A stretch of 64,000 nt of DNA, taken from Cliona cf. orientalis. Lineage: Eukaryota; Porifera; Demospongiae; Clionaida; Clionaidae. Each line of letters starts with the position of its first letter. The stretch's first letter is position 1. The stretch lies in assembly GCA_963930775.1 (NCBI GenBank), contig OZ005697.1:3162001-3226000 (forward strand), read 5' to 3'. The notes beneath the pieces are model-generated. The model was not told the DNA's origin, made no database searches, and saw only the letters and a program-made list of their open reading frames with translations. Positions 1 to 64,000 of this stretch are shown here, piece after piece. The translations under genes were made by a program, and so were the position numbers.

Positions 1-640
1 TTAGGGTTGTTGCTAGGCAGCAGTTTATATGTCTAGCTTTTGGGCATTGTTGCTAGGATCTAAACATGTTAGACACTGCTTAGTCGGTTTTATTGGTGGT
101 GTGGCACGATCGCAAACAAAGCGCTGTATCTCCACAACCAAGCGCACAGTCAGTCTGAAACTTGAACGCGGGTTAGCTCTATGGTAGAGCTTATCAACCA
201 TACATAAAACTCAACTTTCACAAAAAATCCCATATGCTGGGTTTTCTCAGAGACGGTCATATATTAACCACATTATTCCATGATTGTGACATTAAACATA
301 CTTGTACCTCAAATCAAAAATGTCCAAGTTGAGTTTTTGTCATATTCATGCCAAAAAACCTTTCTACTAACCTTTACTATCTTCTACGGAGGCTAACAGT
401 AAGTCACAAAGGCGAAATAAGCCTTCATTTTGACTGCCTTACACGAAGCCCGTTGCTATGGGCACTAATTAGAATTCCCGCCAGCGGGCTATCTAGATAC
501 AGCATAGATTCATCGAACTACTGTACGTTCGCTCACCTTTCTTAGCTTCTTGGGCATTGAAGAACAATCGGCTGTAATTGTCAACAACGAAATTCAACTG
601 TTGCTCGATCTTTACCTTCATTTTGAACGGGTCAGGGGCT
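1..640. repeat. Two partial copies of GTGAC-type inverted-repeat family B
   Basis: Positions 1-265 match the right half of the complete family B copy at 4270-4930, including a degraded terminal repeat (GGGTTTTCTCAGAGACGGTCAT). Positions about 285-640 match its left-middle part. The longer open frames here run on both strands through repeat sequence and are not genes. Confidence 0.6.
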
Positions 641-935
641 GGGTTATGGGTATAAATGGTTAGCACGGTCTGTATGGCAGGGTTAGTCTTCAGGGTCTGC
701 ATGGGGGTCCGAATATTTTGGGGGTCCAAATATCACGTGACAAGCCTCGTCCCCAGTCGTTTCCGTGTTTTTCAGCGTGCAACACTAAAAACACTGTGGG
801 GAGAAGACTATACATTGAAAACAAGGTGCCATTACGCTTTTTATGATAGTTTCAAGGTACACGTACATGTACATGTAAGTATGCATTGTGTGGATTTCGT
901 TGAAAACGCTTTGTTCAAAAGTTCTGGCGACATTT

Positions 936-1730
936 GTGACAGGATATGAGAAAAGGGACCACTTTGCGCATTTCCCGAATTTTCATTTTAAAACGCTTAT
1001 ATCTCTTGAGTCATAGCAGCTATGAACTTCAAACCTCGCATGAATATTCTTACATCATCCTTCTACACTTGCTGCAAACCGAAATTGTTATGTACATGTA
1101 CAGGCATCCTAATTAGATTATCGGTGTATGATTATGACGCAATCACACGCGCATATATAATGTATATCGGTAATAATATATATTATACGCGACGCGGTAT
1201 GGTGGGAGGGGCTGGGGGGGTTGGGGATGGATTGCCAATGGTTAGCAGGGTTAGTCTCTAGGGTTTGTCTATGAAAGGGGGAAAATAATGATTGGAAGCA
1301 GCGACAACAGCGGTGGTGTAGTGGTTGGGGCTCTTGCGTGTGGAACAGAATGTAGCGGGTTCGAATCTCGCTTTATGCTTAGATTTTTTTTTTGATTTGT
1401 TGAAATTTTCAAGTTCTCGTAGGATGTCTGTACATAATGAGATTCGCTGCAAACCTCAAGCCCCGCCCACATCCGGTGTGGGTAGGGCGAGCGGCCACAT
1501 CGATCTCGTTCGAAAATCACCGTTTTATGCCTCACTTTGGCAGGTCACCGCTCCAGACAGGAGGCTGGCTGTAGCTTCTCACGTTAGATCTGTGAAGTAG
1601 AAGGCCCAAACTACTTATAAACCAAGTGGGAAGCCTGGGGCTCTTAAGACCTTGAAATGGTGACGGTTTGAAAAATGGCAAAAAAAAACGCGTTTTGCGC
1701 GAAGTGGTCCCTTTTCTCATAGCCTACCAC
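936..1730. mobile_element. GTGAC-type MITE, family A, copy 1, interrupted by a SINE
   Basis: Terminal inverted repeats begin GTGACAGGATATGAGAAAAG on the left and mirror it on the right. Both sides are flanked by ATTT (932-935 and 1731-1734), a 4-bp target duplication. Copy 2 at 13977-14394 is 418 bp; this copy is 795 bp because of the insertion at about 1081-1445. It has no coding capacity. Confidence 0.85.
1081..1445 (+). mobile_element. tRNA-derived SINE-like insertion
   Basis: The insertion lies in family A and is flanked by GCTGCAAACC at 1071-1080 and 1446-1455. The uninterrupted copy at 14111 has this sequence once. Near 1308-1375 there is an A-box-like sequence (TGGTGTAGTGG) and a B-box-like one (GGGTTCGAATC), spaced as in a tRNA gene, followed by a T-rich tail. 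This fits an internal Pol III promoter of a tRNA-derived SINE. The first about 220 bp of the insertion is AT-rich and has no recognised origin. Confidence 0.7.
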
Positions 1731-1762
1731 ATTTGCTGACTACTGCTGCCTGAAGAAGCGGA

Positions 1763-1885
1763 CACACTAAGCAGAAAAAAAACAGTCCAGAAACCACCAC
1801 ATAGTTGAGCTGGAGACCCATGCAATGCAAGCAGGCAGCCTAAACTTCAATTTTGACCAAAGTGGGTCGCTGTCATTCACGATAG
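1763..1885 (-). repeat. Partial unit of ~380-bp family C repeat
   Basis: Begins ACACTAAGCAGAAAAAAAA and continues into the conserved sequence of the units at 23.5-24.7 kb, on the reverse strand. It breaks off near 1885. Confidence 0.65.
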
Positions 1886-3183
1886 TCCATCGATCGGAGC
1901 AGGGCCAAGTATAGCGCTTTTTCGAAAATTCTAAGATGGTGAGTCGTCGGACAAGGTTTTGTCCTGGAAGGCCACCATTAAGCGAGTCACATGGCAGCTG
2001 AGCAGTAAGTTTTTATGTTCGCTTTCTGTTCGTGTAACTCGACAGAGTTCAAATGCTATACTTGGCCCTGTAGAGACTCGTAAGCTATCACTTCGTTTGT
2101 ATGTCATTACATAGAGGCTGTTTACCTTGGCAAAAACTGATGCAGAAAATTGCAATACTTACTCACGCTTGCTGATAGACACTGGCAGGTTTGCTTTTCG
2201 TTTTTGTGGACCATGGAGCAGGCATCAGGAGAGCTACTTACCTGTGCCTTGACTGTGCAAAGAAAGTGGACAAAAACTGGAATATAACTGTCTCATTTAT
2301 TATTCATGTGAACTTTGGCCATGCGTGGGCGGAACACTATCCCGTAACCTTAATAGTGCATTTTCCAAAAATCGAATACATGTATATCTACAGTGCTACT
2401 GGGCAAGAGAGTAGATTTTTTTCTAACTTTGCATGCAGACTTATTTTGACCTACAATTAATAGAAATAGTGCTTTTAGCTGCAGTGTGCATTTGTAAAGC
2501 ATGAAAGAAAGATCGCTCCGTAACAGAAGCTATGACGAACGATGACATTGAACTAATATCACGTGCACCATACATAGCAATACAAGCTATCAAAAATCGC
2601 GAGATTGAAGGCTATAGATAAGGAGAGGTAAGCTTCTGAAGGTGGAGAATTGCTCTTCACACTTGTATGTCTAGTTCTACACAATATTGTCGTAGGTAGC
2701 TAATATGAACGACCGTCAGACCACCTAGTGAAGCGGTAACTGTCAACCCCACAAAAATATTTCGGAGCTTTAAAACGGCTTTTAGGCTGTCTATTGTTAC
2801 TATCTTACCTCGCTTGGACGCCTTAGAAGCGAAGGGCTCCATGCATTCAACGTTAAAACTCTGTTTTCGCTACCTTCTCGTCCTTAGATCGCCAGTGGGC
2901 GTGGTCAATGAAAACGTCACTGCTGTGCACGTGCGTTTGGTATTACGTCATCAAAGCAGACTTTGACCCGTCTGGAGCAACTGGCGGAAATGTTTGCTTC
3001 CAAATTCGGCGCTTCCTGCAAAATATTTGCAGTTCCACAGATGCACTAGAATTATTAATGCATTAGTATGCATGGAATACAATATTGACTCTTAACTATG
3101 ATATTCATGCAAAATTCAGAACCTAACGTAAATGTACCAAATTTTTACTAAAATTTGACTATTATGGTTAATATCTCCAAGGC
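1886..3183. other. Intergenic stretch without recognised genes
   Basis: Only short, unconvincing open frames are present. I saw no transposase motif, RNA gene or clear inverted repeat here. Confidence 0.5.
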
Positions 3184-3526
3184 CAGGGGCGTGTCCAGCG
3201 GGGGGCTCAGGGGGCTCGAGCACCCCCCTAAGGTCTGGCACAAGAGCCAACATAGTAGCTATGTGACAACTATTGTTACGGATAAGCAACAACTAGTTAC
3301 TAAGAGTCTAAGACCAACAATAAACTTACTGAACTCGCTCTAAACGGCAGTTTCTCGTCGCTACTCTAGGCCTAAAACAGCCTTCTTTGTCATCCAGCTG
3401 TCTTCAAGAACGCGTTAATGAGGGGCGTGCTCAACATTTTGGGGGCGTGGCTAAAATTTTTTGCGCGCGCGCTTCACACGCGTTTGGCTCAGCACCTACC
3501 TTCATCAAATCCTGGACACGCCCCTG
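3184..3526. mobile_element. hAT-like MITE with 5-bp target duplication (AAGGC)
   Basis: Ends are CAGGGGCGTGTCCAG and CTGGACACGCCCCTG, flanked by AAGGC at 3179-3183 and 3527-3531. The CAG-G termini fit the hAT CAGNG pattern. The interior matches the copy at 25735-26052. It is non-coding. Confidence 0.85.
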
Positions 3527-4098
3527 AAGGCAGTTTGTAGTTAACAAATTTGGTACAGAAGTACAACTCGATGGTACCTACCAGCGGGCCAAATCAAGAT
3601 TCTTAACTACAAGTGATATTCGTGAATCATAGCCTAACATAAAAATGCACAATTTTCAGACATTTTCCTCTCTAGATCCCAGACGAAAGTTCATTACACT
3701 CCATAAATTTACATGTAGATAGTCCAATCATTGACCTAACTGTGTACAAAATTGAAACTGAATACGTGCAGGATTCATATGTACAATCTACAGAAACCAC
3801 ACAGTGGTCAAAATCTACTCTCTTGCCCGGTAGCACTGTACCTGTGTGTATAAAAATGGTCATAATTCCGTTTCTGACCAATATTTTTTCATGAAACTTG
3901 CACCATTGGATTCAGCACATGTCCCTTTTCTCAGAGCAGGTCACAATTATTTATTCCTTTAAAGTGTGCTTGGCGTTCATTAGATAAGTCCAGTACTCTC
4001 CAGATTGTACGTAAGGTTATAGGATAGTATTCGATGTGCAATTTATAATGATTACGCATGGACACAAATCACATACATTTTGCTGACTACCGCTTCAA

Positions 4099-5603
4099 CT
4101 ATGTGGTGGTTTCTGGACTGTTTTTTTCTGCTTAGTGTGTCCGTTTCTTGTTATACACTAATTAATTAATTTTTTTAAACACTAAGTAGTTATACACTAA
4201 GTATAAAAAAACAAAAAAACTTTAATAATCTAATTCATGGGGGATTTGGGAGCACTTGTGGACATAATTGTGACCGGATTTGGAAAAATCCTCTGTAAGG
4301 GATCCGCGTGTGATTGCGCAATACGCGTTTTTAGTGGCTCGAAATTTGTCTAAGTCCAGATTTTGTCATATACATGTCGAACAACCCTTCTTCTAACTCT
4401 TGCCGTTGTCTACGGAGGCTAGTCGTGCTATACAAAGGCGAAATAAGCCTTCATTTTGACCCACCTAGTCGGCTCAGCTGCCGTACCCGGAGCCCGTTGC
4501 TATGGGCACTAATTAGAATTCTCTACCTAGATACAGCTAGATTCATCGAACTACTGTACGTTCATTCACCTTTTTAGCTTCTTGGGCATCTAAGAACAAT
4601 CGTCTGTCGTTGTCAACAACGAAATTCAACTCTTGCTCAATCTTTACGTTCATTTCGAACGGCTCCGCCCAGGTCCATTAATTGATTTCCGGGTCACGCG
4701 TAGTATGCGGAAACGCCATACGCGTGCATAGCAACGCCTTTAGACCGTAATTTTTTCGATTATTGGGGGTGTGGCGCGATCGCAAACAAAGCATTGTATC
4801 TCCACAACGAAGCATGCGATCGGCCTAAGACTTGAATGCGGGTTAGCTCTATGGTAGAGCTTGTCAATCATGCATCAAACTCAATTTTCAGAAAAAATCC
4901 CATACAGAGGGTTTTCCCAAATCCGGTCACAATTTTTACATGGGCACGCAGAATGGGCCAAAGTAATAGGTTTGCCTGGATGGAATTTTGATTCACGCCT
5001 TAGAATTAACGTTATGGCTTTTTAAAGTTCCCATATGTTTGTATAGGAAGCCATGCATTTGCAATGTTTGCCCATAAAAAAATTACGGGTGCACGGAGTA
5101 CGTTGACGACCCTTTACCGAACATTGCTTATATTGTTCCTATGGCTTTCCTTTTGCATTACAAGGTTCTACTAAGAGTTTTTATGGCTCTCCATGCATTC
5201 CACCAGTACTTTGTGGTGTTTTCCGGATAATTGTTTTTTTATGCTTAGTTATACACTAAGTGGAAAAAAACAAACTATTAAATAAATAATGTAATGCATG
5301 TTTGGTTTGGGAACACCTGGGGGGATAATTTTTACATGAGCACGCACAATGGGTCGAAACTAGAGATTTGACCTGAAAGAATTTTGATTCACGTGAAGTT
5401 AAGGCCCTTTGAAGTTTTCCCATATGTTTGTATAGGAACCCATGCATTTGCAATGTTTTCCGCCCACGCGCTATGTGAAAAACGGGGAATATCCTTCATG
5501 CACGCGTACATATTACGTTGACGACCTTTACCAGATATGCTTAAATTGCTGTATAGGCTGCCTGCTAGCATTGTATGGCTCTACTATGCATCCAGCTCAA
5601 CTA
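4099..5603 (+). repeat. Head-to-tail family C units, interrupted by family B and a Tc1-type end
   Basis: A unit tail at 4099-4139 is followed by a unit at about 4180-5248, split by the family B element 4270-4930. A further unit starts at 5249 and is cut at 5603 by the inverted-repeat end of the BEN/Tc1-type element. Landmarks shared with other units are the TTTTACATGGGCACGCAG and CATATGTTTGTATAGGAAGC segments and the AAGTAGAAAAAA / TTTTTTCTGCTTAG ends. Confidence 0.75.
4270..4930. mobile_element. GTGAC-type MITE, family B, complete copy (661 bp)
   Basis: Ends are GTGACCGGATTTGG and CCAAATCCGGTCAC, flanked by AATT at 4266-4269 and 4931-4934. It sits inside a family C unit, and removing it with one AATT restores the unit sequence seen in other copies. 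It contains GTTAGCTCTATGGTAGAGC near 4851, which looks like a tRNA D-arm/A box, but no clear B box follows. Confidence 0.85.
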
Positions 5604-5660
5604 CAGTAGCGGCCAATAAAAAGTTAACGTTCCGTTTCCTATTCTACGATGGTTGAACGG
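5604..5660 (+). repeat. Left terminal inverted repeat of a Tc1/BEN-type element
   Basis: Follows a TA at 5602-5603 and begins CAGTAGCGGCCAATAAAAAG. It is related to the ends at 21488, 28519 and 31122, and nearly identical over about 54 bp to the reverse complement of the end at 31122. It lies 692 bp upstream of the BEN gene start and interrupts a family C unit. Confidence 0.75.
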
Positions 5661-7911
5661 TGTGAAAACGAGAACGAAACGATAGCTGAACGGTACGGAC
5701 AAAAAGGTGACAAGCGTTCATTTGGTAGGTGAGAAACGTTCAGAGCGAGCATAGTGCGTATTAAGACAGCCTTAGTCGCTTGCTGCGCTGGCTTCTACGA
5801 TCGCTAGGCAGCTCTACTCAGCCGCTTGCTGGAAGCCAAGCCGATAGCTTCTTTAGCTCGAGGCGATCGCTCGAACTAATCGCTCGAAACGTACCTGACG
5901 ATCGATAAGACACAAAGATACAGCTTTCTTTCGATGTCTGCTACATTATCGAGTCCGTACGAGGGTTGCCTGTGCTTCTCCGTCGCTCACTCGCGCGCGC
6001 GTGCGCGTGTGCGTACCGCGGCTTAAGCGCTTACTGGGAGTACGCGTGCGCGTATGAATTTTGAACCTCAAAGCGATTCCAATTATAGCACGGGTATCAA
6101 CCGCTGTCAAACGAGAAGAACTGTGAACTGAACACTGAGGATAAAAGAGACCGCTTTTCGAGCAGAATGTATTGTTTTACTGAACGTGGAAGTAAAAGAA
6201 ACCATCTATTACTCTCATCTCCAATCTACGACACTAGCTAGTATAAAGCTAGGATTACTGACAAGGTGAAGAAGCCCCCAGTGACTCGTGACACTATGAC
6301 TTACCGTGAGCGTGTGCGACAGGCGATTCAACTGTCAACAGGTGAGCCAGGCATGCTAATATCATGAAGAGGGCATAGATTACTCTTACATGCATGTATT
6401 GCAGACTGTGTTTTAGTGCTATTAAATTTTACAATACTCTATTGTACATGTACATGTAGGACCAGCTTACTTCGTAGTCAAATTCAGTATTGATGACACA
6501 ATTTCAATGATTCCAAGAAAGAACATTGTTGGTACAACAGTACCTGATGTTGACGACTGCTGTGAAGTGAAGTGGAGTAGCGGAGAGGTCCTCATGGCTA
6601 CTATATTAGCTGCTGGTAAGTGTGTACAAGTGGTTATTTTATGTGTGTGTGCATGTACATGTACTGATGCTACAATACATGTACATGTTATACAGGTGAT
6701 CTATCATCAATGCGGCAGGAAGAAGAGAAGGCTTTGTGCAAATATCTAAATGATGAGTCTGCTGAAGATGACAAAGAAGGTGGCCAAGAAGCTAGTGAAC
6801 CTTCTGAAAAGAATTGTCATGATAAAGAGAATGCTAGTAATGGCAGTGCTGTGCGGAAGAGAGGGAGAAAAAGGAAGGCTCTAAAGGAAGTCCAGGTAAG
6901 ACCATCAAAATGATATGGTTGTATATTATTGTGTCTAATTAATTATCTTGATCACCAGGCAAAGAAGCCAGCTACTAAGAAGAAGAAGAAAGATGAAAAG
7001 AAGTTCACATTTGAGCTTTGAGCAGCTGCAAAGGGACTGTCTCCTCCAAAACTTCCATCTACCCCAACTACTACAGTTGATGAACGACCTGAGGTGACCA
7101 TGGACATCACTGAATCACCTCTCATACAACATCCTTCTCCGAAGGTAATTACGCATGTACATGGGCTAGGCTACAGTTTAATACATGTATAACTGCTGTA
7201 ATGTACATACTCTTACAATTAGAGCAACCTGTTGCAGCTTGGAGCAGCTGCAAAGGAACTCTCTCCTCCAAAATTTCAATCTACCCCAACTACTACAGTT
7301 GGTGAACGAGCTCAAGTGACAATGGACATCACTGAATCACCTCCAGCTGCAAAGGAACTCTCTCCTCCAAAACTTCAATCTACCCCAACTACTACAGTTG
7401 GTGAACAAGCTCAAGTGACCATGGACATCACTGAATCACCTCTCATGCAACCTCCTTCTCCGAAGGTAAGTACACATGTACATGGGCTAGGCTACTGTTT
7501 AATACATCCATTGTGTATAACTGCTGTAATGTACAAACTCTTATTATTACTGTTGCAGCTTGGAGCAGCTGCAAAGGAACTTTCTCCTCCAAAACTTCAA
7601 TCTACGCCAACTACAAGTGCTAAAGTGGCTATGGACATCACTGAGTCGCATCTACTATCCAGTAACAATAGTACCAGCAGTTCGAGTGATGAAGGTGTCA
7701 TACAACATCCTTCTCCGAAGGTAAGTACACATGTACATGGGCTAGGCTACCGCTTATACATCCATTATATATAACTGCTATAATGATGAAGAATACTGTG
7801 TGCCTGGTAACTTTTATGGGGTGCTACATATGCATGTGCTTGTATCTTTTTTCATGGTTTAGCTGTCCCCACAGTACTGTACAGGTACATGTATATGTAC
7901 ATATGCTTATT

Positions 7912-8451
7912 AACCCTCGCCGCAAAGCGTAGGCGGAGGGTTACTGCAATTGTTTGGCGATTTTCGTCCGTTTGTCCGTCCATCCGTCCGTCCGTATGGT
8001 AAGGGTCGTCTGAGAGAAAGTGCGCATCTGAGGATTACCAGGCATCAAGGAAGAGTGGTCACGTTAAGTCCTGCCCAGTGGTATAATAGTGTGCAGCTGT
8101 GGTTGCCATTCTGTGCCTTGCTGGTCAGTTGTCAATGCAGTGACAGTGTAAACAGGCAGTGGCTCTCAAGTGCATAATTGAGTTCAAGTAGTCACAGAGG
8201 CTTTCAGTTATTATAGGGACATAGGCAGGTGCCTTCCCCCTAGCCTATATCATGCACTGACTCTGAAGAAAACTGGAGTACCTCAGGTGCAGGGTATGTA
8301 TATAGTATTGAACTAGATACACACTACCATATTATGGTAGTATGTATCTAGTTCAATACTCCTTATATTGAGCAGGCATACACACTGAGATATGCTAGCT
8401 ACTATAGATCTATATGTGCATGAGTCATGCATGCGTGTAGCGGTGAGGGTT
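7912..8451. mobile_element. MITE-like insertion in BEN gene intron 6 (AACCCTC ends)
   Basis: Left end is AACCCTCGCCGCAAAGCG and right end is the reverse complement of AACCCTCACCGCTACACGC. It includes a GTCC-rich simple repeat near 7965-7996. The exact edges and target duplication are unclear. It explains the unusually long sixth intron (about 800 bp). Confidence 0.5.
8304..8360. repeat. Near-perfect 57-bp hairpin
   Basis: Two 28-nt arms (starting AGTATTGAACTAGATACA) pair with one mismatch around a single central base. It lies within the AACCCTC-ended insertion in the BEN gene intron. Confidence 0.85.
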
Positions 8452-9760
8452 TTGCACTCCTGTGCATTCATTATTAGAGCAACTTGTTTCGTGAAATATT
8501 ATTAATGTTAATTTCTTTATCTAGAACAAGATTGTCATTAAAGTAGATAGTCTAACATCAGCAGCTAATTCAAGAGATGCTGGAGATAAGGTGTGTATGC
8601 ACATAATATTATGGGAGTTTTACCTGCCATGTACATGTACACTATTTTAACAATGTATTATAATGTATGTACAGATCACCAGTCAGCTGGAATACTTCAT
8701 GCAGTCTATTACATCAGCTGTAAAGCTGATGGACACAAGGCTGGTGCATGTCAACACAAAGCTCACAGAAATTGCAAAGTGATAGGAGGTGATGGACATG
8801 TCCCTGAAACTTCTTTACGAGTCAGTGAGAAGGATATCAGTGCTGGCTCTTGCGTCTGAACTTCCATCTGCATACCACAGGTGTGATGACACCCCATGGT
8901 GGATTGCCGAGTCGCTCATGATGGAGCAGATGAAGCAAAATGCTCAATCATCAAAAGGGCAAAAATCTGGTATATCAGCATCAAGCTACATACAGACTCC
9001 AGTAAAGCCTCCACCCACTCTCACAGCACCTGAAACTCCTGGTGACCAGTCATATGTACAGCCCCCATCCACATTCACTCCATTAGCAGCATCTGGTGAC
9101 CAGCAACTCCTGCACCTCCCACCTACTCCTACTCCTACTCCTTCGGTACGTGCAACTTTCAGTGACCAGCAGTCCATGCAACCCCCACCCACTCCCCCTG
9201 CAATTGGAACTTCTGGTGACCAGCAGCGTCCACCACCCCCTCCCTCCACTCCTACGACCAACAACCTACAAACTACACCACAGTTTTTAAGTGCCGAAAA
9301 TCTTATAGCTATCCGCACAGCCTCTGTATCACGAAGAAGTTTTGCAGCAAACATTAACCGTAAACTCCTCAGCGAAGAGGAGAGGATGACAAGCAATGTT
9401 AGCGGGACAAAAGGAAAGAATGAACTAGATCCTGTCAAAGTTGCCTTTATCAAATGAGTAACATTTCAGCAATATCGCCTGAAGGGAAATGAGAGGGAGA
9501 AGAAATCCTGGAGCGACTGTATCTTATTAATAGATGAAGCTAACGGACGACTTAACCAGAACAAACACTAACACCTACATACATGTAGTGTAAACACCTA
9601 CATACATGTAGTGTAAACACCATGCATTACATAATATTACATTATTATTATGCGCAGTATTGTTACACGTATATTTTAACACAACAATGTAATAAGATTG
9701 CAAAATTCAGTTTAAATAACGTTATGTAGAATAATATTACGACATGGTGCAGTGTGAATG

Positions 9761-10961
9761 CTAACACCCAGAAGGTCCACCATTCTCTTCAATGACTTTT
9801 GGAATAACCTTCTTTAAGTGTCCAATGTACTTCTGGCAAACTGCAGGTGTCAGCGTCAACCAAAATTTCTTGATCCCGTCTTTTAGTTCTTGAAGATTCT
9901 TCGGCTTGACATTAGTTCATAGATAGTTCTTCATCGATCCCCAAACATTTTCAATGGGGTTTAGGTCTGGACTCGATACCGGGGTCTTCCACCAATTGAT
10001 ATTCTTTTCTTGTAAATAGTTCTGAGCCCATCGACTCGTATGTTTAGGATCGTTATCTTGCTGAAAGCGATGGCTAGTTGGATAGTGACCTTCGATAAAA
10101 GGAACTAGTGCTCCATCTAAAATGTCAGTGTAACGCGTAGCATTCATAATTCCACTAAAAATAACCACCTGGGTAGCGCCTCGAGTGGCAATTCCACCCC
10201 AAACGTGTACTTTTAGAGGGTATTTTGGTTTCCCACAAAGGCAAGATGGCTGCCCTACCTTGTGGTAGCACGTTTTTCGGTGGCTCTCCAGTTGAACAGA
10301 GCTTTCATCCGAGAATATCACATCCTTCAGATCTAGATCATTTTGTTCCACTCCAGTGTTTCATACAGAGGGTGGGGTGCCCTGGGATTTCCCATCCCTT
10401 ACTCAGATTTCCCCCCTCAAACTTTCTGACTCTACCATATACTTTTGTATTAGTTTCCCACCCCAATGGCATCAGGTTCTCCATCTACTTATCATAAAAT
10501 CAGTGATTCTGTATGAAACACTGCACTCGCTGTTGGCACCACAGCAGCCTTTTTTGTTTGTTAGCCTCCTGAATAAGCGCACAATACTGGGTCTTCTTGG
10601 AAATCCATCCAAGGTGTCTATGGGCTCGTTTGATTGTGCTTGTTGAGACTTGGATTTCAGGATATTTGGCTGTGAATAGCGAGAAAAACTGCCCCAAAGT
10701 GAGTTCATTGTTCACCTTCATGGTCTCATCAACAAACTGATAGTGATCATGTCCAAGGAGGCTTGATCTTGGCTTTCGTTTCAGATCGACGACCAAACCA
10801 GTACTGTTGAACTTTTTGAGAAGAGCAAACAAAGAGACCTTTGATACCGATACAGTAACTCCTTCTTCAACGAGTCTTGATTGGATCTCTGATACTCGGT
10901 AGCCATTTCTTCGCATGATAATGACCTTGCTTCTCGTCTCAAGGCTTAGCCTTCCCATCAT
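9761..10961 (-). pseudogene. Tc1-type (DD34E) transposase, split by a MITE, one nonsense codon
   Basis: Starts at ATG 10961 with an N-terminal helix-turn-helix region (RLSLETRSKVIIMRRNGYR). The catalytic part has FSDES, QDNDPKHTSR and SPDLNPIENVW, with 34 residues between the second D and the E, the Tc1 spacing. A 170-bp MITE (10354-10523) interrupts the frame. Removing it with one 5-bp duplication rejoins the frame exactly (valine, then EQNDLDLKD). A TGA at 9917-9919 falls where the relative at 22.7 kb has arginine, probably a CGA to TGA change; the frame then continues to the natural stop at 9761. The gene is convergent with the BEN gene, whose end lies about 190 bp away. Tc1 transposases cut and paste their own DNA at TA sites; this copy should be inactive. 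Confidence 0.9.
10354..10523. mobile_element. 170-bp MITE with 5-bp duplication (CACTC) inside the Tc1 transposase
   Basis: Ends are CAGTGTTTCATACAGA and its exact complement (16 bp), flanked by CACTC at 10349-10353 and 10524-10528. The CAGTG end fits hAT-type termini. Its edges are fixed by restoration of the host reading frame. Confidence 0.92.
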
Positions 10962-11224
10962 TCTCGATCTCTAGCTCTGACTTCAACACCTTCAAACTTC
11001 AGATTTAGCTCACGTGGTAGCACACGCCCGCACCATGCCCATACGATACGAGGATCGATCACGTAATACGTAATCATGGTAGCCCGCGCACACGTGCACA
11101 TGCTCCACCCGCGCGAGTTACACGCGAGCGAGGGTTAAGTTGCATGTGATCTGTACTGTATATGAACATGATCAATATCGGAATGATAATAATTATTATT
11201 GTATGATTGAAATAATATTATTAT

Positions 11225-13620
11225 TATGACTTCGTGATCAGCAAAAGAGGGATAGTTGGAACGAATACAAGAAAGATTGGCATGATAGTAGACATTCTGT
11301 GGACGACTTAGTCGAGTAGGATTAGATGCATCACGATACGGTTTCCTTTCTTCATGGCATATAATGAAGTTCAAAGGGGGGGGGGGGTCTGAAGGAGATC
11401 CATCAACCTTTCGAGAAAATTCCCTGTTGTAACCTCTGCATTTCTTGATACGATTATTTAAAAGTTTTATGAGAAATGGACTTGATTCATCATGTGCAGA
11501 TGACACTTGTGGTGGTAACTGAAATTGTGATCCATAGGCTATAGTTGTAGCCATACATCCCTTGCATTTCATAAGGGCTCGAGGGACAAAGGAACTCTGA
11601 TCCATACCATGGGGTTGAAGGAAAAGGACAATGGGCAGTTGGAATAAAACGTTTGAGAAGTGCATCCTACAGTTTTATCGCCACCAATACTACTTTTACT
11701 AGATGTGATGGATGATCATTGGCCATAGCCGCTAGTACTGCCAACAGTAGTGGTTATTGATCTAATTTCTGATCCAAAGAGCAAACATTGCCTAGACGGT
11801 TTTTGAAAGTTGTAACTGGAACTTTGTGAAGATCACTTCGTCGTTTTCTGGGTCCACCTGATTTCGTACCAGCTTTTCGCCGCTCACATGATATGTAATG
11901 TAACCAAGTTCTTGGTTCAACATTCTGTGCCATTTGACTCCATCCACTTGATAGTGTGAGAGCTCAGATGATAGAGAGTATTCACCTGCACCATAGATGG
12001 CCTTGTCAGCCTCTGAAAGTTGGGATTCAACAAGCTTCTGTAGCTTCTGGACAAATGCTGGCCAAGAATTCTTTTTGAATCCAGTCCAGTGTTTCACTAC
12101 ACTATTTGAACTCTCGTTTGGGTTATTGGTGAATTTCACCGGAGGTGATTCAAGTTGAGCACGTTCACGAACGGGTTTAATCATATGACAATGAAAAACA
12201 TCTGCCTGGGTTTTCAGAAACCATTTATGGAATCCAGGAGAAAGTTTCTCCCACCATTGATAGAGACGACCTAGGCTTACATCGAGTGCTTCTTCCGAGT
12301 CACAATCCACTAGTCCAGTGTTGAATACCTGTCCTTGATTTCCAAAAATGTCATCGAGTACTTCTTTCTTAACTGCAGAGGATACTCCTTTCAAGAGCTC
12401 TTCAATATTATTCCTTTTGTGAATAAAACATCTCAGGCTAACTGCAGTGGGAAAGCAGGATTCTAATGCGGATACAAGAGCTGCTTCACCATCAGTGCCA
12501 TATGCCTTCAAATCACGCAAACGTGGTTAGAATTTGAGAAGGCTTGAAAAAAGGACTGATAACCTTGAATTCGACGCTCCATGTGAATGAATGCGGGCCC
12601 AAGAAAAATGGGTGGGTTGTTAGTACGGCAATTACACAGGGAAGTGTTTTGAGAGTCACATAGAAATCTCCCAGTTCAAATGTTGCATCAACTCCAAATA
12701 CAGAAAACTGAGTTGGCTGACAGCAGTATGTTACAATAATATTGTCGAGTTGCTGTTTAGAAGCTAGTATTGCACAAGGTGTGGATCCAATTTGTACTTC
12801 CTTGAGAAATCCTCGCTCTTCCATAGCCTGATGCTCTTTCAGAAGAGATAGCAGGTCAAGTATCTCACCTTTACCCTGCCAACTCATTTTTCACACTCTT
12901 ACAAGCATTGTACATCTGTGACTTGTTACAGACATGGATTTACAGTCATGAATACCACTCACAGCTTCAAAGACGTCAATGTACGCCACACTTGCAGTCA
13001 CTACTTTACATTTCTCTTTAATTGCTTGAAGCGTGCTTGGCTGAGTGCGGTAGTATGATCATTCTTTACGCTTGGAATTTCCATGTGATTTAAGATGCAC
13101 TGGAACTTTTTTACCACCTTGAAAGAAATATTGCATTACCGCTCGAGGCTGTGTCACACCCTTGTTGTCAATAACAGTGGTAATGATGCGTCGTAATTCT
13201 GGAGTTGCTTGGTGTGTTCCATACTGCCGACAGATTGTAATGATGTTACGTTTATCGATGTCAGGGGTCACCTTGGGAATATGCTTTAGAGACTGTATTA
13301 CACCTTGCTTCCATTTCAGCTCATACATCCGACGAGGCATTGATGTCACCCACACACCATTGTCATCTGCTGCAAGATCCTTGAGGCTAACGACGCAAAA
13401 GTTTGAACACCAGTAGGTTTCTGTGTGCACACTTTTAACTTCGGATCCTCCTCATACAGCATGCTTATGAGCTCATGTGCAGTGTATCCTAAACGTGGTG
13501 ATCCATACACAGGAACGTTTGGACCAAGCATTGCCTGTAATTCACCAACTTCACTGTCAGCATCACTAGTACACCCATCGTCACTACAAGGATATGACAT
13601 TTCATCATACACAATCATAA
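11225..13620 (-). pseudogene. MULE-like transposase pseudogene
   Basis: The gene reads leftward. An N-terminal region (about 13620-13060) is followed by a core at 12890-11792 with GVDATFELGDFYVT, YGTDGEAAL and NPNESSNSVVK. These resemble the D, D and E motifs of Mutator-like (MULE) transposases and of a family of related animal proteins. The C-terminal part (11665-11225) has the Cys/His-poor tail with a KCRGYNREF-type segment. Breaks: a frameshift near 13400, TGA at 13059-13061, another stop just before 12887, and two frameshifts around 12600-12520. It could alternatively be a domesticated-type protein family of unknown function; the MULE assignment rests on motifs only. Terminal repeats were not found. 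The downstream end abuts the presumed Tc1 element edge near 11159. Confidence 0.6.
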
Positions 13621-13881
13621 CAGGTGCAACAAAACTAGGCTTATAGCAACTTATATAAAAAAAACAACAGATGTAGGTACATGCACACTCTACAATATTC
13701 TCTGGATAGGTGTAACACCACATGTAGCCTACTTTATAGTAAACTACTTTGTACAAGCCACACTAACCTGGGACCACTTTGTTGTGTGGTTGTACATACA
13801 GTTGTGTTGCTGCTGAGCAGGGAAATACCCTTCAAATGACCATGCCATACACTGTATAAGGCAATTTGAGACCCCAACTGT

Positions 13882-13883
<2 letters not shown>

Positions 13884-13930
<47 letters not shown>
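13884..13930. repeat. (AC)n microsatellite
   Basis: About 23 uninterrupted AC units. Short open frames coding VCVCVC or HTHTHT across it are artefacts of the repeat. Confidence 0.97.
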
Positions 13931-13932
<2 letters not shown>

Positions 13933-13976
13933 CCCTTGTCACATGGGGATCACAGGCATGGTCTAGTTGCAAATTT

Positions 13977-14394
13977 GTGACAGGATCTGAGAAAAGGGAC
14001 CATTTCGCGCTATTCCCGAATTTTCATTTTAAAACGCTTATATCTTTGGAACCATAGCAGCTATGAACTTCAAAACTGGCATGAATATTCTTCAATCATC
14101 CTACTACACTCGCTGCAAATCGCGGGCCCCGCCCACTTCCGGTGTGGGCGGGGCAAGCGCGCGCGTCGATCGCGTTCGAAAATCGCCGTTTTATGCCTCA
14201 CTTTGGCGGCTCACCGCTCGGGACAGGAGGCTTCCTCAGGCTTCTAACGTTGGATCTGTGGAGTAGAAGGTCCAAACTGCTAATAAACCAAGCCAGAAGC
14301 CTAGGGCTCTTGAGGCCTTGAAATGGTGACAGTTTGAAAAATGGCAAAAAATCGCGTTTAGCGCGAAATGGTCCCTTTTCTCAGATCCTGTCAC
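13977..14394. mobile_element. GTGAC-type MITE, family A, copy 2 (418 bp)
   Basis: Ends are GTGACAGGATCTGAGAAAAG and its complement, flanked by ATTT at 13973-13976 and 14395-14398. It has the same interior as 936-1730 but no SINE, so it defines the empty site of that insertion. Confidence 0.9.
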
Positions 14395-14399
14395 ATTTA

Positions 14400-15540
14400 G
14401 TGGGAAAGCAACTGGGCTTTAAGGACAATTAATCACACTTTTTGAGAGCAACTAAATTTATCCCACCATTCCTGGTTTTCAAGGTCAGGCATCTAGCCTC
14501 TCTGCACAAATATTGTTGACCCTAACAATTAAATTTGTGAGGGGGAGGGGTGGAATGGAGCAGGCTGAAAGTTGGGAGATGAACCATTGAATATCATAAT
14601 GCAGTGTAAATGCCAGATTGCATGAAAAGAGAGCACATAGTCTGTAGTGGGCGGTGTCCATAGGTGTGGTCAACAAAATAAAATTCTTTGCGACACTCAT
14701 GAGCCTTATCAAACAATTCGAAGCATAATGAAACCAGTATTTCGACAATATCAACGGATATGTTGTACTTACAAGTCACTCGGATGCCTACATCTCGAGA
14801 TCCAGTGATTTTTGTGCAGACAAACAGATGGACAAAATTGATTGCTTTACCCCTTGCTGCGCATGTGCACTAGGAGTAAGTACTCATCCCCCTCCAAATT
14901 AATATATAACGTACACATACCTGCTATCATGTTTTATAGGTAGCTGAGGGGATCCAGGCTCACTATCAGATGATGACGACAACTACTTTGTCACTACGAG
15001 CTTTTGGGGACTTCCAGGTTCACTGTCAGATGACAACATATAATTACGTCAGGCACAGGTTGAAGCCTTGCTGGGCTGTAGGTGTGTATTGATTGATAAC
15101 TACAGCCCATCTAATCATACACGACACTGAATGTACCTGCCAAAACTGAGCCTTGTCCTCATCACATCTGGTTTCTGTGGTGTTCCAAGCTCACTTCCCG
15201 ATGATAGTGAAATGACATCATCCGGCTTTGTGGGAGTGAAAGCAGCTGATACTTTGGCTTTGTGGAGTTCAGAAGTATTCAAGTAAATTCAAGTTACTGG
15301 AGCAACTCAAATACATGCACACGCACCATCAGTTTAGCAGCTAATTGCTAAATAAATCCGTCCCAAATCGGGGATAAATTGCCATGATTCCCTACCCCCT
15401 CCATTTTAGTACATACTTCCTGATCACTGAGACACTCTACAAGTACAAAATAATGTATTATAGCCTAAATATAACAAACCTAACATAAGATAACAAACCT
15501 GGTCCATGATTGCAACAACTCTCCACGGATCTAGATCACC
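14400..15540. other. Unassigned region with short repeated peptide-like segments
   Basis: No complete gene is seen. Near 14951-15054 on the + strand a frame encodes PGSLSDDDDNYF and then PGSLSDDN before a stop; a third related segment (PSSLPDDSEM) lies near 15184. These could be remnants of a repeated-motif exon or chance. Confidence 0.3.
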
Positions 15541-16080
15541 CAGTCAGTAGTAGTCTCAAAAGCACACGAGGTGGATACCAGTGCACGCGCATGCGCACGC
15601 ATGGCCTCCATGGGGGCGTGGCTCTGACTCCTTCGTTTCGTTTCGTTCCATTTCGAGTTTCTCAGTTTCTTGATTTACTACTTCCCTTGTGCCGTATCAT
15701 GCTGTTTACTGATCTGTTTGTGTTTTGCATGCACAAGTGATCAATTAATATGTTGGATGTGTCTTATGGAATCGCAAATTGATTCCGATTGCCTCTAAAA
15801 CCAGCAGACAGAACTGAAATAGTATTCCTTTCGGCTATCTTGGACTCCACAGGCGTGTAGTTCAAGCTACAGTACGTTACAAAAAAACGGTGACTCTTCC
15901 GTCCCGTGCTATTCCCTTCAAACGGAACTGTAGCTAACTTGAGCAGTATAAAAATTCCTGATACGTCTGTAAGACACGCCCAATGTGTTGCTTGCGCATG
16001 TGAAATGAAAACGGAACTGTGAACAACACGGAACGTATTTCGTTCAGACGGAATGGCAAGGGACAGAAACCAGCTCTTGG
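15540..16080. repeat. Degenerate relative of the 19.55-20.12 kb MITE
   Basis: A terminal-repeat-like start (CAGTACGTTACAAAAAAACG) follows a TA near 15869. The stretch 15620-15800 resembles the interior of the 19550-20117 element, including the TTTGCATGCACAAGTG segment. Boundaries were not resolved. Confidence 0.4.
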
Positions 16081-16683
16081 AGATGGTGAGCGGCAGAGAA
16101 GCATAAGACCTCGCACAGACTAATGTCGAAAGAATGCCTCCTTTCGATTCTTTTCACTCACAAGGTATGCTTTGCACAAGTAGATCAGCAGCTATCACTT
16201 GGAACAATTAATGCTATCTGCTTGATTTTGAATGAATGAAAAACATATTATGGCAGTTAGAAACGGGCCAGCGATCGTGGTAGCCAACGCTAGAGGCAAC
16301 TAAGGCTAGCGTAGTACGTACTTCATTTGCTAAGAACGTTTCTTGCTTACCATGAAAGCGATAGTCGCATTTTGTTCATTAACCCTCTGCGCATGCAGTA
16401 TATGTATAGGTTATCTCCCTAAGCCGAGGTTCTACGGCATTGCATCCCGAGGTGATCATGCATGCAACATCCTGAGTGGTTTCTAAAGCCAGTATTCTGT
16501 CAGCCACTGGCTTGTCGCAGATGACCCTCAGACACTGATATGTTAATTAAGAATCTCTATAAATAACCATTGTGATTCTGAAAGTGCTATAGATTATGTG
16601 ATTGGTACTGTTGTGATCAAAATTGAGCTGAGGATTGTGCACTTGCATACTTTTATGTTGTAACTATTTCTCCACCCCAGGTA

Positions 16684-16857
16684 ATGAGCTTCACTCGTCT
16701 TCCCAGTTTTGTCCGTTCACGGCTTTTTGTCAGTTCTCGGCTTTTAGGCTCTACCCGTTCCAACCCTCTTTTATGCTCTACCAGTGTTACGAGGACCACC
16801 CACTTTCTGGGATACAAATATCTTCAGGGCTACGCTCTTTCGTCGGCTGTGACTCCG
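16684..16857 (+). CDS. Candidate first coding exon with mitochondrial-presequence character
   Basis: An ATG four bases after an acceptor-like CCACCCCAG opens a 58-codon frame that ends at a consensus donor (GTAAGTAC). The peptide has seven Arg, one Lys, many Ser and Thr and no Asp or Glu (begins MSFTRLPSFVRSRLFVSS), the composition of a mitochondrial targeting peptide. No downstream exon was identified, so it may be an orphan exon, a remnant or chance. Confidence 0.35.
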
Positions 16858-17584
16858 GTAAGTACAAACTAACTTCCAGGAAAGATATATTATATATATA
16901 CATATATGAGCAGGGGATGAGCAAAGCGAGCACCCTTACTACACCTGATTGTTGTATTTTTGGCAGTTGAGAATTTACAAAGTAGCTGTATGTACATATC
17001 TGCATGTAGAAGACTGTAGCTAATAAATTACTGTATGCTTTCTAATATAGGTGCCGCTAAAAAATAATTACAGATCGTAAAGGCGCTTCCAATTAGAACC
17101 GAAAAATTTGCGATCAGGTCAAAGGGAGGCGCCTAAGAGCTGCAATTAGAACGATTCTGGAAATTTTGCCAGAGAGAAAGCGCTAACACTGACCACTACT
17201 ATTTAGTGGCAGTGAATATGTTGGTGGCTAAAACAACAAAAATATGGTTCTCTAGTTTCACTGCTTTTTGAAAGTTTCACTGATTGCTGAATCGTGCTCG
17301 AGTTGCTGGTACTGTAGCCATCAGAACAGTTAACCGAAAAAATTGTGCAGGTCTCAAAGGGTGGCACCTATATCATAATATATACGGTCGTCTACTTCAC
17401 TCAAGTGCTACACAATGGTCTTACATGTGATGAGAGCAGCTGCCACTACTGTTTCTGAGGGTGCTGGTCATAGGCCAGAGTGCTAGGTTTAGTTCTGAAG
17501 TACTCTATTGGTACATTGTTAAATCAATCAACTATCCAAATGTGTTATTAGCATGCTCATAGTTACCTTCGCAAGACTTGAGTC

Positions 17585-17765
17585 AAAGTCAGAGTCTACT
17601 ACCCTCCGTGACGACCACTCAGACAACTTCTCACGAATCAAGCTGCTTGCCCAACTGCAGGCCTCTAAATGCAAGTCCCCGTTTAATGCTTGGTTTTGTA
17701 CAGTCCATCCAAGAAGCTAGTGTTTGTGCTTGTACATGTAGCTAGTGCCATGACTGTACGTCAAT
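17585..17765. repeat. Dispersed repeat E, copy 1
   Basis: Shares TCCGTGACGACCACTCAGAC-like sequence and the AAGAAGCTAGTGTTTGTG segment with 31125-31265. Copy 2 is interrupted at its left by the inverted-repeat end at 31122. Confidence 0.55.
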
Positions 17766-17906
17766 TACCAGTGTACTCTACAACTGCTGTAAGTCCATAT
17801 ATCCATATATTTATTGGAATTTCATGGTTTATACAGTATTTATGGGAGATAATGATATGTGCAAACTGCGCTTGCATACTATTAACGTTAGTGTTCGGAA
17901 TGTAGC

Positions 17907-18426
17907 CAACAAGTCGACCAATTCAGATATGGCCATCATACCAGGAGGGCTAACTGGTCATATCCAACCTGCAGACGTCAGCTGGAATTAGCCATTTAAA
18001 GAAGCTTACAAGGAATTGTATGGAGAATGGACAGCGACAGGAGAGAAGAGCTACACACAAGCTGGAAATATCCATGCTCCTAGTAAGCTTCTATGTTTAG
18101 AGTGGGTGAAGAAGGCATGGGAATCTGTCAGTCAAGACATAGTGATCAAGTCATTCAGATGCTGTGGAATTTCCGTAGAGGTTGATGGCACTGAGGATAA
18201 AGAAATCCACTGCATTAAAGATGGTGGAATTGCTACAGAAGCATTTGCAGAGATTTCTCAGCGTACAGCTGCTCTTCTGGCAACTGACGAGAGTGATAGC
18301 AGTGAGAGTGATGACCCTTTTGAAGACATTGATGAAGATTAAGGTGAACTTGAGGAGAATGAAGTTGTCATTGAAGATGATGCTGCAGAACAAGATGACC
18401 CTCAGGTTGATTCTGACGATTCTTAA
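17907..18426 (+). pseudogene. pogo-type transposase, C-terminal remnant
   Basis: The frame encodes MAIIPGGLTGHIQPADVSWN, then TAG, then PFKEAYKELYGEW and an acidic tail ending SDDPFEDIDED. The HIQPxD segment and the following basic helix match the last catalytic Asp region of DDE_1 (pogo/Tigger) transposases. The N-terminal domain and first two catalytic residues are absent. A stop sits where related proteins have a Lys codon, and another TAA closes the main frame at 18340. A HIRAN-like remnant follows at 18732. Confidence 0.75.
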
Positions 18427-18731
18427 ACTCATCTGTCGCTGACTTCGAGTTTGACTTCAATCCCATGCAGGCTTTCTTTTCCGAGACTACTCATCATAAT
18501 AATCATATTTATCATCATAATATTCTATATAAATCATCATTTTAATCTCTGCTGTTATTATTACATTTTGGTATGATCATGTGACTTATGCGTGACAAAC
18601 CACGTGCATGTGCCAAACTAGCTAGCTAGCTAGCTACATGTACTACTAAGCTCTAGAGTCAGAGTCAAGTCCAGCTACATGTACTACATTTGTACCTAGC
18701 TGTATGCACCATAATATTGCGAGTCAGTGAC

Positions 18732-19103
18732 ATGGAAGACTGGGAAGACTTTGCTATGGATAGTATTGTCCGAGGTCACCATGTTTAAAAATCTATTTGG
18801 ACCCCATTTCTGGGAGAGGTTCTGCGAGCAGAAACGGAGGAGGGAAATGAAGAAGATAGATATGCTGTTGCCATTCTTAAAGACAGTGGCGTTGTCGTTG
18901 GCCATGTCCCTCGCAGCTTTTCCAGAACATTCTACTTCTTTCTGAGGCACAGAGGCTCCATTGAATGTAAAATCACAGGGCATAGAAAGTACGGAATTGG
19001 GTTGGAAGTGCCATGCACCTATACTCTTTCCGGAAAGCCAAAGTATACCAAGAGACTGGTAAAGCTTCTAACTAAAGCAGACAGCGATAAGCAGGATCAA
19101 TGA
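18732..19103 (+). pseudogene. HIRAN-like domain protein remnant
   Basis: From ATG 18732 one frame runs to TGA 19101 with a single TAA at 18786. It encodes a GEVLRAETEEGNEEDRYAVA segment, then VVVGHVPRSFS and a Gly-rich end. It aligns by eye with the protein at 58090-58488 (GEVLPLEREPTNPEDKCAVA, IVGHIPFNLA). The pattern fits HIRAN-type domains, known from helicases and nucleases as DNA-end binding modules. It lies about 300 bp downstream of a pogo remnant on the same strand, echoing the gene pair in the Tigger element at 57.75-60.38 kb. Confidence 0.6.
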
Positions 19104-19549
19104 AACACTGAGCTCAAGTAGCTAAAACTTGGAACAAATTCTTTTCATTATTCACAATAATATTATAATATTATACAGTAATAATAATTGTCGCCGCCCT
19201 CGAATAGTTGCCGCTAGTTTCAGCAGAGGGAAAAAATTAGTCGCCGCGGCGTCTACTCAAGGAAATACGGTATATCTGACGGGCAGTCAAGCCAAAGGTG
19301 AAGAAAGAACTGATAGATGGAATACATCATTTTTGGGTAACAGTAGACCAAGCAAAGTGTGAAAAATACATGGGATATTTGTGAAAAGTGATCCCAAGCG
19401 TGATACAGAGCTCTGCAGGTTACTTGTCAAAGTGAATAGGAAATAGAAAGTGTGTAGTTATGTAAACTGGTAAACCACACATTGCCGTAGGGTTTGCACC
19501 TGTCCAGGATGTGTCTCACAATAATTAAAAAGGCGCGCGTTTGTACTTA

Positions 19550-20117
19550 CAGTAGCAGTCAAAAAAAGGTGACATTTCCATTCCGTTCCGCCCCGTCTAG
19601 ACACTGTCGCACCGTTTGTGCTACCGTACTGTTTCCGTTTTGTATGCACACGTGTACAATTAGTAATTGGGCGTGGTCTTTTGATGTGCAAAAAAATGAA
19701 TGGCCAGCTTGTTCACTCGTCGACTAGAATCGATAGTTTTCTACTGCTACAGTCTTCTAAACTGTCCTGGGGCAGTTCACTACTGCCGCTGTTTGATATT
19801 GAGCGAGTTCTGCGATCGAGGCTCGATTGGATTTGAAGTCTGCCATTCAACAATCAATTGACCTCACATTGCCAATTGACTCTGATTGCTTCCAAAGGTG
19901 ATTGCTTGGATAGAGCAATGCTTCTTTTGGCTTTTTTTTTAGGCTCTTGAGGCATCATTTTCGTGCTAGCTACGATTGGAATAGTCAACTGCATGTTCCG
20001 TTGCATCAGCCTCCTACCGTCCTGTTTCCATTCTTGTGTATGGGGAACAGCCGTTTTACTTCCATCTCGACGGGGCAGAACAGTAAGAAAACATCACTGT
20101 TTTTTTTACCGCTACTG
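19550..20117. mobile_element. 568-bp MITE with TA duplication
   Basis: Ends are CAGTAGCAGTCAAAAAAAGG and the complement of CAGTAGCGGTAAAAAAAACAG, flanked by TA at 19548-19549 and 20118-20119. A second inverted segment (GCCCCGTC) lies 40-50 bp inside each end. The termini resemble those of the Tc1/BEN elements (CAGTAGCGGTCAATAAAA), so it may be a non-autonomous relative. Confidence 0.8.
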
Positions 20118-20252
20118 TAGCTAGTACTGTACTATCCTGAATTATGTGACTGAGTGCATGCTTTGAGTGGCCTACCGTTCATCTACCTACCTATTTTCGT
20201 GAGGATCTACTTTCGAAAGTTGAGTGTGCTGAGATTCTAATCAGTATTCATC

Positions 20253-21092
20253 ATGGCAGAGCTGCCTCCAAGTCACTGTCAGATGGCGCCGTTTCCTCCT
20301 GCCATATCACCAAATATCCCCATTAGTGTATCATCGTACAATTTCCATACTAGCATCTTTGGCACGGGACCCCTGGATATGGACTACCTGGTATGTACAC
20401 CAATCCTACTGTAGGGCCACATGGTCAAGATAAAGGCTCCCGTGTAGAATTGGACAGGCTACACTTTCTAAATAAAGCACACAACGGGCCTAGCTGCTTG
20501 CAAGCACAGGGAGGAGCAGAAATTATCGATCTGTGTGACAATGATAGCTCCACTTTAAGTGGTGTGGATACTGAGCCTTCAGATACAGTGACAGCAACAG
20601 TTTTTTGAAAGTTTTGAACCAACTGAATAAAAAGCAAATTTTGAACATACACACCTTTCAAGATTTTCCATGTGACATGCACACCCCAGATGAGTTGAGA
20701 GAGGAAATTTTTTGTTGCTTGAGTGAGTCTTAAGTATCAGAGGACTTGCAGTTTGATTTTGGCTACTATATATGAAACAAAAAGTTGTGGATAAACTCGG
20801 CCCAGGATGTAAGGAAAGAGTGGTCACTTCTTGATGGACTACTTACCTTTCAGTGTACTGGTATCCAAAAATGGAGAATACTCAGCCGACTAAGAAACGA
20901 GTGGCTAGTAGTGAGGCAGATGGTGCAGCAAGCACAAAAAAGCAGAGGGTTTCTGCTGATAGCAAAGCAGAACAAGAATATAGACAGTGGGCTGAAGTTT
21001 TAGTGTCTGGTATGTATACTGATACACAGAACCCTCCACCATACCCAATGTTTGGAAAAGCTCGCAAACTGCTGTCAACCAAGTACAGATGA
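20253..21092 (+). pseudogene. Unrecognised exon-like pieces of a possible nuclear protein
   Basis: Piece 1 (20253-20390) starts with ATG and ends at a GTATGT donor after 46 codons of Pro/Ser-rich sequence. Piece 2 (about 20500-20607) encodes AEIIDLCDNDSSTL, which resembles a SUMO-interacting motif. Piece 3 (20870-21003) encodes QPTKKRVASSEADGA and TKKQRV, NLS-like, and also ends in GTATGT. Acceptors between pieces are not convincing. I cannot name a family; it may be a decayed host gene or a transposon accessory gene. Confidence 0.3.
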
Positions 21093-21394
21093 GAGCCCTG
21101 GACCCTCCTCAAATCTAACACTATCACCTGGAACGTGAGCTATTGAGTTAGGAGGCAAGTGTATCGATCAAATAAAGGAGATAGTTAAGCTACAGTACAG
21201 ATCACAGTTAACTTAACAGATTCACGTGTGTAGCGCACGAGTGATGCACCAGTGCTGACAATTCACATGTGAAGCCTTGAAATTAATTGCCCATGCAAAT
21301 ATTGTGCGCGCGCGAACATATGCGCTGCGCAGACAATTATGGATTTCCACGCGTGACATGTCAACATGACATGACATGCACGCGCACGTCTGAA

Positions 21395-21487
21395 GTCACA
21401 TCTCTAGCCCGCTTCAGTAGTGTTGTCACAGTACTTCTCTTTGCTTGAACCGGGTGGTGTGATGTGAAGGAGAGGTACCTGTTGGTA
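21395..21487 (-). pseudogene. Penelope reverse transcriptase, downstream piece
   Basis: The reverse strand encodes NRYLSFTSHHPVQAKRSTV, the segment that follows the VYRK-HT motif in Penelope-like reverse transcriptases. It joins in frame to the piece at 28520-28935 once the 7,032-bp element and one TA are removed. Beyond about 21395 the similarity fades. Confidence 0.8.
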
Positions 21488-21737
21488 CAGTTGTGGTCAA
21501 TAAAAAGTTAGCGTTTCGTATTCGTAAAACGATCGTTCAACGACGCGCTATTCACGGTTTTGCAACCTTGCGTATTTACAACGTATTATGCGTAGTACGC
21601 AAACATTGCATACTTCAGGGAGAAAGTATGAAAGAACTTGTAGTTGGGCAGAGCCTAACTAATCGTTGTGACGATCTAGCAAGTTTGAGCGCTCGAGCCA
21701 AGCTAGCTACATAGAAGTGTGAAAAGCGATAACAGCG

Positions 21738-22897
21738 ATGGTTTATAGCTCGTACAAGTTACAGCGGATTCTCTACCACTAGCTAAGAGGTCACAGAGCA
21801 CCAACAATCAGCCGACTTTTGCGCAAGGAGAATTTGAAGGCAAGCCGTGTTGGAATAGCGAAGTTTCTCAAGAAGTACAGGGAGACAGGTTGCATAGGTC
21901 GAAGGCCTGGATCTGGACGTCCATCAAAGATTACCGCGGAGATAAAGGCCATTGTGAACGCGCAGATGAGACAAGACAACGAAACAATTGCTACGCAGCT
22001 TCACACGCTTCCGGTTAGCCGTGGCTATCGCATCTCTCTGAGGACGATCCTTCAGTGTCGCACTTCGCTTGGCTGGACCTTTCGTGGCAGCAGCTACTGC
22101 CAGCTCATTCGTACGCAGAACAAAGAGAAGAGACTGGTATGGGCCCAACGCTACAGAACGTACAAGGACGAAGATTTTGAAGAGGTCATCTTTACTGATG
22201 AATGTACAGTACAACTTGAGACTCACCGGCGTTTTTGCTGTAGGAAGCGTGGTGAACCTCCGAGGCCCAAACCAAAGTATGATATACACATAATTATAGT
22301 ATCATACTTTTACTTTTGTTTGCATGTCACTAGCCTAGCCTCAACACTTTTGAGAAGAAATATTAATAATATTACTTGCTCTACGATTCCAATTAATGCC
22401 CCCTCTCTTGCTCCACACATACACACAGAGCCAAACACCCAGTCAAGGTACATGTCTGGGCAGGCATTAGTCTTCGTGGACGGACAGGCATATGCATTGT
22501 TGATGGTATTATGGAAGCCACTGTTTACACCCAGATTCTTGATAAGACGCTTGTACCATTTATCGAGGATGTTTATCCAACTTCACACAAGTTCATGGCC
22601 GACAATGATCCGAAGCACACATCACGCCATGCACAGCGATATCTCGAAGAGAAACAGATCAACTGGTGGCGTACCCCAGCTGAGTCGCCGGACCTTAACC
22701 CTATCGAAAATATGTGGCACGAGTTGAAGGAGTACATCAGGAGAGAGGTGAAGCCAAAGACGAAGGAGGAACTGATTGACGGAATAGAGGCATTTTGGTC
22801 TACAGTAGACATTGACAAGTGTAGAAAGTATATTAGGCATTTACGTAAGGTCATTCCTAAAGTGATAGAGGTACAAGGTGCTGCAACAGGATACTGA
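21738..22897 (+). pseudogene. Tc1-type (DD34E) transposase with one intron and one stop
   Basis: The ATG at 21738 opens an N-terminal helix-turn-helix region; TAG at 21780-21782 breaks it, and the same frame continues through SRLLRKENLKASRVGIAKFL and GRRPGSGRPSK. Catalytic motifs are FTDEC, MADNDPKHTS and SPDLNPIENMW with 34 residues between the second D and E. A 152-bp intron, 22277-22428 (GTATGA...CACAG), must be removed to join PKPK to KHPVKVHVWAG. The coding start is 250 bp from the left terminal repeat. Apart from the early TAG, the protein looks complete (about 335 residues, normal for Tc1). It is close to the 9761-10961 copy, which has no intron at this position. Confidence 0.9.
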
Positions 22898-23516
22898 TTT
22901 TATCTATAATACAGGTGTATTAGTAATATTAAAATAATTTTATTGTTGCATATCAAAATTGATACTGATATCACATTTTATTTTTATTAATAATATTTCT
23001 TGTTGCATCAAAATCGATTGTACAATGTCATGGTATAGTGGTTAGAATGAATATACTAGATATTAAATTTTACTTTGCATGAATCAAAGAGTGGTTGGCA
23101 GTGGTGGTACGGTACTACTGTGAGGTTCTCGTTCCAGTTAGCGATTAGTGACAAGCAGACTGACGGGCTCTCTTGCAACCCTGTCCAATCGACTCTGTAC
23201 AAGTAACCCATGTGGGCTCAAACTCCAGGGGATTGCGCCAGTACTGGGGTAAGAGAGTAAATATGGTCTGCTTCAGCTCCTAAATAGGTAGGCCATGAAA
23301 CTCTCTACATCCTGAAACAGTGCACGCAGCCATAACCTTTTCTCCGAAGAAAGACTCGTGCGAGCTTGGTTGTCAGGGTTTCAATCTTGCTTTCCGTGTG
23401 TAAGTGTCGATATTTAGCAAGGATAATGGAATTTTCACTCAACTTTTCCTTGCTGATTGAAGATGATGGTAGGGTCTTGGCATTTTTTTTTTTTTTTTTT
23501 TTCAAGGCGACCAGAA
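22898..23516. other. AT-rich spacer between transposase and family C array
   Basis: No supported gene. A run of T (about 23484-23502) precedes the first C unit. Confidence 0.5.
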
Positions 23517-24685
23517 CACTAAGCAGAAAAAAAATTGTTCGAAAACCGCCACATAGTTGAGCTGAATGCATAGTAGAGCCATACAATGCAAGCAGGCAGC
23601 TTATACATCAATTTTGATCAAAGTGGGTAATGGTCGTCACGTTAATGTGTGCGTGGGCGGAAAACATTGCAAATGCATGGCTTCCTATACAAACATATGG
23701 GGTAACTTCAAAGGGGCCGTAACTCTAATTCTAAGGTGTGAATCAAAATTCCCCAGGGTCAAATCTCTAGTTTCGACCCATTCTGCGTGCCCATGTAAAA
23801 GTTACCTCCCCAAGTGCTCCCAAACCCCCCAAACATTATAAATCTTTTTTTTTTTTCTACTTAGTGTATAACAAGGCGACCAGAACACTAAGCAGAAAAA
23901 AAAATTGTCCAAAAACCACCACATAATCGAGCTGGGTGCATAGTGGAACCATACAATGCAAGCAGGCATCCTAAATTTCAATTTTGTCAAAAAGTTGGTA
24001 AAGGTCGTCACGTTTATGTGCGCGCGTGGCCCCGCCCCTCACGTAGCGCGTGGGCGGAAACATTGCAAACGCATGGCTTCCCTGTACAAACATATGGGGA
24101 AACTTCAAAGGGCCGTAACTTTGATTCTAAGGCGTGAATCAAAATTCCTGAAGGTCAAATCTCTGCATTTGATCCATTCTGCGCGCCGGTACAAAAATTA
24201 TGTCCCCAGGTGCTCCCAATTCCCCCCTGAATTAATTAATTAAAGTTTTGTTTTTTTTTCTACTTAGTGTTTTAGTGTTTAATTTTTCAAGGCGACCAGA
24301 ACACTAAGCAGAAAAAAAATTATCCAAAAACCACCATATAATGGAGCTGGGTGCATAGTGGAGCCATACAATGCAAGCAGGCAGCCTAAATTTCAATTTT
24401 GTCAAAAAAGTTGGTAAAGGTCGTCACGTTTATGTGCGCGCGTGGCCCCGCCCCTCACGTAGCGCGTGGGCGGAAACATTGCAAACACATGGCTTCCCTG
24501 TACAAACATATGGGGAAACTTCAAAGGGCCGTAACTTTGATTCTAAGGCGTGAATCAAAATTTTTTCATGTCAAATCTCATGTTTTGACCCATTCTGCGT
24601 GCCGGTGTAAAAATTATCTCCCCAAGTGCTCCCAATTCCTCCAAACATTTTTCGCGCAGGAAATCTTTTTTTTTCTACTTAGTGT
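23517..24685 (-). repeat. Tandem array of three family C units
   Basis: Units at about 23517-23865, 23887-24271 and 24300-24685, all reversed relative to those at 46-49 kb. Each runs from CACTAAGCAGAAAAAAA to CTACTTAGTG with a GGCGACCAGAA linker. Two of them share an open frame of about 95 codons (FMCARGPAPHVARGRKHCK), see findings. Confidence 0.8.
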
Positions 24686-24786
24686 TTAATTTTTTTCTTA
24701 TAATAATTTAGCCGGATTGGCATGGATACACAAATAGCCAGAGGCTAATCTCAAGTGCACCCAGTGGACAATAACTACATAGATTA

Positions 24787-27700
24787 TCATGAATCAGTTT
24801 TCTTAAATTTACTTCTAGTTCTGTTAGCAACAGGGTTTGGCATGATCAGTTTCCATATGACATTTCTTCGGTGTATTGATACCCCAGGGACTCCCTCTCG
24901 AACACTGTACTGCACCTTCCTACTGCAGGATACATCCAGCTCAGAACCACTGGTGTCAGACGACTCAGAGTTATCAGAGGCATGATGGAACCTTCTCTTC
25001 CTATGAGACCGCTTCACAACTGGAGTCCATTCCTCGTCACCATTCTTTGTATACTTCACACCAGGAATGCGGTCTTTCATTTCATATGTCACAGATTCAC
25101 AGGTACTCAAATCCACCACATCAGGTTGTTTGAATTGATTGGCCACCAAAACTGAGGTGTCAGCAGTAGCAGAACATTTTTCTTCAGTATCTGGAAGGGG
25201 CATAGTTGGTTGAAGAGTAGCTGAAGTAGAACTGTTGGCACTGGCCTCATCTTTAGCATGATGGGAGATAGCAGAGTGATGAGCATTATCTGGAGTTACA
25301 GATTCTGTCTGAGATGCAGCAAAACTAGTGTTTCCCAAACCATGGTGGGCCACTGTTACTTCTTGAGAACCCTCATGTGGTTGAGTCTTAGCCTCTCTTC
25401 TTCTCTTGCTCTTCTTTCTCTTCTTAACCACTGCCTTAGTTGCCTTGACATCAACCTCACCAAGATTCAGGGCTGGCCAGAAGAAGGTGACTGAGAAGCC
25501 ACCAGTAGACTGCCTTGCTGTCCACTGAGCATCCCCTAGCTGGAGACCTTTGCCTTGCATGCATATACACACAGGCAGTGGGATACCAGACTTCTGTAGC
25601 AGAGTGTAAGGGCTCTCAAGAACAGACACTAAAATTCCAGCCATTTTGTTTTTTTTTTTTTTGGCATTCTTCTTCGGCTTGATTGGAATGCATCTTGGTG
25701 GCTGATTGGAGGCTGGTTGATTGTGAGGTTGTTGCAGTGGCGTGTCCAAGGGGGGGCTCCGGGTGCTCGAGCACCCCCCTCAGCTCTGGCACAACAGCTA
25801 GATCAGTTGCTCAGTGGCAACTGTTTATGCTGATATTAAATTAACAACTGGTAGCCAGAACCAACAATGAACTTACTATCTTCTAAAATTCGCTCTCTAA
25901 ACAACTCTTTCTCGTCGCTACTTGGCCAAAACAGCCTTCTTTGTCAGCCAGCTACCTTCAAGAACGTGTTAGCGAGGGGCGTGGTCAACGTTTTGGGGGC
26001 GTGGCTTAAAATTTTGCGCACCTCCCTCCTTCAAATCCTGGACACGCCACTGTGTTGGTACGGCTGATGAGGACCATGGTGCTCTTGGTCTGTGTTATAT
26101 GTATGTTGGGGCTCTGGGCGGTAAGGCAGCTGAGGATGACAGTAAGATGGTTGAGGATCATGATAGTAAGATGGATGAGGATTGCACTGGTAAGGCTGGC
26201 TAGAGTCAGGACTGCAGAAATGCTGAGGATCAGAACGATGAGGGAGCTGAGAAGTGGGACGATAGGATGGCTGATAATCAGAATGATAGGATACCTGAGA
26301 ATCTGTACGGTAAGAGAGCTATGGATCGTAACGGTAAGAGCGCTGAGAATCAGGACAGTAAGATGGCTGAGGATTGACATGGTAGGTGTGCTGAGGAGAC
26401 TTTGAGGTGTTGTAATCATCATAATTATCATACATGTTATCGTAGTAAATGTCATCATCATTCCCTGAACACTTGCTCACTAGATGCTTGTGGCAGCGCT
26501 GGTGGCGAGTGACCTCCTTTCGTTTGTTGCTCTTGCCCATCTCTGATGAACTGCTCGATAGCTGCCAATCTCACCAAGATCATCTCCTGATTTCCTTTCA
26601 AATTTTCGACCTCCATTTCCAATAGCAATGAATCTAGAATGAATAAGAATATTGATAAGCATGTAAACATTCACATAGTGTGTATATGTATATACTGTAT
26701 ATGTACATGTACATGTACATGTACAATCATATAAAAATTATGAACAGCTAATCTGTATACACATGTACACTAAATGCACCTGAATCATAATCATTTCCTC
26801 CCTTGTCTCCACCACCAGCTCCTACACCATCGTCTTCCTCTTCATTGTTGTCACTGTCAATAACAATAGGCTTGCTTCTCACCGTCTCATCTTCTGCCTC
26901 CACGTCACCAACCTCTTTAGCCACCTTCACTATTGGCGAATAGTGAATGTGCATGTGTAAGTTCAATAGTGCACACTACTAAAACGAAACAATGACCAGC
27001 GAGTAAATTCCTAAGCACAAAATGTATTATTAGTGTATTCACATGTACCTGAATCAGTCGCTTCATTGCCTCCAGTCTCATTGATCTTCACAGGACTACT
27101 CCTACCAGTCTCACCCACGTGTCGCCCCATCGTCACCTGTCTCATCAGTCGCCTTTGCTGTCACAGGTCTTATCCTATCACCGCTCTTGTGTGTAGACCC
27201 ATTGCCATCTCCTTGCTTTCTTGCAACTGCACCACCATGTTGTGTCACCCTCAGTACATTTGCAAGAGCTAAAGGGAGCAGTATCCAGTGTGTATCATAC
27301 ACGTAAGTACAATTTACAAGATAAGTTTGCCTTTGGGCTTCTTCTTGGACTGAGAAATCGGAGTTGAGCTTTTCTTCCCACCTACAGGTAGCAATACACA
27401 ATCGAGTCAACATAGTACTAGTACCGACACACTATTTAAACACCACTTACTTGATTCTTGGGGTGAATTTTCTTCCCCTTCTCTCTCCGGCAAACTTTCT
27501 GTGGTGGGTTATCACTGGCTTTGTCTTCATTTCTTGGTGGATCATTGCTGGCTTGGGGTGTATTTTCCTTTCCCTTCTTCTGTCCTCGACAAACTTTCTT
27601 TGGGGGGTTATCACTGGCTTTGTCTTCATTTGTGGGTGGATCATTGCTGGCTTGGGGTGTATTTTCCTTTCCCTTCATCTGTCTTCGGCAAACTTTCTTT

Positions 27701-28263
27701 GGGGGAGGAGGGCTATCACTAGCTTCGTCTTCCATTGTAGGTGGATCATCACTGGCTTTCTCTTTGATTGAAGGACTGTCGCTGGCTTTATCAGTAAACG
27801 GGAACCAGTCGTCATCCAGGAACCGAGCCTCTAATACTTGCATAGAATCCTTGGATCCTACCAGATAGAATATTTATAATATAACCTATGCTATAAGTTA
27901 GAATTAACTTTTTTTTCACCTGATGCAGCAACCTTCCCAGAAAAAAGCTTGGATCTCTGCTTCACTTGACATTCTGTTTCCACGTCCAAGGTGTCAAAGT
28001 CGCTTCCAACAATGCTGCTTCTGATCACTACAGATACACTATCTTCCTCCGGCCAAAAGATCAGATAGTAGGGCGCTGAGAGGAACAAACGCACTCTAAA
28101 AACTGACGCTAGCTATGCATTGATACAGATACACGCGCGCTTCAAATCCTGTCTAAAATATTAGCTCGTTGTTCTTACCAGATTTCTTTTCTTTGAAGGC
28201 CTTCATAGTAGCCCTCAGACTTGGCTTATTCTTCTTCAAATTCGGAGTATCCTTCTTAGACAT
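24787..28263 (-). pseudogene. BEN-family-type gene inside the Tc1 element (BEN domain not found)
   Basis: Exons on the reverse strand: 28263-28179, 28093-27920, 27857-27451, about 27386-27326, about 27262-27050, about 26926-26780, then 26633 leftward. Exons 1-3 match the first BEN gene in content and intron phase: a basic start, a domain ending RSKLFSGKVAASG, then SMQVLEARFLDDDW. Exon 3 holds tandem repeats around ASDNPPKKVCR. Later exons are acidic, with IVIDSDNNEEEDD like a SUMO-interacting motif, then a helical segment (MEVENLKGNQEMILVRLA), then Tyr/Pro/Gln repeats (PQPSY). A frameshift near 26460 and TAG near 26318 break it. After a MITE the frame continues into a Lys-rich stretch and an unrecognised domain (LPVCICMQGKGLQLGD, GGFSVTFFWPA), ending at 24787 after NRTRSKFKK. 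The C-terminal part may belong to another element. Confidence 0.65.
25735..26052. mobile_element. hAT-like MITE with 5-bp duplication (TGTTG) in the BEN-type gene
   Basis: Ends are CAGTGGCGTGTCCA and the complement of CAGTGGCGTGTCCAGG, flanked by TGTTG at 25730-25734 and 26053-26057. Removing it with one TGTTG rejoins the interrupted Gln/Pro-rich reading frame. The interior matches 3184-3526. Confidence 0.9.
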
Positions 28264-28519
28264 CGTCAAGTCGCCACGTGTAGCTTTCTCCTTCTAGAAT
28301 CTTCGCACCAAAATAGCGAACACGAAACGCTGCCGTATATACGATCGAAATATTGTTCGAATTTATCGTATACACGAGTGAAAAACCGTACGAAATTAAC
28401 ATTGCGTTTCCGTTTTTACGTTCACGCGCAGGAATCTAGCGTGTACATTTACTACCAATCGTCGCGTTTTACGGTCGTACTACGAATACGAAACGCTAAT
28501 TTTTTATTGACCGCTACTG

Positions 28520-28935
28520 TATGTATTTTCTTCCTGTACACTGTAGTCTTGATCTTTTTGTTATCATCCTTCATCAGTAGGACATCCAGGAAGGGTAGTT
28601 GGTTGTTTATTTCTTGCTCCACTGTGAACTGGATTGAAGGGTTGATAGTGTTCAGATGTTTCAATGTTTCCTCAACTGTTGACTTCTTCAGGAAACAAAA
28701 GGTGTTGTCCACGTATCTCCTCCAGAATATGATAGGTTGTGGCGATGTGGTGAGGGCTAGTTCCTTGATGTGTTCCATGAAGATGTTGGCTACCACTGGG
28801 GACACAGGAGATCCCATCGCCGTTCCATCAGTTTGTTTATAGAAGCTGCCGTTATAGAGGAAGTAGGTTGTTCAAAGACAGGTGTGCAGGAGATTGGTGA
28901 TTTGTTATGGTGTTAGAGGAGTCCTGTCCTCCTTT
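28520..28935 (-). pseudogene. Penelope-like reverse transcriptase fragment
   Basis: Reverse strand: TYFLYNGSFYKQTDGTAMGS, PVSPVVANIFMEH, WRRYVDNTF, QLPFLDVLL and VYRKKIHT, the order of Penelope RT motifs 3-6. The usual YVDD catalytic pair reads YVDN here. Stops occur upstream near 28878 and 28915. The frame is cut after HT by the 7,032-bp element and resumes at 21487. The N-terminal RT part and the GIY-YIG endonuclease are missing, so this was an old truncated copy before the insertion. Confidence 0.88.
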
Positions 28936-29334
28936 GCAAGCAATCGAGCCAATGTGCCCATTTTACCTTCCTTACTAGCAAGCTGCTGATCTTAGAGTGA
29001 AGCATCTTAAACAACTTCGTTGCCTTCAACAACTGATGAAAGATGATATAATTTCAGAGAGTGAATTTAAAGAGCAAAAAGAAATGATTATTGCCACTTT
29101 GCGAAAAATTGCGTAAACAATTATACTATAACAACTCACTACATCGTTGGTAATCTCTGTGGACTATAATCAATAATAATTGCTGTGATCACTTATCATC
29201 TATCACTATTCAATGATACCAGAATCTGATTTAGAAATCTATTATCAAATGTGCTAGATGAAAAAAATCTTACTATAATATACATTGTTTGCAGTTACTG
29301 ATAGATTAAACTATCTTTGATCCACTGGTTGCAA

Positions 29335-30203
29335 TCATTGACTATGATGCATGAAAAAGCTGCAAGAACTATTGTTTCTATCTATATCAGTAACCTGTGC
29401 CTCTTTTTCCATTGCCTTCATTTCAGCCTTCACCTTTGAGAAAGCCTCTTCAATTGGGTTGTAATCTGGAGAGTACAGGGGAGGAAATGCACAATTGCTC
29501 CTACTTCCAGAATCATTTGCACATTAACTTCATTGTGATGAATGCTGCAGTTATTGAGAATAACGACACTGTTTGGATTCACACCATCATATGGCATTAA
29601 CTGAGGAAGCAAAACTTCTCTACAAAGTCACAGTAAATGTCTCCATCTACAGCTCCTTCCATTATCTTGAGGTCAAGCATACCACACACTGACATTAATG
29701 CAATTTCTGAGACACGCTTTCCACGCACCATTAGCTTATGAGATACCGCAGGCTTGCCTCTTTAACTGTAGCCATACTTTCTGAGGCGATTTCTTTTTCG
29801 AGCCTGTCTCATCCATGAAAATAAGCATTTTACGCTTATACATGGCAATATCACAGGAAAACCTCGCTCTCGCTTCTTTGCTATGAGCTTCAGTTTCTGC
29901 CCACTAAAATCAACTCTCTGGAAGCAACGGCAAATTGCAGATGGACTAACGTCAGTGCCCGTTTCATACAACTCTTGTTGAATCTCTCTCATACATTCCA
30001 AGATTCATGAAAACACAATGGAGTGAGTGTAGCTCAAGTGGAGGAGTGAACTTCTGAGAGACACTTCTAGAATAGTGTTTCTTGTCCACAGATCCAAAAT
30101 TTTGGAAGAGCTCTACCACTCTCCACACAGTGGACAAGTCAACATTCAAGTTAGCAGCAATAGTTTGGTATTTACACCCAAGAACCTCTCTCTGCCATAC
30201 CAT
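29335..30203 (-). pseudogene. IS630/Tc1-like transposase, decayed
   Basis: Reverse strand: an N-terminal helix-turn-helix (MVWQREVLGCKYQTIAANLN, then STVWRVVELF), a second winged-helix region (LYETGTDVSPSAICR), then the catalytic part. FMDETGS holds the first Asp, in a shifted frame near 29800. The second motif reads ILNNCSIHH where the family has DNCSIHH, so that catalytic residue is changed. SPDYNPIEEAFSK holds the Glu, after another frameshift near 29480. A stop (TAA) near 29762 and further shifts near 29610 add to the damage. Natural stop at 29335. I found no terminal repeats for it. Confidence 0.8.
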
Positions 30204-31079
30204 GTGCCATTGAAGATCGTTGCTGTAAGCGATTTTTCATCCTGGTTCGCATGAGCATGCCATTTTCATGCGCACGGTACCGCCATTTTGAAATGATTGT
30301 AATGCGCATCGCATTATTTGAATTTTGATCGAGGTGATATTCCTTGCAACATTCGGGCAAACCCCTTGTATGTCTTGACTGCTTATTAAAATGTGCTGCA
30401 GTACAGTGAGCGTCGTCATGTTTGTGTACATTAGTGCATCATGAATATCAAATTAGTCACCACTACTAGGCAAACCACACTACCTATTGCTAGTTACCTC
30501 TGACAAGTAACTTGCAAAGCTCTGTAGAACTAGAAGGTTCAGCAACAGAATACTAGGTTTTTAACAGTACTTACTACTATTAATTATCATGGTTACCGTA
30601 TAGAAATTGTAGTCAATAACTTTAGTAACTGATATTAACTTTGAGTACAACGAAAATATTATAAGGAGATACCTAATTAATAGGTTTGAATATAAAAGTA
30701 GGCATGATATACATGTGTACGCATAGGTACAAAATAATAATTTTATTAGAGGAGTTACCACGAAGTCTCTTGCACAGCCTCCCCCAGTTGAGGTGGTTGT
30801 AATACTCCAAAGTGGTTCAAAGTTGTGAGGTGATCTCCAATACTCAGGAAATTGAGCGAAAAGTGTTTGTTTCAGTTACTGAAGCTCTACAATTGGAAGC
30901 CCAGGGAGACCCCGATCACCGCTTACAGTATACCCTCTCCAACTCGGCCTCGCCAAAATATGCCTCTCTCGCCTGTTGGAGATCGGAGCTTTGGATACGT
31001 CACGATAACCTCACTAGCTGACTTGAGTTTTTGTTTGTTTATTACTTACAAAGGGTTTTCTATTTTCGTTCAACAATCG
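30204..31079. other. Intergenic region without recognised genes
   Basis: AT-rich sequence with short frames on both strands that lack motifs. Confidence 0.5.
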
Positions 31080-31122
31080 TAGAATAGGAAACGGAACATT
31101 AACTTTTTATTGGCCGCTACTG
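31080..31122 (-). repeat. Right terminal inverted repeat of a Tc1/BEN-type element
   Basis: Reads in reverse as CAGTAGCGGCCAATAAAAAG and is followed by TA (31123-31124). It is almost identical to the end at 5604 for about 54 bp. Right of it lies dispersed repeat E (31125-31265), not the family C sequence that flanks 5604, so the two do not bound one simple insertion. Confidence 0.7.
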
Positions 31123-31124
31123 TA

Positions 31125-31265
31125 CCTCCATGATGTCCACTCAGACCTTGTCTTCTCACGAATTAAGCTGCTTGCCTAACAATAGGCCACTGAATGTAAG
31201 TCCCAAATTGTTACTTGACAGTTAGTCCAAGAAGCTAGTGTTTGTGTCTGTAGCTAGTGCCTAGG
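31125..31265. repeat. Dispersed repeat E, copy 2
   Basis: Matches 17585-17765 (TCACGAAT-AAGCTGCTTGCC and AAGAAGCTAGTGTTTGTG). Its left part is missing at the inverted-repeat end. Confidence 0.55.
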
Positions 31266-31667
31266 CTAGCACTCACAGAGATCACCTTGTTCTAGCTCTA
31301 ATGCTCAAGGGCCAGTGATATTGCCACTTGTGTTGCGGGGTGGAATCACTTCCGCTGACCTTCCGTAACTGATGGACGGACACACACCTAAAATATTGTA
31401 ATACGAGAGAGTGCACCTACATTTTGCTAAGTTAGCAATAGTTATGCAGCCATGAGTCTACTTGCGTGATTACGAGTTAGCGTCTTGCCCACAGGACTTA
31501 AACAGTATTCATGTAGCTTTCTTCCTAATAGATGCAATTGTTTTTAATCGAGCTGTATCTTTGCAGTATTGTCAAGCCACTGGCTTGTCACAGGCACTGA
31601 GACCTTTAATAGAACACTATCTACACTATGTACGTAGCATCTTAGCTGGTACAGGATGTAATAATTG

Positions 31668-32045
31668 TGACCGGATCTGAGAAAACCCGCCATATTGGTT
31701 AATCCATGAAATTTTAGTTAGCTGTATATTTGGATAGCTGTATCATAGGGCTAATCTGCCTCCAAGTCTGAGACACATCGTGCGCTTGGCTGTGGAGCTT
31801 GAGTGCTTTGTTCGTGATCGCACCACACCCTCAATAATCGAGAAATTACAGTCTAAAGGCGTTGCTATGCACGCGTATTGCGTTTCCGTGTACTATGCGT
31901 GAACCGGAAATCAATTAAATGGACCTGGGTGGAGCCATTTGAAATGAAATTAGAGATTGAGCAAGGGTCGGATTTCGATGTTGATAACGATTGCCGATTG
32001 TTCTTCGATGTCCAAGAAGCTAAAAAAGTGAGCGAACATACAGTA
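31668..32045 (-). repeat. Partial GTGAC-type family B element (reversed)
   Basis: Starts GTGACCGGATCTGAGAAAAC after AATT. The interior is the reverse complement of the right half of 4270-4930 and breaks off near 32045. Confidence 0.65.
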
Positions 32046-32436
32046 GTTCAATGATAGCCACGCCCACTTAATACGGCTGCACTCAACGACATACCGCGGC
32101 CGCCCATGGTCTGGATTTGTAACCACGCTTGAATAAGGCTGAAATCAATAGTAGCCGCTGCTACTATTCAAATTATGAAGCAAACGTGGGCAACTTACCT
32201 GGGCACTCTTTCACGTATAAACGCGATACTGATACCTCGAATATCGGCCCATCCCCCAATCTTGGCCCAATGTAAGGTGCACCGCCCATGGACCCTCTTT
32301 CACAAGGGTACGGTACACACATACAAAGTAAGTCATCCATGAGATTCCTCCCCCTACCCCCTCCCGGTTTTATTGTTACATTATACTGAATTAAACCAAC
32401 TATTCGATTATTGAAGGGGCAGGCAGCAAGTTATAA

Positions 32437-32730
32437 TTGTGACCGGATCTGAGAAAACCCGGCATATTGTCAAAACGTGCATATGGCTCAATGCGCGTTT
32501 TTAGTCAAAAAATATCAAAGTCCAGTTTTTGTCATATTTATGTCCAAGAACCCTTCTACTAACTGTTACCACAGTCTACGGAGGGTAAACGTAAGTTAAC
32601 AAGACGAAATAAGCCTGCATTTTGACCTACCTAGTCAGTATAGCTGCCGTACACAGAGCCCGTTGGTATGGGCGCTAATCAGAATTCTCTATCTAGATAC
32701 AGCTAGATTCGATCGCTAGCCGTATACGAT
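32437..32730 (+). repeat. Partial GTGAC-type family B element
   Basis: Starts GTGACCGGATCTGAGAAAAC after AATT and follows the left half of 4270-4930 until about 32730. Confidence 0.65.
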
Positions 32731-32739
32731 CATTTATTT

Positions 32740-35100
32740 GTGCTGAAACGTGGCATAAAGCTAGCTAGGCTTAGTTTTACGCACAGTATTTATCAATCTT
32801 ACATTGACTATTCGAAGTTCAGTCCTCATAAACCAGCCATTTGAGCTGTGTTTTCAAGTGCAGCTACACATGGGCACATATTCGAGTACAGGAAATTGAG
32901 TCCAAAGTGGGGAGTGGGCCGATATTCTGTAGTGGGCCCCCCCCCCCCCCTTGGAAGCTGGCTGCCCCCCTTGAGAGAAGTCACCATCCATACATGCAAT
33001 ACATGCACAAGTAAAAGATTTATCCAGCCACGTATACAGTCTACAATAAGACCACCGGAAGTCCATATACGTACAATACATTTAATGTCAACGTGCGGTT
33101 TGCATGGTGCCTATGGGGGTTAATAATATGCATGCCATGCATGTGGAGTCAAAAATAGTGCATGTCTATGTACAACTGTATCTTCTAGTATAAGATAGCT
33201 ATCGTTCTATCTCAAGTACCATTGAAAAGAGGAAAAGCTCAGCTTCACATTTATACCAAGAACAAGACTAAGCATGTGGAGATGACCGATGTAGAGATGA
33301 CAAAGATTTCTGCTGCATATGGCTGAGGGCATCTTTGAATTGGGGGCAAATCAGTAACTATCAAACCAGCACTAGGGGACTTAGTCCATAAGTAGGTAAG
33401 TACCAGAGCAGTTATTCCGCTGAATCCCAAGTCTTCCAGGACCACTCTGCCACCATAAGCGCTCATTGAAGATCGAAAATAATTTATCATTTTAGTCTGT
33501 TCTATTTTCTTAGTAGTAGTTAACTAGACTATCAACCAAAGAAAATACTAAACTTTAGCTACTAAACTAGCTAGGTTATAGCCACCAACTCTTCGTCTTG
33601 AGTACTTTCTTCGTGATACTTCAACTCGCTCGTCCATTTTTCCATCTTTTCTGGCTGAATGGAACTTTGAATTGGGGGGCAAATCAGTAACTCTCGTTCC
33701 AGAACCAAAAACGAGGTATCCTCGATGTCTATACCATAGTGGCAGTGTATAGTAGTAGCATGTAACAGAACCGCTCGAGGCGCTTCAAGAAACGAGCCTT
33801 CGAAAGCGAGAAAAATTCATTCTGTCCTGGGTAGGGTGTGGTACACGGATAGATATGCGGACGTATACGAGATTATTGCGTATACCCGCGTAATACATAC
33901 GCGCGCGTGCATAATCATACACAGAAGAACATCATTAATTTTCCGTTTTGTCATTAAACGGGAGGTCTTAGTGTAGACTGTATAGCCCACAGATCTCCCA
34001 CGGGAGACGTTTACTGTGTCACTGTGCTGTATACTATAGAAAAACAGGCATTTAAATGCAACTGGGGTCACGAATGTGAGACCTTAGGTACATCACGCAA
34101 TTTATCTATGAGATCATTAATACCCTATGCAAGATACAGCCTTATTAAGTACTGGGCTAGCTGATGGCAGGAATATTTGGACACTGCTGAACAATAACAG
34201 TAAAGAATTGAGGCAGTCTCAGGTGTCTATGGGTATTTGGCATAAGTCCTAGTTTAGATTGATAGCCACATTTTTGGAAGATTTTACCAAAAATGGTACT
34301 GTAATATTGAAAAATTTAACTTAATTAATTTCGTTATGGTATATTGGTTATTGCATGGGCTTGAGTACCAATAACCTTGTGTAGTATGAGAGAAGCCCTT
34401 GCTATAACTGTATGAAGATTGGGCTTACCTGCCACTAACTGCATGAGTCCATGTAAACTGCTACTACACTTGGTTGAACAGCTGGTCCCAATTAATGGTA
34501 CTGCCACATATACCTATACAGTGCCATTTGTACTGTTATTACCCCGCGCGCATGTGCAAGTGATAAATTGGTTTGTCCGTCTGTCATTATTGTTGGCACG
34601 AAAATCACCAGATCTCGCATTCTAGGCATCCATGCGTGCTGTAAGCATAACCAATCGGTAGATATTAGTGAAAAATTGATTTGTACATCCTTTCAATTGC
34701 TCAAAATGGCTTACTAGCGATATAAATTGTGCATTTTCTATTCAATATGCCTGTGGTTTATCGACCACACGCCCTGATGCGACTGTGCATGATCAAGCTC
34801 AGCATTGGAAAGGGTCGTAAAGTCATAGAACAGCTCTGCAATAGAGTGTTGCAATACTACGCTATAGAACGCACGGGGTATGTGCTCTAGTTGGCACTGC
34901 AATACTTTGATTTTTTAAGGCTTCATTTAACAATGATTCTTGCAATACTGGTTGGTATATGTGGCTCTCCATGTAGTACATAAATGTACCAGACACTGAA
35001 ATGTTTATTGTAACTAATCATACTTTAGTATTCAGTGTTATCAGCAGAGTAAATCCCTGCCATATTTGCATACAGCATACTGTTTCATACTTTATGGTAG
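32740..35100. other. Intergenic region without recognised genes
   Basis: Contains a C-rich run near 32938-32950 and only short frames. No motif, RNA gene or inverted repeat could be supported. Confidence 0.5.
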
Positions 35101-35318
35101 ATGTTTTTTCAGTCCAAACTGTGTAGCTATAGGCTGGGGCAACACTTAGCATACAAAGTACAACCTTACATAACACAATACTGTGGCATCAAGGTCAACT
35201 TTATCATGAATCAAGCGATAACTGAGTTCTTACAAAATCGCACAGAGCTTAAACAATGCCTGAACAATTCTATAAGGGCTGCCTGCCAGACAATAAGGGT
35301 CATACAACTCAATACAGT
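35101..35318 (+). CDS. Possible first exon of the P-loop ATPase gene
   Basis: The frame from ATG 35101 encodes MFFQSKLCSYRLGQHLAYKV, basic and without acidic residues until about codon 42. Ending at 35318 before GTACAA would join it in phase to the exon at 35582. The donor is weak, so transcript evidence would be needed. Confidence 0.35.
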
Positions 35319-35581
35319 ACAAAGCAACATAACAGTTTTGTCTCGGTTCGTATTCAGAACATAATTAGTGTGTCTGGTTCGCTACAATACCATAAATTAC
35401 GAAATTTTTGTTGTTAAAATATTTTCAGACAGCTTGATCAGTGCAGAAATTAAACATAACAATCGTACGCAGTATTAATGCTAATGTGGTACGGGTCGTT
35501 TGTATAATAATATGTAATAAATATCAATATTTTTGACACCATATTCGCAATTTACAGTAATGAAATATTGAAATTCCACAG

Positions 35582-36892
35582 GAATTAAACGATGATACAA
35601 AAGATGGCAATGAGAATACCAGAAAAGAAACTGGAAAGAACGGAGGAAACAGTACGTATCCACGCCTGGCCCTGTTTTTGCAGTTTGTGGGAAGTCTTGC
35701 TATTCCTATAGGATTATACGTAAGTTATCGACAGTTGTACAAGCCGGAAGATATAGAAGAGCAGAAAATGAAATCTATAATAGAAGGGCTTAAGAACTCG
35801 AAAATAGTAAAAACCAAAGAACCATCTCCCTTTATACACAGAGCACATGAGCTGGAGAGATTATCCGATAAAATCACAATGGATGACAAGGAAACACTCA
35901 ATACTGTAGTCATTGCTGGACCACGCGGGTGTGGAAAAACGACCCTTGTAAAAAAGTTTTTTGAGCAACAAACGGGAGACAAGGTTATTATGACACACTT
36001 AGATGGGACTGATGACTGCATTGAGAAGCTGGTCACCCAAATTTTTTGTGATATTGGTATCATGACCATACCTTCTACAGTACTAAGCAAAGAACAACTT
36101 CTAGAAAAAGGATTGCTACAGCTGAGAGAAGAGGGTTATCCAAGGCCTACACTAGTAGTGGAAGTCAACGATAGGGTCACTTCCAGGGAATTGCAAACAC
36201 TGTTGGTGACATTTAAAACCTGGGGAGATGATTTACAGCTCATGCAATGTGTTGTTGTATTGTCATCATCAAGGGCAGCCCTAGGAATACAGATTCCAAT
36301 AAACATATTAAGGGGCAGAGTACATCTTCTTGGTGATTTAACTGACAGTGAGGCCAAAATGTTTATCAAACGCATGTTTGAAGAGTGTGATACTACAGTA
36401 AAATGTGAAGAGGAACTAATTGAGAAAGCACATGCACTTATTGGTAATCGATTATTACATCTCCACACAGTGAGGACATCACTAAAACGCCCGAAAGTGA
36501 AAAGTCTGGATATAGCAATGAAACGCGTAAAGGAGATTACAGACAGATACGAAGATGACTACGCATCAGCAACTATCGACTTCATAAATATGATGGCAAA
36601 AAATCATCTTTCAAATGTTAAGTATAACAAGAGTAAAGTCTTCACAATTTTTCAAAAGCTCCAGAAAGGAGAGAAAGTGGTCGTGTATGATTTATGTGAT
36701 GCATTAGCTGTTGAAAAACATGTCATGATTGAATCTGAATCTAAAATTCAGCCACACCCTTTCTACATTCACCCAACTACACTAGAAGTGACACTTGGAT
36801 CTCACTTTATGAACAGTGTGCTTGATTTGAAGACAGTTAAGTTTGCAGTTGAGAAGTACCCTGAGATCACCTTATTGCTGACTAGAGACTGA
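35582..36892 (+). CDS. Membrane-anchored P-loop ATPase (AAA/STAND-like)
   Basis: The 437-codon frame starts after an acceptor (CCACAG at 35576-35581). About residues 30-55 form a hydrophobic segment (LALFLQFVGSLAIPIGLYV), a probable transmembrane helix. Walker A is GPRGCGKTT, and a hydrophobic strand ending LVVEVND is Walker B-like. The C-terminal half is helical with no recognised domain. The first exon is uncertain: a frame from ATG 35101 has no acidic residue in its first 41 codons, like a mitochondrial presequence, and could join in phase from a weak donor near 35319 (ACA|GTACAA). Stop at 36890-36892; AATAAA lies at 37040. The fold suggests an ATP-driven switch or chaperone-like role, but partner and process are unknown. 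It is the only long gene in the window without breaks. Confidence 0.75.
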   Translation, partial: ELNDDTKDGNENTRKETGKNGGNSTYPRLALFLQFVGSLAIPIGLYVSYRQLYKPEDIEEQKMKSIIEGLKNSKIVKTKEPSPFIHRAHELERLSDKITMDDKETLNTVVIAGPRGCGKTTLVKKFFEQQTGDKVIMTHLDGTDDCIEKLVTQIFCDIGIMTIPSTVLSKEQLLEKGLLQLREEGYPRPTLVVEVNDRVTSRELQTLLVTFKTWGDDLQLMQCVVVLSSSRAALGIQIPINILRGRVHLLGDLTDSEAKMFIKRMFEECDTTVKCEEELIEKAHALIGNRLLHLHTVRTSLKRPKVKSLDIAMKRVKEITDRYEDDYASATIDFINMMAKNHLSNVKYNKSKVFTIFQKLQKGEKVVVYDLCDALAVEKHVMIESESKIQPHPFYIHPTTLEVTLGSHFMNSVLDLKTVKFAVEKYPEITLLLTRD

Positions 36893-37807
36893 ATTATTTC
36901 AGACAGCTGATTAAGTACTATCAGGTATAGAATTGTTCTTTTGTACACAAGTTGAGAGAGATATAGTGTAACTAGCGTTTGTGTGCATCTGTAGAGTCGA
37001 GTAGTGTTGATGTGTAGTTGTGTACATACACTAGTCTTCAATAAAAATTAATGGTAATGTTCTGTTTTGTAAAACGATAGTGCTAACACGTGCACGTGAT
37101 TGTTTTAGCGTTTGCACGCAGCGAGCAATAGTAGGCATGAACATACGGTACTTGCATCAGCACCTCAACATGCAAACGTATTCCAATATCCAGCCTTCTA
37201 AGTAAACAGTCACACCCCCTTTGTTACATTCAGACTGCATTTTTTTATGGAAGTGTGAAACTGATCAGAGATGATTTACTCCAACTACAAGAAACAGTGT
37301 GTGCTTGCACTCAATTCACAGGGTTTCAAGCCCCGAAGATCGCCAAGGAACTCCTGAAGTGCTCTTGACTTGGCGTACACAAGTTTCTCCGTATTTTAAA
37401 ATTTGAAGAGACTGGCTCGGCGATCTGTGATCTTGGATATAGTGACACATTGCATTTACTGATTCCGGGTGGAATATGCAAGTAATGCCAGCAGTAAAGA
37501 ATAAATTTTGTATTAAGTTTAAAGTTGAGGTGCCACTGCAACAGAATACATGTAGATCCATCATTCATCTCTAAAATAATTGTATGAGCACACTGAGCTA
37601 GTAGCGGCTTGAGCATGTCGTTAACTCCTCATGCATTCAACCGTATGCAAGAGCAATAATCATTAGTGGTATGAAAATACTGTATAGTTGTGAGTCGTAT
37701 TATGTTTCATTGTTTCAGAACCCATTATACACTGGAAAAGTATTCCTAACTTCATAATATTCAAGTAACTAAATTAATATACATGATTGTGCTCTCTGGA
37801 ATTATCT
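36893..37807. other. ATPase gene 3' flank and intergenic sequence
   Basis: Includes AATAAA at 37040, which lies in a stretch resembling the Tc1/BEN-type terminal repeat (CAATAAAAATTAATGG, then TAAAACGATAG). No gene is supported up to the LTR. Confidence 0.45.
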
Positions 37808-37811
37808 CTTC

Positions 37812-37997
37812 TGTAAGATCATGTTTTTGCATTATTCATGATTATGTCATTAAATTTTATGGTGTGCTCACGTGATTCGATTAATCTCTACCATGTGCTT
37901 TTTGTGATCACTATGATTTTCGGTGAGCTCTTATTCTCTGTATTTTCTCCCTCTCTATAACTATTTACACTAACTACTAAGCACCCTGGTAGTTACA
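37812..37997 (+). repeat. 5' LTR of the gypsy element
   Basis: 186 bp, TG...CA. It matches 56454-56640 with scattered differences. Confidence 0.92.
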
Positions 37998-37999
37998 AT

Positions 38000-38017
38000 T
38001 GGCGACCTTGCCAGGAT
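38000..38017 (+). other. Primer binding site of the gypsy element
   Basis: TGGCGACCTTGCCAGGAT starts 2 bp after the 5' LTR, with the TGG expected opposite a tRNA CCA end. I did not identify the tRNA. Confidence 0.7.
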
Positions 38018-38029
38018 CGGCTAACCTGA

Positions 38030-38220
38030 ATGTCACAGTGTGAGCTGAAGGCCCTGACAGAAAAAGGGGATCTAACTCGACTCAGAACCAGAAGAGACGA
38101 CGCTATGGCCGAGGAAGGTCTCAGCAAGCTGGAAGAGCTTCAGACACAGTTACAGGAAGCCCGAGATAGGCTCGAGGTCCAGAGCAGAGAACTGGCCGAC
38201 GCCCAGAGGGGCGGTCCTAC
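38030..38220 (+). pseudogene. gypsy gag, N-terminal fragment
   Basis: From ATG 38030 a frame runs into the insertion site at 38220. The peptide is rich in Glu, Gln, Arg and Leu with heptad-like spacing (KLEELQTQLQEARDRLEVQS), a coiled coil. The gag continues at 51144 after the insertion. Confidence 0.7.
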
Positions 38221-38818
38221 ATAATTATTATTTTAGTGCAAAGTAGAGTTTTATACCTAGAGTAACTCATGGGACGATTTTACACCAGCAAAACCTAGAG
38301 TAAATCATGGGACGATTTTACACCAATACAACCTAGAGTAACTCATGTGACAATTTTACACCAACAAAATTAGTGTAGAATCCTGAGTATTAAATTTTAT
38401 TGCATGCCAAGCATGCGCTCATGCTAATAGAATGGTAGGTGGGGCTCACTATGTACACGAGTTAGAGTTCCTCATCAGGACATCTCTGCTTCACGCTCAC
38501 GCTAATAGAGTATTTTATGTGCCACTGGGGTTTTTTTTTAAGCTCAGACTGCCTATGGTCGTTTAACATCGTTAAAATTAAAATGTACTTAATGCCGGGA
38601 GCCGGCCCCCCGTGGCGTGTGGCCACTCTAGCAGGATTGGATACTTCTAGGAGCATGCGCACAAGGGCAAGAGTGCACGTGCGAGTTGAGCTGGGCACAG
38701 GTAGCAACTGTCTGTCTTTCTGTTCTGTCTACTGCCGGCATTCGACGCGGACACGAGCCTGTCGACTTTCCACTCAGCCTTTAAACCGTTCTACCAGTTG
38801 GGCTGTTACACACCGACG

Positions 38819-40665
38819 ATGAGCGACCCACCAGTAACACGAGAGTCTGATCCTCCATCATTCACCCCTGAGCAACTGGCGTGGCTGCGTGGTGCCTTTC
38901 AGCCCCCGCCTCCGTCCACCGCCGACGAAACATTACCTTCATCGGGCTCCTCCGCCAGCACTGTGACCATGACAGCCCCAACCAGTGCCGTGTCAGGTGA
39001 GTCTCGCTAACGCTATCTCTTCTTAACCCAGGCCCGCGGCCTTTCTTAACTTCGGCCGGCTGGACGCTTCGGCCTCGCCCCTCCTTTCTGGTTAAATCAC
39101 ATTCGGCGCACATGCGCCATATGCGCGCACGCGTCACAAGCACACAATCACCCCTTAGCTACATCAGGGGACACTCCCCCAATCAGCTATCACCATAAAT
39201 GGAATATCACTAACAATATCTATAGTCCATTACCTACTGCTTGCATAACAACGACATTAGGAACATACAATACCACCATATATTTTCTATAGCTATACTC
39301 CATCCCTCGCCAAGACACTGCACACATTGTTAATATATCATCACAACCAGGCCAATAGGCACCCCAACATTATTATATCCCAAGCAAATAATACAACTAG
39401 TCCACGTGCTACCGGGGACGCCTGCCCATCACTACCTACCCACACACTGGCTGCTCCCTCACACTATTGGCCTGTCTCCACGCAGCCTAACCACATGCAC
39501 GGGAGTAACACGCCATGTGTACAATACGTAGCCCACGCGCTACCCAGGTACGCTCACCCCGAAAGTCAATACACTCTCCAATGCCATCACCCGCCACATA
39601 ATACGCTCATCCCACCCATCACAGGCATACATGAACGCATATACAATTAATTCAAATCATGGGCACGCTATCCCAAGATACCTCCGCAGCCACCTGGCGC
39701 TGGCACTGAGAACACTACAGTGACATTCCTTCCTCTGTGCAGGTCACTCCTCAGGACCCACGTCCACACTTACCTCCGTTCATACATTGCCACTCTTCTC
39801 CACATCCCATACTATCCCCTCGGGATTAGAAATCCTTGCAGCTGCAGCAGCGGCAGCATCCCCCCCAATGCCAAAGGGCCCCACAACCTCATCTTCCTCC
39901 GCTGCTCTATCCATCTCCACCCCAGGCCCATTCAATCCAACTGCATCCTTGCCTACAAAACTGGTGAAGAAAATCCTTGACCTAGAATTCGTGGAGATGG
40001 CAGATATCACAACTGATGAACCATCCCCTAATGAACCAGGTCGCCCACCGGCACCTGCTCGAATTCCCATTACAAACATATCACAATGGGTCGAACGATT
40101 GTCGATGATGGCCGCGATCATCTGTACACGGTTCCCTCACAAGGCACCCGAACTATTGGCCTATCAGTCAACCATTGTCAAAGCAGAAAGGAACTACGAA
40201 GGTACTCAGTGGGTCACCTACGACCGACGGTACCGCCACGATGCCCTGGCTCGCAAAGACCTCAACTGGTCCATGCCAGACCCTCGGTTGTATAATGAAG
40301 CCTTCACAGGGAGGGCTAGAGCCATCCCCCGATGTTCATACTGCCTCGATGACGATCACCATGTCAATAATTGCCCAAAAAACCCCAACCGCCTCCTTTT
40401 GGGATATTTCCCGCCCATGGGTACCTGGCCAATGCCAACTCCTCCGCAACCTATGCCAATTCCTCCGCCCCGCAAGGCCTGTCAGCGCTTTAATGAAGGA
40501 AGATGCAACAAGCAGCAGCGCTGCAAATATCTCCATATTTGCACTTCATGTGGGGGAACCCACCCAGCCATCCAATGTGCTCAAAGGCAACCACCAGGCC
40601 GCAGCCGATCACCTCCACGCAGGAACCCCACTGCATATCCTGGCCACCCTGCCCCTCGCTTCTAA
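38819..40665 (+). CDS. DIRS-type ORF1 (gag-like), two exons
   Basis: Exon 1 is 38819-38996, from ATG to a GTGAGT donor. Exon 2 begins at 39743 after CTGTGCAG and the phase fits (Gly split 1+2). The protein starts with a Pro-rich stretch (FTPEQLAWLRGAFQPPPP), then Ala/Pro/Ser linker, a helical core, and a C-terminal zinc-binding part with CSYCLDDDHHVNNCP, CKYLHICTSC and CAQR. An Arg/Ser tail (RSRSPPRR) ends the protein. The spliced product would be about 367 residues without internal stops. It acts with the downstream reverse transcriptase and recombinase as the particle protein of a DIRS-like retroelement. The intron is inferred from sites and phase only. Confidence 0.7.
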
Positions 40666-40934
40666 AACCAGCAACACCTATTCATAATTAGCTAAATACC
40701 CTCCAATCATCATCATTCAGAATCATAATAGTGATCACTTATACTACCCAACTCTAATGTGCTGCATTATAATAATATTGCTTATTTTCATGTTTACTTG
40801 GGTTATTATGTTGACTTGGGTTAAGTTCAATAATACTTTATAATAATTCTCCACCCATGGGTGTGACGGCCGTCAAAGGCCACCATAAAACATAAAACAT
40901 CTCATTTCCTCTCCCTTACCCTACAGGCTGGTCA

Positions 40935-42648
40935 TTGCTATACAGCTACACAGCCGACTTGCTATGTCTTAAATTTTGCAAGCCATCTCACCCACATTCA
41001 TGCCAAGATTTACATTCAATTTCTACTCCTCTGAACCCAGATACCTGGGCGGTAGCATTGTCATCACATCCTGATAGGGCTTTTGCCCAATATATCTGCA
41101 ATGGCCTTCGCATGGGCTTTAAGATTGGCTTTCAGCATGGCTCTTCTCTAAGATCAACCTCTGCTAATATGCTTTCAGCTAATGCCCACCCGGGAGTAGT
41201 GACCGATTATATCCAGAAAGAGCTCAGCCTGGGCCGAATGCTAGGCCCCTTTCAATCCACTGATCATCTCCCACCACTTCATTTCAATAGATTTGGAGTT
41301 ATCCCAAAGGGTCACAACACGGGGAAATGGAGACTGATCACAGATCTCTCCTTCCCACAAGGGCACAGTGTAAATGACGAGATCAACCCATCCCTCTGTT
41401 CGCTAGCATACACAACTGTGGATGACATTGCCGCGGTTGTTGCGCAACTGGGCAAGGGAGCCCTGCTCGCCAAGGTGGATATTGAATCAGCCTACCGATT
41501 AATCCCAGTACATCCACAGGACCGCCCACTGCAAGCAGTTCGGTGGGACGGCAATATCTACATCGACTCAATGCTCCCCTTCGGCCTTTGCTCAGCACCA
41601 AAAATTTTCAACGCTGTGGCGGATGCACTACACTGGACCGGTATCTTCACCAATCAGGAATCCCGCTGGTTTATCATTACCTTGATGATTTTGTCATCAT
41701 AGGCCTACCACATTCCTCACAATGTGCACAATCATTACACATCTTAGACAGAGTATGCTCCACTCTAAACATCCCAATGGCCAGCCATAAACGTGAAGGG
41801 CCATCCACATGCCTAACAATTCTCGGCATTGAAGTAGACACAGTATCGGGCCAGCTGCGCCTCCCAGCTGATAAGCTCACCGCCTCAGTGTCCTTCTGCA
41901 GGACTGGGGGGACAAGAAGGCATGTTCCCGCAAGGAACTTGAATCACTTATTGGTCTACTTAACCATGCCTGAAAAATAATTAGATCCCAGCCGCTAATC
42001 AGATTGAATTTGGGCTTCCGTTCTGATCTAGGTTGGTGGAACACGTTTATTGCAGAATGGAATGGCATCTCGTTTCTTGCTCCACCTACCTACCTGCCGC
42101 AGCTAGATCTCACAACTGACGCCTCAGGCTCGTGGGGATGCGGGGCATGGCACCACCGCTCGTGGTTTCAGCTGCAATGGGATAGCCGATCCCACACTTT
42201 ATCTATACCTGAAAAAGAACTTATCCCTATCATCCTTGCTGTAGCGACGTGGGGCAATGCGTGGGCTGGACACCACATTATTTGTCATTGTGATAACCAA
42301 GTAGTTGTGGCGTGCCTCCGTTCTAGGACAAGCAAAGTGCCGGGTATTATGCACCTGCTCCGCTGCTTAGTATTTATAGAAGCACGACAGGGTTGTTTTC
42401 TCCACCTGGTTTACATAGATACTAAAGCTAATCTCCTGGCAGATGCACTGTCACGTAATAATCTTCCTCTTTTCCTCTCAAAGGTTCCATATGCAAACCT
42501 ACAACCTACTGGATCTGCTTCTGGATCCACAGTCGGATTGGACCTCTCGGCGTTGGAACCTTCAATTCAACTCTATTTTCAAAACGGCCTAGCGCCATCT
42601 ACTCAAAAAACTTACAAGGCGGCTATGAAACGCTTTCATTCATTCTGA
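40935..42648 (+). pseudogene. DIRS-type reverse transcriptase and RNase H
   Basis: RT motifs include FNRFGVIPKGHNTGKWRLIT, LLAKVDIESAYR, LPFGLCSAPKIF and, after a frameshift near 41655, YHYLDDFVIIG. A TGA near 41969 and a further shift precede the RNase H part (LTTDASGSWGCGAWHH, PEKELIPIILA, NLLADALSR). The frame stops at about 42646. DIRS-type order RT-RH-recombinase is kept. An acceptor-like CCTACAG at 40919-40925 suggests the pol part may be reached by splicing from ORF1. Confidence 0.9.
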
Positions 42649-42689
42649 ATTCACTACAATGTAATACCACCTTTTCCTCTGTCTGAACA

Positions 42690-43520
42690 ACTTCTATGCA
42701 GCTTGCTGCTTATTTAGCTGACCAGGGTTTGGCTCCTCAGACGGGAAAATCATACCTGTCCACACTAAGGAGCATGCAAATTTCCCTAGGCCTGCCTGAC
42801 CCAAGAGATCAGTCTTTGCTGCCCATCCTGAGAAGGGTCCAGGCCGGGATTAGTCGAATGCGAGTTCTTAAAGGCTCGCCTCCTCGCATCAGACTCCCAA
42901 TAACGATCCAAATAATGCAAGCCATACAACAATTATTGGTGACCTCGCAAAATCCCAACAGAGTAGTCCTTTGGGCAGTAGCAGCGTCAGCCTTTTTCGG
43001 GTTTTTTAGACTCAGAGAACTATTGCCTGACTCGCCTTCACGCTTCAATCCAGCTACTGGTTTAACATGGGGTGATGTGGCCGTTGACAGCCATACACAC
43101 CCAACCATGATACAGTTTCATTTGAAAGTATCCAAATGTGACCAGTTTGGAGCATGCAGGATCAAATATCATTGTAGGTCGGACAGAGTCCCTACTATGT
43201 CCGGTGACAGCAATCTTGAAATTCATCGAGATTAGGGGCGACCAACCGGGTCCATTTTTCATTGACTCATCCCGAAAGGCTCTGTCTAAGCAAAAGTTTG
43301 TGGGTCAGATTCGGGAGATATTAAACTCCCTCAGCTTGCATCAAGACCAATATGCTGGACACAGTTTCCGCATTGGCGCAGCTACAACTGCGGCAGCAGC
43401 GGGCGTGGAAGATTCGACAATCCAGACACTTGGCCGTTGGCACAGTGCGGCATTTCTGCAGTATATTCGTACGCCAAAAGAGCATTTAGCTGCATGTCTG
43501 CTGTTCTGGACAGAGCCAAT
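42690..43520 (+). pseudogene. DIRS-type tyrosine recombinase
   Basis: The N-terminal core-binding helices (LAAYLADQGLAPQTGKSYLS) are followed by a catalytic domain: Arg in FFRLRELL, HSFRIGAATTAAAAG, TLGRWHSAAF, then Tyr in LQYIRT. The frame shifts once near 43150-43200. Tyrosine recombinases of this type integrate a circular DNA copy in place of an integrase and leave no target duplication. Confidence 0.88.
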
Positions 43521-43596
43521 AACCCATCAACGAACAAGTCACAGTAACCATTATAAGACTGTGATAGCCAATAATAGTATGTATTACATGTACATT

Positions 43597-43877
43597 CATG
43601 GGCGTAGACACAGTTTATAATGTGGGGGGGGGGGGGGGGGCTTGATGATCATTGTGCGCGAAGTGCGAGAAAATTTTCTGTCCTGTTATTGAAAATGTCA
43701 TAAAAATGCACTTTTGAGGAGAAGTTCTCATGAATTTGGGACGTTTTAGACTGATAAAAGCCAATATTTGATACAAGTCAACAATTGTTCCCAATAAAAT
43801 ATAATGTAAAGCTGAAAATCTGGGGGGGGAGGGGGGGGGCTTCAGCCCCCAAAGCCCCCCTGGTGTCTACACCCTTG
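43597..43877. mobile_element. hAT-like MITE with 5-bp duplication (ACATT)
   Basis: Ends CATGGGCGTAGACAC and the complement of CAAGGGTGTAGACACC, flanked by ACATT at 43592-43596 and 43878-43882. It includes an 18-G run near 43624. Confidence 0.82.
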
Positions 43878-43966
43878 ACATTGCTATGTATTCTGTCTAC
43901 TTGTTGCATGAAGTAGATTGGATCTCCTACTTGTCAGAGATTATAACATTCACTGTTACTCGCACC

Positions 43967-43991
43967 GGGGGGGGGGGGGGGGGGGGGGGGG
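43967..43991. repeat. Poly-G tract of 25 bases
   Basis: Twenty-five consecutive G on the + strand. Such a run can form G-quadruplex structure and is also a common assembly weak point. Confidence 0.9.
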
Positions 43992-45862
43992 TGTTCTCGG
44001 CCTATCAAGGTATGTGTCTGAACCATAATTTTACTAAGTTTTTGGGGGGAGTGGCCCTTTAGTGCCCACTCCCCTTTGGGACCGGCACTTGGACCCCAGT
44101 CGGGGGCCTGCGTTTGGGGACTCCCCCCCAAAACACGGGTCAGAGTTCAGCGTCACGTGACACACATCGGCCTGCATGCAATGGTAGCATGCATCAGCAC
44201 AGCACTCAGCCATGCGGACACCAGCGATATGCAAGGATGTGCACGTACGTGATCAGGCAGGTGCCGACCCAGCTCCTGCCAAACTGCATGTACATATGAA
44301 TAGTGGTTGGCAGAAGTACCGTCAATTATCAGTAGATGGCACATACAATTACAGTCTGTGACCAGAGTTAATACACGGATTATAAATACAAATAATTGTT
44401 TTGTGATCATTAGTATTATGGGATGCCTGTCCCTATTATGAAACACCACATGAGGTGTTTTATTTGAAATAATTATTGATGTCCTAGCCATGTGCAATTA
44501 GCATTCTTAAAGTGACATTTGGGTGTTAGCTATAGCTAGTGACAAAAAAAAATAGCTAAGCAGCTATATAATTTGATGTGCCAAATATGCAAAGTTGATA
44601 CACCAAAAACCGTGTTTTACTACAAAAACCCATATCAAAATAAGGTAGATAGCTAACAAATCCAACTTTGCAGGCAGGTACTAGCTAATTAGGTATAATA
44701 CAATGACCCCCAAACCGGAAGCTTCCATCTTTGTTAGTATGGATGTTGGACAGTCCCATAATACCAACTGTCTCAAAATAATATATCTGCATAAGGCCAC
44801 TGTTTGTTGTAAACGTGTTTCTGGTCACATCAGAGCTCACTTAGCCATCTCAGGCGGTCTAAGGACTGGGACACCCATTTCAGAGCATGATTTTAGCTAT
44901 AACTTTAGCCACCATATCTCCAGAACACTACATGTTGTGAACAAGGAAGTTGCACCATAAGATAGACCAACCATTTCTCTAACCGCAAACTAATTAATGG
45001 CCACGCCCATGAATTAGCTGCCTCCTGGTGACGTCATGCGTAAAGGCTATTCCGAAGACAAGATCGCAAAAGGCGGCGGTGAAGATCAATCTGGACGACT
45101 GTTTCTCTAGGCCTTAAATAAAGTTTATATGCCTAACTAATAAATATCACTGGGGCAAGTTGATCTGTCATCGTACTGAGCGGGAATGCCCCAATGTGTG
45201 ATAAACCTAAGGTCACACGAGGGTTATTTACCTGAATATCTCCCGTCTCGTTCAACAGTTCTTCCTGCCCCGGGGCAATATGGCTTAAAATCGTCGTTAC
45301 TCGCTACGTACAACGGAGATATCTTCATAGCTAAGCGTCTTCATCGCCGCCTCAGCCAACCTCTGACTTTGTACAGCTACTATATGGCCAAGATCGTGAT
45401 CATGTGACTAAACGTATTGAAGTATATTGCGCGCACGTGACCCCTGTGTGGCACGCGCGTACCCAGTCCTTAGATTACCTGAGATGCGGGCGGGCGGTTA
45501 CCATTATTCATTATTCCATTATTTTACCTCAGCATATCCTGTACAATTTGAACATTTCCTGGACAAACCACAGACAGGATGGTGTCATTAATTTTGGTAA
45601 TTGAGCTGAGCATGCGCAGTGCCAAATAATGACAATAATGGCCAAAACAGGCGGCCTCCAAAATAGCATGCGGGCGGGTGACCAGAAACACGTTTACAAC
45701 TAACACTGGCCTAATAGCTACTTTAATACCAAACACATGAGTGAGTCGTGCTGGTGATGCAATACATCCAATGCTGCGGAAATAGGAGGGGTCTGGGTTC
45801 GAGACTAGCCATGAATGATTCCTAATAGCAGCTACTATAAAGATTTAGCTACATCTCTCTTT
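43992..45862. other. Unassigned sequence
   Basis: No supported gene. At about 45745-45810 there is a GGGTTCGAGACT B-box-like segment without a convincing A box. Confidence 0.45.
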
Positions 45863-46110
45863 TTTAAGGTACCACTAAATTGCGTGGGCGTGAGTGTGAG
45901 GATTGGCTAATTCAATTAGCCAATCGTGAGGGGGCGTGGCCGAAAAGGCCATACGAGTGCTTTTGGTCGACGGTGGGCGTGTCCAGAGCCAGGGATGATT
46001 ATGCGAGTGTAATTAGCGATCAGAAGTGACCCCTGAAGAAAAGACCGGTAATTGCCCACATCAAAGCAAGATCATTCTTTCTTGAATATTAACCGCAACG
46101 ACTTAAATTA
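45863..46110 (+). repeat. Repeat F, copy 1, heading a family C array
   Basis: Matches 56738-57000 (GTGGGCGTGAG, GGCCATACGAGTGCTTTTGG, GAAAAG-CCGGTAATTGCC). Both copies run straight into family C units on the same strand. Confidence 0.75.
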
Positions 46111-49100
46111 CACAAGTAGAGAAAAAAGCGAACTTAAATAATTAAATAATGTTATTAAATAATCTAATTCATGGGGGGTTTGGGAGCACTCGGAGGGACA
46201 ATTTTTACATGGGCACGCAGAATGGGTCGAAACTAGAGATTCAGAGAACAGATTTTTGATTCACACCTTACATTAAAAGTTATGGCCCTTTGAAGTTTCC
46301 CCATATGTTTGTATAGGAAGCCATGCATTTGCAATATTTCCGCCCACACGGTACGTGAGGGGCGGGGCTACGCGTGCACATAGACTTGACGACCTTTACC
46401 GAATTTGGCCAGAATTGGAGTATAGGCAGCCCGCTTGCATTGTATGGCTCTACTAAGCATCCAGCTCAACTACGTCGTGGTTTCTGGACTATTTTTTTCT
46501 GCTTGTGTGGTCTCCTTGAAAATACACACTAAATAGTTAATTAAACACGAAGTAGAAAAAAAGAACAGAAATAATTCGTGGAGGAACTGGGAGCACTTGG
46601 GGACATAATTTTTACATGGGCACCGAATGGGTCAAAACACGAAATTTGATTGCAGGGAATTTTTATTCACGCCTTAGAATTAAAGTTATGGCACTTTAAA
46701 GTATTCCCATGTTTGTATAGGAAGCCATACATTTGCAATGTTTTCCGCCCACGCGCTACGTGAGGGGCGGGGCCATGCGCGCACATAAACGTGACGACCT
46801 TTACCAATTTTTTTGACAAAATAGAAATTTAGGCTGCCTGCTTGTATTGTATGGTTCTACTATGCATCCAGCTCGATTATATGTGACCTTCCATGACAAA
46901 ACCAACCATATTGCGCTGGCAACCGATTTTTAGTTAAGGCCACCATTACCATGTACAACCTTTGAACTATTGCTCCTGCAAATTTGAAGTCTCTAGCCCG
47001 TGTAGTCATGGAGATATGAGCCAAAATGTACCCAGATCGCCCGTAATAAAAATGTGCAGCAAGCACAATGAAACATTGCTACGTACGTTGCATGCATGTG
47101 GAAGTCCGTATACTTGCCGTTTATGCAAAGTACGTGGCCACGCCCACTAAGTCAAAGAGCCAGATGGTGGCCAAAACGGAAAGAAAGCAGCAGCCGGCGT
47201 TTCGATGGAAAAGTACGAAAAGACAGGCGTGTCTATAGATCGTTAGTACACAAAATCGAAGAAAGAAGTGTCTGGAGAGTTTTTTCTGTGCAGCTGCCGT
47301 GCTTGCCTACCTGCAACTATGGCAACGGCTCCGTATCATGGACGGTCAATGTTAGCTACACGGCCGACTTCTTCGAGCCATAACTCAGTAAGTATAGCGT
47401 TCTAGAAGCTACGAAGCAGATTTTTGTGTAGAGGAATGATTCCTCTATCGATCTATGCCAAAAAGTGAAAAATGATAATTATCACCTTGGGCAACTAAAT
47501 AGGCCTGTATCTCAGATTGATATTCAGCGCAATATGGTTGGTTTTGTCGTGGAAGGTCACATATGGTGGTTTTTGGACAATTTTTTTTCTGCTTAGTCTC
47601 CTTGTTACACACTAAGTAGAAAAAAAAGGAAAAAATAATTCGTGGGGGAACTGGGAACACTTGGGGATGTAATTTTTTACATGGGCACACAGAATGGGTC
47701 GAAAAATGAGATCTGATATGAGAAAATTTTGATTCACGCCTTAGAATTAAAGTTACGGCCCTTCAAAGTTTACCCATATGTTTGTATAGGGAAGCCATGT
47801 GTTTGCAATGTTTTGAGTCCCGGTGTGCGTTATTTAGAAAATTGCTTGTCCAGTACATGCATAGGCTACCATGCAGCTGGTATTGTATCCAGAGACTTGC
47901 TGAATGGATGAAGAATCAGCCACAATAGTAACTCCCGTTTTTGCTGAGAGGTAGGTGGGGTAATACAGCTATAATTTTACATTGTGTATGCATGGATGTG
48001 GGAAAGTACATCTAGTTCAGAAACATAACTAAAATTGTTTTGTGCTTTTCCCCTAGCCTTGTGTGTGTGCTGTGGTGATCTTGAGTACTAGTAGGAAGTA
48101 ATATGTTGCAGGCCAGGGCCCGGGCCACTGGTACTGAACCTCTCAACATTGATCATATACTCTGAGTTTTCTAGGCTCTATTAGGAGCATAGACAGCCTT
48201 GTTTCCGATTGTATGGGCATCCAGCTCAACTATGTGGTGGTCTCTGGACTGCTTAGTGTGTGCAGTCTCCTTGTTAAACACTAATTAAACACTAAGTAGA
48301 AAAAATTAAACACTAAGTAGAATAACTTTAATTAATTCAGGGGGTAATTGGGAGCACTTGGGGACATAATTTTTGTACCAGCGCGCAGAATGGATCAGAT
48401 GCAGATATTTGACCTTCAGGAATTTTGATTCACACCTTAGAATCAAAGTTACGGCCCTTTGAAGTTTCCCCATATGTTTGTACAGGGAAGCCACGCGTTT
48501 GCAATGTTTCCGCCCACGCACTACGTGAGGGGCGGGGCCACGCGCGCACATAAACGTGACGACCTTACCAACTTTTTGACAAAATTGAAATTTAGGCTGC
48601 CTGCTTGCATTGTATGGTTCCACTATGCATCCAGCTCGATTATATGGTGGTTTTTGGACAATTTTTTTTCTGCTTAGTGTTCTGGTCTCCTTGAAAAAAG
48701 AAATAATTCGTGGAGGAACTGGGAGCACTTGGACACATAATTTTTACATGGGCATGCAGAATGGATCAAAACTAGAGATTTGACGGCGGGAATTTTGATT
48801 CACACCTTAGAATTAGTTACGGCCCTTTGAAGTTACCCATGTTTGTATAGGAAGCCATGCATTTGCAATGTTTTCCGCCCACGCGCTACGTGAGGGGCGG
48901 GGCCACGCGCGCACATTAACGTGACGACCATTACCCACTTTGGTCAAAATTGATGTATAGGGTGCCTGCTTGCATTGTATGGTTCTACTAAGCATCCAGC
49001 TCAACTATGTGGTGGTTTTGGACAATTTTTTTCTGCTTAGTGTTCTGGTCTCCTTGAAAAAAACATAAAATGAAATATAATTCACTGGGGGGATTGGGAG

Positions 49101-49405
49101 CACTTGGGGAGATAATTTTTACATGGGCACGCAGAATGAGTCGAAATTAAAAAATTGATGGCGGGAAATTTTGATTCACACCTTAGAATTAGAGATATGG
49201 CACTTTAAAGCCCTCCATATGTTTGTATAGGAAGCCATGTTTGCCCATAAAAAATATTACGGGCGTGCGGGGTACGTTGACGACCCTTTACCAAACATTG
49301 TATATGTTGCTCTTTTGATGCTTGCATTGTATGGCTCTACTATGCATCCAACTCGACTATTATGGTGGTTTTTGGACCATTTTTTTCCGCTTAGTGTGTG
49401 GTCCC
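46111..49405 (+). repeat. Array of about seven family C units
   Basis: Full or partial units start near 46111, 46540, 47610, 48285, 48690 and 49060, with a tail piece at 48205-48250. Units share TTTTACATGGGCACGCAG, CATATGTTTGTATAGG, GTGAGGGGCGGGGCCA and the CTGCTTAGTG end. The unit at 46540 is split by the element 46883-47560, and the one at 47610 is truncated near 47815. Confidence 0.8.
46883..47560. mobile_element. GTGAC-type MITE, family G (678 bp)
   Basis: Ends GTGACCTTCCATGACAAAAC and the complement of GTGACCTTCCACGACAAAAC, matching over about 36 bp. It is flanked by ATAT at 46879-46882 and 47561-47564 and interrupts a family C unit that reads through when it is removed. Confidence 0.88.
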
Positions 49406-49409
49406 CTTG

Positions 49410-50567
49410 GAAAAAAGCTAATTAGGCCTAATTAAGCATGTGGGCGTGTTCCAGGCACTGTGTGCAGTGTGTGCGGGTGCATTAATGCAGGTTTTGTTGC
49501 TTCCGATTGGGCGTGGCTTCACAGGCCAGTGCTTGGACATCGGGGCCTAGGACTTGGCCACGGCGGTAGGTGGGCATGTCCCGGATGCGTTGGTGACCTT
49601 TGAACCCCTCGAGGAGGCTTTGGGAGCGTGGCAGGAGGTCAAAGGTGAGGCCATGTCAGTTAATGAGGCACTGTACGCCAGTGTGATCGAGGGGACTGTA
49701 CAGCTGGACGGAAGCTGACGATGGTTTGAAGTGGATGTGGTTGCGATGACGTGTTGTTACCCCGCCCATACAGGAAACGAGGTGAGCTCTTGTGTGGGCG
49801 GTGTGGCAGAACGGCCTTGAAGTGTTTGTGTGTGTTTTGGCCTTGAGGAAGCTGTGTGTTTTAATTGGGATTGATTGTGGGCTTCCGGTGGACATCCGGT
49901 GGCCAGTCGGCACTTGATTGAGAATGGTGGTCCTTGAGGCACAGGGTGGTGCTGTTTTGGGCGTGGCCTGGCCCCTCTCTTCCGGCTCGGCTTCCGGTCC
50001 ATTGAGAATATTAAATGAACACTTCCGGCTCTAGCAGCCACACCCCTGACACCTTGACAATTAAAAGGACGTGTCACACAACATTCACCTCACTAATGAC
50101 CTTGATGTGGTTTAGGTGTCATATTCCCCACCTCATGCCCACGTACTTTAATGGTACCTTTATGTGATAGCTAATTCTCTTTGTCAATGAGTGAAATGTG
50201 ATTTAGCCATAATAATTATAGCTATAATTATCTATGTATTCATAAAGCAGAGTAAAACACTACCAAATAAAATTATAGGGTGCGATTGAGTGAGTTCACT
50301 CCCATGTATATGGTATCTAGATACTCTCCTTCAGATGGACAAACTGAAGAGGCATCTTTTGATGATGAAGACTTAGAAAGTATAAATTAGCTACAATAGC
50401 ATCCAAGTGAGAGAATGTACCGGTATCTATAGTCACAGAGTCATGATTACTATCAACTCTAAAACAGTACTTGAAAATTATTGATATCTATAAGTCAATG
50501 GTGATCAATTTCTACCCTTATCACTCTGAACACAAAGTTGTACTGCAGAAATTATCCTGACATGCTT
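49410..50567. other. Unassigned GC-rich and AT-rich sequence
   Basis: 49440-50080 is GC-rich without motifs. Near 50320-50389 a + strand frame ends TEEASFDDEDLESIN before a stop, like an acidic protein C-terminus; I cannot place it. Confidence 0.35.
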
Positions 50568-51157
50568 TACAAAGAACTCTAACTCGTGCACATAGTGAGC
50601 TCCCGGCCTACCATTCTATTAGCACAAGCCCAGAGTAGCTGTCGCGGCTGCAGGATAGCCCCATGCACCCAGCACTACAGCCACACCCACAGCAAGCGAG
50701 GATTCAGAACGCACTTAAAAACCCACCTGAGTCTGGATTCAGTGGCTATATACAAGGGAGCATTTTACACCAGGTCAAAGTTCACACTTAAAGTTTTAGC
50801 AGAGTATGGATATGCATTCTTATTATTATGGGAGAATTTTAAGTGAGGTCAAAGGTCACATGTAAATCTTTGCTCCAGTTACTGTTAGCCATCAGTATTA
50901 CATGGCATGATTTTACACCACTTCATTACCTGTGGTGGCAACTGGTGTAAAATCGTCGCTTATATATAGCGGAGGTAAGTTATATGGGAGAATTTTACAT
51001 GAGTAAGCCCCTTAATTTTGATGTGGTGTAAAATCCTCCCTTATGTTATGCTTGGCATACAATAAATACTCAGAATTTTACACTAATTTTGCTGGTATAA
51101 AATCGTCCCATGATATAAAACTCTATTTTATACTAACTTCTACAGGACCCAGAGGGG

Positions 51158-52530
51158 CATGAGTGACGCTGAGAGTGAAACTGAGGCAGCAAGGCAACGC
51201 GCCGATTAGCAAGAAAACGAACTCAGTGCTGCAGCGCTACAGGCAGAACTTGATAAGCTAAGGGCGCTGGAGACGTTGAGAGAAAAGTTTGACGAAGAAC
51301 GCGAGAAGTTGAGGGATGATCGCGCTCAAGATGGAGCACGATTCTCGGAGTGGAAAGCTATGGCAGACGCGGAAAAAGAGGAACTTACACAGCAGGTACG
51401 GCAGCTAAAAGAACTGGAGAAGGCCAGAAGTAAGCCTATATCCAGATCTAGATCCGGCAGCAGTAGCGAAGGCCACACCCCCGAGGATACGGACGGGCGC
51501 GGGCCCCCAACGGAGCCAGCTCGCAGCGGCCACACCCCCGATACCGGCGATGGATACGCCCCCGATGCGCGTGATGGCCACACCCACGACGATGATGTCA
51601 CCCCTCCAGGTGATGCTGATGCCACTGCTGATGCCACTGCTAGTACTGGTGCTGGTGCTGGTGAGCCTACTACAACCACTGGAAGCAACCGGAGAGACCT
51701 CTGCTACAACAGAAGCAGGCATAATGCAGGCTACTAGAAGCCCAGAGACAGATGATGACGGTGCAAGTACAGGCAATGGCAGCTAGCCCAGAGTTTTCCC
51801 CCACTCGACAAGTTCACGGGTGAGGACTGTAACACTGATGAAGGTAGTTTCGAACGCTGGATTGAACGTTTCGAGGAGAGAGCGAAGATAGCCGGTTAAA
51901 GGACAGAGCAAAAGCTACTACAGTTGAAAGCACACCTCAAGAAGACGGCTGAGCACGCATTTCGCATGATGCCAGATGAAGAGAAGCTGACTACAATTTG
52001 GCTGTGAAGTCACTCTGCCAGAGGTTCCCCCTCCTCAACATTGAAGAACTTCGTGGGCTGGAATTCCACCAGCTCGTCCAAGAGAAGCAGACCGTGGAAC
52101 AACTCGGCATGGAATTGTAGAAGTTAGCCCGTAAAACGTTCCTTAAGATGGACTTGAAGGAATTCAATCGCTTCCTCAAGGGGCGTTTCTACCAAGCACT
52201 GCTGCCTAAGTGGCAATGTAAACGGCGAGCACCAAAGGCCTCCAAGAGTTTTGAGGACCTGTTTGCAAGAGCGCGTACGTTTGAGAGGCACGAGCAACAG
52301 TTTAGTGCCAACTCTGCTACTCGCAGTGACACCAGTCAAAAAGGAGAAAAGAAGCGCAACAAGGATGAATCCCAAAGCAAACCACAAGCGAATAATGAGC
52401 TGAAGAGCGAAGCTGCTACAAGCCAGAGTAAAAAGAGACGAGGAGAGTGCTACAATTGCCATGAGTGAGGGCACATAGCTAAGTACTGCCCCAAAGCAAA
52501 AGAATCTCCAGGATGATCCAACAACAGCAA
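51158..52530 (+). pseudogene. gypsy gag, main part
   Basis: The frame from ATG 51158 has TAG at 51206, then a coiled coil (EELTQQVRQLKELEKARSK) and a low-complexity Gly/Asp/Pro region. A retrotransposon gag core lies at 51790-52290 (FERWIERFEERAKIAG, stops in place of residues near 51895 and 52004). A CCHC zinc knuckle near 52448-52490 reads CYNCHE, stop, GHIAKYCP, so TGA falls inside it. Several frameshifts and stops make it non-functional. Confidence 0.85.
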
Positions 52531-52537
52531 CGTCTCC

Positions 52538-55500
52538 ATGTTGACGATGGAAGTGCTGGAGAACCTATCAGTAGAGCAGCTGGAACAGATATTGGCTAAA
52601 AGTAAACTGCAAGCAGAAAAGAAATTGCTGGAAGGAGAGGCAGCCAACGTCAATGCACTAAAGGGCGAAAGTATCTCCACGTTGACTGCAGTTGACCCTG
52701 TACTCCATTTGGATATTGAGATTGAAGGAGTTCCGGTCAAAGCTGTTGTTGACTCGGGAGCTCAATCTACAGCGATCTCACGTGATTTATTGCACCAAGT
52801 GAACAGATGCATGAGAGAGCAAGGTCGTTTGTCGCCTACGTTGGAGTTACCGAGTATCACCCTCTATGGTAAAGGTGGCAGAGACAGTAGCAAGTTGTGT
52901 ATCACAGCCCAGACAGACCTACAACTATCAGTGGATGGTATGACCGTGATTGCTCCTGTCTTTGTCCAGCCGTCAAATAGCATACCTTGTCTGCTAGGCA
53001 CAAATGTCCTACCTGAATTGGGAGTGAGGATCGTGAGAGCCAATGCATGGGCAGCCGCTGGGTGAGCCATCCCTAGTGAGGGGAGTTCCCATGTTGTCAC
53101 GAGTCTGTATTGTTCAGTCGACCTACATACCCAGCCGCCGAGCAACCTTTATCGAAGCTGAGATGCAACACCCACTCATCGGTAGTGACACAGTGGTGTT
53201 TGAGCCTGATCAGACGGAATTGGATGCAATTGGACGTACTGCTGATGATTGTTTGTTGACGAGGAGACCAGACGGACACTTGTGGATTCCAATCAAAAAC
53301 AGTGCCTCTGTGTGCACTCAATTAGTGCCAGGAACGTGCATTGGTACTATCTCTAGTGTTATAAACACCCCCGAAGGTGCTGAGTCAACACCTATTGTCC
53401 CAGAATCACAATGCCTTAGTGTCAATGCCAAGTCTCCTGAGTGAATAGACCAGTTATTTGAGGCCCTCAAGTTGACGCGAGGATCTCTTGATGCTAAACA
53501 GTTTACCCATCTGAAGAAGCTAATAGCGAGCAATGCTGATGTGTTTGCACTCGACGATACTGAGTTGGGACACACCAACTTAGTCCAACACCACATAGAC
53601 ACCAGTGACCACTGGTTGCTTGATAGGTGGGTGGTCACTGGTGTACCCTTTATATACAGAGATAGGATTGCCAAGATGGTTGCCAGTATGGAGGAACAAG
53701 GTGTTGTTGAATCGTCAACCAGCCTCTGGGCTAGCCCAGTCGTGTTGGTACCCAAGAAAGACGGCCAGTATAGGTTTTGCATTGACTATCGTCGCCTTAA
53801 CTGCGTTACACGAAAAGATGTGTACCCTCTACCGAGGATTGATGACATTTTGGATACACTTGGTGGAATGAAATTCTTCTCTTCGCTAGACTTCGCATCC
53901 GGGTACTGGTAGATTGGTATGGATGACGAATTGAGAGTCAGGTCCGCTTTCATTACACACCGAGGACTATAGAGTTCACACGTATGCCTTTTGGAATGTG
54001 CAATGCCTCCGCAACGTTCCAGCGATTGATGGAATGTGTACTCTCTGGACTGATTTGGAAGTCTTTGTTTTGCATACATCGATGATGTGCTAGTCGGCTC
54101 ACTTACCTTCAACGACCACCTAGACCATTTGCAGGAAGTGTTTTCCAGGCTGCACAAGGCTGGCGTATGTTTGAAGGCCAGGAAGTGCTTGTTTTTGAGG
54201 GAAGAGGTGCCCTACTTAGGCCAAATCGTGACCAAACACGGAATCAAGCCGGACCCCGGAAAGATTCGTACTGTTAAGCAGTATCCCGTTCCTGTCGACG
54301 CTACTCAAGTCCGACAATTTTTAGAGCTTACATCGTACTACCGCCGGTTTGTACCGCAGTTCTTGAGAATCGCAGCCCCACTTCATTTGCTACTCAAGAA
54401 GGACGCCACTTTTCAATGGACTAACTCGTGTCAGGAAGCATTCGAGCGCCTGAAGGAGTTGCTGGTTAGTAGTCCTGTGCTCGCGTATCCACAGTTGCAT
54501 TCAGAACACCCCTTCATCATGGAGACGGATGCTAGCGCCAGAGGATTTGGAGCTGTGTTGGCCCAAAAGCAGGCAGACGGTCAAGTCCACTCTATAGCTT
54601 TTGCATCCCATTCTTTGACAGTTCCCAAGCGCAATTACGCCATAACGGAATTGGAAACTCTTGGATTGGTGTGGGCACTGAAGATATTCTGCGCTTACTT
54701 GCTCGGACACCGTTGCATCGTCTTCACCGATCATGCCGCTTGTACGTCACTGCTCATGAATCAGCATCCCTCACCCAAGCTCGCCAGATGGAGCATGACT
54801 ATCCAGGAGCTGGATCTTGACATTGATCACCGCTCTGGCAAGAGTAATCTTGTCGCCAACGCACTTTCCAGGAACCCACTTCCGACTGCTGAAGTGCTTC
54901 AGATCGACGTTGGCACCAGTGATGCAGAGACAGGATGAAGAACTATATAGCGCCCATATTCTGTTTTCTGGAAGATGGAGTTGTCCCCAGTGATGATTGC
55001 CGTGTGAAGAGACTTGCGCTGGAGAAATCGTCTTTCGAAGTGATAGACTGAGTACTCTACCACAAGAACCCTAGTATTCTCGGTGTGTGGTGGATTGTCG
55101 TGCCGAAAGTTTTGAGAGAGACTCTGCTCAAAGAATCACACAGTGGCAAGTTTGCTGGCCACTTCGCTGAGCGGAAGCTGTACGCGACTCTGAGAACCAA
55201 GTATTGGTGGGACAAGATGCGATCAGATGTACGCAAACACTGTAGGAGTTGCCTGACCTGTGCGTCTTGCAAGGGCCCTGGGAGAGCTCCACGTCCGAAG
55301 TTGCAACCGATCCCAGTGGGCGGCCCCTTTCACCGCGTCAGTGTTGACGTCCTAAAACTTCCTCTGTCACACGAAGGTAAACAGTACACCGTGGTTTTTA
55401 TGGACAACCTGATGAAATGCCCGGAAGTCTTTGCAGTGCCCGCCCAGAAGGCCGAAACGATAGCCCGACTGTTTATGGAGCACATGATAGTGAGGCATGG

Positions 55501-56330
55501 AGTTCCCGATCACTTTCTTTCCGACCGTGGAACTAATTTCCTATCTTCCCTAGTGCAGGAGGTCTGCAAGCTTGTGGGTACGATCAAGCTAAACACATCT
55601 GGCTACCACCCGCAGTGTGATGGCCTTGTGGAGAAGTTTAACAGCACCCTATTGAATATGCTATCTAAAAGTGTCAGTAAGTATGGTCGTGATTGGGATC
55701 AGCATTTACCGTATCTTCTGTTCACGTACAGAGTAGCTGTGCAAGAATCGACACAAATGTCGCCTTTTACCTGCTGTACCGTCGAGAGCCGCGAATTCCA
55801 ACGGAGACTGCATTGAACCAACCTCGTACTGTGTACCAGATTGATTTTCCTGATTATTGTTCGGAGCTAGTTGCACACCTATCCGATGCGTGGGGCTTGG
55901 CTCATCAGAATATCAAGAAAGCTCAAAGTAAACAAAAGGCCCAATACAACAAGCGTTGCAGGACACCAGCAATCAAGGTTGGAGACAAAGTTATGGTGTA
56001 CTTCCCTGATCCGGTGAAGGGAAAGCGTGGAAGCTGACCCGGCCTTACCATGGCCCCTATGAAGTGCTAGCGCTGACTCCGACGAACACTGAGGTACGTC
56101 TTGCAAGCTCTCCCCAGGATGGAGCGATCTTTGTTGCGTTAGGACGCATCCGTATTTGTCCGGAAGAAATGTCTGACGAAACTTGGACTGGACTGAAACC
56201 AGCTAAAACTAAATGGAGCTCTAAGAAGAAGGAGCCTCATACCAGAAAAGTAGACAAATCCACTGAGTCACAAAATCGTGAATACACTGGGCGGATAACC
56301 AGGTACATGGCTCGTAATCGTCAGAACTGA
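52538..56330 (+). pseudogene. gypsy pol (protease, RT, RNase H, integrase)
   Basis: Order: aspartic protease with VDSGAQST (about 52748); RT from 53472 with WASPVVLVPKKDGQYRFCID, LPRIDDILD and YIDDVLVGS (near 54075, across a frameshift); RNase H with METDASARGFGAVLAQK and DHRSGKSNLVANALSR; integrase with an HHCC finger (HSGKFAGH, CRSCLTCASC), then the DVLKL, LSDRGTNF and GLVEKFNST catalytic motifs; then a C-terminal KVGDKVMVYFPD region and a basic tail ending 56330. Frameshifts fall near 53050, 53940-54080, 55780 and 56035, with stops at 53442, 53911 and 54936. The order RT-RH-INT marks it as Ty3/gypsy rather than Ty1/copia. Confidence 0.93.
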
Positions 56331-56440
56331 ACTCAGTCATGTCATGCTATTGATTTTTGTACATGTATGTTGTAGTTACCTTATTAAATTTTAGTTATTG
56401 TATCAGTCATTACTTTTAGTTCGAGGGCAAACTATCCTCT

Positions 56441-56453
56441 AAGGCAGGGGATG
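56441..56453 (+). other. Polypurine tract of the gypsy element
   Basis: AAGGCAGGGGATG lies immediately before the 3' LTR, the usual plus-strand primer site. Confidence 0.65.
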
Positions 56454-56640
56454 TGTAAGATCATGGTTTTGCATTATTCATGATTATTATGGTGTTGTGC
56501 TCACGTGATTCGATTTATCTCTACCATGTGCTTTTTGTGATCACTACGATTTTCGGTGAGCTGTTATTCTCTGTATTTTCTCCTTCTCTATAATGAAATA
56601 TAACTAACTATACTAACTACTAAAGACCCTGGTAGTTACA
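56454..56640 (+). repeat. 3' LTR of the gypsy element
   Basis: 187 bp, begins TGTAAGATCATG and ends GGTAGTTACA; partner of 37812-37997. Confidence 0.92.
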
Positions 56641-56737
56641 CTTCAAAAATCTCACACGCAATAGTGGTAGTATTATGTTCAGTGGGGACTGTGCAAGAGA
56701 GCTATAATTATATAGCTATATTATGAGTGCCCATGTG

Positions 56738-57365
56738 CCCTTAAGGTACCATTAAAGTGCGTGGGCGTGAGCGTGAAGATTGCCTACTTCAATTAGCGAA
56801 TCATGAGGGGGCGTGACCGAAGAGGCCATACGAGTGCTTTTGGTCGAAGGTGGACGTGTCCAGAAACACCCAGGGATGATTATGCGCGTAATTAGCGACC
56901 GGAAGTGGCCCCTGAAGAAAAGGCCGGTAATTGCCAACATCAAAGCAAGATCAAAGCATTCTTTCTTAACTATTAACCACAACGACTTAAAAATTAACAC
57001 ACTAAGTAGAAAAAAAGAAAAAAAGGAATAGGGAAGAAGAAAAGTCTTAGCGGTCTATGAAGCATATTATGCCACAAATTTTATATGGGCACGCAGAATG
57101 GGTCGAAACTAGCGATTTGATCTTGGGGAATTTTGATTCATACCTTAGAATTAAAGGTACGGCCCTTTGAAGTTATCCCATATGTTTGTATAGGAAGCCA
57201 TGCATTTGCAATGTTTTCCGCCCACGTGCGCACATCAACGTGACGACCATTACCCACTTCACTCAAAATTGATGTATAAGCTGCCTGCTTGCATTGTATG
57301 GCTCTGCTATGCATCCAGCTCGATAATATGGTGGTTTTTGGACAATTTTTTCTGCTTAGTGTCTG
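56738..57365 (+). repeat. Repeat F, copy 2, with one family C unit
   Basis: F at about 56738-57000 continues into a C unit (AACACACTAAGTAGAAAAAA to CTGCTTAGTG near 57361). Same order and strand as at 45.9 kb. Confidence 0.75.
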
Positions 57366-58089
57366 AAAAAAAAAGCAAAAGAGTGGTGTTGTAGGCGATG
57401 TATGTGTTAGTAGTATTGTCTCATGACTTGATTACTTTGCTTGCATTCTCTCTCTGGGCTGCATTTGAGCTGCATCTTGAGCAACCTGTTTGCAGAGATC
57501 GATAATTCGGGCGTGGCTCGTTCGGTTTCCCGGCAACAACCGCAGCCTGGTCGACCCTGTACCTAACGAAGGCTTGCTGGGTGAGCTCATGAATTTTCTG
57601 TGACCGAAAGGGATAACTAGAGTTACACTTCGTGTAGCAGTCCTCGCTCAGTGAGCCACTATGCCAACCAATATCCTGTATTGAACTTCCTGCTTATGCA
57701 TGATGAATTTGTATGTTTTTAGGGTTCCCGGGATCCCCCGCCTTCCGTGTACAGTGGAACCCCTCTTAACGGCCACCCCTGATGGGCGGCCGCCCTGTCT
57801 ATAACGGCCACTCACCTTGGTCCCGATTGCATCTCCATATAAGATAGTACTTAAGAAACCCCTGGTTGGCGGCCACCCCTCTACTCCGTACAACGGCCAC
57901 GTATTGTGGCCCCAAATGATGCTCACCAATACGTATTGACCTCGCACTACGGCCAGCTCCACCCACTTTAGCCAAGGTAAAGGTCGTCACCGGCCAGCTC
58001 CACCCACTTTAACGATCATTAGTGCGCATGATCTCATACTACGGCCAGCTCCACCTACTTTTTTATTAATAATCATCAGTCAGTACAGT

Positions 58090-58488
58090 TTACAATAGGC
58101 CATCTGAGATTAGCTTATGTACTATAGTTTTCAGTCGCTCGATGTATAATGTAGATCCGTAAAAGTGGTATTTGCATGGAATTTCCAAGCCATAGCCAGC
58201 ACCACGGTTGACACGATTTCCAGTCACCTCAACAAGTCCTTTGTTTGAAGCTCTCTTCAAAAAGGCTGACGCAACAGGAGCAAGGTTGAATGGAATATGT
58301 CCAACAATTTCGCCACATTTCTTGACGGCCACAGCACACTTGTCCTCTGGATTAGTTGGCTCTCTTTCCAAGGGCAAAACTTCTCCAACCCACGGGTCCC
58401 ACCGCTCCATATAGGCATGATAGCCTCTGATAAAGGAGTCGAAACTGAAATTGTCGATCTCAGTGCTTGCAATAGGCTGGCTAGCCAT
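58090..58488 (-). CDS. HIRAN-like accessory protein in a Tigger element
   Basis: 132 codons, intact, ATG at 58488. Residues about 20-110 fit a HIRAN-type domain: FIRGYHAYMERWDPWVGEVL, EREPTNPEDKCAVAVKKCGE, IVGHIPFNLAPVASAFLKR, then GYGLEIPCKYHFYG. HIRAN domains bind DNA ends or stalled forks in proteins such as HLTF; here it stands alone. Its start lies 137 bp from the divergent transposase start, so both may share a promoter. It is inside the terminal repeats and therefore moved with the element. It could help transposition or target choice, but this is inference. A related remnant lies at 18732-19103 next to another pogo remnant. Confidence 0.7.
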   Translation of the reverse strand: MASQPIASTEIDNFSFDSFIRGYHAYMERWDPWVGEVLPLEREPTNPEDKCAVAVKKCGEIVGHIPFNLAPVASAFLKRASNKGLVEVTGNRVNRGAGYGLEIPCKYHFYGSTLYIERLKTIVHKLISDGLL

Positions 58489-58625
58489 TATCCTTTCAAT
58501 TCAAACTTCTCCCACGGTCAAAGCTCACCGGCTGAGCGAAGGTCAGTGATTATGCAGCGTGGTGGGCACTATTAAAAAGAACCACGTGGCTAGGCGGGCT
58601 ACCTGACATACCCGGCAAAAGCAGC
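58489..58625. promoter_or_regulatory. Likely shared divergent promoter of the Tigger element genes
   Basis: A 137-bp gap between two divergent start codons. No TATA box or other element was identified; the role is inferred from layout only. Confidence 0.4.
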
Positions 58626-60249
58626 ATGTCTTCCAAAAAGAAGGCTAGGAATACTCTCACTTTGGCCAAGAAGTGTGAATTGATCGATTTGGCCGAGAAG
58701 ACCCGTTTGGGCAGCAGGGCTCTAGCAGAGAAATTTGGATGTGGCAAGACACAAGTGAACACAATACTGTCCGAAAAAGAAAGCCTACTTAAACAGTATG
58801 AATCAAATGTTTCAAGTGATTGTGTTCTGTTAAGAAAAAGGTCTCGTACGTGCGAGTTTGCTGAAATAAATGAATCCCTTCACAAGTGGTATTTGCTAGC
58901 TACTACTCGTAATATCTATCCCGATGGACCCCAGTTGTGCGAGAAAGCTAAGCAGATTGCTGAACAACTGGGTAATGATAAATTCAAGGGATCTAACGGA
59001 TGGTTAGATCGATGGAAAAAGCGATACGATATTCACAAGATGAAAATTAATGGAGAGTCAGGTGATGTATCTGGGGATACTATAGCATCATGGAAAGAAC
59101 GGATTCCTGAGCTTCTAGTGGGGTATTCCGCCGAAAATATTTGGAATCTAGATGAAACTGGATGTTTTTGGCGTGCTCTTCCAGAGTATGGTTTTGGAAA
59201 GAAGGGATCTCAGTGCAAGGGCGGGAAAAAAGCTAAGCAGAGATTTACAATTGCTTTAATTGCTAATGCTGCTGGTGGAAAAGAATCTGCTATCGTGATT
59301 TGGAAAGCAGAAAAACCGAGATGTTTTAAAGGTATAAATGTATCTAATTAAGCTACCAGTGACTTACTACAGCCAGGCTAATGCGTGGATGAATGGAGAA
59401 ATATTGGACGAGGTCCTTACTAAGCTGAATCGTCGCCTCTCTTCACGCTCTCGATCAGTAGTGCTGATAATGGACAATGCTGGATGCCACCCTCATGAGC
59501 TAAAAGGAAAATACTCAAACATCAAAATTATATTCCTCCCCCCAAATACAACATCACATATACAACCCCTTGACTTAGGCATAATTCAAAATTTCAAAGT
59601 TCACTATAGGAGACTCCTACTGCGCTTTGTTCTCTCAAAGATTGATGAAACCAATGATACTGCTTCGCAAATAGTCAAGTCTGTAGATGTACTCAAAGCC
59701 ATAAGGTGGGTAGCTGAAGCATGGGAATCTGTCAAAGAAGAGACTATTATGAAGTGTTTCAGAAATTCTGGCATTACTGGATCCAGCTTCTCTGTGGTTA
59801 GCCGTGCTTATGAAACCGAGGATCCTTTTGACGAGGTAGAGGCTCAAGAAGAATTGAATGACCTTGTTGATCAAATTTCACTCGGGCCAGATACTACTAA
59901 CTGCTCAATGGAAGAGTATATCAATGGTGAGGATAATCTACCCACTTGTCAACAGTATGACAATGACTGGGAGAATCAATTCTTTTCTGAACTTGGGTCA
60001 TCTCCAGCAGACGCTGAGCAAGGTGATCCCGAGGAAGAGTTTGATGCAGATCCGCCTCCTGCGAAGATAGCAAGGTTTCAAGATGCAATAGCGTCATTGG
60101 AAGATGTTCAAACCTTCTTGGACAGCAGAGGGTACTCAGAAGAGGCAACGAGGATTGCAGCATCAGCAAACAGGCTAACCTTCCTTCACTGTACAAGCCT
60201 TAACTCTGCTAGGCAGAGCACACTTAAAGAATATTTTAATCCTACTTAA
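58626..60249 (+). pseudogene. pogo/Tigger transposase with one frameshift
   Basis: ATG 58626. The N-terminal CENP-B-type helix-turn-helix (LTLAKKCELIDLAEK, RALAEKFGCGKTQVNTILSE) is followed by a second DNA-binding region (GSNGWLDRWKKRYDI). The DDE_1 catalytic part has NLDETG, LIMDNAGCHP and SHIQPLDLGIIQNFK, about 32 residues between the last two Asp. A 1-bp shift near 59349 separates two frames (58626-59351 and 59338-60249). The acidic C-terminal tail runs to about 540 residues in total, normal for Tigger. Apart from that one shift it is complete, so this is a fairly young copy. Confidence 0.92.
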
Positions 60250-60383
60250 TATTTTATTGCATAATTCAAGTTGTGTTGTTGTTTTATCAATTTATGGAAA
60301 AAACCCCTGAGTTAAGGCCACCCCTCTATAAAGGCCACTACCTCATTCCCCAATGGTGGCCGTTATAGAGGGGTTCCACTGTA

Positions 60384-62160
60384 AATTAAATTTGTGTTGC
60401 ACATGTAGATCACGTGACAAGGGAGTGGTTTCTTTTGTCCCTGCTGAAGTATTAGCAACAAAAGGAGCTCTATTATGTCGTCAATCTTGGAAGAATGAAG
60501 CCAAGAATAAACCAATTGACAGGCCACGGGTAGCACCATCTTTACCATCAGCGACAGGACGAACAGCTTTGGGTCAAGAACGTGCGATTGTTTTTGGCCG
60601 CAAGAAAATCATGGAAAATTGATTTACCTGGTAAGCACAGTCCAGCCGAACAGTAGAGTTTGTAGGCCTTGCATGACCATCTTGAGGGAGCCTACAACTT
60701 TCGACTCAGTAGCACATGGCAATGTGGCCTGAATCGCCGAAGAGAGTGAGAAAGAAAATTTAGACGCACGCAAAAGATACGCCATGAAGCCATACGAAAC
60801 GTGCGCAAAGTGCGCTCGAAATTTTTTGGCCACGCCCCCTTTTACGAAACCACACCCACTTAATTGCCGTGAAGCGAGGCAACAACCAGAAAACGTGGAA
60901 AATCAGTGGAACTCGAATTTTTGTCTCTACAGACAGGTTTGTCAGTCAGATTTTAAGCTAAATCATAGTAAATGTATGTCAGATCGTGGTTTTTTGGCTA
61001 GAAGGGGGGTGCTAGAGCTAGCTATGTCTATAGAAGCCTGTATGTTATCTTGGCTGGAGGGGGGGTGCTTGAGCACCCAAAGCACCCCCCTGGATCCGCC
61101 CCTGCAGATCGGAATTGATTTTATGATTGACTCAAGGGAGTGGAAACTATGGTTAGAACGTGTCTCTAGCTACTCATAGTTCAGTGATGATCATTTTGCT
61201 AGCAACAGTCACTTGTTCTTGATCTTTTTAGGGCCTTGAATTTGGAGTCTCACGTGGATCCTCTGCACTCAAAATGTTTTGCTCTGCCTGCCTAGAACGA
61301 CGTAGCTATTTTTCTCTGTAGCCTTGCCTCTCTCTCCTATTTCTGATATCTGTTCCTGCGTTTTCACGGTCTTTCTTCCTTTTTAGCCGCTCCGAGCCTC
61401 AATGTCACAGAGTTTGCTCTCTTTCTCTACGTTGATGTGTTCGCTCCACTCTCGCACTTGGCTCGTACGTCGTATGCGCATACGCATAACGGAAGAAATA
61501 TTACATATCATTGAAATAGAAAACAGGTATATACGGAATGACGGACGGCAGATATATACATATATATATATACAATCAGAAAATCTCAATTGACATCACT
61601 TGTGTGGGGCTCGCTTCGGCTCGCCCCAATGATAATATGCAAATTGAATAATATTAAATGGAAAGAGCTCAAATTTTTCCCTAAGAGATATTACATGTAG
61701 CTACTAGTAGCTATGTATGAATGACTGAATTCGTTCATGTATAACATGAAAAACAAAACATGCGTGGAAATAGTACAGCCTATAATAATATTATATATAG
61801 CTAGTCACTAGCCCTTAAAAGGATGACTTTTCAATGCCCCTCCCCCCACCCGGTTAATTGAATGTGTATTGTGCTTGTATAACAGGGGTTGCATACTCAC
61901 TGCATGGGGTTGTGGACTAAATATCAAGGAAAGGAAGCATAAATTTAAACCTTTGATCATATGAATTTCTGTATGCTCTGTTGATTCTGATGGTTGTATT
62001 AACCAAGACACAACAGTCTTGATCTTCTAGCCATTTATGGATCTCAAAATGCAATTAGCACATTAATTATTTCAATACTCAACACTGCATGGCCTCTGTA
62101 TGACTGATTTTTTCACTAGCACAGCACGTACACCCCATAATTTCATCTGAGAGCTAGTGC
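60384..62160. other. Intergenic region without supported genes
   Basis: Contains a hAT-like MITE end at about 61020-61104 (CCTGGATCCGCCCCTG, with GAGCACCC blocks as in 3184-3526), reversed and with no left end found, and an AT simple repeat near 61553-61575. The 131-codon frame at 60784 crosses this repeat and has no motif. Confidence 0.45.
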
Positions 62161-62277
62161 ATACCGTAATTCCGGAAATCAATGCGTGTTTAAAATAATG
62201 CGAATATGTCCTAACTAAGGAATTTGAATAATATTGCTATTTAATAAATGCGAATATAGATAATGAACAGTACAATA

Positions 62278-62484
62278 CCGTAGGACGGGTTTTAATTGCG
62301 TAGTTTAATAAATGCGTCCTAGCCAAGTCAGGCCAAATTGCGAATCTAATAATTGCGATGGGCGACCCCGTACCGTACAGTAGTATACGTGCACGTTTAT
62401 GTTTGCGAATCTATTAATTCCGAACTGTAGAAAAACTCGCAATTCGCAATTAATAGATACTCGCAATTAAAACCCGACCTACGG
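62278..62484. mobile_element. 207-bp MITE with TA duplication
   Basis: Ends CCGTAGGACGGGTTTTAATT and the complement of CCGTAGGTCGGGTTTTAATT, flanked by TA at 62276-62277 and 62485-62486. The AATTGCG motif recurs several times inside. Confidence 0.85.
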
Positions 62485-62543
62485 TACTTGTCATGATGGG
62501 ATATCAGCATAATTAATGTTAGATAGTATTGTTGGTAAATTAT

Positions 62544-63975
62544 TTAGTCAAGATCTTGAAATGGATCTTCATTTGAGTTAGCAGAATCAATATCTTCAAC
62601 TTCATCACTTTCGAGAATTTCAACAATTCCTGCTGCTGAGAAGCCACCGCGAACAATCCCAGTCCGTGATCGAAGATAATCGTATGCTGACGTGATCCAC
62701 CTTGTACCAAGTGGTTTCATGATTGACAGTTTGGTGTCTACCTTTATGTCTTCTGGCTCCTTTCCTTCCTGTAATTGCTTGGAAACTTCGTCTGAATACC
62801 AAGATTGAAAGCTCCGTCTAAGATGATCCTTCAGAGGCTTATTTACAGAGAGATCAAGAGGTTGCAGGAGATCTGTACAATTGCTGGGAACAATCACTGA
62901 CAAGATGTTATTCTCCATTAAGAGTGAATCCATCTCATCTCCTTTGTGGCCCTTGAAGGTGTCAAAGATTACCAATGCCATGTGCTCTTTACCTAATCCA
63001 AGATCTTTGCGGGTAGCAGAAACATAAGGAAGAATGATGTTTTTGACAAATCTGATGCTTGTATCACCATTAGCCCAATGATTGGGAGTGTGCCAGATGT
63101 CAAATCCCTCTGGAAAGTTAGCTAGCTGAAGGATGGCATCGCTCCGTCTTACCCTCATAAAGAACTTGAAATGGCAGAAGTGTGCCACTGAGGGTACCAG
63201 CTACTGTGATGGTAATCTGACGCTTATCTCCTATCCCAGCTACTTCTATTTGAGAGGATCCCTGCTCTTCTTGTGTCCACTGAGAAGCAGGAACAACATT
63301 CACTCCAGTCTGATCCCAATTGATTATTAGTGGTGGCGGAATTTTGGCATCTGTGACTGCTCTTTTGATTTGCTTTAGGTAGCGTTTCTTGGCTAGCTCA
63401 AACTCAGGCTTTGAAAGGGATATCTTGGTCTTAGTGGTAGCTTTTCGCTGTACAAAACCCATCCTTTTGAGGATAGAGTATGCCCATGCCTTTGTTAGAT
63501 TAATGTGACCACCATTTTCACACAGCATAGTGCGATCTTTTGCTTTGATTATCCCCTCCGCTGCTGCTATAACGATCCTGGCATTAACAGGAGCCCCAGC
63601 CCTTCTCAGTGATCTTAGGTACTGCTGAACTTTCCCATCTAACTCCCCAAGAGTGAGTGGTCTTCCTTGCTTTTTCTTAGGCAGGCTAGTGATCTCCCGT
63701 TTGCGACCATGTTTCTTGACTTCTGATTCATAGTGCTTCTTGAACAATCTAACTGTGCTCTCGCCAAGGGTGGGGAATTCTTTCTTGAAGTGTCTTACAG
63801 CAGCTGTGTTGCCACTTTCAGCAGCGTACTTGGCTATCTTCGCTCTTTGTTCAGGTGTAAAATGAGTATATTTACGCTTTTTACCAGTAAATTTACCTTT
63901 CTCTTGTCCATTTTGCAGTTCTTCCAGAACTTTTTCAACTGAAGCATTTGCTCCCTTAGTAGCAACTTCATTCAA
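62544..63975 (-). pseudogene. pogo-type transposase with one frameshift
   Basis: The reverse strand frame from 63975 has an N-terminal helix-turn-helix (FTPEQRAKIAKYAAESGNTA, STVRLFKKHYESEV), a basic linker, a second DNA-binding region, then NWDQTG. A shift near 63120-63180 leads to the second frame with VIFDTFKGHK and DLLQPLDLSVNKPLK, about 35 residues between the last two Asp, and an acidic end (SNEDPFQDLD). It is a different lineage from the 58.6-kb Tigger gene and closer to the remnant at 17907-18426 (PFEDIDED end). Upstream of 63975 the sequence continues to the window end, so the true start may lie outside. A 207-bp MITE lies 60 bp past its stop. Confidence 0.85.
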
Positions 63976-64000
63976 GCCTGTTTCTTTGCTTGTAGGCAGG

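What the first reader, a model, noticed from the sequence alone, without database searches (positions are those of the whole stretch)
21488..28519. A 7-kb Tc1-type transposon that carries a multi-exon BEN-type gene
Standard Tc1/mariner elements are 1-2.5 kb with one gene. Here TIRs (three differences in 39 nt) and TA duplications enclose a spliced DD34E transposase and a convergent seven-or-more-exon gene with the same first three exons as a clear BEN-domain gene. The boundaries are proved by the host: both flanks are one Penelope RT frame that rejoins exactly (IHT then NRYLSF) once the element and one TA are removed. The capture of a chromatin-type gene by a cut-and-paste element looks new to me.
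Basis: partly seen in the sequence, partly recalled or inferred. Interest (0 to 1): 0.9.

Follow-up and report, generated by a model that had tools for sequence, protein, structure and literature searches.

The report
Tc1 transposons carrying a chromatin-reader gene
The 7-kb element is a worn copy of a family of jumping genes in which a Tc1-type transposase is regularly paired with a second gene that looks like a chromatin-binding protein, an arrangement I could not find described for this kind of transposon.

Summary
The element is real: window 21486-28521, 57-nt inverted repeats (86%), TA target site, and a reverse-transcriptase frame that rejoins exactly when it is left out. It is not a one-off capture. 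In the 217-Mb genome, 50 of the 52 best transposase hits have the accessory gene nearby. Among listed TIR pairs, 15 hold a transposase; all 15 also hold a BEN domain. Of 150 listed transposases of other lineages, 4 have a BEN hit within 5 kb, each already paired with this lineage. Transposase and BEN have diverged together, and near-identical two-gene copies exist. The accessory protein has a Tudor-like N-terminus, a coiled coil and a C-terminal BEN domain. Of the 14 other TIR-bounded two-gene elements, 13 span 4.0-5.6 kb. Most likely the protein ties the element's ends to chromatin to aid transposition or escape silencing; this is inferred. Verdict: a new two-gene variant of Tc1/mariner.

The parts
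21486..21542 (+). left terminal inverted repeat, starting with the TA target site
   Evidence: 57-nt arm, 86% complementary to the right arm; 17 matches in the genome, both ends of this element included
21738..22276 (+). transposase exon 1 (helix-turn-helix region and first catalytic D); in-frame stop at 21780-21782
22277..22428 (+). GT-AG intron of the transposase; an intron-like gap at this position in 25 of 31 other held loci
22429..22897 (+). transposase exon 2 (second D and E of DD34E)
   Evidence: Pfam DDE_3 E 6e-17; 34 residues between D and E, D/E kept in 31 of 31 exon-2 hits in held loci
23163..23472 (-). C-terminal BEN domain of the accessory gene, tail-to-tail with the transposase; broken by a frameshift and a stop
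   Evidence: 66% identical to the BEN domain of another copy over its residues 38-107; first part read
23485..25662 (-). nested insertion (approximate limits): 2.5 tandem copies of a 416-bp repeat plus an ORF of a dispersed family, A-runs at both limits and AATGCC on both sides
   Evidence: not part of the element proper
25735..26052 (.). nested 318-bp MITE-like insertion with perfect 14-bp TIRs and TGTTG on both sides
   Evidence: flanks read
26053..26633 (-). accessory-gene exon with coiled coil and Pro/Tyr-rich region, frame disturbed in this copy
   Evidence: coiled coil 70% identical in the copy at C4:2925023
27451..27857 (-). accessory-gene exon 3
27920..28075 (-). accessory-gene exon 2, Tudor-like domain
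   Evidence: 12 matches in the genome, 11 of them within 8 kb of a lineage transposase; Tudor-like fold
28179..28263 (-). accessory-gene exon 1 with start codon
28465..28521 (-). right terminal inverted repeat, ending with TA

Best explanation
The locus is a degraded copy of a two-gene lineage of Tc1/mariner transposons. Each well-preserved member has TIRs of roughly 40-60 nt at a TA site, an intron-bearing (sometimes intronless) DD34E transposase and, usually tail-to-tail with it, a multi-exon gene for a Tudor-like, coiled-coil, BEN-domain protein. SHOWN by sequence: the two genes lie between the same ends, are copied together and have diverged together, and both show fewer replacement than silent changes per site. 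INFERRED: the accessory protein oligomerises through its coiled coil, binds the element's own ends through the BEN domain (a palindrome ACGATCGT sits just inside the TIR in many copies), and meets chromatin through the Tudor-like domain. It would thereby raise expression or transposition, steer insertion, or counter host silencing, as a helper rather than a passenger.
Against: No expression, binding or transposition data. The palindrome is shared by descent and may serve the transposase. CpG decay at the ends (17% of CpG dinucleotides) is only somewhat below the interior (24%; Fisher p 0.003, pairs not independent) and far above the change rate of other positions (2.3-2.4%, a different measure), so the ends are not clearly shielded from methylation. 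In at least 11 loci the accessory gene is on the same strand as the transposase, so the arrangement is not fixed; at two of these a transposase of another lineage sits tail-to-tail with the BEN domain. Two of the 52 best transposase hits have no detected partner. 16 of 79 BEN loci have no tail-to-tail lineage transposase within 4 kb. Foldseek gave no match at E <= 0.001 for either model (best 0.13 and 0.20). One genome only; only six elements could be read end to end, three of them with gaps.
Confidence: 0.78

Rival explanations
1. A one-off: a single Tc1 copy picked up, or sits beside, a host BEN gene by chance or nesting.
For: BEN domains also occur away from lineage transposases: 16 of 79 loci have none tail-to-tail within 4 kb and 3 of 25 Pfam hits have none within 5 kb.
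Against: 15 of 15 listed TIR pairs with a transposase hold both genes, 50 of 52 transposases have the partner, co-divergence, near-identical two-gene copies at different sites.
Confidence: 0.02
2. The accessory gene is neutral cargo: it travels with the transposon but does nothing for it.
For: Many copies have broken BEN frames (stops). BEN dN/dS (0.37) is higher than that of the transposase (0.15).
Against: Long co-divergence with BEN residues kept: 25 invariant columns of 109 in 12 open-frame members that I picked from the 29 hits. 13 silent against 8 replacement changes once the pair with an out-of-frame start is set aside (arithmetic). Presence in nearly every member.
Confidence: 0.12
3. 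The accessory protein is mainly an anti-silencing factor that strips or blocks methylation at the element's ends, like VANC of plant VANDAL elements.
For: Tudor-like plus BEN architecture. [quoted passage not shown] CpG observed/expected 2.18 in the first 80 nt and 1.74 in the first 250 nt, against 0.56-0.66 elsewhere. CpG decay a little lower at the ends (17% against 24%).
Against: CpGs at the ends still decay strongly, so any shielding is weak on evolutionary time. CpG richness may simply be how these ends are made.
Confidence: 0.3
4. The accessory protein is a transposition co-factor or target-site selector that binds the TIR palindrome together with the transposase, as the second proteins of Harbinger and CACTA elements do (recalled).
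For: Palindrome in 28 of 44 ends. BEN domains of BANP and NACC1 were crystallised on palindromic DNA (PMC11472053, passages). Coiled coil for multimers.
Against: Tc1/mariner elements are described as able to transpose autonomously (PMC5704228, passage). The palindrome may belong to the transposase.
Confidence: 0.35

Closest known systems
Tc1/mariner (IS630-Tc1-mariner) transposons, Tc1-type DD34E
   Same: DDE_3 transposase with 34 residues between the second D and the E, TIRs, TA target site
KolobokP (Kojima and Bao 2022, PMC9587614; abstract and section list seen)
   Same: a eukaryotic DDE transposon lineage with a second, non-transposase gene as a stable component
   Different: other superfamily; the second gene is a His-Me nuclease; long terminal direct repeats
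VANDAL elements with VANC (Hosaka et al. 2017, PMC5735166; abstract and section list seen)
   Same: a transposon with its own protein acting sequence-specifically on its DNA, a model for what the BEN protein may do
   Different: plant Mutator-like elements (recalled); VANC is not a BEN protein (recalled); anti-silencing not tested here
BEN-domain chromatin factors BANP, BEND3, Bsg25A, Insv (PMC11472053, passages seen)
   Different: host genes, 12-19% identical to the element's domain in those alignments; no Tudor-like N-terminus known to me (recalled)
Tudor domains of KDM4A/B/C, ARID4B, RBBP1
   Different: 8-25% identity, no Pfam Tudor match, ligand binding untested

Membership tests
Tc1/mariner, Tc1-type | DDE transposase with DD34E spacing | tested here: met
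   DDE_3 E 6e-17; 34 residues; D and E kept in 31 of 31 exon-2 hits of near-full length in held loci
Tc1/mariner, Tc1-type | TA target-site duplication | tested here: met
   host RT frame rejoins with one TA; all six elements read begin and end with TA
Tc1/mariner, Tc1-type | terminal inverted repeats | tested here: met
   23 inward pairs under 12 kb
Tc1/mariner, Tc1-type | single-gene element of 1-2.5 kb (usual, not strictly defining) | tested here: not met
   second gene in 15 of 15 listed TIR pairs with a transposase
BEN-domain proteins (PF10523) | profile match | tested here: met
   9 of 12 picked lineage members match at E <= 0.1, best 4.2e-8; 25 genome hits over the cut-off, 22 of them within 5 kb of lineage transposases. 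The window's own copy is a broken remnant
BEN-domain proteins (PF10523) | BEN fold | tested here: met
BEN-domain proteins (PF10523) | sequence-specific DNA binding | not testable with these tools
   needs EMSA or DAP-seq
Tudor domain | Tudor-type SH3-like barrel | tested here: met
Tudor domain | binding of methylated lysine or arginine | not testable with these tools
   none
VANC-type anti-silencing systems | loss of methylation at the element caused by the protein | not testable with these tools
   indirect CpG-decay test gives weak shielding at most

The most novel reading that the evidence does not exclude
BEN domains are at home in DNA transposons. In this genome most recognisable BEN domains lie beside Tc1 transposases of one lineage (22 of 25 Pfam hits over the cut-off), joined to a Tudor-like chromatin reader in one protein. 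This lineage would then be a transposon that reads chromatin to choose when or where to move, and host BEN insulator and CpG-island factors could be domesticated descendants of such helpers, as other host DNA-binding domains descend from transposon proteins (PMC10027918, abstract start and passages).
Probability: 0.15. Interest if true: 0.95.

Novelty: new variant of a known kind. Interest (0 to 1): 0.8.

Why it matters
Tc1/mariner is among the best-known transposon groups and is taught as the minimal one: two ends and one enzyme. A whole lineage that has kept a chromatin-type second gene through long divergence breaks that rule. It offers a concrete system in which to ask whether DNA transposons encode proteins that read or fight host chromatin. 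It also gives a possible source for the BEN domain, whose origin in host insulators and CpG-island factors is open as far as I know (recalled).

Tried and rejected
A 25.5-kb element 5602-31124 suggested by 97% matching ends: the left flank is a dispersed repeat that does not continue at the right flank, so I do not claim it; ends with the same core also bound six 573-611-bp pairs. Simple methylation shielding of the ends. BEN in viral contigs: one scan, two stretches matched a pattern, none confirmed. Plain phmmer of one BEN domain against PDB found nothing; the profile found only BEND3, weakly (E 0.83 and 0.99). One member's last exon alone reached Pfam BEN only at E 0.06, another at 1.5e-4 just under the cut-off. 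First-pass merging of loci with the wrong strand was found and redone.

Not in print, as far as the held library shows by titles, abstract starts and the passages named: 'BEN domain'+transposase+Tc1, 1 paper, passages seen, not relevant; 'BEN domain'+transposon, 20 papers, listing and abstract starts only, none pointing to a BEN gene in a DNA transposon; 'BEN domain'+'transposable element'+domesticated, 4 papers, listing, plus passages of two; 'BEN domain'+sponge; other searches on extra genes in Tc1 or DNA transposons. The library lacks most subscription journals and Repbase was not available, so the lineage may be catalogued there.

Limits: one search listed 150 of 152 transposase matches and scored 150 of 352 candidates; one search listed 100 of 110 TIR matches, to which 9 were added; one search scored 150 of 548 DDE_3 candidates. 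The 52 'best' transposases are the top of the list. The 9.6-kb pair (C3:9142379-9151931) also spans two transposases of other lineages, so its left end may belong elsewhere.

Full report
What was checked. The inverted repeats are at 21486-21542 and 28465-28521 (57 nt, 86%), with 37 of the first 40 nt identical. When the two flanks are joined with a single TA, the minus strand reads through an open reverse-transcriptase frame of Penelope type (name by eye; Pfam RVT_1 E 3.5e-5 on the right flank)...TTVYRKKIHT-NRYLSFTSHHPVQAKR..., so the limits and the TA target site are right. The transposase has two exons around a GT-AG intron (read; an intron-like gap at that place in 25 of 31 other held loci), a DDE_3 match (E 6e-17) and DD34E spacing. 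It carries an in-frame stop near its start in this copy. On the other strand a spliced gene starts at 28263.

What the second gene is. Exon 2 (28075-27920) has 12 matches in the 217-Mb genome; a relative's version finds 28, and exon 2 of the other BEN-type gene in the window finds 21. In relatives whose last exon could be read, the protein continues with a coiled coil, a proline-rich stretch and a C-terminal BEN domain. A search with that BEN domain gives 90 matches, one of them at window 23163-23363 on the minus strand (66% identical, one stop). Reading further shows the first part of the domain, from 23472, in another frame. So the window element does hold the BEN domain, next to the 3' end of the transposase, but broken. 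That insertion has A-runs at both limits and AATGCC on both sides, and includes 2.5 copies of a 416-bp repeat. A second nested insertion of 318 bp has perfect 14-bp inverted repeats. Together they account for about 2.5 of the 7.0 kb.

The family. TIR hits, transposase hits, BEN hits and N-terminal-domain hits were combined by position. Of 79 BEN loci, 63 lie tail-to-tail within 4 kb of a lineage transposase, where a random fraction of about 0.001 is expected; 16 do not. Of the 52 best transposase hits, 43 have BEN within 5 kb, 30 have the N-terminal domain within 8 kb, and 50 have either; 2 have neither. Among the listed TIR matches there are 23 inward pairs under 12 kb. Fifteen hold a transposase and all 15 also hold BEN: 13 of them span 4.0-5.6 kb, the window's 7.0 and one 9.6. 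The other 8 hold neither by these hit lists: six of 573-611 bp, one of 1741 bp and one of 10.3 kb. The 1741-bp copy (C4:2925023) keeps the start of the transposase, the coiled coil and exon 2 with window-like ends, so it is an internally deleted relative. As a control, 150 DDE_3 hits were listed (150 scored of 548 candidates). None overlaps the lineage hits, and 4 have a BEN hit within 5 kb; each of those four BEN hits had already been paired with a lineage transposase.

Copied as a unit. C2:7449562 and C4:5619367 are 99.93% identical over 2942 bp, starting exactly at the TIR and running through transposase and BEN to the end of the held sequence. C14:4965542 and C9:8852404 are 98-99% identical from the accessory-side TIR through BEN into the transposase; the match ends inside transposase exon 1. 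I read these as recent two-gene transpositions; a larger duplication is unlikely because both matches begin exactly at the TIR.

History. For 22 loci with both domains in hand, pairwise distances of transposase exon 2 and BEN correlate at r 0.885; for 13 well-separated representatives at 0.63; p 0.0001 in both. Pooled over six close pairs, dN/dS is 0.15 for transposase exon 2 and 0.37 for BEN. One pair contributes 19 of the 27 BEN replacements, apparently because its hit begins out of frame; without it there are 8 replacement and 13 silent changes (arithmetic). Numbers are small, and silent sites are saturated for distant pairs. The gene is therefore an old, retained component, not a fresh capture.

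How it may work. A Tudor-like reader, a coiled coil and a DNA-binding BEN domain in one element-encoded protein suggest a helper that links the element's ends with chromatin. Just inside the TIR, the palindrome ACGATCGT (at most one mismatch) is present in 28 of 44 ends against 2% of shuffles; shared descent of the ends explains part of this. BEN domains of BANP and NACC1 were crystallised with palindromic DNA, and BANP and BEND3 prefer unmethylated CpG (PMC11472053, passages). The ends are rich in CpG (observed/expected 2.18 against 0.56 in the flanks), but CpGs there still decay (17% against 24% inside), so lasting protection from methylation is not shown. I rate a transposition or targeting co-factor and an anti-silencing role as about equally likely, and cargo as less likely.

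Place among known things. By DD34E, TIR and TA it is Tc1/mariner. The stable second gene is new to that group as far as the held papers show (searches; mostly listings). The nearest parallels in principle are KolobokP, with a nuclease as second gene (PMC9587614, abstract), and VANDAL with its anti-silencing protein (PMC5735166, abstract).

Limits. No expression or functional data exist here.

Noticed in passing
window 5602-10970: A second BEN-type gene on the plus strand (exon 2 at about 6459-6620; BEN at about 9254-9568 with one stop, Pfam BEN E 0.0096 and under the cut-off when read through) lies tail-to-tail with another lineage transposase (9767-10225, 63% identical, minus strand), behind a TIR of the same core at 5602. 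Its right end was not found with certainty.
   Followed up: partly
window 5602-5659 and 31067-31124: A 58-nt inverted pair, 97% complementary, 25.4 kb apart and enclosing the reported element. The flanks do not rejoin, so it may be two ends of different copies. A BEN remnant lies at 30768-30932, minus strand.
   Followed up: partly
G000:C11:5515129-5517811, C2:7112074-7114817, C1:20313844-20316928, C1:36817356-36819903, C4:7935409-7937927, C13:2744209-2746419, C11:7998510-8001261; C4:4003935-4006567, C1:29347951-29350337, C1:37288940-37291350, C14:6093989-6096417: Loci in which the accessory gene is on the same strand as the transposase, downstream (first seven) or upstream (last four). At C11:5513453 and C4:7933180 a transposase of another lineage sits tail-to-tail with the BEN domain of such a locus. 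Could not be read.
   Followed up: no
G000, e.g. C4:7930581-7931191, C3:3866150-3866760, C10:5930267-5930877: Six short 573-611-bp TIR pairs with the same end core, probably non-autonomous derivatives.
   Followed up: no
window 19548-20119: A 572-bp inverted pair of a similar TIR core, MITE-like.
   Followed up: no
44 TIR ends in the window and held loci: Element ends have CpG observed/expected 1.7-2.2 where the held sequence as a whole has 0.65, although CpGs there decay several times faster than other positions change.
   Followed up: partly
G000:C1:23074194, C1:26154218 (and C1:24767295, C1:26581258, C1:30043792): BEN matches of 30-35% identity without a lineage transposase nearby; candidates for host BEN genes.
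   Followed up: no
window 29335-30254, 11792-13451, 39724-43620, 52517-55816, 58536-60249: Other transposon-like coding stretches seen in the ORF lists: an IS630-like transposase with a broken frame, a MULE-like piece (Pfam E 0.004, under the cut-off), an RT-bearing element, a Gypsy-like pol and a pogo-like transposase. Names other than the Pfam hits are by eye.
   Followed up: no
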